This document shows, in pieces, positions 1 through 64,000 of a DNA stretch of 64,000 bases. Numbering within the stretch: position 1 is the stretch's first letter; the number at the start of each line of letters is the position of its first letter. Both the position numbers and the translations under genes were made by a program. The notes under the pieces are model-generated. The model had not been told where the DNA came from. It ran no database searches and saw only the letters and a list, made by a program, of their open reading frames with translations. The stretch is from Rhodocollybia butyracea (lineage: Eukaryota; Basidiomycota; Agaricomycetes; Agaricales; Omphalotaceae), in assembly GCA_015501585.1 (NCBI GenBank), contig JADNRY010000182.1:1-64000 (forward strand), in the 5' to 3' direction.

Positions 1-2052
1 GAAGGGTAACCTCAATGAACCGTTTCCGCATTGTTGCATCATCCGGTGTTTGGAGCATCCGTGATGCCCATCATGTAAGTGAGGAATAATAATCCCTCAC
101 ACCCGTATCGGGTGAATACTCAATAAGGTCAAACTGCCATGCAGCTTGATGAATGGTCGTTGCTTGGATGCAATGATCAAAGACACAATGATGGCGCCTT
201 CAAATGTCCACTTAAGGACAGTGCGGTGTATACCAGCGACTTCGTTGTTATACCAGTCAAGGGCTTTGCCCTTTAGAAACATGCCAAGCACGGCAGTCCG
301 TGTAGCATCGTAATCGTCACCGCACATGCGGTTGACTACCATCCATTGGAGAAGTGACATTAGCCACCGCTCAAAGACATCGACATCCGGAGATGGAACT
401 TTAAGAGCTTTACGGCTCTCAATGGGAGGGATAGGATTCCCTACCTTATCTCGAATTTGTTTACAGTACACTTTGTGTACCTTGTGTTTCCATCGGGAAC
501 GACGTTCGTCGTCACCTGTTGTTTCTCGCATCTTAGATGCAAGTGAACGCAGTATTTTACGGCGCTCATTAGGAGTAATTTTACCCTTACGGGTAGCAAA
601 TTTGTCTAGCCAAGAGCATCAGACAAAGAGTCAGTATTTGACTCGTATCACTAGAGTCAGATGATTCATCCAACCATGGCCTGCGTTTGCGGCCTTTGGA
701 TTTAGCACTCTTGTGCTTCCTCCCCCCTTCACGGATTTTTTGCTAGGCGCTTTCGCTCCGGCATTATTGCTTGGTCCTGGAAAGGACTCAGCAGGTGGAA
801 TGTAAAATCAATCCAGATTTCTCTGGGAGTAGTCAATTTATCAACGGGTATTCCGTCAACATTATATCCCACCATTTGGTCGGAAGCCCAGATGGCGCGA
901 ATCCGAAATCTCGGAGACTGGTGCTATGTTGGCGTTGAATCGCTATGCGACTCATCCAATCTTTAGCTACTCCAATGGAAGCGGCTGTGGTTGCAACTCA
1001 GCCAATACCGTTGGTACTGGCATTGAACTTGGCTCTGGCGCATTGCTGGGCGGCAATTTGGGCAGTCTTACGGTAGTGTGTACTACCAGAGGGCAACACT
1101 TTGTGTCGCCGGGGCGATGGATATGGTAGTAGGAACTACCGGAAGGATACCGTGTTGCGGTCCCATACTGGAATGATTTCCAGTAGTGTTTGGTACAACT
1201 ACTGGAGTGTAATAATATTGGGTACCATTGGCGCCCTTGCAGTAGGGAAGTACATTGTACTTTCCTGTGGTGGTATCGCTACTACCTGATTGAAGTTACG
1301 AGTAACTTTGGTTCACTTTTAATGTTCACCGCGCTTTGTGGTGAGCAAGATTTGGTCACCGGTAATGGCCTGGACCTCGCAGTGTCAGAGACGCTGCCTC
1401 CGCATTGGGACTCTGTCTCATGCGGGATGTGTAGATGGGTGTCGGTATAGTTACTGACACTGGTGCGTATTCCTGTCGGAATACAGAACATGACAGGGTG
1501 ACTTGGTCATCCTTGTGAATACTGTTCGTCCAACAGTGATTGTTGGACTGACGGTGCCTTGGGCACAGTCTCACGCCATTGGCGTACCAAGTTGTTTGCC
1601 TCGGTAGGAACAGATGGTGCTGCATTGTGCAATACCGGCGGTGTGACGGCAGGCCGTCTCGGTGTGGGTGCAGCAATAGTGATTCTATTGCTGTTTCTCG
1701 ATGAAGAAGATCTTTCTTCATTAGATCGGATGCTAGATGCATCCCATTTCTCAGTTATATTGAGAATACAATTGAGTACTTGCGTACTCTTGTCGAGTGA
1801 TGCCGCTACATCTTGTAGCACAGAAGAAATCTCACTTAAACCCTCTCGGGTCGGCCGTTTCTTATGAATAGTCATATACTGTTCATTAGGTGGACTTTTG
1901 TCCTGCCTGTAGTGCCGTCCTTCAGACACACGCACGGAATGAGTCGCTGATGCGACTGAATAGATTGATTGTGGTGACACGTCACCACGAATGGAAGGTG
2001 CGCGATTGCGCACGCTCCGATATGACTTCTCTGATTGATTTCGAGAGGTCAT
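1..2052 (-). pseudogene. Ty3/gypsy-like retrotransposon gag, decayed, runs off the left edge
   Basis: Gag is the capsid protein of an LTR retrotransposon. On the minus strand a Ser/Arg-rich N-terminal part opens at 2052 and reads to 1507. A capsid-like core reads from 531 to about 170, with the usual pattern of a WL-LLQW block, an NRMCGDD block and LKGKALDWYNNEV. After about 170 the capsid continues in another frame (AAWQFDLIEY, then TPDDATMRKRFIEV) to base 1, so there is at least one frameshift. The middle part (530-1500) is low in complexity and broken. No protease, RT or integrase is visible, because they would lie beyond the left edge. An LTR was looked for at 2053-2700 but its ends could not be fixed. 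Copia-like gag is a less likely alternative. Confidence 0.6.
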
Positions 2053-4298
2053 TGAGACAGCAAATGATATAGCGGGACGGAAAAATGGAGCGGGTTTGTG
2101 TAGATTGTGTAGTGAGTTGGAATACTGGTTGTTATATTTGGTAGTATAACTGTTTTTAGCTTGTTAAACTAATAGCTTTGTGTTATTCACACAATAGTAA
2201 TTTTTTGATGTTCAAAAAAGTATAACGCGCCCTATGGGCAAAGTCCTTAGGAACACCGGTGAACACGACAAATAGGATACTATTGTGTGTACGACGGTGT
2301 AAAAGACTAACTAGACTCTTAAGTAATCGTACGATACTTATAGTAACAGATTTATTATATAATTAATAATAAATAGAAAGATAAGATAGACCGTTTGGTC
2401 TATTGGCGGTGTCTAGGATGACCGTATCGCCGGATACGGTCAGTGGTGGTTATGGAGAGGCGGAGGCGTTACAGCAGCCTCTCTCTCTCTATCCTATCTC
2501 CATCTCTCTTGCACAAAATTACTTTACCACATGGACAAAACTATCCATGCATGACCAGTATAATCGAGCCCTTGAGGCTAGATGGATGTGCCTAACGGTC
2601 CTTCTGTCGTAGATCCCTATGGGATCTAAAGGTTGGCGGCTGGTGAACATTGGATACAGACACTGATGCTCTTTGTGGGTACATAGATTACAGACAGTAT
2701 ACATGTAGATAGGTGATCGCTACCATACACTACAGCGCAGAGGCAAAGGAACATGATATAAAAAAAATAAAAATAAAAAAACTTGCTGCCAGTAAACTTA
2801 ATTTTTGAAACCTGAGCCCATACATAGTTATACACCTTCTTCCTGCAGGCATAAATCCAAGTCATATGCAGCCTCAGTGGCACTGCGATATTCCGTATGA
2901 TGATCATGCAAACCACTTTTGGAGTCAAGGAACTGTTTTGAGTAGTGAGTCACCTAGGCCTGTACCTACCGACCTACATTGACATGGATTCCAGTGTTCC
3001 TGTAAGCATCCTTCAAACTCTCCTCGTCATTCAATAGGACCGACTCCAGTATGTCATCTACTTGCTCAACTTCCAAAACTCTAACACTGAGAGCTCCCCT
3101 GCAGGCAGATATAGAACAGTGCATCAGAATACTGCCGCACAGTGTAGTAGGGTCTGGTAGACCCCTCATCAATACACATACTTCTCGGGGTTCTATTCAT
3201 ACCCCTTTTTAATACCGATTCTATTTAAATTCTCACCCTCTCTTACCTACGATCTGTTTGACTTGCCCTGATTGCCTTTCCCATTTGTTCCTACCTTGTA
3301 TCCGGTCCACCAGCCCGTCGCCAGTGGACTAGTCCATCACTGCGTAGAGCCTTGCCACCTCTGTTCAACGGGTGGGAGCACGTCAAGTGGTAACCCAATA
3401 CACAGTTAGAGAGCGTGTGCGAATGCGCGATTAGGAATAGTTTGACAACTTATCTTACTTCCTGTCCTGTCATGACATCATCTGCTCTTTTTTTCTTTAC
3501 TTTATAAAGTAGAAGCTCGATAGAAAAATCTATCTTTTTGATCCCCATCATCTCTCTCTCTCTTAAGACTCTCAGAGGCTTTAAGCCATCATTCTCCAAT
3601 TTTCTCTTAGTGCTTGTCGTCGTGTGCAGTGTACGCGTCGATCTGATCACTAGATCAATATATTCTGCTTTGACCTCCTTGAACCGGATCAAATAATGTT
3701 GCCTACGTGGCGACTAAAAGGTCCGTTTCTCTCTCTTTCTCTCTCGCTGACTAGATTGTTTTCCGTCTGTATTTTATATACAAGTCATAATCTATTTAGC
3801 TTTACTTGAACTTTCTTTCCTCGACCGACTACCTTCTAGGCTATCTTTAGTCTAATTACCTCCACTTCAACAGGTGTCCTGAGCATGCAATACTGATTTG
3901 ATAGTCGGTTAGTATACCCAGTGTTACCAAACCTGTACTTGTAGTACTATTATGATTCATGAATGAAACATAGATGCTCCTTTTCATTCATCGGCGGGGT
4001 AGTAGTACCGAATTTGTTACTTTCACTATGAACAGGCAAGCTGATATACTAGTTATACCAGAAAAGTCACTCAGAGCATAAAATTACTGTGACATCACAG
4101 TAATCTCGCAACGCAACAGAGGCCCGTGACCGGGACAATTGCCTCCCTACATGCCAGTACAGTATATTCTGATGCTCACATCGGCTTGATGGCCATCCAA
4201 GTATCTCTTATAAGCTTACTAGGAAACCCAGCCATGATCACCGCTGAAAACAGTCTTCTCTATGTGCCTACCGTCTCTGCAGGAGCCAAAAATTTCCA
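2053..4298. other. AT-rich stretch without a recognisable gene
   Basis: Only short frames occur, with no convincing splice structure or motif. The part next to the gag start (2070-2500) may include the 5' LTR and leader of the retrotransposon, but no TG...CA pair with a second copy is present in the window to prove it. An A-rich tract lies at 2759-2781. Pyrimidine-rich tracts occur near 2480 and 3725. Confidence 0.4.
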
Positions 4299-4874
4299 TT
4301 GAATCCGATCTTGGATACAACTTGGATATGTATCTCGCTTGCAGGCCTCTTTTTGTTTATAACTCACCCAACGGCCCTATCCGCACAAGTGCAAACTGGA
4401 TACATTGATGACCAGTATGGAGACCCACGCACCTCACTGTCACCGTTATACTCAGGTTCTGGTGACACTGATTGGGTGCAAGGCGTGAACTGCAGTGACT
4501 GTGAAATGGCTTTCAATGGGTTTGTTGCTCAGCAGGTGTTTAATCAAACTTGGCATTGGTCTGAGTTTCTTGTGGGCGATGTTAAAAGAATGGTGAAGTT
4601 TAATTTCACAGGTGAATATGCTCTTTTGAATTATTTTGGTAGTACTAATCATAACTGTATTCAGGAACATCTCTGAATGTTTACTGCATACTCCCTAATC
4701 CTGTAACTTCCATTGACAATGTCACTAATCACTTCTCCAAGGACACGTCAATCATTTCAAACTATAACCTGACCTTTACACTGGATGGAACACCTGTTAA
4801 TCATGGTTTTAACCATACAAGCGACGGGTTGGGCCAGTTCCAATACAATGTTAACGTCCTGTTGTTGGGCAACC

Positions 4875-5732
4875 TATGCTGTTCAAAAGTGTGAATAAAT
4901 ACATAGTCATTTTCTCGCAAGTTGGATCATCCAATTTCTCGCAAGTTAAATTTCAGGGCTGGTCACTTATGTAACTTACCATATCTGGTAGAGCCAGGTC
5001 TCGACTCTGTCATGTGACTTGTGAGCAATGAGAAATGACAATAGGACCGTGACCTCGGGTATGTCAGCTATCCTGGCCAATTGAATGGCTGAGCAAGCCA
5101 TGTGATTATAGTAATCATATCATATCATATCTGATCATTCTGAGATAGAGGATAAGATATCGGCAGACATGAGAATCTAGTTATCAGCTGTAGAGCCCGT
5201 CATCTAATCATATTATTGATGGCATGGATATCTGAGGCCTTGACGGCTCATGAGATTGAAATGCAAGGTGTATGAGTACATGTACAAGTAGATACTGTAC
5301 CATATGGTAAGAAAGGGAGTGAACAGTTCAACAATTGCAGTAAGGGTGGGTTTTGCTTGTACAAACTGGAAGCTATCGTAAGGAAAGCAAAATAACTTCA
5401 TCAACTCAAAACATACTTAAAAGCTGTGCCACCTGGCAACTGGTACTGAATCCCAAGTCTCAATGGCATCACACTTGTGGCGGGATAGCCAACATACCCG
5501 AGGTCATGGTCCTACTGTCATTTCTCATTGCTCATGAGTCACATGACAGAGTCGAGACCTGGCTCTACCAGATATGGTAAGTTACATAAGTGACTGGCCC
5601 TGAAATTTAACTTGCGAGAAATTGACACTTAGCCAAACTTACGAGAAATTGGATGATCCAACGTGCGAGAAATTGGATGATCCAACTTGCGAGAAATTGA
5701 CTATGTATTTATTCACACTTTTGAACAGCATA
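4875..5732. mobile_element. 858-bp DNA transposon with about 190-bp terminal inverted repeats
   Basis: The ends are inverted copies starting TATGCTGTTCAAAAG, and the inverted similarity runs inward for about 190 bases on both sides. The element is flanked by GCAACC at 4869-4874 and 5733-5738, a 6-bp target duplication. Removing the element plus one duplicate rejoins the surrounding exon in frame. The right arm carries extra tandem copies of a subterminal unit (AATTTCTCGCAAGTTGGATC), so the arms differ in length. No transposase is encoded, so it is non-autonomous (MITE-like or a deletion derivative). The superfamily is not assigned. Confidence 0.85.
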
Positions 5733-6232
5733 GCAACCTGTCCCAAGCTCCACATACATTTGTGATGGCTGCCCTTACACAGATAAATTCGACAGTTTTA
5801 TTTGATTATGCAACTTACGAGTGAGTATTTTTCTCCCTTTATGTTCATTGCTTGAATTTTCTCTGTGTCCTAGATTTACTCTTGAAGATGGGACATCACC
5901 ATCTTCACTTGCCTTGGTTTGTGATTTTATTTTTCATTTTTTAGTCTCTGACTTTCTTGTTTGCCTTCAGTTACGAGTCCTGAATGTAATGAAGGCTTGT
6001 CCTTATGGTGGGTTTTGCGTGAGAATTTTTCCTGATTAAGCCTCATTTCGTCCAAATCCGGTTGACCCAATTAGGGTTCCGTTTCGATATATTTGGAATG
6101 TCAAAGCATATTACATGTGACTTTCTGCATCATCAATCCTTGTTTTTGGCACTTCCGTTTCCCGCTGCTGCTCAAATTTAGACTCGAAAGATAACTTCTG
6201 CGCATCCTGCTCTAAATCTCTTGATACTCAAA

Positions 6233-6614
6233 CATCAGGAAAAGGTGTTTTTGCCTAGGTGACCCCAGAGTGGCCTAAAGCAGACTAGGTGACCTATGAA
6301 TCCTATGGCATCCTAGGAATTTGGGCTCGTCCCTTGCCAGTCAAGGCTCTTGAGGATCCCCTAGGCAAGCCTAGGTTTGCCCAGGTTTGCCCAGGTGCTC
6401 CTGGGGAACACCTGGGGAACACCTGGGCAAACCTGGGCAAACCTGGGCAAACCTAGGCTTGCCCTGGGTTTGCCTAGGATACCCTAGGGAATCCTCAAGA
6501 GCCTTGACTGGCAAGGGACGAGCCCAAATTCCTAGGATGCCATAGGATTCATAGGTCACCTAGTTTGCTTTAGGCCACTCTGGGTCACCTAGGCAAAAAC
6601 GGCTTTTCCTGATG
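6233..6614. repeat. 382-bp near-perfect palindrome (fold-back element)
   Basis: The two outer ends are inverted copies (CATCAGGAAAAG on the left, its complement ending at 6614). The similarity continues through about 160 bases per arm to a central part of repeated CCCAGGTTTGCCC-like and CACCTGGG-like units. CCTAGG (AvrII-like) words recur throughout. No target duplication is clear. It would fold into a long hairpin as single-stranded DNA or RNA. It lies in the decayed middle of the broken membrane-protein gene. Confidence 0.8.
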
Positions 6615-7930
6615 AATTGCTTTGCAGAATCCAGATGTAATTCTGTGATTGCGGACTCTGGTTTTCTCTGACTTTCTGCTTCTTTTTTTCTTCTTCTTCT
6701 TCATCAACCTGTGCCAAAGCTTCAAATCAACCTGGCTCATCCACCTCCAGAGTCTTTACAAGGACCAACTTCTCCACTAAAAGCCTTCTGTGTTCAATCT
6801 ACTTCCCCAAGTTCTACTTCTTTACCTTTAGCCTCCATTCCAGCCGACTTGGCAAACCTGAACAACTCCAAGAAAAGATTCAGGAGACCAAGAGCCTGTT
6901 GCTCTTCTTTCAGTAAGCAATGGACAGGAGGCTCGAGAGTTAAATTAATTTTTATTCAGAACAAGGTCCCACTCTCAATTCAAGTAACATCTTCAATAAA
7001 CTTCAATCAATTTGCCAAACATGTGGGTCCTGTATTTTGGTTGCAAAGTGACAGGGATATGGTTGGCTGCATATGGCTTTTTAAGTTAGCTCTCTCTCAG
7101 TTCTTGTAAGAGTTTTGTGCTAAATTATTACAGGATATTTTCAAGACTTGTATTTGTACTTCCAAATCTCATACTGGCTGTAATCCTCTTGAGTGTATAT
7201 TATCCCACGTATAAGCCAGCACCTCCATCAGTGACATTCTCTGTACTTTGAATGGAACTCGTATGAGCCACAAGCTGTAACAGAAGCTCCAACTTGACTA
7301 CAGTCATTCCAGGAAGCATCAGCCATATTTTCCAACCAATACTTTGGTCAGGACAGAGGATGAGTTGGAAATGAGCCGAAACAGCGAGTTTCTCAGAGAT
7401 GAAAACTTGGCTGGTCTTGAACATGCCGCACAGGATGTAATTACTTGAGTTATGGACAATCTGGATGTACAGAATGTCGGAGCCTTGAAGGTGATATTTT
7501 TTCATTTCTGCATTTTTCCTTGCTCATTCCATTTCTACAAAACCACATTCTTGAACTCAAGATCCTTCAGGCATCTCACATAGTCATTTGTCGATATAGC
7601 GTTTTCTCAAGGCATCCATTTGTTAAAAATAAATCTATGGAGGAAACGAGCTTTGATATGAACTTCAACTTGTCGGAGGAGAGTTGGTGAAGATATGTCA
7701 GCCATCCTCCAGGTTCAAAACAATTGAAAGACTGCATAAGTAGGTAAGTATTATTCTGTAAAAACAAGTATCTCACCTGCCTCATGACTCCCTAGTAACA
7801 TAGTGATATGTGCAGTCTAAAGCCAGAATTGTGTTGAAGTGAAGGTGAGATGGTGCTGGGTCAAGTGGGTGTTTCTCAAAGATCCATCACAAGCTGAGGT
7901 TTTTATACCTGTAAAGTTGTAAATTGACAA
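6615..7930. other. Decayed sequence inside the broken membrane-protein locus
   Basis: A proline/serine-rich frame (6711-6930) ends at a CAG-like acceptor but has no partner exon. Minus-strand frames at 7200-7505 show no family motif. No gene is supported here. Confidence 0.35.
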
Positions 7931-8560
7931 TAGTACGACAACAGGACTCATACCTGCCATGCCCTTGGCGATGGCCCACACTCGCAAGTCAAGTCAAACG
8001 ACGCCGACGTCCTCAATATCCTCAGAATCATTGAGACATTCAAACGTTGCTGCAATAGCAGGTGGAATTACCGGCGGAATATGTCTGCTGTTCATATTTG
8101 GGCTACCACCGAGTCCGACAGCGCCGAATGAGGGCTGGTAAGATTGAAGGCACGAGTTTTGAACTGCACCTACTTCACCCTATGAGCTCGGTATCACTTG
8201 CAACCAGTCAAATCCATGGTTCCCAGGTCGATTCTACCGCTGCCGTAAGTATCCTTTCTCCTTGTCAATTGATGGGTCTGATTCTTTTTTGCCATATACT
8301 TATTCAAGTCTGCTTCAACGACAAGGTCCACTAACACTAGCATCAGGAAACCTCCTATGCGGATGCAGAATAGTAGTGCACTGGCAGAATCTCTTCACAG
8401 TGGAAGGGAGGGTTCCGAGCGCGAAGAAATCAGCCAGCTACGAAGTAACCTGGAGAGTTTACAGCATGAAATTTGATCGCAACTTCTGCTGCCAACTTAT
8501 AAGGACGCCGTGTAATATTCTCATTCAAGTTGTACTTATGATGTATGAGCTATCTACTAG

Positions 8561-9309
8561 TTAACCAGAAACTTCCTGAACTTCATCCGGAATGTACTTA
8601 AGCATGCGATTTTGGCAAATTTGCTGTCTGATTATAAGCATATTTGAGGTATGTACCAAAATCTGCCCTCCTACTGTCTTAAGTTAGTGTCTCTCAGACT
8701 ACAAATAAAATAAAATATTGAAGTACTTCAAGGCAAAGAGGTAGAAAGTACATCTGACGCAGACTAGTACCTATAAAGTATGCTACAGTTGAAGATCATT
8801 TGCTTGCTTCCATCGTCACAGCTAAATTCAAGATCCTTGGCCGGGTGGAGGGCCCAAAGCGATGATCATAATTAAAGGTACATATCTAATGGGATTTACT
8901 ATTACATATATAAGCAGCTCATCATTAAACTTCCTAGAGATAATACTACGTAGTTATAGATCTTTGCAAAAAGCAGCGTACGAGGACCAAAAAGGCACTC
9001 CGCTATTCCGCTTAGGCAAAGTTTGGCCTAGAGCCCACTGACAAAGTTGTACAGGAACATACGCGGAAAGTAAGAGGTTCTGCGATGATCGAGGCACTAT
9101 ATCTGACAGTCTCCACGGAAAGCCGCCCACTACATCCTTCTCGGTCCAAGTCATATGCACTGCAGTGATGATCATCGTTGCGAACTACTAGTACTTGCAT
9201 GACGGAACTGTGATGGTGTTTGTACTTTGATTACTAGTCGGACCACCCGTTTTTCCTTATGTGTTGGCCTTACACATAGCTCTGTCTCTCTCTGTCTCCG
9301 ATACATTCT
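8561..9309. other. No recognisable gene
   Basis: AT-rich spacer between the broken membrane-protein gene and its paralogue fragment. Short frames only, no repeats of note. Confidence 0.35.
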
Positions 9310-9663
9310 TGACTCAGCTAGATTGGGTGCAAGGCGCGAACTGTACTAGCGACTACTTGGCTTTAGATGTTCAGCAGGTATTCAATCAAACTTAGCATGG
9401 GACCGAAGAACGATGCAATTTCGATTCACAGGTAATACAGAGTGTATTTCTCCCTTTATGTTTATTGCTTGAAGTTTCTTCATGTCCCAGATTTTCTCTT
9501 GAAGACGGAACATCACCATCTTCGCCCCCCTCGGTTTGTAATTTTATTTTCCATTTTTTAGTCTCTGACTTTCTCATTTGCCTTCAGAGTCCAATATCAG
9601 ATCAAGCGACGCCAGTGACCGAATGCGTATCCGATTCCCTAGCCAACACCAACGTCCTCTGAA
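9310..9663 (+). pseudogene. Deleted paralogue of the membrane-protein family
   Basis: DWVQGANC and QQVFNQT repeat the first exon of the locus at 4299, but a stop codon follows NQT. After the exon end (TTTCGATTCACAG) an intron of about 160 bases begins. Its body is strongly similar to the second intron of the other copy (5820-5990), including CTTGAAGA.GG.ACATCACC and the CAG acceptor. The next exon encodes SPISDQATPVTE, then ends. The exon between the two introns is missing, so a deletion joined intron 1 to intron 2. Non-functional. Confidence 0.6.
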
Positions 9664-10036
9664 GTTTCCTAGTGATGTGGGCTCCGGAGAAGCTACATGG
9701 AATCGCATTTCGTGACTTTGATTTTGGAAATGTCCTGTCCTGTCTGTCTCGTCAGTTGGTCGGTGAAGATATGGTATTTCTTTCGACCTCCATGAGCTCC
9801 ATGATAATCAAAGCGTTCTACACCTAGTAAGACAGGATACCCATAGAATTCCAAGCCAGAGTCGCCCGACAGAAATCAGTCATATTTGAGTCCAATCGCG
9901 CTTTCAAAATGGGCGACCTGGTTTTGCGTGTTCTTCTTTGCGCACACTGATTGGGGAATAAACCGAGGTTGAGAGGTTATTTATGCGCGTACGCATGATT
10001 CTCTATTGCAGACGTAGTACTACCCATCCCTAGTAC
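9664..10036. other. Spacer with no gene
   Basis: Short stretch 3' of the ugo1-like gene. Nothing recognisable apart from its probable 3' untranslated region. Confidence 0.3.
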
Positions 10037-11534
10037 TTATAGCTCTGCCCATCCTCCGTCTTCACTCTCCCCTCCGCTGACGACAGCCAATATAAACACA
10101 ATAATACTAGCACCGAGCCTCATACCCAATCCACGATAGAGCTGGCCAACGCCCGTGTTCTTAAACCACCCTTCATCTTCCTTGAAGCCAACGGTCGCTG
10201 TTTCTTCGCCAGCTTTACTAGGTCTCCGTTTGTTCTTCTTCCCCTGCTTTCGTTCCAGAGGTACATCCGACCTCTCTTCGGTAATAATCCTATAAAAAGC
10301 ATCTACCACTCCAAAGTAGGGTGTCGGACGCAACGAGACGCAACCTCGTATGGGTTTTGCCTTGTGATGTCGATCTCCACCTCGAGTCTGAACTTGAAGC
10401 CTCCGCCTCACGGTCTCGAACGGTAACGTTACCATTAGCCCAATACAACTTCCTGCAAGCTCAGCGACACCCCACGCAATAGGATTATTTTCTTCACTGA
10501 TACCATGCGTCAGGGACGACAGAGAAGTCACATACGAGGCGATGATCCCCGGTAACGCCAGAGCCACGAGCGGACGAATGGTGCAGTCAAGTAATGTGGG
10601 GACTAAGAGATGAGGGTGAAGGTAGATGCCTTTGATACCGCCTTCGTCACGGAGAATTTGAGATAAAGCATCGATGGGGCCAGAATAAGATCTGTACCGC
10701 GGGATAAAAGATTGTACTATGAGACGGGTACGGATGAGGTCAAGAGGGGAGAGGAGGAAACCGGTTATAAGGTGTGAACCGAGGGGTAGGAGAAGGGTCC
10801 CCGGCTGTTGGAAAAAGGATTGAAGAAGCCTATAAACAATCGGCTGAATCGTCGATGACAGGACTTCCGTTACACAGGATGTTAAAAGGCCTTTAAATAG
10901 TGCCAGCCACCCTTCGCTGCGGAATCTTCCTATACGTTTAATCATGCCCCATACACCGTCCTGAGGGCCTATGGGAATTGTATATGGAGGAACTTGCACG
11001 TCATCGAGTGGACTGGGAGAACGCGAGGAAGAGTTGGATGGAATATGCCGTTCCGAGCTATTATGATTCGGATCGGCAAAGTAAGAGTCATCTTCCCCCT
11101 CACCGTCAGATTCGCTTGTCTACAGCAAATCAGTAACAAAAAAGTGCAAAAAATGATAGCTGTTGTCTTACTTCTTCAACTTCTTCATTCGCCAACGAAA
11201 TCTCGGACTCTAACTCCCTCGGAACCCATTGCACCTGTAACAGCAGCTTCCCAACTTCCCAAGGCATGGCTATAGCTGTGCTCGTGTACTGCAGCATGGC
11301 TGACGCCAACGCTGTTTTCAACACTTGTATGAGATCAATGTCCGAAACGGCGGAAACGTCGGCAAAGTCAGGAGAGAGGTCGAACACAGGTGAGCGTGAT
11401 TTCCATCTGGGTTGAGGCAGAGGATTACTAGGCCCAGCAGTGGACGTAGAATTTCCTGGCATTGACTCTGGCGTAAATGACCATGCTGAGGAAGTGTCTG
11501 AGTAAAGGTCTCGAAGGGAAGAGGAAGAATTCAT
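10037..11534 (-). CDS. ugo1: Ugo1-like mitochondrial fusion/carrier-family protein, 481 aa
   Basis: Ugo1 is a modified mitochondrial carrier of the outer membrane that works with Fzo1 and Mgm1 in mitochondrial fusion. Two exons (11534-11172 and 11119-10037) join in phase across a 52-base GT-AG intron and give 481 residues, close to the yeast protein. The N-terminus is a Ser/Pro-rich leader, then IDLIQVLKTALASAML and MPWEVGKLLLQVQW, which resemble the first carrier helix with its degenerate signature. Later carrier-like signatures are LSPLDLIRTRLIVQ and LPFETVRRRLQVQTR, each P-x-(D/E)-x-x-(R/K). The C-terminus is hydrophobic (GASIIVFILAVV). The start is the first ATG of an uninterrupted exon. 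It is the only clearly conserved single-copy gene in the window and is intact. A general SLC25 carrier is the alternative. Confidence 0.85.
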
Positions 11535-12699
11535 CGCATTGTTTGAGAGTAGTGAAGTGTTATTAGAGCTGGTTCAACTGTTGAAAAGTGACAACAAAGA
11601 CAAGACGAGTGCAGCGCAAGACCGCAAGCTGTACGAACGATAGATCCGAGATGACGGTGTTCGGCGCAGGTTCGGCAAGAAGCACGAACAAACAGTCGGA
11701 GTTTCAATTCGACAGCCGACATCCTTTTCTTTTCTCGTTCGAGAGCTCATTTTCCCCTGATCTTAGCTCAGGCTTCACTGATGCAACAGACCGATTGGGC
11801 ATCTCCGCGTATACATTTGGGACTTCTTTACAACCAGCATTTCCTGTTTTTTGAGCTCAATCAACGGACTGGAGGGATCTGCAACGACAGCAAGCTGTCA
11901 GAGAAACAGATTCGAGTGCAACAGCAGGCAAGGCAAATTTCTCTAGCTGAGTAGCTCCCAACTGGCATCGGATGAGAATAACTAGGAGCAGATTTATTAC
12001 AATCGGCAGGCTTTGCAGGCAAGTTGAGCGATTATTGATCAATATTGGTGCGCTAACGCATCGATCAATACAGAAATCACTGGCGACTCTTGAAAAGCGA
12101 GATTATCATGATAGAACCTGCTGAGAAGCAAGAGGTTTGTTTTTTCAAGTCGTTGTTCCTTTGTATTTGTTTTCTTCCTGTTAACTTTACACTGGCAAGT
12201 CGAGATACTTACTAGGAGTACTGGACGCAAAGACCAAGACTGTGGAGAGGAACGAAGCAGGAGTCATAGGCAAGCATGGGTCGGATGGGGTTGCTGTCTG
12301 GAAATGTACAGCAGAAAACGGCTGTACAGTATCAGACGATGTTTTGCCGATGTCGATGAGCCTTTCTTATTCGCATTTCATTTAGAGCCTGCTGTTAGTC
12401 TACTGTAGTGTACATGATGTATGGGCTGTTTTGGCTCTACTGGACACTCGAAGCTTGAAAGTACGGTCCGTCTGAGTTGAATTGAGTTGAACTTTACATA
12501 AAAAAACATGTTTTTTCCGTAACTTCCCCACATGCTCCCGCTCTTGCTTGTTGTTTCTCTTCGTTATTAGCGTCGACTCATCGAGCATAAGTTCTCTCTG
12601 AAATTTCATTCTTGTTGGAATAATCCAACGTCGATCGACATCATCTCCCAAGTCATCTCCTTCAGCGCGTTCACGCAAGGTAGCCCCGATTATTTGACG
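11535..12699. other. Intergenic region between divergent genes
   Basis: It lies upstream of both the ugo1-like gene (minus) and the first zinc/coiled-coil gene (plus), so it should hold both promoters. No convincing gene, repeat or TATA box is seen. Confidence 0.4.
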
Positions 12700-13617
12700 A
12701 TGGATGAAAAACGGTAGGTCTCTCCCTTGCTTTTGCTTTCTTTTGAGGACTCGTCAGGTATTTATCGTTGATCCATCTTGCTCAACTGATGTTGTTCTAG
12801 AACTTGGAGCTGCGACGTCGTAGCTAATTGTCCATTTGAAAGCTTCAATTCGCGCCTTAGCTATCACAAAACAGAATATCATAGTCCACATCGTTATGTT
12901 CACTGTGAGTAAAGAACTCTATGGTTTGACAATCGTATTGATTGACATCTATGCAGACAACGGTGAACAGGTCTCCATATCTAGAGGGCCTGACGGTAAA
13001 CTTAAATGCCCATGTGGTGAACCCAAACACGCGAGATATAGCTGCGAAAGAATACGACTCATGTGCAAAGTCAGCAAACATCCACCCCCCGATTCAATCC
13101 GATGGAACGATTGGGATGAAGTTAGCTTTCGTAACCGTCCTCGGTTTCGTCGTCAAAGCAAGTCAACTGCCCCGACGACTTCAGCTGACACTAGCGCTAT
13201 TGGACCTCATCGCACCATTCGTACAAGGAGTTCAACCAAAAATTCCATTCCTAAAATTGAAGAACGTGATACCAAGTTTAGGCTCGTCGAAGAAGTAAGC
13301 TCGATTTCGACAGGAGAGTTGAGTGATAGGAAAGAATTCTTACTGGTGATTTATTCTCGAGCCTTAATCAGTGTCGATAACTTAATTCTTCATCCATCAC
13401 ACAGAAGAAATTGGCAGACGAAAAAGCAGAGGCTTGTGTATTGGATAAAGCAATTAAGGACGCGGTAAGTTTCTTGTTCTTTCGATTCCATCCAGAATAC
13501 ACTCATATATCATGGCTCTAGGTCGAGATAAAAGCGCTTGAATCGCAAATCAAGACCATGAGCGCAAAAAACAAGGCAAAAAGACAAAAGTTAGAGACTC
13601 TGATCAGTCAATCTTGA
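12700..13617 (+). CDS. Zinc-binding/coiled-coil small protein, array copy 1, 203 aa
   Basis: Five exons (12700-12713, 12801-12904, 12957-13294, 13405-13464, 13522-13617) join in phase with GT-AG introns. The protein opens with a possible zinc finger, C9-x5-C15-x11-H27-x4-H32, preceded by W7. Next is a conserved block, GPDGKLKCPCGEPKHARY, ending in a further Cys. A basic, Ser/Thr-rich linker follows, then a short coiled coil (KKLADEKAEA, VEIKALESQIK). I do not recognise the family. Zinc binding is inferred from Cys/His spacing; DNA or RNA binding is only a guess from the basic linker. It is the most divergent member of the array. Confidence 0.75.
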
Positions 13618-13989
13618 ACATACTCCGCTAGTACCTTGTAAAGTCGCTTCGTGATTCCTCTTGGCCTGTTGCTTGTACCTACCCCATCTAACTTCCAAAC
13701 TGTTGTAAAGTATCATTAATCTGTGTATGCCGTTATGTACATTAGATATGCATCACTCCTCAAGTTTGTCACGTATCTGCCGGCCCTTAACACGTTGTTC
13801 ACGGGCATCTGAATCCTGATTGTCACGGTTACTTGGTTTACATACAAAAATAAGAAGCCCGATTTCTTCGCCGGCCTCAGCCCCCCACTCAGCGTATTCG
13901 TGATTCCTCCTAGTCGTCTCGAAATTAATTCTTGTTCAAAAAATCTGAGCGCCTTTCCTTCTGGGCCAGTGGTTCTACTCAACTTATTT

Positions 13990-14964
13990 ATGGCTGTAGC
14001 TACAGAAGAGTAGGTTTACTGCTTTTCTTACATTAATGCGTATATTTCCGCTCAACCATCGCTACAGAACATGGACTTGCGACGTCGTGCCAAACTGCCC
14101 TCTCGAAAAATTCAGTACTAGCTCCAAGTTGCATAGGACAGACTACCACAGCTTACAGAGGTCCATCCAGTGTTAGTTAACCTCTTACTTTCGGTGGACT
14201 CTGGCAATTGATATACATTTTACCAACATTTGTTCTTACAGATGCCGGCGAAACGGTCCTGATTCGTAGACTCGGAGGTCAGGACGGTAAATTGGAATGC
14301 CCCTGTGGAGAACCAAAGCACGCACGCTACAATTATCAGAAGATATCGAACATGTGTAGCCTCAGGACTGGGCATCCGTCTGCCGATGAGACCAAATACA
14401 ACGACTGGACTGAGGACACCTATTCACAACGCCCCAGACGAATACGAACCAAGTCAACTACTCCCGCAGGTTCAAACTCTGATTCCACTACAAGCACCTC
14501 TCCTCCCCCTACTTCGAAACGAAAATCCGATGAACAACCTTCATCTTCCAGAAACATTCGTCCAAAGCTCCAGAGTAATGACATCATTGAATGTGTTCCA
14601 AACACGGTGAGTTCGGCGGGGGTGAGTTCGGCGGGGGTGAGTTTGGCGGGAGGTGGTAAGAGCATATTAAATGCTTTGCAGGTACTAAGTTTTGGATACC
14701 TTGTTCAATTTAATACACTGACCCCTCAATCTTTACAGGATAAACTCGCGGTGTTGAAGAAAGAAAGTGACAGATTGGATAAAAAGCTTGAGAAGAAGAA
14801 GAAGGAAGAGGTGAGTTTTTGTGACTTCTATGTATATGCTCACTTCCTATTCTCATTCGATTCTCTAGGCCGAGATAAGAAATCTAGAGTCGCAAATCGA
14901 GGATTTGAAGGCAGAAATTGATGCAAAACGACAGCAAATTAATGCTTATCGATTCAGGGAGTGA
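13990..14964 (+). CDS. Zinc-binding/coiled-coil small protein, array copy 2, 243 aa
   Basis: Five exons (13990-14009, 14068-14171, 14242-14681, 14739-14810, 14869-14964) close in phase. Exon 2 is 104 bases and exon 5 is 96 bases in both this copy and copy 1, so the gene structure is conserved. The finger is C11-x5-C17-x11-H29-x4-H34, then GKLECPCGEPKHARY and SNMC. The linker is basic and Ser/Pro-rich (RRIRTKSTTP, SKRKSDEQPSSS). It also holds a small tandem repeat, VSSAGVSSAGVSLAGG, encoded by 15-base units at 14608-14652. The C-terminus is a charged coiled coil (KLAVLKKESDRLDKKLEKK, then AEIRNLESQIEDLKAEID). It has all motifs and no lesion, so it is the best reference member. Confidence 0.8.
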
Positions 14965-15139
14965 ATGTTTGAACGTTTGAACCCTCTATATTCTATTACC
15001 ATATTACCATCCTAAGTATCGCAAATTCCGAGTCCACATTGATCAGTGTTTTCATGGCATATAGCGCCCGAGTCTAGTAGTAGTACATATAACGAGAAGT
15101 ATCACATCATAGTCTGCACCAAGATACACTTACATATCA

Positions 15140-15230
15140 CGACTCCAGGTTGAATCGCAAATCATGACCATAAGGCAAAAAGACAAAAGTCAGAGACTCT
15201 GCTCCGCTAGTACCTTATAATGTCCCCTCT
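15140..15230 (+). repeat. Footprint of the last exon of a copy-1-like gene
   Basis: Bases here (GGTTGAATCGCAAATCATGACC and the following AAGACAAAAGTCAGAGACTC, then CCGCTAGTACCTTA) repeat the last exon and 3' flank of copy 1 at 13522-13640 with small deletions. It marks the left part of a duplicated unit that carried the tail of one gene together with the next complete gene. Confidence 0.75.
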
Positions 15231-15524
15231 TAACCTGTTGCTTGTACCTACCAGATCTTACTTCCAAACTGTTGTACATCTATGCTGTTATGTACATTAG
15301 ATGCTAACTCGTTCAAGTTTGTTATCACACGTACCTGCCGGCCCTTAACACGAGCGTCTGATTGTTACTTACATAAAATACATTTTCTTCGCCCATCTCA
15401 ATCACCCACTCAGTGTATTCGTGATTTTTCTGGTCGTCTCGAAATCAATTCTTGTTCAAAAAATCTCAGCGCCTTTCCTTGAATTCTGGGCCAGTCGCTC
15501 TACTCAACCAGTCTGATCTTATTT

Positions 15525-16460
15525 ATGGCTGTAGCTAAAGAAGGGTAGGTTTATCGCTTTTCTTAGAATGTTAATGCATATATTTCCGTTCAAACATTGT
15601 TTCAGAACCTGGACCTGCAACGTCATACCAAACTACCCTTACGAAAAATTCAGTATTAGCCTAGTTTTGCATAAGTCGGAGTACCACACCCCGTCACGGT
15701 CCATCAAGTGTTAGTTAATCTTTTACTTTCGGTGGACTCTGGCGATTGATATGCTTTTTACTGACATTTGTTCTTACAGATGCCGGCGAAACGGTCCAGA
15801 TTCGTAGAGGGCCAGATGGTAAACTGGAATGCCCCTGCGGAGAACCAAAGCACGCACGCTACAATTATCAGAAGATATCGAACATGTGTAGCCTCAGGAC
15901 TGGGCATCCGCCTGCCGATGCGACGAAATGGAATGACTGGACCGAGTACACTTATTCACATCGCTCCAAACGAATACGAACCAAGTCAATTACTCCTGCA
16001 AGCAGCGCAGCAGCAAGCGCAAACTCTGATTCCACAAACACGTCCACTCCTACTTCGAAACGGAGATCCAATGAACAGCCTTCATGTTCTAGAAACATCC
16101 GTCCAAAGCTCGAGAATGATAACAACATCACGAGTTCGGCGGGAGGTCACGGTAGTACGAACAAATTAAACACTTTGCAGGTAAGTTTTGGATGCCTCGT
16201 TCGATTTTGATACACTAACCCCTCAATCTTTACAGTATAAACTCGCGATGTTGAAGAGAGAAAGTGATAAATTGGATAAAGAGCTCGAGAATAAGAAGAA
16301 GGAAGAGGTGAGTTTCGTAATTTCTAAGTATATGCTCACTTCCTATTCTCATTCGATTCTCCAGGCCGAAATAAGAGCACTAGAATCGCAAATCGAGGAT
16401 ATGGAGGCGGAGATTAATGCAAAACGACAGCAAATTGATGCTTATCGATTCGGGGAGTAG
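15525..16460 (+). CDS. Zinc-binding/coiled-coil small protein, array copy 3, 230 aa
   Basis: Five exons (15525-15544, 15606-15709, 15780-16180, 16236-16307, 16365-16460) close in phase. It is very similar to copy 2, including MAVA at the start, GKLECPCGEPKHARY and the coiled coil AEIRALESQIEDMEAEIN. The second Cys of the N-terminal motif is replaced by Tyr (N-Y-P instead of N-C-P), so a classical C2H2 finger cannot form unless another residue serves. The linker has an Ala/Ser stretch in place of the repeat seen in copy 2. No stop or frameshift is present. Confidence 0.78.
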
Positions 16461-16599
16461 AACGTTGAAACCCTGTATATTTTATTACCACAAATTCCGA
16501 GTCTGCACTGATTATTGTTTTCATAGCCTATGTGCCTAATAATACATATAACGTAAAATAACACATTATAGTCTGCACCAAGGCGCACTTACATATCAA

Positions 16600-16665
16600 C
16601 TTGAAGGTTGAATCGCAAATCAAGACCATAGTCGCAAAAAAACAAGGCAAAAATGATGCTAAAAC
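16600..16665 (+). repeat. Second footprint of the copy-1-like last exon
   Basis: GGTTGAATCGCAAATCAAGACC followed by GTCGCAAAAAAACAAGGCAAAAA again repeats the terminal exon of copy 1. It lies about 140 bases after copy 3, the same relative place as the footprint after copy 2. Confidence 0.7.
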
Positions 16666-16844
16666 TAGTAATTTCGAGTGCCTTCTTTCCCGCCCGTGCT
16701 GATTGTATTTGACTTCAAGAAACCCATTTTGTCCCCCTGTCTCAGTCCCCTAGTCGATCTCTGCTCGGCGCCTCGAAATTAATTGTTGTCAAAAAATCCC
16801 ATTTTCCTTCTAGGCCAGTGACTCTAATCAGTCTAGTCTTATTT

Positions 16845-17301
16845 ATGGCTAGTATAGCTACAGAACGGTAGGTTTACCGAACATTAACGCGTATTTTACC
16901 CCACTCAACCATTGTTTCAGAACATGGACTTGCAACGTCATGCCAAACTTCCCTCACGAAAAGTTCAGTACTGGCCTAGCTTTTCATAGGTCAGACTACC
17001 ACACCACATCACGGTCCATCAAATGTCAGTCAGGCTCTGCCAGAGATTGATATACTTCTCACCAACATTTGTTCTTGCAGATGCTAACGAAACGATCCGT
17101 ATTCGTAGAGGACCTGATGGTAAATTGGAATGCCCATGTGGAGAACCAAAACACGCACGCTACTGTTACCGGAAGATACTGAACATGTGTAGCCTGAGCT
17201 CTGGGCATCCGTCTGCCGATGCGGCCAAATGGAATGACTGGACCGAGTCACCGCGCTTTTACTTGTACTTCAGCCTGACTGAAGTAGACCGTGAAACATA
17301 A
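16845..17301 (+). pseudogene. Zinc-binding/coiled-coil small protein, array copy 4, truncated
   Basis: Exons 16845-16867, 16921-17024 and the start of exon 3 (17081 on) match copies 2 and 3, with the same 104-base second exon. The second Cys of the finger is Phe (N-F-P). GKLECPCGEPKHARY and ILNMC are kept. Just after NDWTES (about 17252) the similarity stops abruptly. Unrelated sequence supplies about 16 residues and a stop at 17299-17301, so the linker and coiled coil are lost. It is either a broken gene or one that makes a short finger-only protein. Confidence 0.7.
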
Positions 17302-19340
17302 TAATTCCTTGTCTTTTCGAAACAATCACTTTCGGCCGTGTCTTGAAAAAGGATATTTCAGATTACCAAAGAAAGCAAATCTTTCGGCGATTGTGAATGA
17401 TATTCCTTCAGTTTGGCCGAATATGATGCCGAAATATCCTATTTCAGACAATAACCGAAAACAATTATTTCCTTCAAGTTTGGAAAGCTTCTGCTTCACT
17501 CTGGCAATGAAAGTTATTGCTTCCTTTTACCTTTCAAGTGGTTCCTGAAAGGTTGCCTTTCCCAGCCGCGTACGCTCAGCTGCAGAGTAGCGTACGCTGT
17601 CTCATCAGGGGTAGTATTGAGACGAGATCGTCTTGGTTCAAACTTTTTCTTAGGCCATTGAGTTCAGTGTCATGGCAAAAAATGCAACGATAAGACAGCT
17701 GCCAACAGCTGCCAAGGAGGAGAGAAGAGTGACGACGGTTGGACGAAGGCTGAGAAGAGTGATGACGGTTAGACGAAGGCTCAGAAAAGTAGAGCAGCCT
17801 GGAAATTGCAGTTGAACAATATCATTTAAGCTGCGCGAGAAATCTAGGTAGACTGTCCATTGTCCATTGTATACCTATGCTAGAGCCAACTGTCTTCAGT
17901 AAAGTTCGAGTTGAAGCCAAAAAATCAGGGTCGGCTAGAATTGCAATTTGCCACGCTCCATCTCATCCATCTCAAGTTCTCCTTTACATTTTTTGTCTTT
18001 TCTTGTCTTTTACGATGTCGGTCGGCACTGTTCCAATGTACTTTTGGCAGGCAATTACTAGGTCTAAAGGTGGATGAGGCAGGCGCGAAGGACTATTTGC
18101 TGTCTCATAGTACGTTTACCGTGGTTTGACCTACAAGTGCTTCTGACCTTCTGAAACTCCTAGCTGCTACTCTACTGAACCAAAGGTGTAACTCCTCTGG
18201 ACACTTGAATATCATCCTCCAACGACAGTTCCGGTCGCGATTTACCTCGCTCTTTCGAGTTCTTCAACCAAAAACTTGCACTCGAAAAAGGTTGCCTTAC
18301 CAAAACGCCCTCATTGATCTGCGCAAACATCGATTTTCTGCTTCGTGAAAAAGTTGCTTAAATGAACCAACATCCATGCGCAACCAGCAATTTTGACTTA
18401 CCTGTAAACGGACAATTTCAGCCCTGGTTAGCGCAATTGACATTCCTGTAATATCACAGAAAAATCCAGTGCTGTGTCCTAAAGCCAGAACAAGTCCACA
18501 ATCTTGTGCTCAAGACTATGCCCGCTGGTGCGCGCAACCTTTAATTACCGCGGCTGCTACCCCAGGAAGCATATGTTATACTGCGCTCACGAAATGTCCA
18601 GTTCTTATATTTACCAAATTAGGACTAAATGGTGAGGTCAGCGAAACAGCGAAACAGAACGCCGTGGGCTGCACCGCAGATCCTCAGATCCTGGCGTTAC
18701 TAGAGTGGTGCTTGGACCGCCAAAGCATTGCTAGTTAGTCAGATAAGGTGTGCAGATTATCAATAGTGAGGTCTTTATACAAGCTCACCGCAGAGATATA
18801 GAGTGCTCTGTGATAAATTTACCGATACAATGTTCGAACCTGAACCATCTTCAGATTCATCTGTTCTCTGGATTCGTTTAGATGAGACCATAGAACCACA
18901 TATAAGGCGGCATAGGATGCCAGTCATAGTTGAGAGTTTGTCTTTGCATCTTGTATTATACTAACATTGGGTTAGTGTCTGACCTTTGATACACTACGAA
19001 GGCTTTGGTTTTGTATTTGACCATTATGCCTTCATTATATACCTGGTTCTCCCCAGTCGCTGCAAGTGTAGCTCTTCTTGACTATGAGCAAAGTGTTAAG
19101 CATATTGCCGCTTCTTGATGGCGCTCGTTCGCAGAATCAGTCCAAAGAAACAGAGATTTTTTTTTTTGCAAAGTACTTACTGATTTTGAAGGTTCTCTTT
19201 TGATTCGTTTGCAACCTCAGATAACTCGCGATACTAGGTTTGTTCAGGTATGGATCAAGGCTTTGATTTTTAAAATTGCTCACGCTCACGGACTGTTTCT
19301 TCCACTCTTTTACTCTCGTAGGCCTTAGTTTTCAATCTCT
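17302..19340. other. No recognisable gene between the array and the Zn2Cys6-GATA gene
   Basis: 17302-17560 is foreign sequence that replaced the end of array copy 4. At 17725-17790 a roughly 33-base unit (GTGACGACGGTTGGACGAAGG and a variant) is tandemly repeated. The rest has only short frames. The last part holds the promoter of the gene at 19341. Confidence 0.4.
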
Positions 19341-21827
19341 ATGTCTTTTCAGACAACCATCGCTCTTACTGCTGGTGCAGTTCCTGCTACCACTGAACGT
19401 TCGTTAATTCTGAAAACGGTGGAAAGTTTACAGATCTGACTATATCAGTAGATCTTGGGCTTCAAGCTCGACATAGACAAGCAGGTTGTACCATGTCTAT
19501 CAGCCCTCTCTTTACTGACCACTTATTATTATTATTTTTTTTCAAAAAGGTCGTATTGTGACCTCTGCTTGTGATCGCTGTTGGGGAAAAAAGCGCAAAT
19601 GTGAAATGATCAAAGGACGACCTGATATTTGCAGGGGTTGCAGACGCAACAAAGCTGGTGAATACTGTCGTACTCCTTGGATCCCTTATTTGAGCTGTTC
19701 TAGGTCCTTGCACATTCAACAGACCTCCTTCTCAACCTGCAACAATCGTTCTAGATGAAGATAGGTTTGTGCGGACAACCCCTAGCTCCAGTGATTACCT
19801 AGAGGCTTCACCAAGGTTGTGTAAGCGGTGCCATGATAAGCCCTGTATATGTCTTTGTGATACCCGTGTACGCATTTCTCTTATTGCCTGCTGTCTCCTA
19901 CATTTCTTTTCGATTTGTAGACTAAATGGAAGCTGTTGTCTGCGGCGGATTCGGGTAGGCAATGCTTGAACTGCGGAGTAAAACATACCACACAATGGAG
20001 GCGCGGGCCAAATAACCAAGTCAACTGCAATAAGTGTGGGTTGTATTACTTCTACGTATGTGTTTCGTGCTAGACTGTTAAGCCGTTTTTTCTGAGATCT
20101 CATCTAATAGCATGGACGCCCTCGTGCCTATCACAGCGCCCAGGGACGAATAGATTCCAAATCTTTGAGTATGCATGTACCATGAAATTTTCTTTCGCCC
20201 TTAATTGTCCACAGAAAGCTCCAAAATTTATACCAATAAAATTAGTATTGGTACGTCTTTTACACTCTATTTTGCACTCAATTTTCCCTTCGCTTGATCT
20301 GATCTTGGGGCTTTCTACACTCGGTCATCAGTCCCCAATGAATTCAACCAACCTGTAATGTCTTCTCCTCAGCCAATATCTGCTGGCTCTGAGCAAACAG
20401 TAATACCTTGTTTTGCATACTTAATTTTAAATTTTAATCGCTGATTCAACAATTTCTTGGTAGAACATCTATGAATCCCAGATGTCAACTCTCAGTGGCA
20501 GGTTCAAGACTCTCGCGCATAATCCCGCCTTTGCCTATGGCTATGCTTACAATAAATCTTTTGACTTTGCCAACATTGTAGGTTCAAAGACTCTGTTTGA
20601 GAAACGTGCAATCGGTTATAACTTCTCTTATTAGACAACTATGGATACCATAGGTACCAATCAAGATGTTGGATCGTCAACGTACTACTCGTCCTCCAAT
20701 GCGGGAAGCATAGATCTCTGTATTACCCCATATACGGTGGTGAGTGTTGGAGAGCAATACGACTATTGCTTTGAATTTAACAACTTCTTTGTAGAATGAG
20801 GACAAATCCAGAGCATCAACTCTCAGCACCGGTCTGGCCTATAATTCTGCTTTCGCCTATAGTAACAAGTTGGACTACACATACAATAACCCTTGCGATG
20901 CTGCGTCACCATATTACTCATCCCTCAACACAAGTATGAATCACTCCACTAACACTGTACGTGAAAATGTTTCACACAAACCTGTCCTTACAACTTTGAT
21001 TTTAGATGGCTACGGATTTTAACGTGGGATCATCGGCAAAAACAATGTACTCAGAGTACCTGGCTGATACAAGGGGCATTAGTAGAGTACGTTCCTATAC
21101 TTAAAATGCGCAGCCGCCGCCCATAACCTATTTTCAGATGGCTGCAAGTGCCTGTGGGACAGGATCATCAGTGACGACGTACTACTCTGACGATAGGTGC
21201 TCAGATTATTCTAATGTTGTACGTTACAATATGTGAAAATGTGCAACCGCTTACAAGCTGTTTCTAGATCGCTACGGGTACCAATGACTTAGCGAGAGCA
21301 TCTTCATTCCCCTTTGATGTGAGGAACATAAGTTACAAGAGCAAAAGCTCTGCTAATCCTGTCAGTTAAAATACTCGAGACTCAGCGACTTCTTAAAACG
21401 TGTTTTAGATGGCGACAATCATCAACTATCCCGATATAGTGCACTCCCCTGGTCACAGTAATTCTATTTACACTCCCATAGCTTCAAACCGCTTGGCCCC
21501 CAGTCATAGTAATTCTCTTTATGCTCAGGTAATTGCCAATTCAATGGCTGGGTACAGGTGAAAATATATAGAGACACGGGGGAAGCTAAAAGGCATAGTG
21601 ACACCAAAAAATTGACGAGTAAAGTTGCTGTAATATTAAGATACTACAAAGCCTTCAGTCCAAGAATCAATTTACATTCAATACTATACCGTACAGTTAC
21701 AAGAGTATCGAGACTCGCACCGCCCCGCGAGAGGTTAGGTGGACTAAGTATGCGGTCTCCTGTATCGGAGTACCCAATTCCTAGCTCGGACCGTCAGCTC
21801 GTGGCCCCGGGCGTCTATCAAATCTAA
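19341..21827 (+). CDS. Zn2Cys6 + GATA zinc finger protein with repeated exons, 553 aa, 15 exons
   Basis: Probable nuclear transcription regulator. Exons: 19341-19398, 19550-19666, 19704-19867, 19921-20055, 20111-20168, 20215-20250, 20332-20399, 20464-20577, 20635-20739, 20795-20956, 21006-21086, 21138-21218, 21268-21360, 21409-21528, 21558-21827. All 14 introns are GT-AG and every phase closes. A Zn2Cys6 cluster is seen at residues 27-59 (C-x2-C-x6-C-x9-C-x2-C-x8-C). A Cys-rich knot, LCKRCHDKPCICLC, lies at 97-110. A GATA finger is seen at 128-152 (C-x2-C-x17-C-x2-C, TTQWRRGPN, CNKCGLYY), continued by HGRPR. Residues 213-464 are Ser/Thr/Tyr/Asn-rich and made of phase-0 exons repeating MAT-, YYS- and AFAY-type motifs. 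If exon 5 is not spliced at 20168 it ends at a TGA (20183-20185), giving a 182-aa form. Targets are unknown. Confidence 0.75.
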
Positions 21828-21927
21828 GCTAGATCGATAGTGACAACTCCAATCAAATTTCGGATTCATCTATTTAATTTCCCTGCGGCATCCCCATCTA
21901 ACATCAAGCACATTCAGCGTATGAAGA

Positions 21928-22815
21928 GAATGGGAAAGCTACGCACATCGGGAGCTATCGTGCCACAAACACTCTCGTCATTTATCCGTAGGCTGTGAAA
22001 ATTGCACGGAATCTGGGCTAAGTTATGGCATTCAATTTGCCGATCCAGCTTCTTCATTCAAAATCTACACTCAGATTTCCAAGATTCCTGGTGATTGCGA
22101 TGGTCGCACATTCATTGAGGTGAGCCTGGTAAGGGCTTTCACTTTAGACGTTGTCACAAAGAGGAGATTTTGATTGCTCAACCACCATGTATCCAAAGTT
22201 CCTCAACGCTCTGTTTTTCAAAGTTGCAAAGGAGCACATTGAGTCCATTGGTAAGCCTATGGGTTTGTATTACAGCTAATCTTTATTCAAAGACCTATCA
22301 GAACTGGCTGAGTACAATACGTTCGAGAAAACCAGGAGTAAATCTTACTCTTTACCGACAAGCCTCTGCCTTCCAAAGCATTCCGTTCCGCAGCCACCAT
22401 CTCCGCTCTCGGATATTCTGGAGCATACACATCCACTTTTCAAGTATCCTCTTCATCGGCCGTCGATTGTATGTAAGCGGAATGGTGGAGGTCGTTGGAA
22501 ACCCGCAGAGTATCCTGAAGACCCCGATACCTTGATTGCTGTCAAGAGCCAGAAGGGTACAGTCATATTGAAACGATCATGGGAGGTCAAAATGGAAGCG
22601 GAAGAAGAAGAAGAAAGGCGAAGGGAAAAGGAAGATATTGAGGGTATTGTGATAATTGACGGTGGTCAGTATGACAGTTTCTCCATCCTTGCGTGTTCCC
22701 ACTCTTTGCAGATTTCAAGATTCGACAAAAGCCCATCCGTCCAGGATGTCTATCCACTGAGCAAGAAATTGACGCTTGTTTGGCTAAGCTAGGGTATGCT
22801 TTGTCCACATTCTGA
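21928..22815 (+). CDS. Unrecognised multi-exon gene, 5' end not resolved
   Basis: Four coding blocks (from about 21928 to 22119, 22148-22250, 22293-22661, 22712-22815) join in phase by GT-AG introns to a TGA. The first block has a Cys/His-rich start, SCHKHSRHLSVGCENC, which could bind metal, followed by SGLSYGIQFADPASSFKIY. The middle is proline-rich (PQPPSPLSDILEHTHP) with an acidic/basic helix (EEEEERRREKED). The end is CLSTEQEIDACLAKLGY. A stop lies just upstream in the first frame (21922-21924), so at least one 5' exon is missing from this model. I know no family that fits. It starts only about 100 bases after the Zn2Cys6-GATA gene on the same strand and could in principle be an extension of it. 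Confidence 0.5.
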
Positions 22816-24599
22816 GGCTACATCTTCCGGCACACTGCGTCGAGGATGAGAAAGAATGTTGGTATTGGAAGTACATTAGATGAACAAGATTCCAAGCACG
22901 GCCTGCATCTACATAATCTAAAGTACTTAATGCGAAAGACTTACTCTTGATAAAATAAGGATTACAGTGGATTGTCAAAAAAATTGTAACGTGCTACGAT
23001 TATTGAAGCTGGCACCCTTTCACATAACTCCCATGGGTATCGCTTAAATGGGTCAACTTGATCAATGGGAGTGGTTTTTGACGATGAATATGGAAAATGG
23101 TACACTGTCACACCTCGATCATCTGTGTACCACCTGCTACTTCTTCAGTAGAATGTAGTACCAAATAGTACCAACTGTTTCCAAGAAGAGTATTCAATTT
23201 CTCTGACTACACGTAACCGTATCCCGAATACACATACACAGCACGGTTGCATATACACACTATCTTCACTGCCCTCCTAAAGGTCTACTCGTTTTCATCC
23301 GTTTCGCCTATCCTTCATTGATTGCTGAGTATAATTCGTAATAAGGTGGCTCATATGGGTGAATGCCGAGTCCAGGATGTTGCAACAATGTCTGGGACTG
23401 CGACGGCAGTGGCAAATACGGCGTTTGCAGTGAAAAATAAAGCTGAAAGCAACAATAATGAGCGAGAGTGTAGGAGCAGGATAGAAGACGAACACTCACA
23501 TATTGACCTCACCTCTACTACGCTTTGTAACCCGAGTTTTTTGTCCCTTTCGTTTGGAAGTAACGCGTTCCTTTGGAAAAGAAACAGACGCCATCGGTAG
23601 GATAAATCCCATCTCACTAGTCATTTTATGAAGTTCCTGCTAACCGAATAGGTATGAGAAAATCAGACAACATTCTGGAATAAGAATCGACGATTAGTTA
23701 CCTTAAGAGATTGAGAATTGTACCAATCCAAGAAATTACTCCATTCAAGCAATTACTCCTTTTAGCATAGCGGTCATGCGCGGTGTGCGCGGTTTGCCTT
23801 AATTAGAACAGCTCGTCATATCTCTTGCTTACCAGCTGTAGTCTTGCCATGCTACACCAAGTTTTAGCATAGGCCCAAAGTCCCCTCAGAAAGGACGGCT
23901 TTAGGCTTATTATCCTTAGGTCAGCCGCGTGCGAGAGTTTTACTACAGTACCACCCTCCATAACTCCTACATACCAGTCTGGACCCATGTTACCCGTAGA
24001 TCCTGTCAAAAATACATGATGTTAGGGTACGTATAGATAACGTCTTGAGGAACTTCTTTCGCCACAGCCCAGCGAAGTGATTTGCTCACTATCCGAAACC
24101 TCAGCATCGTCGAAACTAGACTGAAATGACTATGAGTATTCCGATTATAGGGCGAGTTTTCCAGTACTAACTTCGTTCAACAGAATATCCACGATTGTAT
24201 ACCTGGAATGCTTTGTTAACCTTCTTCGTTAGTGTAGGCAAAAACATAGGCTTACAGACTGTTGATCTCAGGCTCGTAAAAAGCAATTGCCACTTGACTT
24301 GCGACAGTTCCCTTGCCTACACAAGGTAGTGGTCTGTCAAGTGAAGTGATCAGAATGAAGGTCTTGTTTGCTTCCTCGACTTTTGGCCTATCAGGTACAA
24401 GGTAGTGAGCTTCGGTTCATCAGATATATAATAAATACAAAGGTACCATAGCAAGTTTCGAAATGCGGCGACTTGGGCGGAGTCGTTTAATCGACTTGAT
24501 GGCTTGACGATGGCTTCACAAGAAGTCCAGGCTGGAATCTGTAGTCTGCTTCCGTATTCAGATTGGCAAAGAGTTCAAAGAGTGGACAGAACATACCAG
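22816..24599. other. No supported gene; faint coding traces on minus
   Basis: Minus-strand pieces such as VSKSLRWAVAKEVPQDVIY (near 24080) and TGSTGNMGPDWYVGVMEGG (near 23990) look protein-like but lie in different frames and do not assemble. I cannot assign a family. Confidence 0.3.
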
Positions 24600-25020
24600 A
24601 AATTTAACCATCTCCCTGAGGTACCCTCATTGGGGCTTCCTGGCCTCGGAGCTGCACCAGGTTTAGGAACCTCGAATCTCAAACCCTCTCCCCAAATATC
24701 GCCTGGGACCAAAGGAATGTCTGGATGTGCAGAAGAAATTGTAAGTACTGGCGGGATACCATTAGGCCATGAAGGATATACTTGCTATCAGATCCAGCTT
24801 CAATAAAAGGTGATATAGAAGCATTCAATATTTTGAATCTGGAAGCATCCGCGCAGCTCCGAGTCGTCGACGACGACGTTTGGTCCGAATGAGGAGTGAC
24901 ACTAGGCATATCATAATCAAAACAGTAGCACCAATGGCACCGCCAACGATTGCAGGTGTGTTCGATTTATGCGATGCAAGTGGTACCATCTGGAGAGCAG
25001 CATAATGCTCCACTCTTCAT
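24600..25020 (-). pseudogene. Membrane-anchor fragment of a single-pass protein
   Basis: From 25013 the minus strand encodes SHKSNTPAIVGGAIGAT, then a hydrophobic helix and a stop-transfer run, KRRRRR. This is the same layout as the membrane part of the family at 4299-8560 (SN.AAIAGGITGGI). A frameshift leads to SRFKILNASISPF and a tail to about 24680. No extracellular domain precedes it, because MFS remnants begin directly upstream. Fragment only. Confidence 0.45.
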
Positions 25021-25044
25021 GGACTTTCAGCAACGGGAGGCGCT

Positions 25045-27046
25045 TTAGCAACAGAAGGTGAAGGTTTTCTTTATAATCCTGAGGTTCTTAATGAACATGG
25101 CTGTGATGAGGGCAAGCCCTGCAACAGGAACCCCAATGATAAACACAATACGTAGAGGATGCGCGTATGCCTCTACGACACCAGGGATCTGCGACGGTAG
25201 GAGATTGGTATAAATAGCTACCGGGGATTCCTTCACAATGGTTGGATTTGCGTCTGGAGCAAATATGAGCAAGTACTTGCTCAACGAGTCCGAGACCGAC
25301 TGTACCACCGAAGAATTGGGAGAAGGACGCCATATGGTTGCTTGACCGAGGAGCTTGGGGTTGTCTCTGAACTCGACTCTAGTGTGGGGAGCTCAGTTCG
25401 AGAAATCGCAACGGGGAAGGAAAAAGACTTACTATATTGCGAGAAGCGCATTCTGCATACCCATACCGGTACCAATTCTAGCAAGGATTTGGAAACCAAT
25501 GAGCCGCGCAGACAATGTTGATGGGGTGAGGGTGAAAAAAAGTCCAGAACCAATCGCAAGAAAAATCGGGGACCCTACCAGCTGCATTTCTCAATTAATG
25601 AAAATAAAAATAGGTGAACGATTGAGAAACGATTGACCGTGTATTGAGTCAGCCGGCGCAAGCTCCACCTCCAAATACGGCTGATTATGGGAGATGGACA
25701 TATCTGATCCATTCTCAATAATCTGCTTTGGAAACTCTTTGTGGTTGAGTTGTTTGGTATTATCAGGTTGCAATCTGTGTTCCTTGGCTTTCCAACTATC
25801 TGGCCTGCACGCATGACAGTTATTACAACACCGAGCAGGAGGTTGATTCCTGAGTTGGTGGCTGACTGGTGCCTCACGGCCTGATAGAGGATGGGAACAG
25901 GAATGCGCAAGTGAGGCAAAATCAACCACGGATACGAATGAGACTTACATACAAAAACAGTAGAAAGGAGAAACGGATAAGGAATCCGTAGATGAGGATA
26001 GCATACCGATCGCGATGTCAGTAAGAGTACAACCGCTTAAGCACGAAAAAATGTACACTGAACGAGACTTAAAGATCTGCACAGGGACCATCGACTTTGG
26101 ACTGTAGTAAATCTCCCATGCGACGAACGCAATTCCACACACTTCCGCGAAGACAAAAGACTGGAATGAGTAACAGAATAAGAAGTCTTGCAGGCGAGTT
26201 TTGAAGGAGAAGACAAACAATTATGACCCCTTGTCATTCCATGGCTTTGTATTCCCTCCCCATTGAAGCGCAAGTATATCGGCAGATTCTTTATATACAA
26301 GACATGTCACTGCAGCAGCGATCAGGGCTGCACCAAGATAATCAAGTTGCATGACCTGGCGGAGGATGTACTTCGGTGAACGTTTGGTAGGATCTGAAAT
26401 CAAAGGAGGCGCCGGCTTCCAAGAGGAAGGTAACAGCAACTAGAGAAGCGCCACTACTATAACGAAAAAGCACCGGAAGCATCAGAATTATTAGTCTATA
26501 TCTCAATCTGCCCAAGTAAGACCAAAAAAGTACCATCGCCACGTAACCTGAAATGACCAGTCAGCATACGCGGTCAGTGAACGCTCCCCCTACGCACGCA
26601 GATGAGAATGTAAACGGAGAAGCCTCATCTAGTCGAGCTTACCGATCAAAGGCCCTATGACAGACGCAAGAGCGAAAACGGCGCCAAAGGGCAAACAAAC
26701 GCGCTTGGTCCTCGAGCCTTGTGCTTTGAGATGTGATTTGCAGTATTTCAACGACTATTATCAGTCAGTTCAGTGCCGAGTCAACAACACCATGGAACAT
26801 ACATATCCCAGACGCTCCTACGCCAGAAACTGTGCGACCTGCAATGAGCTGACCGACATTCTGTGCAACCTCGCAAACCAAAGACCCGAGCTCAAAGATC
26901 ACGATGGCGGAAATGAAAACCCGCTTGGCAGGAAATATGCGGAGAAGTTGGCCGTACAATAAGAGGAAGACGGTTTGTGTGAGGATAAAAGATGTGGCGA
27001 TCCACCCTTGGAGGGGGAATGAGTCAAAATCGGAGGCGATACAGGG
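25045..27046 (-). pseudogene. MFS drug/efflux transporter remnant (DHA14-like)
   Basis: Pieces of a 14-helix fungal major facilitator protein lie in order on the minus strand. TALPCIASDFDSFPLQGW and IFPAKRVFISAIVIFELGS (helices 1-2) come first, then AGRTVSGVGASG, GAVFALASVIGPLIG, GAFTDR-VTWRWYFF across an intron, VTCLV and LALQWGGNTKPWNDKG. YQAVRHQSATNSGINLL, ARLIGFQILARIGTGMGMQ and PGVVEAYAHPLRIVFI near the C-terminus follow. The frame changes several times (for example inside VAVTFLL/KPAPPL near 26430), and some parts after helix 7 are garbled. It would export small molecules at the plasma membrane if intact. Here it is a pseudogene, and its first helix is replaced by an Spt5-like fragment. 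Confidence 0.65.
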
Positions 27047-27049
27047 TAA

Positions 27050-27263
27050 CGCGGTCGCTGTTTATTGTGATCGTACTTGTCCCCGAGTATCGTGCGCATT
27101 TCGGTTTCGAGCACAATAAGAGACATATCGTTCGAAGTGGGGAAGCTCCGTAACAGATCCCAAAGGTGTCGAAGGTGTCATAGACTCTTGAGTACCCAAT
27201 ACGGGTCCAGACCGGGTATTTTCGAAGGAATCGTGAGTGGAAGGTGGCGGGGATATTTTTTTT

Positions 27264-27294
<31 letters not shown>

Positions 27295-27571
27295 GGGGGG
27301 GTGGCGAAGGAAGTAGACGGTTGGGAAATATGGCCAGTCGCAGAAGAGGACGAAGGAGGGTCATATCTATCGAAGATGTGCTGGAATAGAGGGACGTCGT
27401 CTGGGGTGGCAGGAGGACAAATGTCGAGTTTACGGGAGGAGGAAGAGCTGTATGTCGCGTCGTCGTCGATGAAACCAATCAAGTCGTCGTCCTCTAGGTC
27501 TTCATCTTCCCCGTCTCCATCGTCGTTAAAAAACAACTGGTATGATAATTGTGAGTACGAGGTTTTAACCA
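27050..27571 (-). pseudogene. Spt5-like N-terminal fragment 1
   Basis: Minus-strand translation gives an acidic stretch (DGDGEDEDLEDDDLIGFIDDD), SSRKLDICPP, VPLFQHIFDRYD and, after a proline run, LETEMRTILGDKYDH. These follow the acidic leader of the Spt5-like gene at 29374-33112 motif by motif. The proline/lysine run is encoded by a C28A18 homopolymer pair. The fragment stops where MFS sequence begins. Confidence 0.6.
27256..27301. repeat. T18G28 homopolymer pair
   Basis: Eighteen T are followed directly by twenty-eight G on the plus strand. The G tract can form quadruplexes and is prone to length error. It sits inside Spt5-like fragment 1, where it would be read as prolines and lysines. 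Confidence 0.95.
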
Positions 27572-27586
27572 ACTTATAATAGACTT

Positions 27587-28210
27587 ACGATTAAAACAGA
27601 GGACATGCCGTCCTGAACATCAAAGAGGATGCCGTTATCCTGGACGACGTCGCTGAGGGTGTTGCGTTGATGAAGCTCGCAGGCATAGAAAGAGTGAAAA
27701 CTTTCGAGGTGCCTCATCGAGAACGGAGATCACGCAATGTGGCCTTTCAAGATGGCACCAGCACAATTATCGTAGGGAGTGACCATGGAAACGTATATGC
27801 ATTTGACCGTCGAACCGGTGTGAAAGACTGGGTGCAGTCAATTTCGGTACGTCGTAGCTGTTGTATGACCGTAGCGCATGAATATTGATGGAATGGCGTA
27901 GACCGTTGAGCTGGACGGTGTTCCTCTGATTATCATGGGCCGTTCAGGCGAGAATATTGGCAAGACCGAAATTCAGGTATGGGAAAAGGTCGTTGCAGCG
28001 CCTGCTGGCAGGACCGCAGCAAGAACGGAGGAAGGTAGGTGGTTGTTGCTGATAGTCTTATCTTGCATATTAGTATTTGAGAATATCTTGGTGAGTTCGA
28101 TTCCAGTCTTGCAAGTGCTGTTTGTGACGCCGATTTTAGAAGATTCCGGTGTTGAACTACTGCCAGACCACAATTATGAGCGTGATAGAGCGATATGTAC
28201 ATTGAGACGT
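27587..28210 (+). pseudogene. WD40-like protein fragment, C-terminal half
   Basis: Blocks seen are HAVLNIKEDAVILDDVAEG, GIERVKTFEVP, RSRNVAFQDG, STIIVGSDHGNVYAFDRRTG and, after an intron (27847-27901), VELDGVPLIIMGRSGE. The GS-x-H-G-x-V-x-x-F-D pattern is a WD/beta-propeller repeat. The order resembles a mushroom WD40-like family whose N-terminal half is seen separately at 62640-63130. A possible further intron leads to a hydrophobic stretch near 28070-28140. No start is present; it begins at an acceptor-like site 16 bases from the divergent Spt5-like fragment. Confidence 0.5.
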
Positions 28211-28346
28211 ACCTGAGTATTCTTTATTTTCTTGTGCGACTTGGCCGTCGTTGCGTTGCTCAGTCGGGACTTTACACCTAGTTAAAGAAAAGTTGTTAAT
28301 CTCATGTTATTTTTGCTTCATTTTTTCACTTAGATACTAAAGACTT

Positions 28347-28398
28347 AACTTTCGTCGCATCGTCTTCATGAGAGTCGAAGACGAAGCGACGGAAAGTT
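28347..28398. repeat. Short inverted repeat (hairpin)
   Basis: AACTTTCGTCGC...TCGTCTTC on the left pairs with GAAGACGAAGCGACGGAAAGTT on the right around a short loop. Possibly a terminator or a fold-back remnant. Confidence 0.6.
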
Positions 28399-28920
28399 GT
28401 GCACGTGCTGACGCTTGCAAGTTACGCACCAGCGCTTGGATTCTGGACCGCAAAAGGAAAATCGTTTCATTGTTGACGGGGCAATGATCCCAACACTTTT
28501 GAAATCGGTTGCGATTAATAAACACTGGCCTCAAGCTGTAGCATTTGGTCAGACGGGCGTGCGAGGCCTTGAGTTATGAACTTTTGGAAGAGAGGATGGT
28601 GTTATGTTTGGAGCTTATGCTTGCGAAGTAGCTGTTCGAAAGCGGGCAGAAAACGCCCCATCTTTTTCCTGTTTACTTTCGCTTCCTCGGAGTTGGGGTT
28701 GTTACGAGGGTTCTGTTTCTAAGGTGAACTACTGGAGTGGCACTTTCCATCGTAATTGGTAGTGAGTTAGAGTTGCATTGTTGTGAGTGTTATGGTGGTG
28801 AGTGGTAAGAGCGAAAGTACAAGTCTGAAAACAAGCCTGGTCAGTGTTGAACGGGAAAATCTCCTGGTGAACAATGGACCCACAATGAACTTGTCATTTT
28901 AAGTATTATTCGCAGTTTTG

Positions 28921-29123
28921 GACTGTCGTTTCTGGTTGTTTCCCAATGAATATAGTTTAACGTCATTGCGGACGCTGGCCCTTTTTGCAGATCGGTGCAA
29001 GTTCATCAGCGGAAAATCTCGGTGCATGGACTGGCGTTTCTGGTTTGCTCATTGTTTCCTAATAAATATAGTTTAACGTCATTGCGGACGCTGGCCCTTT
29101 TCGCAGATCGATGCATGTTCATT
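28921..29123. repeat. Direct tandem duplication, period about 108 bases
   Basis: GACTG.CGTTTCTGGTT...ATATAGTTTAACGTCATTGCGGACGCTGGCCCTTTT.GCAGATCG.TGCA.GTTCAT occurs twice. The core TTTAACGTCATTGCGGACGC also occurs inverted at about 39669-39688, just outside the Ngaro element. The flanking parts of 28211-29373 show no gene. Confidence 0.8.
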
Positions 29124-29373
29124 CAGTTCTATAGCTTCTGCTCTTATTCCAGAAAAAGAGCCCTACAAACATAAGTAACATTACGTTGCTACCATAACAG
29201 ACCAAAGTACACAACCAAATAAAAAGTTTACACATATATATTTACAGTTAGTCCTTGCTCCTAGATGAACCGGAGACAGCTGGGGTAAACGAAATAAATC
29301 AGACATCTACTAAGTCTATGAAATGGTCCACAAACTACTTGCAATCTACGGCCGCGACACACCAGTATTCCAC

Positions 29374-32300
29374 TCACCACGATTTCTCGCACAAGTCCTT
29401 CCGAATCCCAGACACCTTCCTGTTCCCTTCGTTCATTTGAGCCGATGTTTCGTGGATCACAACGAGGTCCCACCTAGGAGCGTTGAATACAGTCCCATTT
29501 GCCTCAAGCTCTGTGTCCCACTTCGCCTTATTCCACTGAATTTTGACAGGTATGAGACGATAATCATATTGCTTCGACAGTCCAACCCATTTTCCAACGG
29601 AACGACCGATTTTGCCGACATGGCGTCCACGAACCACAATGTACAACTTCCTGGCCTTCTCAGGGTTCTCTGCGATGGTGGTATTCGCCTGCTTGATCTG
29701 ACTGAAGGGAATGATATCTCCCACGTTCGCTCGTGTAGTTCGCTTCCCTTCGCGTGCCACTATTAACCCGGCAAGGGTAGTGAGATAAACGCGTTGTTCG
29801 GGCATATTCCTTGCGTCGTTTCTGACTACAATGTCAAGGCCTTGAAGAGCTTCGCACAGCACACGTGTCGCGAGCCAGTGGCCAGAAGCGTCGGTATTGG
29901 CGCCGGTAGGGGAGGGAGCATGAATAAGGGCGCTTGATGAAGTAGGCGCAGACGCTGTGTTGGCTCGCGGTTCCCCAACACTTCCATCTGGCGCGATCGA
30001 ATATTCATCATATCGCGGCGTCATTCCTCCTGCCTCACTAGATGTATGTAGAGGAGTCATAGCCGACGGATCCCAAGCCCCCCCGTCGCGTATCGGTGCA
30101 TTGCTGTCAGAACGAGGGGTCATCCCTCCTGTGTGATTGGAAGGGGGCTGCCAGGTCCAGTATCGGTATAAGGCGGGAGTTTCCCCCAAGCTGGAAGGGT
30201 GAGGAGGAGTTCTCGACGACGGGTCCCAGGCGCTCCCGTCACCGGAAGCTGAGGATGATTGAAGGTTTGGAGTCACGTCTCGCCCCTGTGCAGCCACTAA
30301 CGCCGCTAATGATTTGGCTGTCTGGGTATCGGTTGCAGCGTGGTTTCTTTGCAGCTCAACCTTCATTAGATGCAGCCTCCACTGCTCATGTTTTCGTTCT
30401 TCATCTTCCTCCCGACGCCGCCTCTCGTCCTCCTCGTTATACATTGTGACTTGCTCCTGAACCTTACGTCTATAGCCGACGTGGAGCTCTGCAACGGTGT
30501 ATTCAGGCTTGTACCCGTCCTTGAAAGACCAGAAGCCTTGAGGATAGAAGCAATCGCCATCGTCGTGTAGGAATTTGTGCGATCTATAGATTTATGATTA
30601 GTATACCAACTATTGAAACAAGTAGCACACATACTGTGCATGTCGAACCCAATGGTAATCTACCCATTGGAACACCGTTTGTGTTGATATCGTCTCATAT
30701 CGCACATGCACTTCTAAGCCACTAGACTTCTTGTCATTCCTCCGCACCCCCTGCACTCGAGCGAATTCTCCCCGTTTAACATTTCCCGGCTCCAAAACAA
30801 TAACATGTATACCTATCCACGGAGAGGCTCCGGTATAAGTTTCACTGCGTTTGGCGAGTTCATTATCTGAGCTGAGTGGCGAATTCACGGCTTTCCGCAG
30901 AACATCCTCTGTGATGGTTGGGATTGCCAATACCTTCGTCTCGCGCAAGCAATTTATATGACATTCAGCCTTAAAAGGGTAGAAGAATTAATAGAACACG
31001 CACATAGAAATATTTCACTTACTGAATTCTGCGCATCGATCTGGACTGTTGCCATACCATGCCCTTCATCCAATGCAGTGACAAAACCGGTCTGCCCGTC
31101 GAACGCGTGAGCAGAACACTCTGGACCCACTTTCCTTGATCGCCGGATAGTGCCTGTGGCTCCAGGAAGCAGCTCGACCATCATATGTACAGCTAGCTTC
31201 CGGCGCAATCGGGTCTTTGGGACTGACTGCGTGTCGGAATTGAGTAGTACGACGCAAGAGACGACGTCGACCTTCTGAATCACTCCTTCGCCAATCCAGT
31301 CCTCGGCAGTGTCCATACTCGAGGGAAGCAACTCTACCCAGGCGTTTGCTCTGATCTCGACTGTTTCATTCTCGAAAAATTGCCAGGATGATAATGGCGG
31401 GATCATACGAATGACATGCTCATTGGAGAGGGCTGGATGTTCGGACTCGAGGAAGAGATTGAGTTCCTCGGAGGTAATACTAGTGGCAGGCTCGATATGC
31501 TTCTTGCCAACGAGACACATTCTCAAGCTGGACTGGATCCACAGTTGCTCTCCAACTATCGCAAATTTTCGTTTATCGTCGTGGCCGCAAGGTTTCGGAT
31601 CGCACATCGGACAGGCCACTCTGAGAGATACCGTACCGTCGCTATCCTCGACGTATTGGTTGATCTGAGCGCGAGACAACAGACTCAGGGGTGGCCGCAC
31701 GTTCTTCATCGAATCCAAGGTCCCGCTCGAAAGATTCTTGCGCGGTATCAAATAGGCAGTACGCTGGTGCTTCTCGATTGACAACCAACCTGGTGGAATG
31801 ACTGGAAAAAGTACTGCAATGTCATGACGGTGTGGTCCGTTTTGGATAACTCGTACCCAAGTTCCATAGGGCAAAAACCGGTCACGATGTCATGGTAAAT
31901 CTGAATCAGGAATGAGGGAGTGTAACGGAGGAAAGTGTGGGCCATGAGGATAAACGAAATATGCCAGGCTTTTGAGGTAGTCGAGAAGCGCACTGTTGTC
32001 GGGCAACATACTTCGGACTTGTAGATAAACATGACCGGAGACAGGGGACGATAGGTATTTTTTGACCAGATCTTGCCGGTTTGTTGCTCTGAGGGTATTG
32101 ATGATATTCGACTCTGATCCATACTAATGTACTCTATTGTCAACAAAAATTTACTAAGTGAAAAACCATTAACATACCATACACCGTACGCGATACCATC
32201 GCCAATCAATGTCTTCGTCGTGATAGTGCATTCGAATCGCATTTCTTGTGTCGTTGAGTGCATCTTCCTCTGTTCGAGCGTTTCGTGAAACCAAAGCCCC

Positions 32301-33112
32301 ATTGTTGTAAGCGGCTGGTTCAGGAGAGGACGGAAACGCGGTCGGTCCTTCCGAGGTGATGGATCCGGCTGGTCCAGCAGAAGACGAAGAAGACAAATTA
32401 CTGGTCAAGTTCAAGTTACCGGTTCCTGCACGGCAGGTTCCAGGTGACGTTGCAGCGTCCTTTGCCTGCATTGCATCGATTTCGCCTAAAGCATCTAAGA
32501 CATTGTTTTCATGCCTAAGGACGCCGTCAAAGCGAGGTGACCAGACACTGTGATCGTAGGAGCCACCGAGAACGTCGCGCATACGATTCTCCAGCTGCAC
32601 GAGAGTGATATCGTCTGAGGTGGCGAATGCGCGCAATAAATCCCAGCACTCATCAGGTGTAGGTGGTAGAAGTTGATCTCCAGAATCCGGAGCTGAATTA
32701 GCGGAAGTGGCTTGGATCGAGGAAGGAGATGGTTGGAAGACTTCGGCTGGGGAGGGAGGTATAGGAGAGGTATGACTGTGAATCGAGGAGGATGGGCGAT
32801 CGTTTTCATATCTCTCGAATATGTGTTGGAACAAAGGAATGGTGGATTCGGTGTGTAGAGTAGGAGGTGGGATGTCGAATTTGCGAGAGGAAGAACTTGG
32901 GGTCTCTTCGTCAATGAAATCAGCTAAATCTTCATCGTCAGGGTCTTCATCGTCGTCCTGGCCATCATCCGACACCTCAGCCTCAACATCTAGGAAGTCC
33001 CGCGCGTCCACGCGTCGCCGTTGAGTATGCTGTAGTAAGATTTTCAATTTCCGTACTTCGGCTTGTGCACGTCGCGTGTACGTACCTCTTCGAATTCTGA
33101 TATTCGAGACAT
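29374..33112 (-). CDS. Spt5-like (NGN/KOW) protein, about 1174 codons, one in-frame TGA
   Basis: Spt5 is the transcription elongation factor that, with Spt4, clamps RNA polymerase II. Exons 33112-33086, 33029-32178, 32123-31023, 30969-30635 and 30583-29374 join in phase. The N-terminus is MSRISEFEE then DARDFLDVEAEVSDD and a long acidic leader. Residues about 294-370 resemble an NGN domain (INTLRATNRQDLVKKYL, SGHVYLQVRS). KOW-like segments follow (LPYGTWVRVIQ, VELLPGATGTI, GQTGFVTALDEGHG). Residues about 885-965 hold Spt5-type C-terminal repeats (SAWDPSSRTP, GGMTPRSD, GGAWDPSAMTP, GGMTPRYD). Codon 371 is TGA (31892-31890) between the NGN and first KOW part; all else is open. It is a divergent family member, not the housekeeping Spt5. 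It may be a young pseudogene, or read through. Confidence 0.65.
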
Positions 33113-33360
33113 TGAGAATCGTCAGTCTGAGCGAGGCAAATGTGTCAGTAGATGAATCAAACAAAAAAGTACGAGGAGAACATCATTCTCGCATAACATC
33201 TCCCCGTACTTTTTTGTTTTTTCTTTGTTTTTTCACAGGTTCATCGTGCGCGACTGATGGTCCTTCAGACTCTTAGGTACATTCATCGTGTTTTACATCG
33301 TACGCTACATATCCAACAGTGGGCGGGCACTTACCGACACCTACCAGTAGCGGGACTTAG

Positions 33361-33568
33361 AGATGGTGGAAGTTCGCTGCAAAAAAAAAATAAAGTTCCC
33401 ACGGTGCTTGCCGTGGAGGAAGAGCCGCACGAAGGCTCGAGTAATTGGTCAGCGGCCGCTGACACATTGCTTGCGCCGCTGACCAATTACTCGAGCCTTC
33501 GTGCGGCTCTTCCTCCCGGCAAACACCGTGGGAACTTTCTCATTTTTGTCTTCGAACTTCCACCATCT
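33361..33568. repeat. 208-bp fold-back MITE
   Basis: Arms of about 95 bases begin AGATGGTGGAAGTTC and end with its complement GAACTTCCACCATCT. The inner arms contain CTCGAGTAATTGGTCAGCGG and its complement around a short loop. It sits about 250 bases upstream of the Spt5-like start. The following bases (GGCGCTGGCGCTGCTCGTCG) recur beside a related repeat at 45985. Confidence 0.8.
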
Positions 33569-33749
33569 TGGCGCTGGCGCTGCTCGTCGTCGCCAGCGAC
33601 GACGATCTCTGCCCAGGACTCACTTTCTTTCCCATGCAGCTCAGTATATATGATTTCCTTCTTCTTTTTGGGCCTGTAATTTCATGGTGGTGCTTCCCAT
33701 TTGAACGCTTGATTGGTGTTCTTCAAAAAATCAATACCAACCATATTGG

Positions 33750-34861
33750 TCGACATGAAGGCGGATTCCAAGGGTAGGGAGACTTTCTGAAGGCCTCTGC
33801 AAACAACAGATCTATCTTGACAAGTAGAGAGCACAGTTCATCACCTTGGTGCACATGAACTCTCTCTGCTTTGTCCACACTCCAGTCCTGACAGGTATAG
33901 AGCACAGTTCATCACCTTGGTGCACATGAACTCTCTCTGCTTTTGTCCTCACTCCAGCATGCTTCAGTGTCTCTCTTTTGGCTTACAGACTATTTGAACA
34001 AGCTGAACCCCAGCTTCAAAACACATTTTATCTCTTGTTAATATCATCCTTTGCTGTTGAGCTATTCACAGTTCGAGTTGCAGCCTACAATGTGACACAT
34101 CATTGTCACATGACTTTTGGGATATCATTCTGACAGGAATTTTGAGGAGAATCCAATGGAATTTTTGCCGAGGCCATTGGATGAGCCATTCACATCATAT
34201 GATCACTTTGATCCATTCAAAGTCTGACATCCTTGTATCAACTCCAGACAGTTTTTCTGTCAGTGGTTCTAGGACATGTCTGGTATCATTATGAGCGGTC
34301 TTTTAATGCGAATCCAATGGTGCAAAAATTATAGGATTTGAGTCACCGGTTCCCAAGATATCACAAGTTTAATATTTGACAGATGTTGGAGCAGTGTGTA
34401 TATTCAGTGGTTGGCTCCCACAGGTGCCAGAGTCCTGTGCAGAGGCCTGTGGTCGTCAGAAAAGCCTCTGAATCGCATTCCTGCTCCTTCCTTCCCTTCC
34501 CCCATCATATCCCTTGTCTTTGGTGGTTGGTAAGGACATCTGTCCCCATTCTACAGCTCTGATAGCTCAAACATCATCTCTCAGCACTTCCTACATCTGC
34601 ACAGACCTTAGCTCTGCTCACAAGAGTCTCAGATACAGGAATTGGTGTGCCTTTTTCTCTGATCTACTGATCTTTCACTGAACAGAGCCCATAATACATC
34701 CATAGCAGATCTACACACATCTAGAACCTCTCAAGTTGACCTAGTTGTTAGATCTTGGATATCAGGGCTCTCAGTGCGCTCAGACTACCTATATTATCTA
34801 TGTACTATGTACTGATTGATATTTGGCTTAGATCTTGCTTGATCAAGCCAATTTTTTGTCA
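33750..34861 (+). repeat. Ngaro terminal repeat A1
   Basis: A 1112-bp direct repeat starting TCGACATGAAGG and ending CAATTTTTTGTCA, matched by A2 with one single-base indel seen (TTTT versus TTT before GTCCTCACTCC). It contains an internal direct duplication of about 70 bases (CACAGTTCATCACCTTGG twice, near 33830 and 33904). It should hold the promoter. Confidence 0.9.
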
Positions 34862-34903
34862 TCTCCCTGCTCATTCTTCACACATCTTCATATCAATTGT
34901 TTT

Positions 34904-36529
34904 ATGTCCAAAACTCGAGCTGGTTCTGTTTATCAAGGCCAACAGGCAGATCAAACTCATGATCCTGTGTCTCAGGCCACTTTATCACCTCAGGCTTCTT
35001 CTAGGTCACACATTAAGTCCAAGTTACCTCAATCTGTCCTCACTCCTTCCCAAGTCACCTCTGGTGGCTCCTCTCTGTCTAAACCTGCTCAGACCACCCA
35101 CTTGGGCTCCTCACTGCACCACACACTTCAATATCCCTTCTCTGACCTTCCTGGTCCATCCAGAACCACTGCTCATTCCCAAGATAAGCCTATTCAGTCC
35201 AAATCACTCTTGGATCGAATCACCCCCTCTCCTATCACCTCTGACCATGCTGCAGAGGTTGAAGAGATCAGAGCAGCTTCTGAAGCAATGGACCAGGTCC
35301 TTGAACAGTTCAGAAATGAGGAGATTTCTGTCAAAGAAGCCTTTAGAGCCTTCCAAGACCATAGTGGAGGTAAACCTGATGTGGTCCATGACTATGTCCA
35401 GCAGATGTTACAGATCCAGAGGGAAGGAATTAATGTTAGAAAAGACAAGAGAGCTGCTGCTAAAGAGAAACAGAGACAGCAGTCAACTTCTGAGAGAATT
35501 ACAGCTCAGCAAGCTGCTCAGGCTGCAGCATGGGCTGCTATGGAAAGGGAACTTATTGAGAATGAAGCACTACTTGCTGCAGTCAATGGAGACTCTATTG
35601 AGATTGAGAATGAACAACCAGGCTCTGGTATTGTTCCCACTATGGATCCATTCTTGGCTCAGCCTGCTGCAGCTTCTGGGTCAAAGGTGTCCTCCAGTCT
35701 TCCAGCTTCACTTCTGGAGGCTGCCCCTCACCTTGCTGCACTCACTACTACCTCTTCAATGTCACCTCATGTCCAGAAAACATGGGCTCTCAGACTTCAG
35801 TTCACTCTGGACACCAATGTGGATTCTGTTCTTGGACTCCTTTCAGCTCAGTTCTTTTCTGATCCACTCCCTCACTCTTTGCTTCGTCTCATCATTAAGG
35901 ACAAGTATGTGGACTTTGAGAAAGTTCATGCTGCTGTCAATGGAACCACTTTCTTCCATGATGATAGCAAGGATTTTGGTACAGAGTTCAAGTTGGTTAG
36001 AAAGGAGCAGTCTATTAAAAACCTCCCAGTCACTACTGAATCCCAGTGGCTTCGAGTTTTTGAGGCTTGGCTCATTCCTTTGCTTAAGATATATCCTCAC
36101 AGGCAGAATGAGCTTACTACTTATAAAGCTCAGATTCAAGAGCTGTTTAGAGTTGCCCCCACTGATCCATCTATGGGAATCAGAGTGGACAGAGAGGCTC
36201 GTCAAAAGGCTGCCAATACACCTTTTGACCTTGGTACATCTGAAGGGCTTAGGAACCTTGTGCTTAAGGAGATGCTCTCTGACACTTCTAGAAAGAGAGC
36301 AGCTCCTACTTCATCTCCCACTTCTGCCAAGTCATTTTCCAAGAGACATGATACACCTTGTATCCTCTGGAATAATGATAGGTGCTCAGACCCTTGTCAG
36401 AATAACAGAAAACATGGTTATTGCAGTGAGTGTGGTGAAGCTCACAGAGCCATCAACAACCAGTCATGCTACTCAAAACTCATTGAAAGACGTCAAAATC
36501 AGGGTAGAGACCACAATTCAAGGTCCTAG
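34904..36529 (+). CDS. Ngaro ORF1 (gag-like), 541 aa
   Basis: Putative nucleocapsid protein. The ATG at 34904 (MSKTRAGSVYQG) is the first in frame after A1. The N-terminal third is Ser/Pro/Gln-rich and disordered; the middle is helical (EEIRAASEAMDQVLEQF, RITAQQAAQAAAWAAME). A conserved-looking domain follows (LIIKDKYVDFEKVHAAVNG, VTTESQWLRVFEAWLIP). The end has a Cys/His knuckle, LWNNDRCSDPC then HGYCSECGEAH. The longer overlapping frame in the same interval is a shadow of this ORF until about 36530. Confidence 0.75.
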   Translation: MSKTRAGSVYQGQQADQTHDPVSQATLSPQASSRSHIKSKLPQSVLTPSQVTSGGSSLSKPAQTTHLGSSLHHTLQYPFSDLPGPSRTTAHSQDKPIQSKSLLDRITPSPITSDHAAEVEEIRAASEAMDQVLEQFRNEEISVKEAFRAFQDHSGGKPDVVHDYVQQMLQIQREGINVRKDKRAAAKEKQRQQSTSERITAQQAAQAAAWAAMERELIENEALLAAVNGDSIEIENEQPGSGIVPTMDPFLAQPAAASGSKVSSSLPASLLEAAPHLAALTTTSSMSPHVQKTWALRLQFTLDTNVDSVLGLLSAQFFSDPLPHSLLRLIIKDKYVDFEKVHAAVNGTTFFHDDSKDFGTEFKLVRKEQSIKNLPVTTESQWLRVFEAWLIPLLKIYPHRQNELTTYKAQIQELFRVAPTDPSMGIRVDREARQKAANTPFDLGTSEGLRNLVLKEMLSDTSRKRAAPTSSPTSAKSFSKRHDTPCILWNNDRCSDPCQNNRKHGYCSECGEAHRAINNQSCYSKLIERRQNQGRDHNSRS

Positions 36530-36534
36530 ATCAC

Positions 36535-36998
36535 TAGCAGGCAGCAAGAGGACTGCTGATGCTGAACTAGCACCTCCACTTTGCTTCAGAAGCGGCTCTT
36601 TATGGTCTTCTTCATCTCATTCATTTCATTTTACTCCAGCCAGTATTACTTCCATCTATTCTGCACCACCTCTGCCATCTCTTCTTCTGCATCTTCTGAA
36701 TAATCCTCAGATGCAGTCAACTCTCAAAGCTATGGCTTCATATACTAAAGTTGACCTCAACTCACTCTCAGCTGGAGAATCATCTCACAATGTTATTCTA
36801 CTTGCTATTGCTGCTATTGTTCTCAAGACTGGGATAGATATTCAAGTCAGATATACTGCTAGCAAGTCTAACATCAAAGCAGACTTACTGTCTTGCTTTT
36901 TGCTTGATGATTACAAGCCTCAATTCCCTGCAAATTGTGTCCGCCTTTTTGAGCCCCCAAGAGAGCTACTGCCGGCACAATGGAGAGAGTCCTTTTAG
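36535..36998 (+). pseudogene. Ngaro pol remnant: RNase H end, reverse transcriptase deleted
   Basis: In the frame that ends at 36998 the product resembles the C-terminal RNase H region of DIRS-group pol proteins: LLAIAAIVLKTGIDIQV, YTASKSNIKADLLS, then LFEPPRELLPAQW. No RT motif (such as YxDD) lies between ORF1 and this piece, so the whole RT core was removed by a deletion near 36530. It overlaps the recombinase start by 19 bases. Confidence 0.65.
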
Positions 36999-37990
36999 AA
37001 GCCTTGGGTGAGCAGAGTGGCCGGAATGGACGCTCTGCTCGCCCCCCAATGGATATGAACAAGTTGGATGATCTTGTTATCTTCCTTCAATCTCATGCCA
37101 TTGAAAAGTCTACTAAAAATAACTATTCAACTGGTGCTAAAGACTACATTCGCTTCTGCACTTCTCACAACCTCTCCTTGGACCCTACTCCATCTACACT
37201 GTCTCGCTACATAGCCTACACATCCAAACATATTGCCTCTGGGCCTAAATATCTCACTGGAGCAAGACACTACTTGAAACAGCTTTACCCTCATTTTGAT
37301 GAATCAAGGTCTGACCCCTTGGTTCAAGCTACTATAAGAGGGTCTAAGAAAGTCAGGGCTGACCCTGTGAAGAGGAAACCACCTCTTAGACCCCACCATA
37401 TCATGAAATTCTATGAAAGGAGACACCTCTCTTACAATCATCTTCTGTTTGCTACTATCATTAGTTGTGCCTTCTATGGGTGTCACAGAATTGGAGAGCT
37501 CACAGTTCCAAATCAAAAATCACTTTTTGACTGGAGGAAGGTAATCAAAAGGGCATCACTCAAGCTTGAGTTGTTGCAAGCTGGTTATCATCTTCCATAT
37601 CACAAGAGTGATCCATTCTATCAAGGAACTGAGATTCTCTTCTGTACCCAGAAACTTGCCAATCCTGTCTCTTTGCTACAGGAATACACCATTGCTAGAG
37701 ACAGGCTTCATGGAGCTAGACCAGCTCTGTTTATCTGTGAAGATGGCTCTCTTCCATCTAGGTCTTGGTTTGAATCTATGTTTTATGCTGTCCTGAGTAG
37801 AGACTTTGGTGGACATTCAGCTAGAGCTGGTGGGGCCACATTTTACTCTGGGCTTGGTCTTGATGAGTCCATCATCATGGCTCTTGGGAGATGGTCTTCT
37901 ACAGCATGGAAAATTTACATCAGAGATAACCCTGCTGTCCGGGCTGAGTTGCAGCTAGCAGCTATTAGACTTCACCAACAACACCTTTAA
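36980..37990 (+). CDS. Tyrosine recombinase of the Ngaro element, 336 aa
   Basis: It would insert the DNA copy of the element by site-specific recombination. The N-terminal part is a SAM-like core-binding domain (STKNNYSTGAKDYIRFC). The catalytic residues are visible in order: R170 (CHRIGELTV), H279-x-x-R282 (GGHSARAGG), W305 in GRWSS and the nucleophile Y313 (AWKIYIRD). The length is typical and there is no lesion. The start is the first ATG, overlapping the pol remnant. Confidence 0.85.
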   Translation: MERVLLEALGEQSGRNGRSARPPMDMNKLDDLVIFLQSHAIEKSTKNNYSTGAKDYIRFCTSHNLSLDPTPSTLSRYIAYTSKHIASGPKYLTGARHYLKQLYPHFDESRSDPLVQATIRGSKKVRADPVKRKPPLRPHHIMKFYERRHLSYNHLLFATIISCAFYGCHRIGELTVPNQKSLFDWRKVIKRASLKLELLQAGYHLPYHKSDPFYQGTEILFCTQKLANPVSLLQEYTIARDRLHGARPALFICEDGSLPSRSWFESMFYAVLSRDFGGHSARAGGATFYSGLGLDESIIMALGRWSSTAWKIYIRDNPAVRAELQLAAIRLHQQHL

Positions 37991-38059
37991 CACTCCCCTT
38001 GCGTCTCATTCACATCTTTTTCACCACCATCCACCCCTCAACAACAATCCATAGCTTTT

Positions 38060-38145
38060 ATAGCTCTTCATGATCCGCTTAATTTATGGGCCTGGGGCCT
38101 GAGTTTTGGCTAACTTATTCATTACTGAGTGACAAAAGGCATAGG
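38060..38145 (+). repeat. Ngaro split repeat B1
   Basis: 86 bases from ATAGCTCTTCATGATCCGC to GGCATAGG, identical by eye to 39371-39456, and joined directly to the start of A2. Confidence 0.9.
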
Positions 38146-39256
38146 TCGACATGAAGGCGGATTCCAAGGGTAGGGAGACTTTCTGAAGGCCTCTGCAAAC
38201 AACAGATCTATCTTGACAAGTAGAGAGCACAGTTCATCACCTTGGTGCACATGAACTCTCTCTGCTTTGTCCACACTCCAGTCCTGACAGGTATAGAGCA
38301 CAGTTCATCACCTTGGTGCACATGAACTCTCTCTGCTTTGTCCTCACTCCAGCATGCTTCAGTGTCTCTCTTTTGGCTTACAGACTATTTGAACAAGCTG
38401 AACCCCAGCTTCAAAACACATTTTATCTCTTGTTAATATCATCCTTTGCTGTTGAGCTATTCACAGTTCGAGTTGCAGCCTACAATGTGACACATCATTG
38501 TCACATGACTTTTGGGATATCATTCTGACAGGAATTTTGAGGAGAATCCAATGGAATTTTTGCCGAGGCCATTGGATGAGCCATTCACATCATATGATCA
38601 CTTTGATCCATTCAAAGTCTGACATCCTTGTATCAACTCCAGACAGTTTTTCTGTCAGTGGTTCTAGGACATGTCTGGTATCATTATGAGCGGTCTTTTA
38701 ATGCGAATCCAATGGTGCAAAAATTATAGGATTTGAGTCACCGGTTCCCAAGATATCACAAGTTTAATATTTGACAGATGTTGGAGCAGTGTGTATATTC
38801 AGTGGTTGGCTCCCACAGGTGCCAGAGTCCTGTGCAGAGGCCTGTGGTCGTCAGAAAAGCCTCTGAATCGCATTCCTGCTCCTTCCTTCCCTTCCCCCAT
38901 CATATCCCTTGTCTTTGGTGGTTGGTAAGGACATCTGTCCCCATTCTACAGCTCTGATAGCTCAAACATCATCTCTCAGCACTTCCTACATCTGCACAGA
39001 CCTTAGCTCTGCTCACAAGAGTCTCAGATACAGGAATTGGTGTGCCTTTTTCTCTGATCTACTGATCTTTCACTGAACAGAGCCCATAATACATCCATAG
39101 CAGATCTACACACATCTAGAACCTCTCAAGTTGACCTAGTTGTTAGATCTTGGATATCAGGGCTCTCAGTGCGCTCAGACTACCTATATTATCTATGTAC
39201 TATGTACTGATTGATATTTGGCTTAGATCTTGCTTGATCAAGCCAATTTTTTGTCA
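38146..39256 (+). repeat. Ngaro terminal repeat A2
   Basis: 1111-bp second copy of A1, nearly identical to it. It begins TCGACATGAAGG right after B1. Confidence 0.9.
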
Positions 39257-39370
39257 CCCTCCCTCCTCTCCCTTTATCTCTGTAATTGTACAAACCAATG
39301 TATGTTCTATTTGTTTCTTCTTTAGCTCATTGTCTAGTATGCTTTTTTATACCTACTCATGTAACAGTAC

Positions 39371-39456
39371 ATAGCTCTTCATGATCCGCTTAATTTATGG
39401 GCCTGGGGCCTGAGTTTTGGCTAACTTATTCATTACTGAGTGACAAAAGGCATAGG
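39371..39456 (+). repeat. Ngaro split repeat B2 (right end)
   Basis: 86-base copy of B1 that ends the element at GGCATAGG. Flanking DNA resumes with CGGTATG. Confidence 0.9.
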
Positions 39457-41265
39457 CGGTATGTTTTCCACTTTTCAGCGAGCTCGAAAATCTCACCGGG
39501 AGTTCATAGGTGTCATGGAATTGACAATGATTAAAAGCTTGCCACGTACTGCAAACCTCCGACGCTGGCTTCGTCGCTCAGATTGTCCTGAGACTATCCG
39601 TCAAGTCAACGCTTTGGCCCATCATAAAAAGTAAATATCAGACATTGGCGCAACAATGAACAATGAACGCGTCCGCAATGACGTTAAACTAAGGCAGTTC
39701 CAACAAAGGTATTCAGTGAGTTCATTATATCTTTGCGTTGCTCGATATTCATCGGGACGTTCATTCTACAGCTCTGTGACCAGAGGAGGTAATACTATGA
39801 CACCGAAATCCGCCAGCGTCGCCTGCTAATGCACGTCGGACTCGCTCGAAAGGGTTAGCGGAGATGGACCATACCCTATCGCAGTTGAAGGATATTGAAG
39901 ATCAGCACGAGGGTGTGAAGGTTCCGAGACGAAGAAACGGGTTCGGAAGGCGAAAAAGGTGCAGAAGGTAAGTCCTTGAGTTAATTCCAGATGTCGGACT
40001 CCTTATCTGGCAAGCATCAGAGGACTTTACGAATCCTGGACGACGATATCGAAGATGAAGGTACCGAGGAGACTCGAAAAGGCTACGAACATCAAAGATG
40101 GGAAGAAGAAGGTGAGACTCCTTGAATATCATCCTCATTAGTTACTCACTACTTCATAGACAGCGAAGAAGGATACCGGGACAAGCAAAGTTAGTATGCT
40201 CTCAAAGGTAATGTGTTTCATCCAGTGTTCTGGTTGGTGCTTATTGTGTACTTCATTGTAGGTTAATGCTGGCGATGAAGGACTGGCGCCTGTGGATACA
40301 GTGCTTCACGTCCCCCAACAAGTGGTATACCACAACTTCTGGCACAGCCCTGAACAAAACCCACGCAAACGGCTACCGCGCCAGCTCGAATTCCGCATGC
40401 CAAACTTCCTCTCCCTAGGACGCAGCAAGACACCAGAAGCCGCATCGCGGCACTGACAGGTTCTATTCAGTCGCCAGTACCCTCCACACCCGCGGTGGCG
40501 AAAGGTTTTGCCACACCCATTCGTTCCTCTCGACGTACAAACCACTCCCCTCCAGTCGCTTCTGTCCCTGCTGTGGACAAAGCGGCCCAGCCGACTGCCT
40601 ACACGCCCACGACATCCGCGCGAAGTACGACCACTTGCGAGAGAAGTACAAGCAGCTCGTATCAGCCAGAGTAGGAAATAACGAACGAACTCGCGATGAA
40701 AATGTTGACGACCATGCCAACAACGATGCCGACTTCGAACCGGACGAAGCACTTGTATGATGGGCAGATCCACGACGACGACGACGAAAGAGAGCGGACA
40801 TAATCCGAACAACAATTATCTTGCCAGGAGGCAACGCCTTCGCTACCCCTCGAGGAATTACCTACTATAACGCATGGAAGTCGCACTGAGCGTCGAACGA
40901 GAGCAATGGTGAGTTTCATTGGAGAATGTTATATTCTGTTTTGATTAACTGATCTCTTCTAGAAACATTACAGGTCTACAGCGCGCGGGCCCATGCGGCC
41001 TATCATGCGGTTTTACTCAAACGATTGAGAGGGAAGAAATCAACGACATCCAAGCCCGTCGTCGTGCTCTCCAACCTGAGTACGATTGGTACATGGAACG
41101 ACTGGGCGAAACGGTCAAGGCACACCCTATAATTGACTGAAGACAATTAATAGGGCCATCAGATTGAAACGACAACAGGGCATCATCTGCTCTCGTGCAT
41201 CAAGGGCTCGATGACGCTGTGGCAACGAGCACACCACACCGGATGTCCCGCCGGATGTCGTCCAA
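39457..41265. other. Degenerate sequence, no assignable gene
   Basis: A plus frame near 40560-40760 reads LHAHDIRAKYDHLREKYKQ followed by an acidic stretch (DDHANNDADFEPDEALV), and looks like part of a coiled-coil protein. Upstream pieces between 39900 and 40300 (AKK/KKT-rich) may be its exons, but they do not join convincingly. Long minus frames at 40306-40834 are arginine/serine/cysteine-rich and look like shadows. Confidence 0.3.
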
Positions 41266-41560
41266 TTGAGCGCTACATTTGTCAATAAGCAGGTATGTAT
41301 TCGTTCGTGCAACGTGTTAAAAATTGTGTTAACTGAATATCAAGTTTGTTTAAGTTCGTCAATAAGCCTGTCAAAAAGTTCAGAGTTCGAGGAGGTATCT
41401 ATTCGTTCGTGCTACGCGTACAAGTTCGGAAACGAACCTTTTTTCTTGTTACAATTCACGCACGAGCGGCGCTTAACGCTAGTGATGTAAAGACGATGAC
41501 AAGACGCGAGGATGATGCTACAGACGATGGCTTGGACGCCTTACCTACGCGTATAATTTA
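41266..41560 (+). pseudogene. Spt5-like N-terminal fragment 3
   Basis: The sequence GAGGTATSTATTCGTTCGTG, an intron and then TTACAATTCACGCACGAGCGGCGCTTAACGC parallels the first intron and second-exon start of the fragment at 46545 (ACGCACGAGCGG, DARE). Short acidic remnants (DDATDDGLDALP) follow in shifted frames. Non-coding remnant. Confidence 0.45.
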
Positions 41561-42000
41561 GGTGGTACCCGGTTGTCAGGTACGCTCATTCTTCAATCGT
41601 ATATTCAAAGAGGTGATGATTTTGCAGCGGCAATCTATATCTATCTGAGAGGTGGCTGCGAATCCGTTCATGTGTTATGAGCGTTTGTGTGCTATTAGCG
41701 TTGATGTATGTAGAAGGGAGGATGGTAGAAGAGAGGACGCAAGCTGGGAGTATAGGGCAGAGATCGTCTGCCATGTTCCATGATCCACTGACTTTCTTTT
41801 AGAGGAAGGTTATCCTGAAGCCTCTTCCTCTGACCTGGAATGTTGTTGGTTATCTCGTCGCTTGGTTCTAAAATTTCTCAGATACGATTCCTGAAGGTGC
41901 CTGGGTTTGGGAAGTATATCCAGGGAATGTGGGTTACATATCCGGCCCCAGGAAATATAGAATGTTCCAAAAGGTGAGCGTATTCTGTTTCAGACAAATC

Positions 42001-42378
42001 GTTTATCGCCTGAATAATCTGGTGTCACCAGATCGATAGAACTGCATAATCAAAAGACGGAGTCTGTGGTGGTGTAATCAGAAATGCCCCTTGGACCTCA
42101 TCCCGAACGGTCCTTTCACCAAGGCAAGGAAAAATCTTTCGCTTTCCGAGCCAGTCTCACTATATCCAGAAAGAATTCATGATTTACAGAGGGATAGCAT
42201 TACATTTCCTGCATTAGTAGATGACCAGCACCAAACGCGATTCATGACCCAGTTCCTAACTCAGATACATCAGACATACATCCAGTGACCTCAAATTTCT
42301 GGAGGTTCGAAGAATGGCAGAAACGAGCGTATTCCGCCAATCTAGCTCAATTTGAGCGCGGTGGCAAGATTAAAAGGG
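42001..42378 (+). repeat. Dispersed repeat, inverted partner at 53082-53780
   Basis: The bases from GTTTATCGCCTGAATAATCTGG to CGCGGTGGCAAGATTAAAAGG match the reverse complement of 53780-53082, apart from a solo LTR and a short extra segment there. Coding-like pieces are DLIPNGPFTKARKNLSLSEP and WRFEEWQKRAYSANLAQFE in different frames, so it is a piece of an unidentified gene family or element. Confidence 0.75.
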
Positions 42379-43590
42379 AAAAACCTAAGAAATTGGGAAA
42401 CTTATAGCGACCCAGTAAGTAGCACATTTAGAACAGATCTTTGTATTTAAAGTTAGAAATATTTGGTCTCCAGTCAAGGAGTTATCCGTGATTTCGTTGG
42501 AAGTAGATCTCGGTGACTTCTATGTAGTGGACGTGCCACAGAATAGTATATCTCATTTCAGTAGTGCGAATTCGCTATAACATTCCATTGAGAACCCTCG
42601 TATTGACACTACAAACACTGGTCCTGATTGTCTGTACAATCAGGATGAGTGTTTGTATAGTCTATACGAGTGTAAACCGGGACCTGGGAGGCGAAATAAA
42701 CTATAAAGGCCGCTACTACAAATCGCACGATTACGATGCGGTATGGGATGGCTAATAATGTCAATACGACGTGACAACCAACTAACCCTTCGTTGACTGA
42801 CTGAAGAAAACCAAGTTACTAATGAAGCTGAGCGTTAAAGAATAATGCATACCGCGAGACACTGTAAACTCACCAAGCTCGGAGGAATAAGTGGCTTGAA
42901 TTTAGTAATGAAGACGCCACTACAGCAATTGTGATTCAAGCTGCAAACTGATACAGTATGTCACCTCGACAAAGTAAGTCACTTGCTCATCCTTCTCTAG
43001 AATCCGCGCAATATATGCCAGCAACAAACCCATCACTGCACTTTTGGTCGGACCTGGTCGAAACTGGTGTCCATGTCTGGCTTGTAATACATGGAGAACG
43101 TAAGTGCATTGCTATATCTTGGTATTGTATCGGTGACGCAGACGCAGATTATTGAATTCAAAATTTGTAGGATACATCGCCTGCGTCAACATGGAGGTGC
43201 GTACGCTGGGTTGTCTAGTTGTTTGCGTTCGTTCTGACTTGAGCCAAAAACCGCCTCGCTCAAACAGACTGCTAACTGTTTCGAATAAAGACCATCCAAG
43301 AATTTTAAGGAGTCTCCTCGGATGTACCATCCTTCTTCGACAGGGTTCGACGAGCATTACGCATCGCTTTCCCCGGAACTGTGGCGAAAGTCTACATCAA
43401 GCCGTAACACTTTATCTCTCACTGGCAAAAATTCCAAGCGCTATTACAAGTATACTGTGCAATACCTACATTTGGAGACATTGGCATTATATTATTACAA
43501 TACCTATTAAAGCAATCACTCAAATTTGAGTGGCACCAACAAAAGCAAATTGTTTTTATAAGTATGAAAAACTTTCTACATGCCGTGTAC
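42379..43590. other. No recognisable gene
   Basis: Short frames only. The last part is the 3' flank of the minus-strand gene that ends at 43591. Confidence 0.35.
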
Positions 43591-45963
43591 TTAGAGGGAA
43601 CGAGGGATTGAAGCGGCGCGGCCGAATTTTTCAAAGAAACAGGTAGTGTAAAAGTTCGCCAAAGTACGCTCAATATGCATTACAACATTGAAAGTATTGA
43701 GCGGACTGTCTGGAAAGCTTTCACGCAACCTAGCTGGCCGACCTTCCCACGTTGACATCACTTTATGCAGAGCACGCAGAAACGGTACACGATCTTCCCA
43801 TTTCTCTGCTGCCAAGCCTTGGTTGCCGTCCAAATGTCGACGAGCAACAGTGTCAGCCGACCCTATCCAGCAGGCATCGAGCATCCTCCTACGATCTTCT
43901 AGGTCTGCGGTGCTGGAGCGTATATGAAAGTGGGAATCAAGCAGTAGCAGTTCTTGGCGGAAGTTGAGCTCGTTCACCTCCCACAGAAGGTCTCGACAGA
44001 TGGTGCTCTCGGGCAACTGATCTCGCATCAACGAACTACCTTGCCAGTACGAGCGATATGCAAAACGAGGATCCTCCCCTTTGATCTTGACCGAACTCTG
44101 TTCCAGGCATCCCTCAAGAATCTTCATCACCCGATGATGTAGCTTGCTCGTCTCTGGTTTATGACCTGCGTACAAAAGTGCTTGCCATTCTTCTAAGGAC
44201 AACCGGAGACTGTTACAAGTTAGGCTGACAAGGAGATATAGCACAAGTTCACGTATTTTGAGCCACCCATGGAGTAAAGTGCCGGTTGATGGAGCATTGG
44301 CATCCCGAGTGACAAAAAGATGGGGGGGTGGAAGATAATACCCACTTTTTATCTCGTAGCTGTTTGGGAGACCCCTGGATTGTTGGAGAGCATTTCCCCA
44401 GACCAAAACGGGTGGTGGCATCAGTGGGCTTGTCGGTTCAAAGAATGTGTTTACGCCATGATCTGCGATGAGGTTGCGTTGAGTAAAATCTGCAATTAAT
44501 GAGTGCTTAGAAGCATGGACCATAAATCACTACACTCACAAGGCCGGGTGCGATGTTCCACATGGTTAGCAGAAGAAGTGGATGGCAGAGTTTTTCTGGC
44601 ATTCCTGAACGAGTTGGAAACTTCCAAAGTATCAGAAATGCCAGAGCGATTGAACAGCGAGGACATATAAGTCGTCATTATAGTGTAACGCTGTGCGGCG
44701 GGACCTTCATATATGAGTCGAGCGGGCGTCGCGTCGCAGCAATCTATGATATAACCAGACGGAAGAATAATCTGCTCCGAATCTTCAACAATGATAGGGA
44801 CAACTTTCTCGATTCTTGGTGTAGGTGTCATCGAGACTGGACGAACAAACCAAACCGGGATACCCGCATAGAAAAGCATATTCAGGTCATTCACGTTATC
44901 CACGAAGGCTCCTACGATGTTTTTTGGTGCGTGCACTTTCCTCCGGGTTTCCGCACTGCCGATTCTCTCTTGCCATTTAGAGCTCAGCCAACGATTACGG
45001 GCGTCCAACTCTAGGAGTTGGCGCTGAAGACACGCAACCCACAAAAAGATTTCTGTTCGAGAAGAGGGGACATTGATCAGATCGAGCAAGCGTCTGATAT
45101 GAGTTGAGCCTGAAATGAGAAACTCATCACTCGCAGCATATTCAGAAGGCACACGTTTGAGGATGCTCGTTGCCAGCTCCTCAAGTTGTGCGGCGAACGT
45201 AACCTCAAGCTCACCCAAACCCGAGCACATGCCACGTCCTCGCGGTTCTATAAAATGGCAGTCGCTGGGGATCACCCAAGTGCAGTGGAACCTATATCCG
45301 CTATTTAGCGATGGTTGCCCGCCCTTAAGCGATGGCCTTCTGACAATAGACAAGTGAGGTGTTTTTCGCGAAAAGAGCTGCGGGTAGAGAATAGGATCGT
45401 GACAACCAAAGTGGTTATCACGTTTCATGCGCACTTGGCACGAATCAAACGAAGGATGAAATAGAACAGTGCTATTGGGAGACGAAATAAGTATATCGCC
45501 AGGTAATACGTTTCCTACCAGTCCATCGGTAGACTGACGTACTATACGAATAATCAACGTAAGTACTAGATAATTTGTGAGGAAAGGAAGACTAACCGCA
45601 CTGTGATTTTGAAACACGAGTAAGAAGAGTGGAGTCCGCTTGAACGGCGTTATAGGTGATAGTCTGGCTGTCCCAATCCTCACTATCACTACCCCCCTCG
45701 CTGCTGCTATAGTCGTCGCTGTCATCGCTGTCATCGCTGTCATCGCTGTCATCGCTGTCATCGCTGTCATCGCTGTCATCGCTGTCATCGCTGTCATCGC
45801 TGTCGTCGACGTCACTGATCACGATAAGACGGGAGGTATATGTCATGGCGGTCATGCGTTTCGTTCGCGAGGGTGGTTTGCCGTCAAGGCGGTTATTAGC
45901 GTGTGAGATGGAGTTATACGTTTTGCTGGACATTGAGCGATTGAACTTGGAAGAACTTGACAT
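43591..45963 (-). CDS. Conserved mushroom protein of unknown function, 755 aa
   Basis: Three exons (45963-45597, 45541-44540, 44489-43591) join in phase by GT-AG introns of 55 and 50 bases. Exon 1 is a disordered, Ser/Asp-rich leader (MSSSSKFNRSMSSK, then a run of DDS units, then SSSEGGSDSEDWD). Exon 2 has KNIVGAFVDNVNDLNMLFY and AGIPVWFVRP. Exon 3 has PPPVLVWGN, YYLPPPHLFVTRD, LLWEVNELNFRQELLLLD and FLRALHKVMSTWEGR. The same motifs in this order are familiar from many uncharacterised Agaricomycete proteins, often beside transposons. No catalytic motif is recognised. The reading frame is intact. The first ATG is taken as start; a repeat related to the 33361 MITE lies just 22 bases upstream. 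Confidence 0.75.
45712..45810. repeat. 9-bp minisatellite in the first exon
   Basis: Nine perfect copies of GTCATCGCT (45721-45801), flanked by one variant copy on each side. On the coding (minus) strand each unit adds Ser-Asp-Asp, so length changes keep the frame. Confidence 0.95.
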
Positions 45964-45984
45964 TCAGTTAACACAAAATTTTTG

Positions 45985-46135
45985 GCGATGGTGGAAGTTC
46001 ACTGCAAAGACTAAAAATGTTTCTCGAGCCGTTTGTCTTGCCCACCAAAGATCGTGGGAATTTTTTCACTCTCGTCTTCGAACTTCCAAGTCCGTTGGTA
46101 CTGGCGCTGCTGGTCGTTGCCAGCGACGAATTTGC
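45985..46135. repeat. Repeat related to the 33361 fold-back MITE
   Basis: It shares GATGGTGGAAGTTC.CTGCAAA, GTGGGAA.TTT, TCTTCGAACTTCCA and GGCGCTGCT.GTCG.TGCCAGCGACGA with the 33361 copy and its right flank, but lacks the palindromic centre. Confidence 0.6.
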
Positions 46136-46544
46136 GGGGATAATCTCGTCAGATCCGAAGGTTGAGTACAGTTTGGACGATGTTCAGTCGGACAACCCGG
46201 GTTTGGCTGTTTACGAAGAGTGTGCCATGATGTCTTCGCGCGAGGAAGCGTTGTCGACAGTTCTTGTCCTTTCCCTCTCAATAACTTCGTGCCTCAGCCT
46301 TCTCCACTACGAGGCTTTCAATTTCTCACTCGCTCATACCATCGCTCTCGTCACAGCATATTCGGAATTCGTGAAGGGTTTGAGAACGACGGACTTTATC
46401 ATCCCTCCTCAAGAGGTCGAACCATATTCCTACGTTGCCATGGCGTGGAGAAGGTCTACGCTGGATTCTACAAGTACGACGATGCCACTAACAAAAGGTT
46501 CCACAGCAACGCGTCGCCAAACCATGAAACCGAGGAAAATGTGA

Positions 46545-47200
46545 CATTCAAAGAGGTATGTATTCGTTCATGCCACGCGTACGGAAATGAACTTTTCTTT
46601 TTACAGTTTACGCACGAGCGGTGTTTAGACGCCAGGGAGTTCCTAGATGTAGAGGCAGAGGTGTCGGATGACGATGGACGTGAGGATGATGATGATACAG
46701 ATTTCACCGATTTTATCGACGACCAGGCCATCAGTTTTTCCTCTCGCAAGCTGGACGTTCTTCTTCCCATCCTAGACGACAACGAAAACTTTCCTTCGTC
46801 CCCCTCCATCTCTATTTACTCCGCTGCCCAAATCTCCCCAATCCACCGGCTCATAACCTCCACTCCCGCTCTAGAGGACGCTGCAGCCGCGCTCCCCCTT
46901 CAATCTGCAACTCCCTCGGAATGTTGGGATCTACTGCGGAAGTGTGACGCATCTAGAGTTTTGAGACACCGTTCCTAGTGCCACCGACGACCACGATCTG
47001 GCCGAACTTGAACATACCATCGGTAGCGCTCCACCCGCTCCGTGTCGCCACCCCCTCGAATGAATTGCTACGCACCTTTCATCTCAAATCCCGGCTACCG
47101 AAAATACATCCTCGTTCCCCGACGCATTCGTCGTTCGTCTCCTCCTTTTTCACAATCGTCTTGTCCCGGCCATTACCAGTCTTTTAAAACCTTCATCATT
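46545..47200 (+). pseudogene. Spt5-like N-terminal fragment 4
   Basis: After an intron (acceptor before TTTACGCACGAGCGG) the frame gives DAREFLDVEAEVSDDDGRE, an acidic run, DFIDDQ, SSRKLDVLLP and TPSECWDLLRKC. It then shifts to DDHDLAELEHTIGSAPP. This is the leader of the Spt5-like family, where the intact gene has DECWDLLRAFATSDD. A weak NGN-like piece (FISNPGYRKYILVPRR) follows in another frame. Broken by frameshifts. Confidence 0.6.
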
Positions 47201-48000
47201 TTCTATTGCAACTCGTTGCTCAAGGCAAACCTCTTCCATCCTCGCTGATAAGTTATCGTCCATGGGCGATGCTGGCGTCGTAGGCCATGCCTGAGATTTC
47301 TTGCCCGTTTGGCCCTCCTTTAAGACGGTTGCAATCAACTTCAACGAACTACACGTAGGTTAGCCTGTTGTCCTGCGTCAAAACAATGCGATGATCGCTT
47401 ACTTTATCTTCTTTTTCGGCCCTTTTCCAGACACAAGTAGCCGTCTTCAGTTCTCCGTATGCGAGCCCGTCATCTGTGTCGTTCGGCCTAGGAAGCCATA
47501 CAATTGCAGTAGTACCGCCTCGGTCTGCAGCACCTGTTGGCCTCTGGACAAAGTTTTGTACTGGAAAGGTGCCATGTCCCTACCGCCGCAAGCCACATGC
47601 GTTCCGACAGGATGTGCTGAAATACAAGCAACAGCGCCTCTTTGTCCCTGTAGAAGACTTCGCAACGTGTACTTTTTCAGTTCGCTCACGAAAGGTCCCA
47701 AGACCTTATTGTTATTTAGGAGTTTCCTTTTTGGGTGTTATTGTTGAATGCCCTTTTCAATGCGTTCAATTTAGGAACTCATACCTTTCCACCTTTCTCT
47801 CTTATTTCCCTTTGCGCTGGCGCATCTCTCGACGATGGACTCGACAATGGACTCGACACGGTTTGCATACACGGAATCTAAACCAATCCTAACCTTCTCC
47901 CAACTGAGTGCTCCCCGACCGAAAATCATACCTTCATATGCAACGTCTTTTCTTCGTCGTCCTTGACGTGCGCTTGGTATACATCAGGATCTTCCTGAGA
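47201..48000. other. No recognisable gene
   Basis: Cys-rich short frames on plus near 47450-47700 have no known pattern. No repeat is seen. Confidence 0.3.
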
Positions 48001-48005
48001 AGGCA

Positions 48006-48588
48006 TTGTTCCATCCATACACACGTCCGGCCAAGCCCCAGAAGATAGATATACCACCTACTCTTTGCGATTCTTCTCCCGGTTCACCTTTGACTCCGCT
48101 GGGGAATGAACCGTCGAATGGATCGTCAACAGTGTCAAGCAGTGCTTGTCGTATCATATTTATTCCCCCGCCATTGACTGGTGTGACTGTTTTAACTGCA
48201 GGGTGGTCTCCCGATCTGTTGAAATCATACCGTGTATGTTTAAAAGTGTGATAATATCCGTGTCTCTAACCATTTTCCCAGTCTTTTGCCAGAGACGCAG
48301 TTAAAGCTCACCTGGACTATTCGAAAAGCCTCTCTACTCAGATTCCTAAAGCAGTTGAACAAGCACAACAATACGTAGGTCTTTTTGCTCACTTTGGTCG
48401 CTTTTGCTCACTACTTCGGTCACTTGATATTCCAGATCGAAGATAAAATTCCTCTATTTAAGAATCATCAAGACCATTGGGGAGCGAATGCGTTGCTTAG
48501 AGATCAGCTGAAAAGTGTCAAGGATACTCGCACTAAGGCTGAGGGCCGTGCTGCTGAGAAAGAAAAGATGGCGAGACAATATAATTAG
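48006..48588 (+). pseudogene. Unknown small gene fragment, shares an intron with a repeat at 53.8 kb
   Basis: Three blocks read PYTRPAKPQKIDIPPTLCD to LLKSYR, then SFARDAVKAHLDYSKSL, then IEDKIPLFKNHQDHWG and KAEGRAAEKEKMARQYN before a TAG. GT-AG introns at about 48235-48288 and 48375-48434 separate them. No ATG starts the first block. The first intron (GTATGTTTAAAAGTGTGA.AATATCC.TGTCTCTAACC) is repeated inverted at about 53818-53870. The product is helical and charged; no family is recognised. Confidence 0.45.
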
Positions 48589-48772
48589 CATCCAAAGTGA
48601 CGTCGTTCAAGCCCACTGCTTTCGCGCTCTCAAAAATGTCTCTCTTGTTCTGTATTATTTTAGTATGGGACTGACGCAGGGATACATTCTATTTTGCAGT
48701 ATGTACATTAACTCCCGCAATTGTTATTTGCTACATCCATAATTATTCTGTATAATTCTACGCTAGATATAC

Positions 48773-49495
48773 ATGGAAAAGTCTAGAAGTGTATTTTCGC
48801 GTTTTCTCATATGCGTTCAAGAATCCCCAAGTCCCGCCGCTGGTAAGTGTCTTGCGACGCTGCGTACGGAAACTAATTTTTTTAACTTACAGCACACGCA
48901 GCGGCGACGCATAAACGCGAGGGACGTTTTAGATGTTGAGGCTAAGGTGTCTGGTTACGAGATAGACGACGGCGAAGAAGACATCGACGAAGATGCGATC
49001 CGCGTGCACTATCGCGATGAAACCCTGGATTGGAAGGATGGCATAATAGTAGAGACCGTATCTGGTGCAGATGGGATCAGGGTCATCCATCGCCAGTCAT
49101 CCACCAAGACAATAGATGTTCCTTTCAACCTTATCGAGTCTTTCCACGAGCGACCAAACCCTGCCAGGGGGAAAGGACTCATGGTTGTTGCCAGGAATCA
49201 CCCTGAGCACATTGGGAAGTTGGTGCGCAGAATCCACCATTTCTATGACACAGTGAAGACTGAGGAAACCTTGGCTCATGGTGCAGAGGGTAGACCGCTC
49301 AGGTTCTAAGGAAAGCACGGTTTTTGAATTTCTTGAGTTTCACCCCAACGATGTTGAATACGTGAAGGAGACTACAGAAGAACTCAAGTCGTCCACCTCG
49401 TTGTTAGAATCTACTAGATTGGATTTTTCGTATAGCGGCGTTGATGTCAGACGTCCGATGATAACGTCTTCCCAGGTCTTATCCCTGCATTGACT
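48773..49495 (+). pseudogene. Spt5-like fragment 5, internally deleted
   Basis: NLQHTQRRRINARDVLDVEA starts the acidic leader, but after DGEEDIDEDAIRVHYRDE the sequence jumps to a C-terminal KOW-like part (WKDGIIVETVSGADGIRV, VVARNHPEHIGKLVRRIHH). After a frameshift at about 49310 it continues FEFLEFHPNDVEYVKETTEE. The middle (NGN and first KOWs) is missing. The same C-terminal part is seen at 61860-62490. Confidence 0.55.
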
Positions 49496-50090
49496 TCAAA
49501 GACCTTCAGAACAAAAAGACTACATAAAAAAGGCAACTGTGGAGCGAGGCACAGCCTAATCAGGAAGTATCTCCAATAATGAAATGGAGCGGAATGGAGC
49601 TGTACATAAATTGCGCACGAGAACGCTATAATAAATTGGACACGCGTGCTGGGTGACTCACCAGGAAATCGATACGCTGGTAATTTTTGAGTAGATTTCA
49701 AACAGCAAGCTTTACAAGTACAATAAAAAGTGAGCGGGATACAAATTAGAGAAACACACGAAAGGAATATAGGGTACGGCCCACGGGTGGAAGCAGGAAC
49801 TGAAGCAGTTATTGGGCGCTACGGGAAAATCCAATGGTAAACTAGATATGTCAAAACAGTGTCAAAAGTGGAAATAAATTTATTGTAATTGTTGGCCGGA
49901 GCAACACACTGGCGAAGGGAGCGAGGAGCTTTACTCCGAGCGGACTGAGCTTTACTAAAGCTCTATGTCGTTAACGTTCACGTTCAACCGTTCAATGTTC
50001 AACATTCACAACCGTGGGCGTAGCCACGGGTATCTGCTAGTTGTAATTTGTGCTAGTTGTAATTTGTATAATTTTAAACGTATAGTTTTT
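49496..50090. other. Spacer without a gene
   Basis: AT-rich, with small inverted repeats around 49930-49965 (AGCTTTACT/AGTAAAGCT) and a tandem TAGTTGTAATTTG at 50037-50070. Confidence 0.35.
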
Positions 50091-52864
50091 ATTTCACGTG
50101 AAAGCTGACAAATCGCTTGTGAGCAACGCGGCTACACGTCGGCTGCTGTTGTGCTGCCGTAATATTTTTCTTTCTTCTCCGAACTTCCACGACAGTCGTA
50201 AGTCTTTGGTTGAATATGTCTGCATGCAGCGTGCTGAGTGCATATTGTGATAGGTATTTCTTACGAACTTCCACGACCGTAAGTCTTGACCATAAAATCT
50301 GCCCGCGTGCTGAACCCATTTGTGACAGGCGGCAGTTGACAAGCAATTTCCTCTCTTTCTATCTATTTATCTCATCCATCGCATCGCATCGACTACATCC
50401 AAACCAATGCCCATCCATTCCAAGCGCTATTACCTTCCATTCCCCGAAAAATGGACTGAACTTCCGGCCAACAGCAGTTGGAATGACCATGTTGAGTACA
50501 TTAAGAACTTGTCGCATCATCCCCTAGTGCTCCCGCAGTTACCAGCCCCATTACGAGTCACCCCACCCCAGTGCACGCGATCGATTCTTGAAATGTTGAA
50601 TGACAGCGACAATGGCCAAATTTTAATCTTGCCTCAGTACCCTGATGTCGTCAAACGGATTGCACGGATCTATCTGGAGGAAAAAGCGGCGGGAATACTT
50701 GTTTCGGGTCAGCCAGGCATCGGTACGTGCTCATTCAACATATTAGAAAGTATGACATATGTTTTACAGGCAAGAGCGTGTTGCTCGCTTACCTCCTTTT
50801 AGTGCTCTTGAGCCTAGGAAAACGCAAAGATCCACATATGAATATACGCTCCGCTCCTATCTTCCTTTACACCAGCGAAATGATCCTGTTTTATGATGGT
50901 AAACTATACTATCCCAAAAGTCAGCAAGATTTTCACCCTCATGACCTTCCTCAGCCGAAACCATATAAAACGGGCATGCGACCTCCTGTATGGTTTCTGG
51001 TAGACGTTGAAGCAAACGAGCCTCGACAATTGGTTGAAGTTATGCCCGCCAACGCTTTCATCGTTCAAACGTCTTCGCCTAACCCGATGCGGTTTGAGAA
51101 ATGGCTGAAATTGAAGAAGCCAATCGTGATTGGACTTGGGCTATGGACCCCTAAACTTCTTCGGGAGGGGTGAGACATTTTTTTACTGGTATTGTGGAGA
51201 TCTTATGCTAAAGCACTACTTTTTAGTTGGTCTTTGCAGAAGGCACAACGGACTCTTAATTCCTTGACACTCTCATGGGCCAGAAGCACAACTGACGAGA
51301 TGAATGAGGAGGATGGTGCTCTTGCGGTGGAGCACCAGAACGTCTTATCCGAGGCTCATCCGAGAGAAGAATGGTCCGGATGGACAGATGACAAGATAAT
51401 ATCCAGAGCGACGAAACTCCTGATAAAGCAAGGAGTGATGCTTTTCGGCAACTCCGCGCGAGACATCTACTATTATCTCCAATTACCACGCGAGCTCGTC
51501 GTGTGCCACTCTAATCAAAATGACGACCACTGGCAGAAGGCAATAACTTACCTCCGAACGTACCTCGAAACTGGGGTAGCTCTAATGATGGAGGCTGAGA
51601 AAAGCAACGGGGCAACTCGATTGTCACATCGCATTTGCGCCCTCACGTTGTTAGAACGAGCTCCAGGAACCTGTTGGTGGGCCAGCGATCTTTTCGAAGT
51701 TATTTGGAAATCTAAAGACATCAAGAAGAAGCTGATGGAGAAACAGAAATCTCTGGAAGAAGAAGAACGAGCCAAACTCTTCAATTCCCTTTCCCCTGTC
51801 GGAAAAGCCCATAGTTTTGGAGCCAACCTCTACGAGCCGCATGCACACAAATCCATCACCTTTGGGAAAACCCTCTTACCTCAGTTGCGACCGATGACTC
51901 TGACTCCCTATTCTGTTGGCCAATCTGAACTTTCAGCATCAACAACAGATCAAACCAAGTACACATTTACGACCACAATGACCGAATATTCCAAGTTTGA
52001 AGAGTTTCCTAGGCGAGTGAAACACTTGTTTCAATACTCCACCCTCCCCGCCTTTCCCCAGCTTAGTTTCGACTACTACTATGTCCCCGAAAAGGAGAAC
52101 AACCCGTTCTTCGATTCCTTCTTTTTTTGGGATCTGGACAAGTATGTCGTTATTGTCTTTATCCAGGTTTCCACTGGGAAGGATGGTCATAAGAAGATCA
52201 CACTGATGGGTCTCGAACTTATCGAGAACCTGCAAGCCGATGCTAAACTTCAGTTTGGGAAAGAAGTTAAGGTCATGTACCTCTTTGTTTCACCGCATGT
52301 TGAAGCCGTCGGCCCTGCTCAAACATGGGCAATACCTGCCAGGTATTTCGAGGATCCAATCGCTTCCTACGTACGGGGAGGGGTGTTTTTTTTTGAGCGT
52401 TCCTATTCCATTAGATAAGGATGCGGTTCGTTCTACTCGAGCAGAGCTTTATCTCCGTTCCAAGAGCGCCAAAGCTGTGACTGTGGATAATGTGATATCG
52501 ATGGGTAGAAATGACTCTAAGCCAGCAACTGCTGGACAAGGTGGTAAGGTTGGCCGTTCAGATCCAACACCCTCCTCTGGAAACAGCGGCCGCAAGCGCA
52601 ATCGACAGCGACAGCGGTCCACATCTTCGAAACCCGTCAAGCGCCAGCGCTGCAAATAGGTCAGATATGTCCTGTCCTTTCTCCTTTCTGGTAGTTTGAA
52701 TTCTCGCTTCCGTTTTTTATTTTATCTATTGCATGTGAAATTCAATTTTCTCCGACCAGCAGTGGCTGTTAGTGGTGTTATTCGATGTGATATCCCGGTG
52801 ACGAGCAAGAACGTTTTTATTCTTCACACCTGTATTTGTCAGTCAGTCATTGTTGTATCTTGTA
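50091..52864 (+). repeat. Segmental duplication, unit A (2.77 kb)
   Basis: It starts near CACGTGAAAGCTGACAAATCG and ends at GTCATTGTTGTATCTTGTA. It matches 55179-57970 over its whole length with few differences, except for about 47 bases present only in unit B (after 55342). It covers the promoter, the gene and the 3' flank of the Crinkler-like gene. Confidence 0.9.
50407..52659 (+). pseudogene. Crinkler/RHS-like NTPase-nuclease, copy A, late frameshift
   Basis: Proteins of this type couple a P-loop NTPase to a PD-(D/E)xK-type nuclease-like domain and are known as Crinkler-RHS effectors in eukaryotic microbes. Exons: 50407-50722, 50770-51169, 51227 onward. The Walker A motif GQPGIGKS spans the first intron; PVWFLVDVEAN resembles Walker B. 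The nuclease-like part has NPFFDSFFFWD then VIVFIQVSTGKDGHKK, close to the F-D...(F)Q-V/T...H pattern of the family, without a classical ExK. The C-terminal basic segment KPVKRQRCK could be a nuclear signal. A run of nine T (52386-52394) shifts the frame and gives a stop at 52416-52418, losing the last 80 or so residues. No secretion signal is seen. Confidence 0.65.
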
Positions 52865-53081
52865 TCTTGGTATTTGTCGTGATTGTATTCTGGTATCTTG
52901 GTATTGAATTGATGATGCAAATTTTAGAACAACTCACTCAGCGATTTTTTCACTGTTGATTCACTTCGTCGAGTTGTACATGTATATGTGCCGTTACTGG
53001 CGGCTATCGTGGAGTGCCTGGAACATCATCTAATCATCTTCGTAAGTTTTTTCGCGGGAGTAGCCAAGAATGCGGCTCATC
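52865..53081. other. Start of the spacer between the duplicated segments, no gene
   Basis: Short AT-rich spacer; nothing recognised. Confidence 0.3.
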
Positions 53082-53900
53082 TCTTTTAATCTTGCCGCCG
53101 CGCTCAAATTGAGCTAGATTGGCGGAATACACTCGTTTCTGCCATTCTTCGGACCTCCAGAAGTCTGATGTATCTGAGTTAGGTGTCAGAGAGAATAAAT
53201 CTCGATTATGAAGAAAACAATCATATATGTAAGTACCTGTCAGAGAGAATAAATCTACTACTAGTCAGTACAAAGTATATAGGTAAATAGAGAATAACGC
53301 ACCTCGATTGTGAAGAAAACAATCGAGGGAAATATATGACTCGAGCCCCTTATAAGGGGCATATGTAAGCATAAGAGGAACGGTAAACTAAGAACCGAAT
53401 GGTAAACGAAGAAGCGGAGTGAATAGGAAACGTCAAAGCGAGTATACGCGATACGAAAAAAGGGGATGGTACGCAAGTATATTCAACATTAGGGCCGAAC
53501 TGGGTCATGAATCGCGTTTGGTGCTGGACATCCACTAATGCAGGAAATGCTATCCCTCCGTAGATCATGAATTCTTTCTGGATATAGTTAGACTGGCTCG
53601 GAAAGCGAAAGATTTTTCCTTGCCTTGGTGAAAGCACCGTTCGGGATGAGGTCCAAGGGCCATTTCTGGTTACACCACCACAGGCTCTGTCTTTTGATTA
53701 TGTAGTTCTATCGATCTGGTATCACTCCACCCTTTGTCTTGACAATTCTGACACCAGATTATTCAGGCGATAAACGATTTTCAGCTGATCTCTATCCAGG
53801 TGAGTCTTAACTGCGGAAAATGGTTAGAGACATGGATATTGTCACACTTTTAAACATACACAGTGTGATTTCAAGTTAGAGTAAGTATTGAAGATCTGGA
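53082..53900 (-). repeat. Dispersed repeat, inverted copy of 42001-42378 plus part of 48230-48540
   Basis: Read on the minus strand it begins with the intron also found at about 48235, an abbreviated exon (CTCACCTGGATAGAGATCAGCTG, where two blocks of the 48-kb gene are fused), then TATCGCCTGAATAATCTGG and the entire 42-kb repeat. A solo LTR (53183-53488) interrupts it. Confidence 0.7.
53183..53488. mobile_element. Solo LTR, 306 bp
   Basis: It begins TGTCAGAGAG, ends ATTCAACA, and is flanked by TTAGG on both sides (53178-53182 and 53489-53493). The related repeat at 42 kb has the empty site, reading GAGTTAGG-AACTGGG on the complementary strand. TG...CA ends plus a 5-bp target duplication fit an LTR left by recombination. 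TGTCAGAGAGAATAAATCT is repeated inside at 53237. No internal retrotransposon sequence remains. Confidence 0.8.
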
Positions 53901-54519
53901 TTGGATGTTTCGGAGGAGAATTTGCTGCGTATTTTGTTCCTCCTCCGTTGAGCTTGGTGTTGACAGATTTCCGCAGGATTTTATGCCCACCGCCTCTCCT
54001 ACGCTTCTGCACGACGATTTACCCAGCCCGATGATTCACCTATCCCAACGATCCACCAATCCCGATGTTTCGCCTATCCTGGACGATTCACGACGATTCA
54101 CCTATCCCGCCTGGAGCCATTACCGTGACGAGGCAACGTGTCCCCGCTGTTCAGTTTGTACATTGCCCAATTCATCTTTGAGGCAGCCACGGTTTGGGGT
54201 TGGTTTTCGCTGCGTGTCCAATTCCTTGTTCATTGAACTGTAACGCTAGAGTGACAGAGTCACCGTAGCGCAACACGGGAAGTGTGAGAGAAGAGGTAAG
54301 CTCGATAGAACCGTTGTAAACCGGGGGGATTTCGATTCACGAGGACCTATCGTACCTACAGTAAAGCTCTACCTTGTGTTGTACTTGTTTCCCGTTTTAG
54401 ATCATTAGTAGTGTTTCATGTTTAAATACGCGTGTTATCAACGCTGCTGTCTTGAAGGGGTGCATTCAAACAGCTCAGAGCTGACAGATGATCTAGAGTT
54501 TGGGAGACATCGTTCCAAG
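53901..54519. other. No recognisable gene; small tandem repeats
   Basis: At 54005-54110 short units resembling GATTCACCTATCCC and GACGATTCAC repeat imperfectly. No coding motif. Confidence 0.35.
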
Positions 54520-54740
54520 TGAGACCGCCGACCATAGTGATATGGCCGAACTTGAAGATACGATGTCGGACAAGTAGGTCATTGCGTTGGAAAATGGGTG
54601 AACTCGTCGAAGCAGTCGGCTGGGACCAGGTCTCAAGTGGGAATCGCATCTCAAGGAAGACGGGGTCGAATTCGTTGCGTCAAGATGGGACCTGCGTCAT
54701 CCATGAGACCAAGTGCGAACTGGAACGCAATTAGATTGCC
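54520..54740 (+). pseudogene. Spt5-like fragment 6, leader fused to tail
   Basis: A leader piece reads DMAELEDTMSDK, like DDHDLAELEHTI at 46980. Soon after comes a tail piece, GLKWESHLKEDGVEFVASRWD, then in a shifted frame IHETKCELERN. The intact gene ends with KWDTELEANGTVF, RWDLVVIHETSAQMNEGN. Everything between leader and tail is gone. Confidence 0.5.
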
Positions 54741-55178
54741 ATTACAAACTGGTTACTACAGTATCCAAATTATGGTTTGAAATCAATTTCGGAGCTGACA
54801 GAATCCGGTTTCCAGGATATGGTTTCAGCCAAATAACGTAATAAGTTTCTTTCCGGTTTGTAGAATTTACCGTGTAGCTGAGTGGACGCAATTATCTACG
54901 CAATATGATACGGTCTTTAGAGGTCTTCGCTTCGTCTATATTATCAGTGTCCGAATTGGGATCCTCCCCCAGCGTCCACCACAGCCTTTATGAAAATTTC
55001 GTTGTTACTAAATTAAAGGCTCTGCTTGGGATGTCCACGACATCCACGGGTGGGAGCGCGGGCTAAAGCCCCCAATCACACTCTTCTAACATTGGTCATT
55101 GTACCTGCTCGATTACCTTCTACACTACTACTTATTCTACTAAGACTCGTTAGCAAAGTCTGACTTATCTACAAACTA
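54741..55178. other. Spacer before duplicated unit B, no gene
   Basis: AT-rich with no coding motif. Confidence 0.3.
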
Positions 55179-57970
55179 ATTCCACGTGAAAGCTGACAAA
55201 TCGCATGTGAGCAACGCGGCTACACGTCGGCTGCTGTTGTGCTGCCGTAATATTTTTCTTTCTTCTCCGAACTTCCACGACAGTCGTAAGTCTTTGGTTG
55301 AATATGTCCGCATGCAGCGTGCTGAGTGCATATTGTGATAGGTAACACGTCGAGAAGCGAGTTCCTCCCTCCCCCTCCTTCATTCATCTTTATTTCTTAC
55401 GAACTTCCACGACCGTAAGTCTTGACCATAAAATCTGCCCGCGTGCTGAACCCATTTGTGACAGGCGGCAGTTGACAAGCAATTTCCTCTCTTTCTATCT
55501 ATTTATCTCATCCATCGCATCGCATCGACTTCATCCAAACCAATGCGCATCCATTCCAAGCACTATTACCTTCCATTCCCCGAAAAATGGACTGAACTTC
55601 CGGCCAACAGCAATTGGAATGACCATGTTGAGTACATTAGGGAATTGTCGCATCATCCCCTAGTGCTCCCGCAGTTACCAGCTCCATTACGAGTCACCCC
55701 ACCCCAGTGCACGCGATCGATTCTTGAAATGTTGAATGACAGCGACAATGGCAAAATTTTAATCTTGCCTCAGTACCCTGATGTCGTCAAACGGATCGCA
55801 CGGATCTATCTGGAGGAAAAAAGCGTCGGGAGTACTTGTTTCGGGTCAGCCAGGCATAGGTACGTGCTCATCCAACATATTAGAAAGTACTACATATTTT
55901 ACAGGCAAGAGCGTGTTGCTCGCTTACCTCCTTTTAGTGCTCTTGAGCCTAGGAAGACAAAGAGATCAACATATGAATATACGCTCCGCTCCTATCTTCC
56001 TTTACACCAGCGAAATGATCCTGTTTTATGATGGTAAACTATACTATCCCAAAAGTCAGCAAGATTTTCACCCTCATGACCTTCCTCAGCCGAGTCAGTA
56101 TAAAACAGGCAAGCGACCTCCTGTATGGTTTCTGGTAGACGTTGAAGCAAACGAGCCCCGACAATTGGTTGAAGCTATGCCCGCCAACGTTTTCATCGTT
56201 CAAACGTCTTCGCCTAACCCGATGCGGTTTGAGAAATGGCTGAAATTGAAGAAGCCAATCGTGATTGGACTTGGGCTATGGACCCCTAAACTTCTTCGGG
56301 AGGGGTGAGACATTGTTATACTGGTATCGTGGAGATCTTGTGCTAAAGCACTACTTTTTAGTTGGTCTTTGCAGAAGGCACAACGGAATCTTAATTCCTT
56401 AATCCTCTCCTGGGCCAGACGCACTGGCGAGATGAATGAGGATGGTGCTCTTGCGGTGGAGCACCAGAACGTCTTATCCGAGGCTCATCCGAGAGAAGAA
56501 TGGTCCGGATGGACAGATGACAAGATAATTTCCAGAGCGACGAAACTCCTGATAAAGCAAGGAGTGATGCTTTTCGGCAACTCCGCACGAGACATCTACT
56601 ATTATCTCCAATCACCACGCGAGCTCGTCGCGTGCCACTCTGGTCAAAGTGACGACCACTGGCAGAAGGCAATAACTTACCTCCGAACGTACCTCGAAAC
56701 TGGGGTAGCTCTAATGATGGAGGCTGAGAAAAGCAACGGGGCAACTCGATTGTCACATCGCATTTGCGCCCTCACGTTGTTAGAACGAGCTCCAGGAACC
56801 TGTTGGTGGGCCAGCGATCTTTTCGAAGTTATTTGGAAATCTAAAGACGTCGAGGAGAAGCTGATGGAGAAACAGAAATCTCTGGAAGAAGAAGAAAGAG
56901 CCAAACTCTTCAATTCCCTTTCCCCTGTCGGAAAAGCCCATAGTTTTGGAGTCAACCTCTACGAGCCGCATGCACACAAATCCATCACCTTTGGGAAAAC
57001 TTTCTTACCTCAGTTGCGACCGATGACTCTGACTCCCCATTCTGTTGGCCAATCTGAATTTTCAGCATCAACAACAGATCAAACCAAGTACACATTTACG
57101 ACCACAATGACCGAATATTCCAAGTTTGAAGAGTTTCCTAGGCGAGTGAAACACTTGTTTCAATACTCCACCCTCCCCGCCTTTCCCCAGCTTAGTTTCG
57201 ACTACTACTATGTCCCCGAAAAGGAGAACAACCCGTTCTTCGATTCCTTCTTTTTTTGGGATCTGGACAAGTATGTCGTTATTGTCTTTATCCAGGTTTC
57301 CACTGGGAAGGATGGTCATAAGAAGATCACACTGATGGGTCTCGAACTTATCGAGAACCTGCAAGCCGATGCTAAACTTCAGTTTGGGAAAGAAGTTAAG
57401 GTCATGTACCTCTTTGTTTCACCGCATGTTGAAGCCGTCGGCCCTGCTCAAACATGGGCAATACCTGCCAGGTATTTCGAGGATCCAATCGCTTCCTACG
57501 TACGGGGAGGGGTGTTTTTTTTGAGCGTTCCTATTCCATTAGATAAGGATGCGGTTCGTTCTACTCGAGCAGAGCTTTATCTCCGTTCCAAGAGCGCCAA
57601 AGCTGTGACTGTGGATAATGTGATATCCATGGGTAGAAATGACTCTAAGCCAGCAACTGCTGGACAAGGCGGTAAGGTTGGCTGTTTAGATCCAACACCC
57701 TCCTCTGGAAACAGCGGCCGCAATCGACAGCGACAGCGGTCCACATCTTCGAAACCCGTCAAGCGCCAGCGCTGCAAATAGGTCAGATATGTCCTGTCCT
57801 GTCTCCTTTCTGGTAGTTTGAATTTCCGCTTCCGTTTTTTATGTTATCTATTGCATGTGAAATTCCATTTTCACCGACCAGTGGCCGTTGAGGACTTAGT
57901 GGTGTTATTCGATGTGATCTCCCGGTGACTTCACACTGTATTTGTCAGTCAGTCATTGTTGTATCTTGTA
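55179..57970 (+). repeat. Segmental duplication, unit B (2.79 kb)
   Basis: Direct copy of 50091-52864, separated from it by 2314 bases. Unit B has about 47 extra bases (from about 55343, AACACGTCGAGAAGCGAG) in the upstream region and small deletions in the last coding exon. Confidence 0.9.
55543..57781 (+). pseudogene. Crinkler/RHS-like NTPase-nuclease, copy B, early frameshift
   Basis: Same structure as copy A: exons 55543-55859, 55905-56304 and 56362-57781. An A6 run (55817-55822), where copy A has A5, shifts the frame just before the Walker A motif. The rest is open to the natural C-terminus, because the T run at 57515-57522 has eight bases rather than nine. Small in-frame differences occur near 56430 (two codons shorter) and 57720. 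The nuclease-like segment FFFWD...FIQVSTGKD is unchanged. As annotated neither copy encodes a full protein. Confidence 0.65.
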
Positions 57971-59557
57971 AACAGCTAGACCTTTCTAAAGCCTATGTAA
58001 ACAGAACAATTAAGGAAAGTGTTCGTGACCAGAGAAACAAGTCACGTCTCCGTTACAGCTACTGCTCTATTGGCTCCAACGGTAGCCTTTCTCCTGGATT
58101 GTTTTTTGGCACGATCTATTCGTGTTCCCGCTATGCCTAATCCAGCGCCGGGTTGGATCGTCTGAGCCGTTCAACAGCGTTGATTCTTTGTCCAATGACT
58201 TCAAGTTGTGGTAGGCTGCGTTATACGTGAGTTTTCTTTATCGGGTCAGAGTAGACGCCGATGCTCTGACAGACGCGGGCTACAGCTCGAAAGATGCGGC
58301 CCATTTCTGGCGTAATCGGCTTTCTGGCTTTGTTCTTTCTCCTCTTCCAATCCCAGGAGGCCTTGTTAATCGTGCGCGCGAATCTGCTGAACTGCCGGAA
58401 ATTGCTCTTGGTTTCAATGGATTGGAATGTTGATATGTGAAGACGTCCTCATGCAACTCTCGCTTTTTTCTGGCCCAATAGATTGCAAGGATATGCACAT
58501 CGACTCATTTACTACGGTCCCATTGAAAAGCCGCAGTGTTATATCGCAATGGCGGCGTACGTTCGCTCGCTTTGCAATGCGACGGCTGAGTCGGAGCCCG
58601 CGTCCGCTGCATTTGCTGCAACTGGTGAAGCTGGAACCAGTCCTACCAATGCGAATGAAGTGTCGGATGAGGAGTCGGATCCCGCGTCGGCTGCAACTGG
58701 TGAAGCTGCAATTGAGATCTCGGATGATGGGGTCTTGGCTGTGCGTCTCAAGATTTATTCAAGATTAATTTTATGCTAAGGTCCAATACACGGCCAAACC
58801 TTAGAATGCACTCAGTGTGAAAGCTGATGGGGGCCCCCTGTTCCAATGCCGATTTTACGCCTGGGTTAAGTAATTACCAACATTGCGAAAGCAAATGGCG
58901 CGCCGAAGGAGTTGTACGGGCCATAGAGGAACTGCAATTCGCCGAGGCAGACTTCAATAGTCCCTTGGCGCAGAGGCGGGAGAATGGATATCTTTGCTGG
59001 GCAAGTATCGTGCGGTAAGAATTTGAATGCGCTCAGAAACAAACCAGTGCTGGCCGCTGCAGACTCGGATTTTGCGTGGAATTTCAAGGCAATAAAGCCT
59101 AAGAATCGGGCAGAAGCAACCGAAGGGTGCTTGGTTTCCGAAGGCAGCTGGTTTATCTACTGCGTCTACGAACGGCTGCTCATGGATAAATTCTTCTCTA
59201 AGGACTTCTGCAGAAATCCATTTGTCTGATTTTTCGCGGGTATCGAGACCTAAAAAGCAGTTATCACCGCTGCAAAAGTAAAATTTCCATTGAGCGCACT
59301 CTTGCAGCAGCAGCGCAAAACTCTAGGCGTTTGGCGGCACGGCGGGGTGTGAAAGTGCCCGGACCTATGACACAACGTTTAAGCGCCCGCTCTCTTATTT
59401 CTCTCACTCAGAAAGACGTACTCAACATATTCACGCGTCTTTATCTCTAATTACTTTTGAATCCGTTTCACACTGTTCAGTTAAGTCTCCAGACAAATTC
59501 CCAACAGATTCGCCCTTTCAGTTCACGTCATTCTTGAAGATCGTCCTTTGCACGAAT
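57971..59557. other. No assignable gene; weak coding block near 58.5-58.8 kb
   Basis: A plus frame at 58485-58740 reads GYAHRLIYYGPIEKPQCYIA then an acidic/alanine stretch with two copies of a SEPASAA/SDPASAA...ATGEA unit. It may end by splicing at 58740 to VQYTAKP and a stop. Upstream exons do not close in phase. No family is recognised. Confidence 0.35.
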
Positions 59558-60435
59558 ATGACAGAAACGCGACAACAGAAAGCTAAGAAGACTACAGCAG
59601 GCTGGAACACTGAACAACACGCTCTCGAGGCGCCTGACTCGCAGACTCAGGTAGTCAGTGGTGCTCAGGGTTTTGCCTCGACGTGTCCTCTTGAACTTCA
59701 GTCGCCTAGGCCTGGTCTTACAGACGGTCGTTCCGGCTCTCATTCGGGAACGCATGATCTGAGATCACCCTTTTCCTCACGCTCTGGACCTGCTCAGCCC
59801 TCGTCGTCCACGAGGGGCATGGAGCCCATCACGGCAGGTTCTTCTCGCATGATTCTCCCTTCGCTACAGATACAGCCGCCATCGCCGGCCAGAGGTGATT
59901 CGTTGCCGCCTCCTGACGATGCCTTTCCAGGCTCCTTTACTCACTTTCGGTCCCCCACTGCTTCTCCCGAGCCTCAGTACAGACGGCCGCTACGTTTCAC
60001 AGAGCAGCCTACCGAGAGAACCTCTGGTACTTTCAGGCCTTCCATCACAATGGGACCTCCTTCTGGTTTCACCGCTGCCGAGTTAGACCAACCTTTTGAC
60101 TTTCGTACGGTGGATAACAACTCGCCTGAGCAAATGCTCCCTTTCTCGATGAGCGACTCCGTTACACATGGGTTGGCTGTACCAAATTCTGGTGCGCCAG
60201 TTGCGCCCGGTACGTTTCTTATGCTGTACACTGCGCATACATTGACGTGTACTCCTCACAGTTCCGTCCGATTATACCCTGTCTTCCCAGGCCCCTTCTG
60301 CCGCGCAGCACATTCGCCAGCCTTTCGCTTCCAAGGCGATACCAGCACAAACGAACTCATCTTCTGAGTATCAGCCACCCCATGCATATACACATGCACC
60401 TACCAATGTCGCTCAACATGCACCACTGTTTCCTT
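59558..60435 (+). pseudogene. Proline/serine-rich protein, 3' end cut by a LINE fragment
   Basis: The ATG at 59558 begins MTETRQQKAKKTTAGW. Exon 1 runs to 60209 and joins in phase across a 52-base GT-AG intron to 60262. The protein is Pro/Ser-rich and disordered throughout (SSTRGMEPITAGSSRM, LQIQPPSPARGDSLPPPDDA, SEYQPPHAYTHAPTN). At about 60435 the sequence changes to antisense LINE RT, so the original C-terminus is lost. It could be the 5' ORF of another retroelement or a host regulator; no domain decides this. Confidence 0.45.
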
Positions 60436-60436
60436 A

Positions 60437-60990
60437 TCATTCTGCAACAAGCATTCGTAGCCAGTCAAAGATAGGGCCCGATAGACCCAGGCGGCTAAGT
60501 TTGAGCCAGAGAGTGGGGAGATCCGTAGACGGGAAAGCGTTTTCAAGGTCAATAAAAGCAACATACAGCAATTTACTATTTACCCTAGCTTGGTCGATTG
60601 CAGATCTGAGGATAAAAGAGTTGTTGTGAGTTCTGTATCCCTCCCGGAACCCGTTCTGCGATGCTGGGAGGGCCTCCATTGAGTCGGCCCATTCCCGCGG
60701 ACGTTTATCGATGATAAGTGTTAGCATCTTAAGGAGACATGATTCCAGTCCAATGATGCGGTAGTTTTCAGGGTCCTTGCCACTAGCACCAGCTTTCAGA
60801 ATTCTGATGAGCATTGTAGTGAACCATTGTTGCGGTGCATCCAGGTCGAATATGGATCTGTTGAAAAGAGATGCCAGTACGTCGTTGGGAATATTCATGG
60901 TCTGGTCATATGAGATGCGGTCCACGCCTCTGGCCCCTTTTGAATGGCGTGCGCGGAGGAGGTGGATATACTTGGTGAATCATGCAAAGG
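60437..60990 (-). mobile_element. LINE (non-LTR) reverse transcriptase fragment
   Basis: Minus-strand frame shows RT blocks: PQQWFTTMLIRILKAG, PENYRIIGLESCLLKML, LPASQNGFREGYRTHN, and LLYVAFIDLENAFPS (the first catalytic Asp in FIDLENAF). It stops after PIFDWLRMLV, before the YADD-type block, so it is inactive. Tad/I-like elements of fungi have this layout. Confidence 0.75.
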
Positions 60991-61179
60991 GAAGCGTGTT
61001 ACTTCTCCTTCCCGGTTATGCCTAATGATTCTTTCATCAGTCTATTCATGACATTTACATGTAATGTGGAAAGGAAGGTGTAAAGAGACGGCATGTTAGA
61101 TACATACCATCCACTCGGCCTCACGAGAATCAAAAACTTAAGAGAAATAGCAAATGAAGAAAGAAAAGGGGACGCACCA

Positions 61180-61830
61180 GGATTTTATCCATGTTGATCA
61201 GCGCGCCGCAAGATCGCCAACGATGGGTGCAAATGGTCAAGTTGCAGCCTGAGCTGCTGAGCAGCAGCGACAACGCCCTCCACCAGTAGTAGACTTCCTG
61301 AGGTGCCGATGATGGTAAGCTGCAAGTAGTACTAATTCAAAAGATTAACAATTATAGTCAAAAGGAAAAGAAATAATCAGCGCACCAATTGCAAACCACG
61401 AGTCATGTCATCTAGGAGCAAGGATATTCTAGCAGCGTCAGGAAAGGACCACTTCTCCTGAGGCTTGGCCGCAATGATGTTCAGCTCATTTCACAACACC
61501 TTCTGAATTGCACTTATGGCAGCCCAAACAAGACGAGGAGACGCGAGGCCGGTCACTTGGTTAGAAGTAGTGCAGATGCCGCGTTCCGCATTAAAAAAGG
61601 ACAGTCGCGGACACGTGAAACAACTTTCGAAGTCGTCAATGAGCGGTGCAACCAATGTAAAGAAGGACAGGAGGCGTTCCGGAGCCGTTGAGAACGGTGA
61701 CCGAGGTATCGTAGTCCTCAATCTCAGCGTGCAGAGCGAGAATGGAAGGAGAGACATCTGGCCAAATGATACGACGGGGCAGTGGCGACAAGTGACGACG
61801 ACATGGTGTTAGGGGAAAAGTTGGACTTCG
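61180..61830 (-). pseudogene. Unknown mushroom protein fragment
   Basis: Minus pieces in order are LPRRIIWPDVSPSILAL, HAEIEDYDTSVTVLN, then in a shifted frame LLSFFTLVAPLIDDFES, FFNAERGICTTSNQVTG, then AAKPQEKWSFPDAARI and SLLLVEGVVAAAQQLRLQL. Stops and frame changes separate them. The product is hydrophobic-helical. I do not recognise the family. Confidence 0.35.
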
Positions 61831-61859
61831 GACGGTTTCAATAGGGTACAATTTTGTCA

Positions 61860-62490
61860 TTCTACTAGGAAGTAACGATAGACGATGGTGATACTGTGAA
61901 AAAGTGCGTTCCATAGTCCTTTTTATCACGTACGCAGATACTGGTACCAGCGAATTCAGTTCTAAGACCACTCAGGAACTCCTTCGAATTCCTGCGCTCC
62001 TCTGAAGTTTCTTTGACGTAGTCAAGATCATCAGGATGCAATTCTAAGAACTCGGGAAGCAGCCTTTCCCAACCATCTAAGCGTTCAACGTTCAACCGTC
62101 GTAAGCACAAGGAGGTGATTCGGTTCACTTTTCTCTTTCTCGTAGAAGTGATGGATCTGACGAACCAGCTTCCCAATGTGCTCAGGGTGATTCCGTGTGA
62201 CGACCATCAACCCTTTCTCAGTCGCAGGTTTAGGGCGCTGGTGATATGGAACCACGGTATTGAACGGGATGTGTACGACGCGGTTTGTAGATTGTCGAGA
62301 GGTAACAGTGATACTTCCGTTTGTACCAACCGCGGTCTCAACAAATATTCCCGCTTTCTTTGTTGATGTATCCAGTCTCCACCATTGATATCAACTTGGA
62401 TAGGGATACCGACAAGTTTAGGATGTATAATCCAATGACCTTCTGGGGCGGATACGGTTCCAGATTGGATAGGTTTCTGCGGTGTTGGCA
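61860..62490 (-). pseudogene. Spt5-like fragment 7, C-terminal part
   Basis: GHWIIHPKLVGIPIQVDING, then a KOW-like tail and LPEFLELHPDDLDYVKETSEE match the C-terminal part of fragment 5 (FLEFHPNDVEYVKETTEE), with the NRISLREK-like linker between. No acidic leader or NGN part is present. Two frames are used. Confidence 0.5.
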
Positions 62491-62639
62491 TATGTTAGAC
62501 TTGTAAGCACCATGTAAGCACAGATGGATGCTCACATCACAATGCCCGTCATCTTCGATTTCAAAACCTTTCCAGTCTCGTTAAGCACATGTCTGGTATT
62601 GGGCGCGGATCATTGTAAGTCTCTTTGTGTTTGCTATAA

Positions 62640-63130
62640 TTCTTCTTACTCACATCATTCCCTCTCTCCCAAAGGTCCAAATTTCGGGACCTCCAACTCG
62701 TGGCCTGTGTTGGGGTATCTGGATCGATTTGACCACTATTGGCCTCATTGAAGGGTCAACGATGAATCGATGTACTGATTCAGATCGTTGCACCACTGCA
62801 AGTTGCCCGGTGCTTGTATCGTACGAAATTCCCGAAACTTCGAAACCATCTGGCCCACCAACGAGGTGGTTGCAATAGACTTCAATGAACTTTGAACGGT
62901 GAGTGAATTGTCGTATCATTTCCCGCTTCCATATAGTCACTACATAGAAACCCATCGTTTGTCCCAAAAGCCAAAGCTTCTTCGGTGTCGTCCGGACGGA
63001 CGATCCAAGCGAGTGCTGTGGTAGTGCCCCTCTGGCCCGACCCTGCTGGGGAGCGCAATAGCCCCGATGTCCGTAAGTCCCAGATTCTTGTGCCGTCTTC
63101 TCCTGGATGTGACTCATATGTAGTGTATAG
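62640..63130 (-). pseudogene. WD40-like protein fragment, N-terminal half
   Basis: GTRIWDLRTSGLLRSP, TTTALAWIVRPDDTEEAL, FGTNDGFLCS, then in a shifted frame FIEVYCNHLVGGPDGFEVSG, GQLAVVQRSESVHRFIVDP and GPEIWTFGREG. The IWDLR and GTNDG blocks are propeller-repeat motifs. It complements the C-terminal half seen at 27587. Its first block is in the same open frame as the LINE tail upstream. Confidence 0.5.
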
Positions 63131-64000
63131 GTGTGGATCGGGGATACAAGGTTCCCGCCCCGAGAAGATACCTAATACATCAAATGTAAATTTTGCAGTT
63201 AAGGTCGGAACCCGCAGATCGAACAAAAATCTACAGAGGAAATCATAGGTGGATAGCCCCTGCCGAGCCTTCAGCAAATCAGGCGCTAATGCCTCCATAT
63301 CCAGCATGAACCGCTGTCGCACATACACCAATCCTACGTGACCTTCGCAGCCCAGCAATGCGTGGCACTCGTCCTCTACTCCCCGCCTACAGAATCGACA
63401 CAGCCTGAACTCTCGCGGGATGTGTGGTCTATACCGTTCGTCATAGCGTAGGCGTTCCACTGAAAGAGCATGACTGGACGTTACCAACTGGGTGAAGGCA
63501 TGGCGATGCTTTGGGACCGTGATAACATGGAGGTATGGCTGGAGCTGCAAACTTCCCGTGGGTGCGATACTGTTTCCCCGTGAATCGTAGTTGACCCTAT
63601 TATGTAGGAGATGGACTCGGACTGCCGCCTGGACATCATTAGTGAGAGACACCCAGCACGTTGACTTGACCTCATCCACAAGCAGCCCGAGCTTGTCAAT
63701 ATCCATAAGGTCATCCGTGGTGCACAGCACAGGTATAGGCAGCGCCCGCAGAACCAGGCACAGATCATTCAACCATGCGGGGTGGCCACTACGCACCAGC
63801 AACAGTGAGTTTTCCAAAGCGCCGTCACGAGCAATTCGGCGGTCAGGCAATTGAAGTAGGGACTGCAGATATACCGTCGTCCCATCCCCAAGAGGCGGCG
63901 CAAGAACATATGCTGAACCCCTTCCAGCTCATTGAGCAGCGCAAGATCGACATCCAAAGCGATCTCACAGCCAGATGGATAAAGTCCAAACGCAATACAA
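63131..64000 (-). mobile_element. LINE ORF2 C-terminal fragment, runs off the right edge
   Basis: ELEGVQHMFLRRLLGMG begins the segment. Then come LHVITVPKHRHAFTQLVTSSHALSVE-type sequence (HR-x-x-x-T-x-L-x-x-S-x-H) and the zinc-like knuckle LCRFCRRGVEDECHALLGC. This is the common end of fungal Tad-like LINE pol proteins. A frameshift lies at about 63850. It is not contiguous with the RT fragment at 60437, which lies downstream on this strand, so two insertions or a rearrangement are needed. Confidence 0.65.

Follow-up and report, generated by a model that had tools for sequence, protein, structure and literature searches.

A predicted Zn2Cys6 and GATA zinc-finger protein encoded in multi-copy DNA behind a transposon-like end in Rhodocollybia butyracea

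The window analyzed here, the whole 64-kb stretch of Rhodocollybia butyracea DNA corresponding to C475:1-64000 of a 95.6-Mb assembly of 1381 contigs (the genome searched throughout), contains a gene whose predicted protein almost certainly combines a Zn2Cys6 cluster and a GATA finger. The gene is located within a duplicated or mobile block of 12,066 bp (17249-29314, forward strand) and very probably belongs to a mobile or recently duplicated lineage that has the left end of this block. Building on the observed motifs, gene structure, coding constraint, and repeated blocks with a fixed left end, our best reading as a whole, to which we assign a probability of roughly 0.5, is that the gene encodes an element-borne protein with two zinc DNA-binding domains that probably serves the element. 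The setting is the new part of this finding, as the gene is found in multi-copy DNA behind transposon-like ends.

The gene model (19341-21561, forward strand) begins with an ATG at 19341 and consists of 15 exons encoding 487 residues plus a stop, separated by introns of 35–81 nt with GT-AG boundaries and consistent phases throughout. A DNA search of the genome resulted in a near-identical copy of the gene on contig C1005 and a diverged relative, referred to as the second copy, on contigs C29, C112, C452, and C1093 (66–72% identity in the longer pieces), with which the model was compared. Exons 1 (19341-19398) and 2 (19434-19484) are followed by exon 3 (19550-19657), which encodes the bulk of the Zn2Cys6 cluster, exon 4 (19704-19867), which encodes the final cysteine of the cluster, a linker, and a Cys/His-rich knot, exon 5 (19921-20055), which encodes the GATA finger, and exon 6 (20111-20168), which encodes the basic tail of the finger (HGRPRA...). 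Exon 7 (20215-20250) has no separate counterpart in the second copy, and exon 8 (20332-20399) precedes a Ser/Thr/Tyr/Asn-rich tail. A search of the window with Rfam (gathering threshold) and ARAGORN gave no matches.

The tail is encoded by exons 9–15, all in phase 0, and the model of the second copy likewise has seven phase-0 tail exons. The tail exons of the window gene (E) and the second copy (p) were compared in 91 pairs, and likenesses were reported when z exceeded 3.5. Exon 9 (20464-20577) resembled exon 11 (20795-20956) with a z of 6.4, the repeat-type exon 10 (20635-20736) resembled p9 to p12 with z values of 6.4–7.8, and exon 11, also of the repeat type, resembled p11 (z 8.1); within the second copy, p10 resembled p11 (z 19.7) and p12 (z 8.7). 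Exons 12 (21006-21086) and 13 (21138-21218) reached this threshold with no other tail exon and have no one-to-one partners in the second copy, exon 14 (21268-21360) matched p13 with a z of 9.1, and exon 15 (21409-21561) matched the final exon of the second copy with a z of 29.7. From these likenesses, the tail seems to change through exon duplication and divergence.

The first-pass annotation had proposed the same ATG, 15 exons, GT-AG sites, and consistent phases, and these features were retained; the 553 residues and the end at 21827 were not, as similarity to the second copy reaches the TGA at 21559-21561 and was not detected beyond it. The last exon of that proposal (21562-21827) was rejected on the same ground. 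Position 21561 is most likely the coding end because the second copy shares the C-terminal motif SLYAQVIANSMAxY and the stop, because a scrap of the gene on contig C1094 keeps the same motif (it reads NSLYVQVLANSMAEYK), and because conservation ceases at this point. The public model of the gene, P0001 (BDP27DRAFT_1328108, 434 residues), also joins both zinc domains and differs from the 487-residue model in omitting six residues of exon 2, having one additional Val, and leaving the last exon unused, with a stop at a TAA within intron 14. When P0001 was folded alone, the mean pLDDT was 29, which is uninformative.

The predicted protein has six cysteines at residues 44-75 (19570-19711, with the intron at 19658-19703 inside) in the spacing C-x2-C-x6-C-x9-C-x2-C-x7-C. 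The pattern C-x2-C-x6-C-x5-12-C-x2-C-x6-9-C was used to recognize Zn2Cys6 clusters, and it was present in both the window gene and the second copy (spacers x9 and x7). In the spliced product, residues 43-81 matched the Zn_clus model (Pfam PF00172) with 21.3 bits (E 3e-4), barely above the cut-off of 21, and P0001 scored 21.5 bits. The splice donor after exon 3 is GTGAAT at 19658, which is common to the second copy and places the sixth cysteine of the cluster in ...NKAGPCTF, as P0001 does. The Zn2Cys6 pattern had been recognized before at residues 27-59; the pattern was confirmed, but its position and last cysteine were revised, and the earlier numbering would imply that a different donor had been used and a different cysteine (GEYC) taken as the last. 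A KKRK-type basic stretch, a Pro before the fourth Cys, and CTF at the last Cys are typical features of Zn2Cys6 proteins. The predicted protein shares all of these and the six-Cys spacing with Gal4-class regulators, from which it differs in that the Pfam matches include no fungal-specific regulatory (MHR) domain and that its tail is low in complexity and built from repeated exons.

Downstream of the cluster, the Cys-rich knot that had been described from the sequence was recovered as a Cys/His-rich stretch with the pattern C-x2-C-H-x3-C-x-C-x-C at residues 112-124 (19820-19858). This knot had no Pfam match, and the second copy keeps C112, C115, H116, C120, and C122 but not C124. The GATA finger with a 17-residue loop was likewise confirmed (C-x2-C-x17-C-x2-C, residues 142-166, 19963-20037), with residues 142-174 matching PF00320 at 36.6 bits against a cut-off of 26.8 (E 3.3e-9). 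Thus, both profiles exceeded their cut-offs in the spliced product, and no third domain was found in the 487-residue protein at E ≤ 1. When the first 226 residues were compared with solved structures, 16 matches were obtained at E ≤ 1, all of them GATA proteins (the best being GATA-3, 4hc7, E 1.4e-15) and none of them a Zn2Cys6 chain. The finger shares C-x2-C-x17-C-x2-C, WRR, CNxCGLYY, and a basic tail with fungal AreA and animal GATA-3, whereas the protein described here has a single finger, a K in place of the A in CNAC, and a remaining sequence unlike either. Among 100,000 residue shuffles of the window protein, one reproduced the Zn2Cys6 spacing, 148 the GATA spacing, and none both; the corresponding counts for the protein of the second copy were 4, 269, and 2. 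The second copy, of which the first 312 residues were scanned, fell below both cut-offs (Zn_clus 17.8 against 21, GATA 26.3 against 26.8).

The first-pass annotation knew of no described protein with both domains, a view that does not hold, as Table 3 of Shelest 2017 (PMC5415576) includes a "GATA+Zn cluster" dual-specificity class that occurs in 5 of 191 fungal genomes, never more than once per genome. Going by that table, the domain pair is rare and belongs to an already listed class, and is not new. Two different DNA-binding classes in one protein, which define dual specificity, were found here by sequence. Like the listed factors (PMC5415576), the gene encodes a single predicted fungal protein with Zn2Cys6 and GATA; unlike them, it belongs to a small family in one genome that is tied to a transposon-like end, the likeness being one of domain class. 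Cmr1 and Pig1 also have two zinc DNA-binding classes in one fungal protein, with C2H2 and not GATA as the partner of the Zn cluster, and both domains of Cmr1 are stated to be functional in vivo (PMC5415576). Among the literature matches listed, which were judged by titles and the starts of abstracts, no paper besides PMC5415576 concerned a protein with Zn2Cys6 and GATA. In protein searches, the R. butyracea models P0001 and P0002 (the latter a public model of the second copy that begins mid-gene, without either zinc domain) accounted for two of six, one of one, and two of seven listed matches, and the five other matched proteins contained GATA and had no Zn_clus at E ≤ 0.01. No member of the gene family outside R. 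butyracea was among the matches listed by this type of search, which needs shared five-residue words and similar length and may therefore miss distant relatives.

The block that holds the gene was delimited by comparing the 64-kb window with 39.8 kb of contig C1005 (matches of at least 200 bases, E ≤ 1e-50). The block recurs at G000:C1005:251944-263977, and the two copies form one alignment of 12,066 columns with 99.71% identity, three substitutions, and 32 gap columns, three of which fall in intron 2 of the gene; the flanks of these two blocks do not align. Blocks holding the second copy start at C29:2681, C112:941, C452:3257, and C1093:5479 (minus strand), where the C29 and C112 contigs end at the point at which the C452 block reaches 19378 and the C1093 block is cut by the end of its contig. 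All six blocks begin at the first base of CACCGCGCTTTTA, and the base preceding CACC varies. None of the 15 pairs of left flanks align at the junction; for one pair, C112 and the window, an inverted match was seen elsewhere in the flanks.

The left terminal sequence (17249-17289, forward strand), CACCGCGCTTTTACTTGTACTTCAGCCTGACTGAAGTAGAC, has an internal palindrome and the same start in ten long copies. It opens a long terminal region (17249-18220, forward strand) that is common to the second-copy blocks (81.5% identity to C452:3257-4222) and is found in inverted orientation at both ends of an element on contig C794 (L045 1575-2285 with 83% and 8339-7463 with 76% identity). A query with 17249-17848 resulted in ten long left ends, on C475, C1005, C1065, C1093, C112, C29, C452, C794 (two), and C1172. 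Seven of these are followed by the gene (two window-type and four second-copy genes, plus a broken copy on C1172), and those on C1065 and C794 are not; some of the copies counted may be alleles or duplicates from the assembly, since some regions have near-identical copies in the assembly. The left end is upstream of all seven gene copies that have an N-terminal part. The region at 27969-33749 of the window is 99.7% like C801. At C47:168684-169545, the genome is 95% like the window to the left of the block and is colinear further left, and the matches listed there include no terminal pattern, which suggests that this site may represent an insertion polymorphism, although C47 has no match to the right flank of the block.

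To a threshold of at most three mismatches, the terminal pattern occurs 72 times in the genome (39 forward and 33 reverse), and a reversed control gave no match. Inverted pairs of the terminal sequence bound miniature elements of 217–220 bp (about 219 bp). Equal 3-bp flanks were scored by script in all seven fetched loci of these elements (AAT, TGT, TCT, TGT, ACA, AGT, and ATT), of which the fourth and fifth (L049 and L050) are apparently a single locus represented in two contigs, and an eighth element (L052) was read by eye as having TGT on both sides. CAC..GTG ends and 3-bp duplications are named among the features for classing fungal elements as EnSpm (PMC12730594), and the miniature elements have both CAC..GTG inverted repeats and 3-bp target duplications, as in EnSpm/CACTA. 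The larger element on C794 has inverted ends 6.8 kb apart and unequal flanks (CGA and TGC). The block in the window (17249-29314) has the left end alone and no 3-bp target duplication, the 3-bp flanks being AGT and TCT in the window and AGC and GTT in C1005, and thus does not qualify as EnSpm by its two ends. In neither block type was an inverted repeat of the left type found at the right end, nor a target duplication. A Helitron reading, suggested by right ends near CTAA and captured fragments, was set aside because the left end is the terminal inverted repeat of miniature elements with 3-bp duplications and because the base before CACC varies; the right ends are left unexplained by this choice, so the Helitron reading keeps some probability for the block as a whole.

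To the right of the gene, the block (21562-29314) is a mosaic of fragments with relatives elsewhere, as judged from 22000-25500. Beyond the left region and the gene, the window block and the second-copy blocks share nothing detectable. Among the 50 matches listed for 22000-25500, C1005 was 100% identical and the others were pieces of 66–92% identity that resemble C610/C235, C475:111409 and C452:119738, C700/C577, C1092/C1038, and others. Four other places contain the final 130 bases of the second-copy block, each ending at, or no more than 2 bases from, one shared point. The sequence to the right of 29314 recurs on C801 (100%), on C1216 (78%, from 29315), and in part on C288, which supports 29314/29315 as a junction. 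Stop-to-stop frames were searched singly with Pfam. Of the frames of at least 110 residues, nine of ten from the window block and 10 of 26 from the second-copy block were covered, and four frames behind other left ends and seven outside were added; no transposase domain was found in these 30 frames, a search that could miss intron-split genes.

The composition of the blocks bears on the strongest alternative, which is that the gene encodes a host dual-specificity transcription factor that is carried as cargo, has been duplicated with the block, and acts, if at all, on host promoters. Its domains are host-type fungal parts, the GATA+Zn cluster class is listed for other fungi (PMC5415576), and the blocks hold other host-like fragments, namely fatty-acid-synthase pieces in the second-copy block (FAS_I_H with 148 bits and ketoacyl-synt with 28 bits) and the window-block pieces resembling other loci. 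Against this, the same left end is linked to the gene in three diverged lineages while the right-hand DNA is unshared between the block types, and the Zn exon matched six places in this genome, each of them a window-type or second-copy gene, which gave no sign of an unlinked donor. We regard this explanation as possible but unlikely. The product is plausibly a regulator, as the first-pass annotation had inferred, although its location in repeated, transposon-ended DNA makes an ordinary host regulator less likely.

Less probable still is that the gene is a decaying, unexpressed passenger whose open frames are recent copies not yet broken. In favor of this reading, the C1172 copy of the gene is broken, with exon 1-2 sequence at 20615-20380, a stop in exon 2, and another fragment at 14463-14362; scraps are present on C1094, and one exon of the C452 copy contains an extra base. 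The near-identity of the two window-type copies makes them uninformative about constraint. The second copy, in contrast, differs from the window type at about 45% of synonymous sites, yet the frame, zinc ligands, and splice sites have been kept. Its model has 14 exons and 530 residues with 50% protein identity to the window gene, and its start and end agree with those of the window gene, as do the positions and phases of its introns across the zinc region, apart from the absence of window intron 6. The frame is open in three of the four blocks (C29 and C112 by translation, C1093 by base differences), with C29 and C112 identical over the gene and C1093 having one coding substitution. Nei-Gojobori dN/dS between the window gene and the second copy was 0.32 for the cluster, 0.46 for the linker, 1.31 for the knot, and 0.46 for the finger, and it was 0.80 for residues 1-36, 0.97 for residues 183-225, 0.60 for the tail, and 0.60 overall. 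The excess of silent changes, which argues against decay, gave one-sided Fisher p-values of 0.015 for the cluster, 0.056 for the finger, 0.002 for cluster and finger combined, 6e-4 for the tail, and 6e-6 overall; the knot showed no such excess (0.77).

The second copy retains the frame, the gene structure, and all ten zinc-ligand cysteines (six of the cluster and four of the GATA finger), so the two motifs belong to a single gene, as had been proposed. That a zinc-cluster gene and a GATA gene were wrongly joined is very improbable: short introns are easily proposed and the model is known from genomic sequence, but the second copy has both introns that separate cluster and finger at the same places and in the same phase, in a part with about 66% DNA identity, and P0001 joins the domains too.

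We thus return to the element-borne protein. One spliced gene would encode a predicted nuclear-type DNA-binding protein in which a Zn2Cys6 cluster at the N-terminus is followed by a small Cys/His knot and by a GATA finger with its basic tail; the long tail of the protein is low in complexity and assembled from phase-0, partly repeated exons. The gene would be an established component of a mobile lineage that has an EnSpm/CACTA-like terminal repeat as its left end, and the DNA to the right of the gene would be variable captured sequence. Zn2Cys6 clusters bind half-sites of the CGG type, and GATA fingers bind GATA sites. If the protein is made, its two domains may recognize sites of these respective types, in which case the pair would favor composite sites, and the tail may recruit partners. 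The protein would then be a TNPA-like helper or regulator of the element and not a host-pathway factor, although TNPA itself is an unrelated protein. That the protein serves the element is given somewhat less than an even chance, with host cargo and decay sharing the remainder.

For such a role, TNPA in En/Spm is described as a precedent for a helper or repressor bound at element ends (PMC2613891), and a role of this kind would suit a gene for a DNA-binding protein that is linked to a single terminal region. EnSpm/CACTA elements with TNPA, as described in PMC2613891 and PMC12730594, have in common with the present case CAC..GTG ends, 3-bp duplications (here in the miniature relatives), and a DNA-binding gene inside; they differ in that the gene-bearing block here is without a right terminal repeat and target duplication, and no transposase was found in a partial frame search. 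The idea that the protein binds the 5′ part of its own block was considered and is unsupported in the window block, where 17249-19340 contains four WGATAR sites against 4.8 expected (a count equaled or exceeded in 217 of 300 shuffles) and 29 CGG against 29.7. The 5′ part of the second-copy block gives at most a weak hint, with a mild excess of GATA (nine against 5.7 expected, equaled or exceeded in 29 of 300 shuffles), four WGATAR against 2.1 (52 of 300 shuffles), and 20 CGG against 20.7. No strong subterminal repeat array was found. The narrow margin of the Zn_clus score, the sub-threshold scores of the second copy, the p-values of the finger alone and of the knot, and the three left ends that are not followed by the gene also weigh against the element-borne reading.

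The link to transposon-like ends in a copied block is more surprising than the domain pair. More speculatively, an EnSpm/CACTA-like lineage in a mushroom might have its own accessory gene, a fungal functional counterpart of plant TNPA built from Zn2Cys6 and GATA parts with an exon-repeat tail, and might be a source of dual-specificity factors for host networks. The diverged copies, with their different tails and fragments, provide a natural series for testing. If the gene belongs to a mobile lineage, one of the ways in which two-domain fungal regulators arise and spread would be through transposons, and some predicted dual-specificity factors may be transposon genes and not host regulators.

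The right part of the duplicated window block (17249-29314), at 22000-25500, is a patchwork of pieces with 66-92% identity to several unlinked places in the genome, and gene-capturing transposons are likewise mosaics of fragments. On contig C794, which carries two further long copies of the EnSpm/CACTA-like left end in inverted orientation, two segments of the fetched stretch L045 (C794:309500-318843) are nearly identical in translation; local positions 2662-2940 lie inside a 6.8-kb element with two terminal repeats, and 8842-9120 lie just beyond its right end. Judged from this sequence likeness between inside and outside, it is as if the element had captured flanking DNA. Large open frames follow a left end on contig C1065 (L053, C1065:8500-18499; local 2768-8323); they gave no Pfam matches, and the part of this region that was searched against the genome is single copy. 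By eye, the motifs HVDGSDHF and DMHSGSS in these frames could be parts of a split 2-oxoglutarate oxygenase.

Outside the window block, the sequence to its left (12824-17248) consists of repeated gene-like units, with frames containing CPCGEPKHARY, and is colinear with C47:168684-172920. To its right, 34752-37987 reads by eye as a gag-like region followed by tyrosine-recombinase-like protein frames, an arrangement that we take to be of DIRS type; the two frames searched gave no Pfam matches. Farther right, two closely similar long open frames (51174-52415 and 56309-57778) are separated by approximately 5 kb, and no Pfam match was found for the 51174-52415 frame.

The second-copy block on C452 contains broken fatty-acid-synthase-like pieces at 9578-12837 (L012:8379-9710 and L036:1433-1837), with Pfam scores of 148 bits for FAS_I_H and 28 bits for ketoacyl-synt. 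Its final 130 bases (C452:19249-19378) recur at two places each on contigs C490 and C581, with the same end point or one at most 2 bases off. The public model of the second-copy gene, P0002 (BDP27DRAFT_1436915), begins only partway through the gene and contains neither zinc domain, and thus a second Zn2Cys6-GATA gene has been hidden by annotation.
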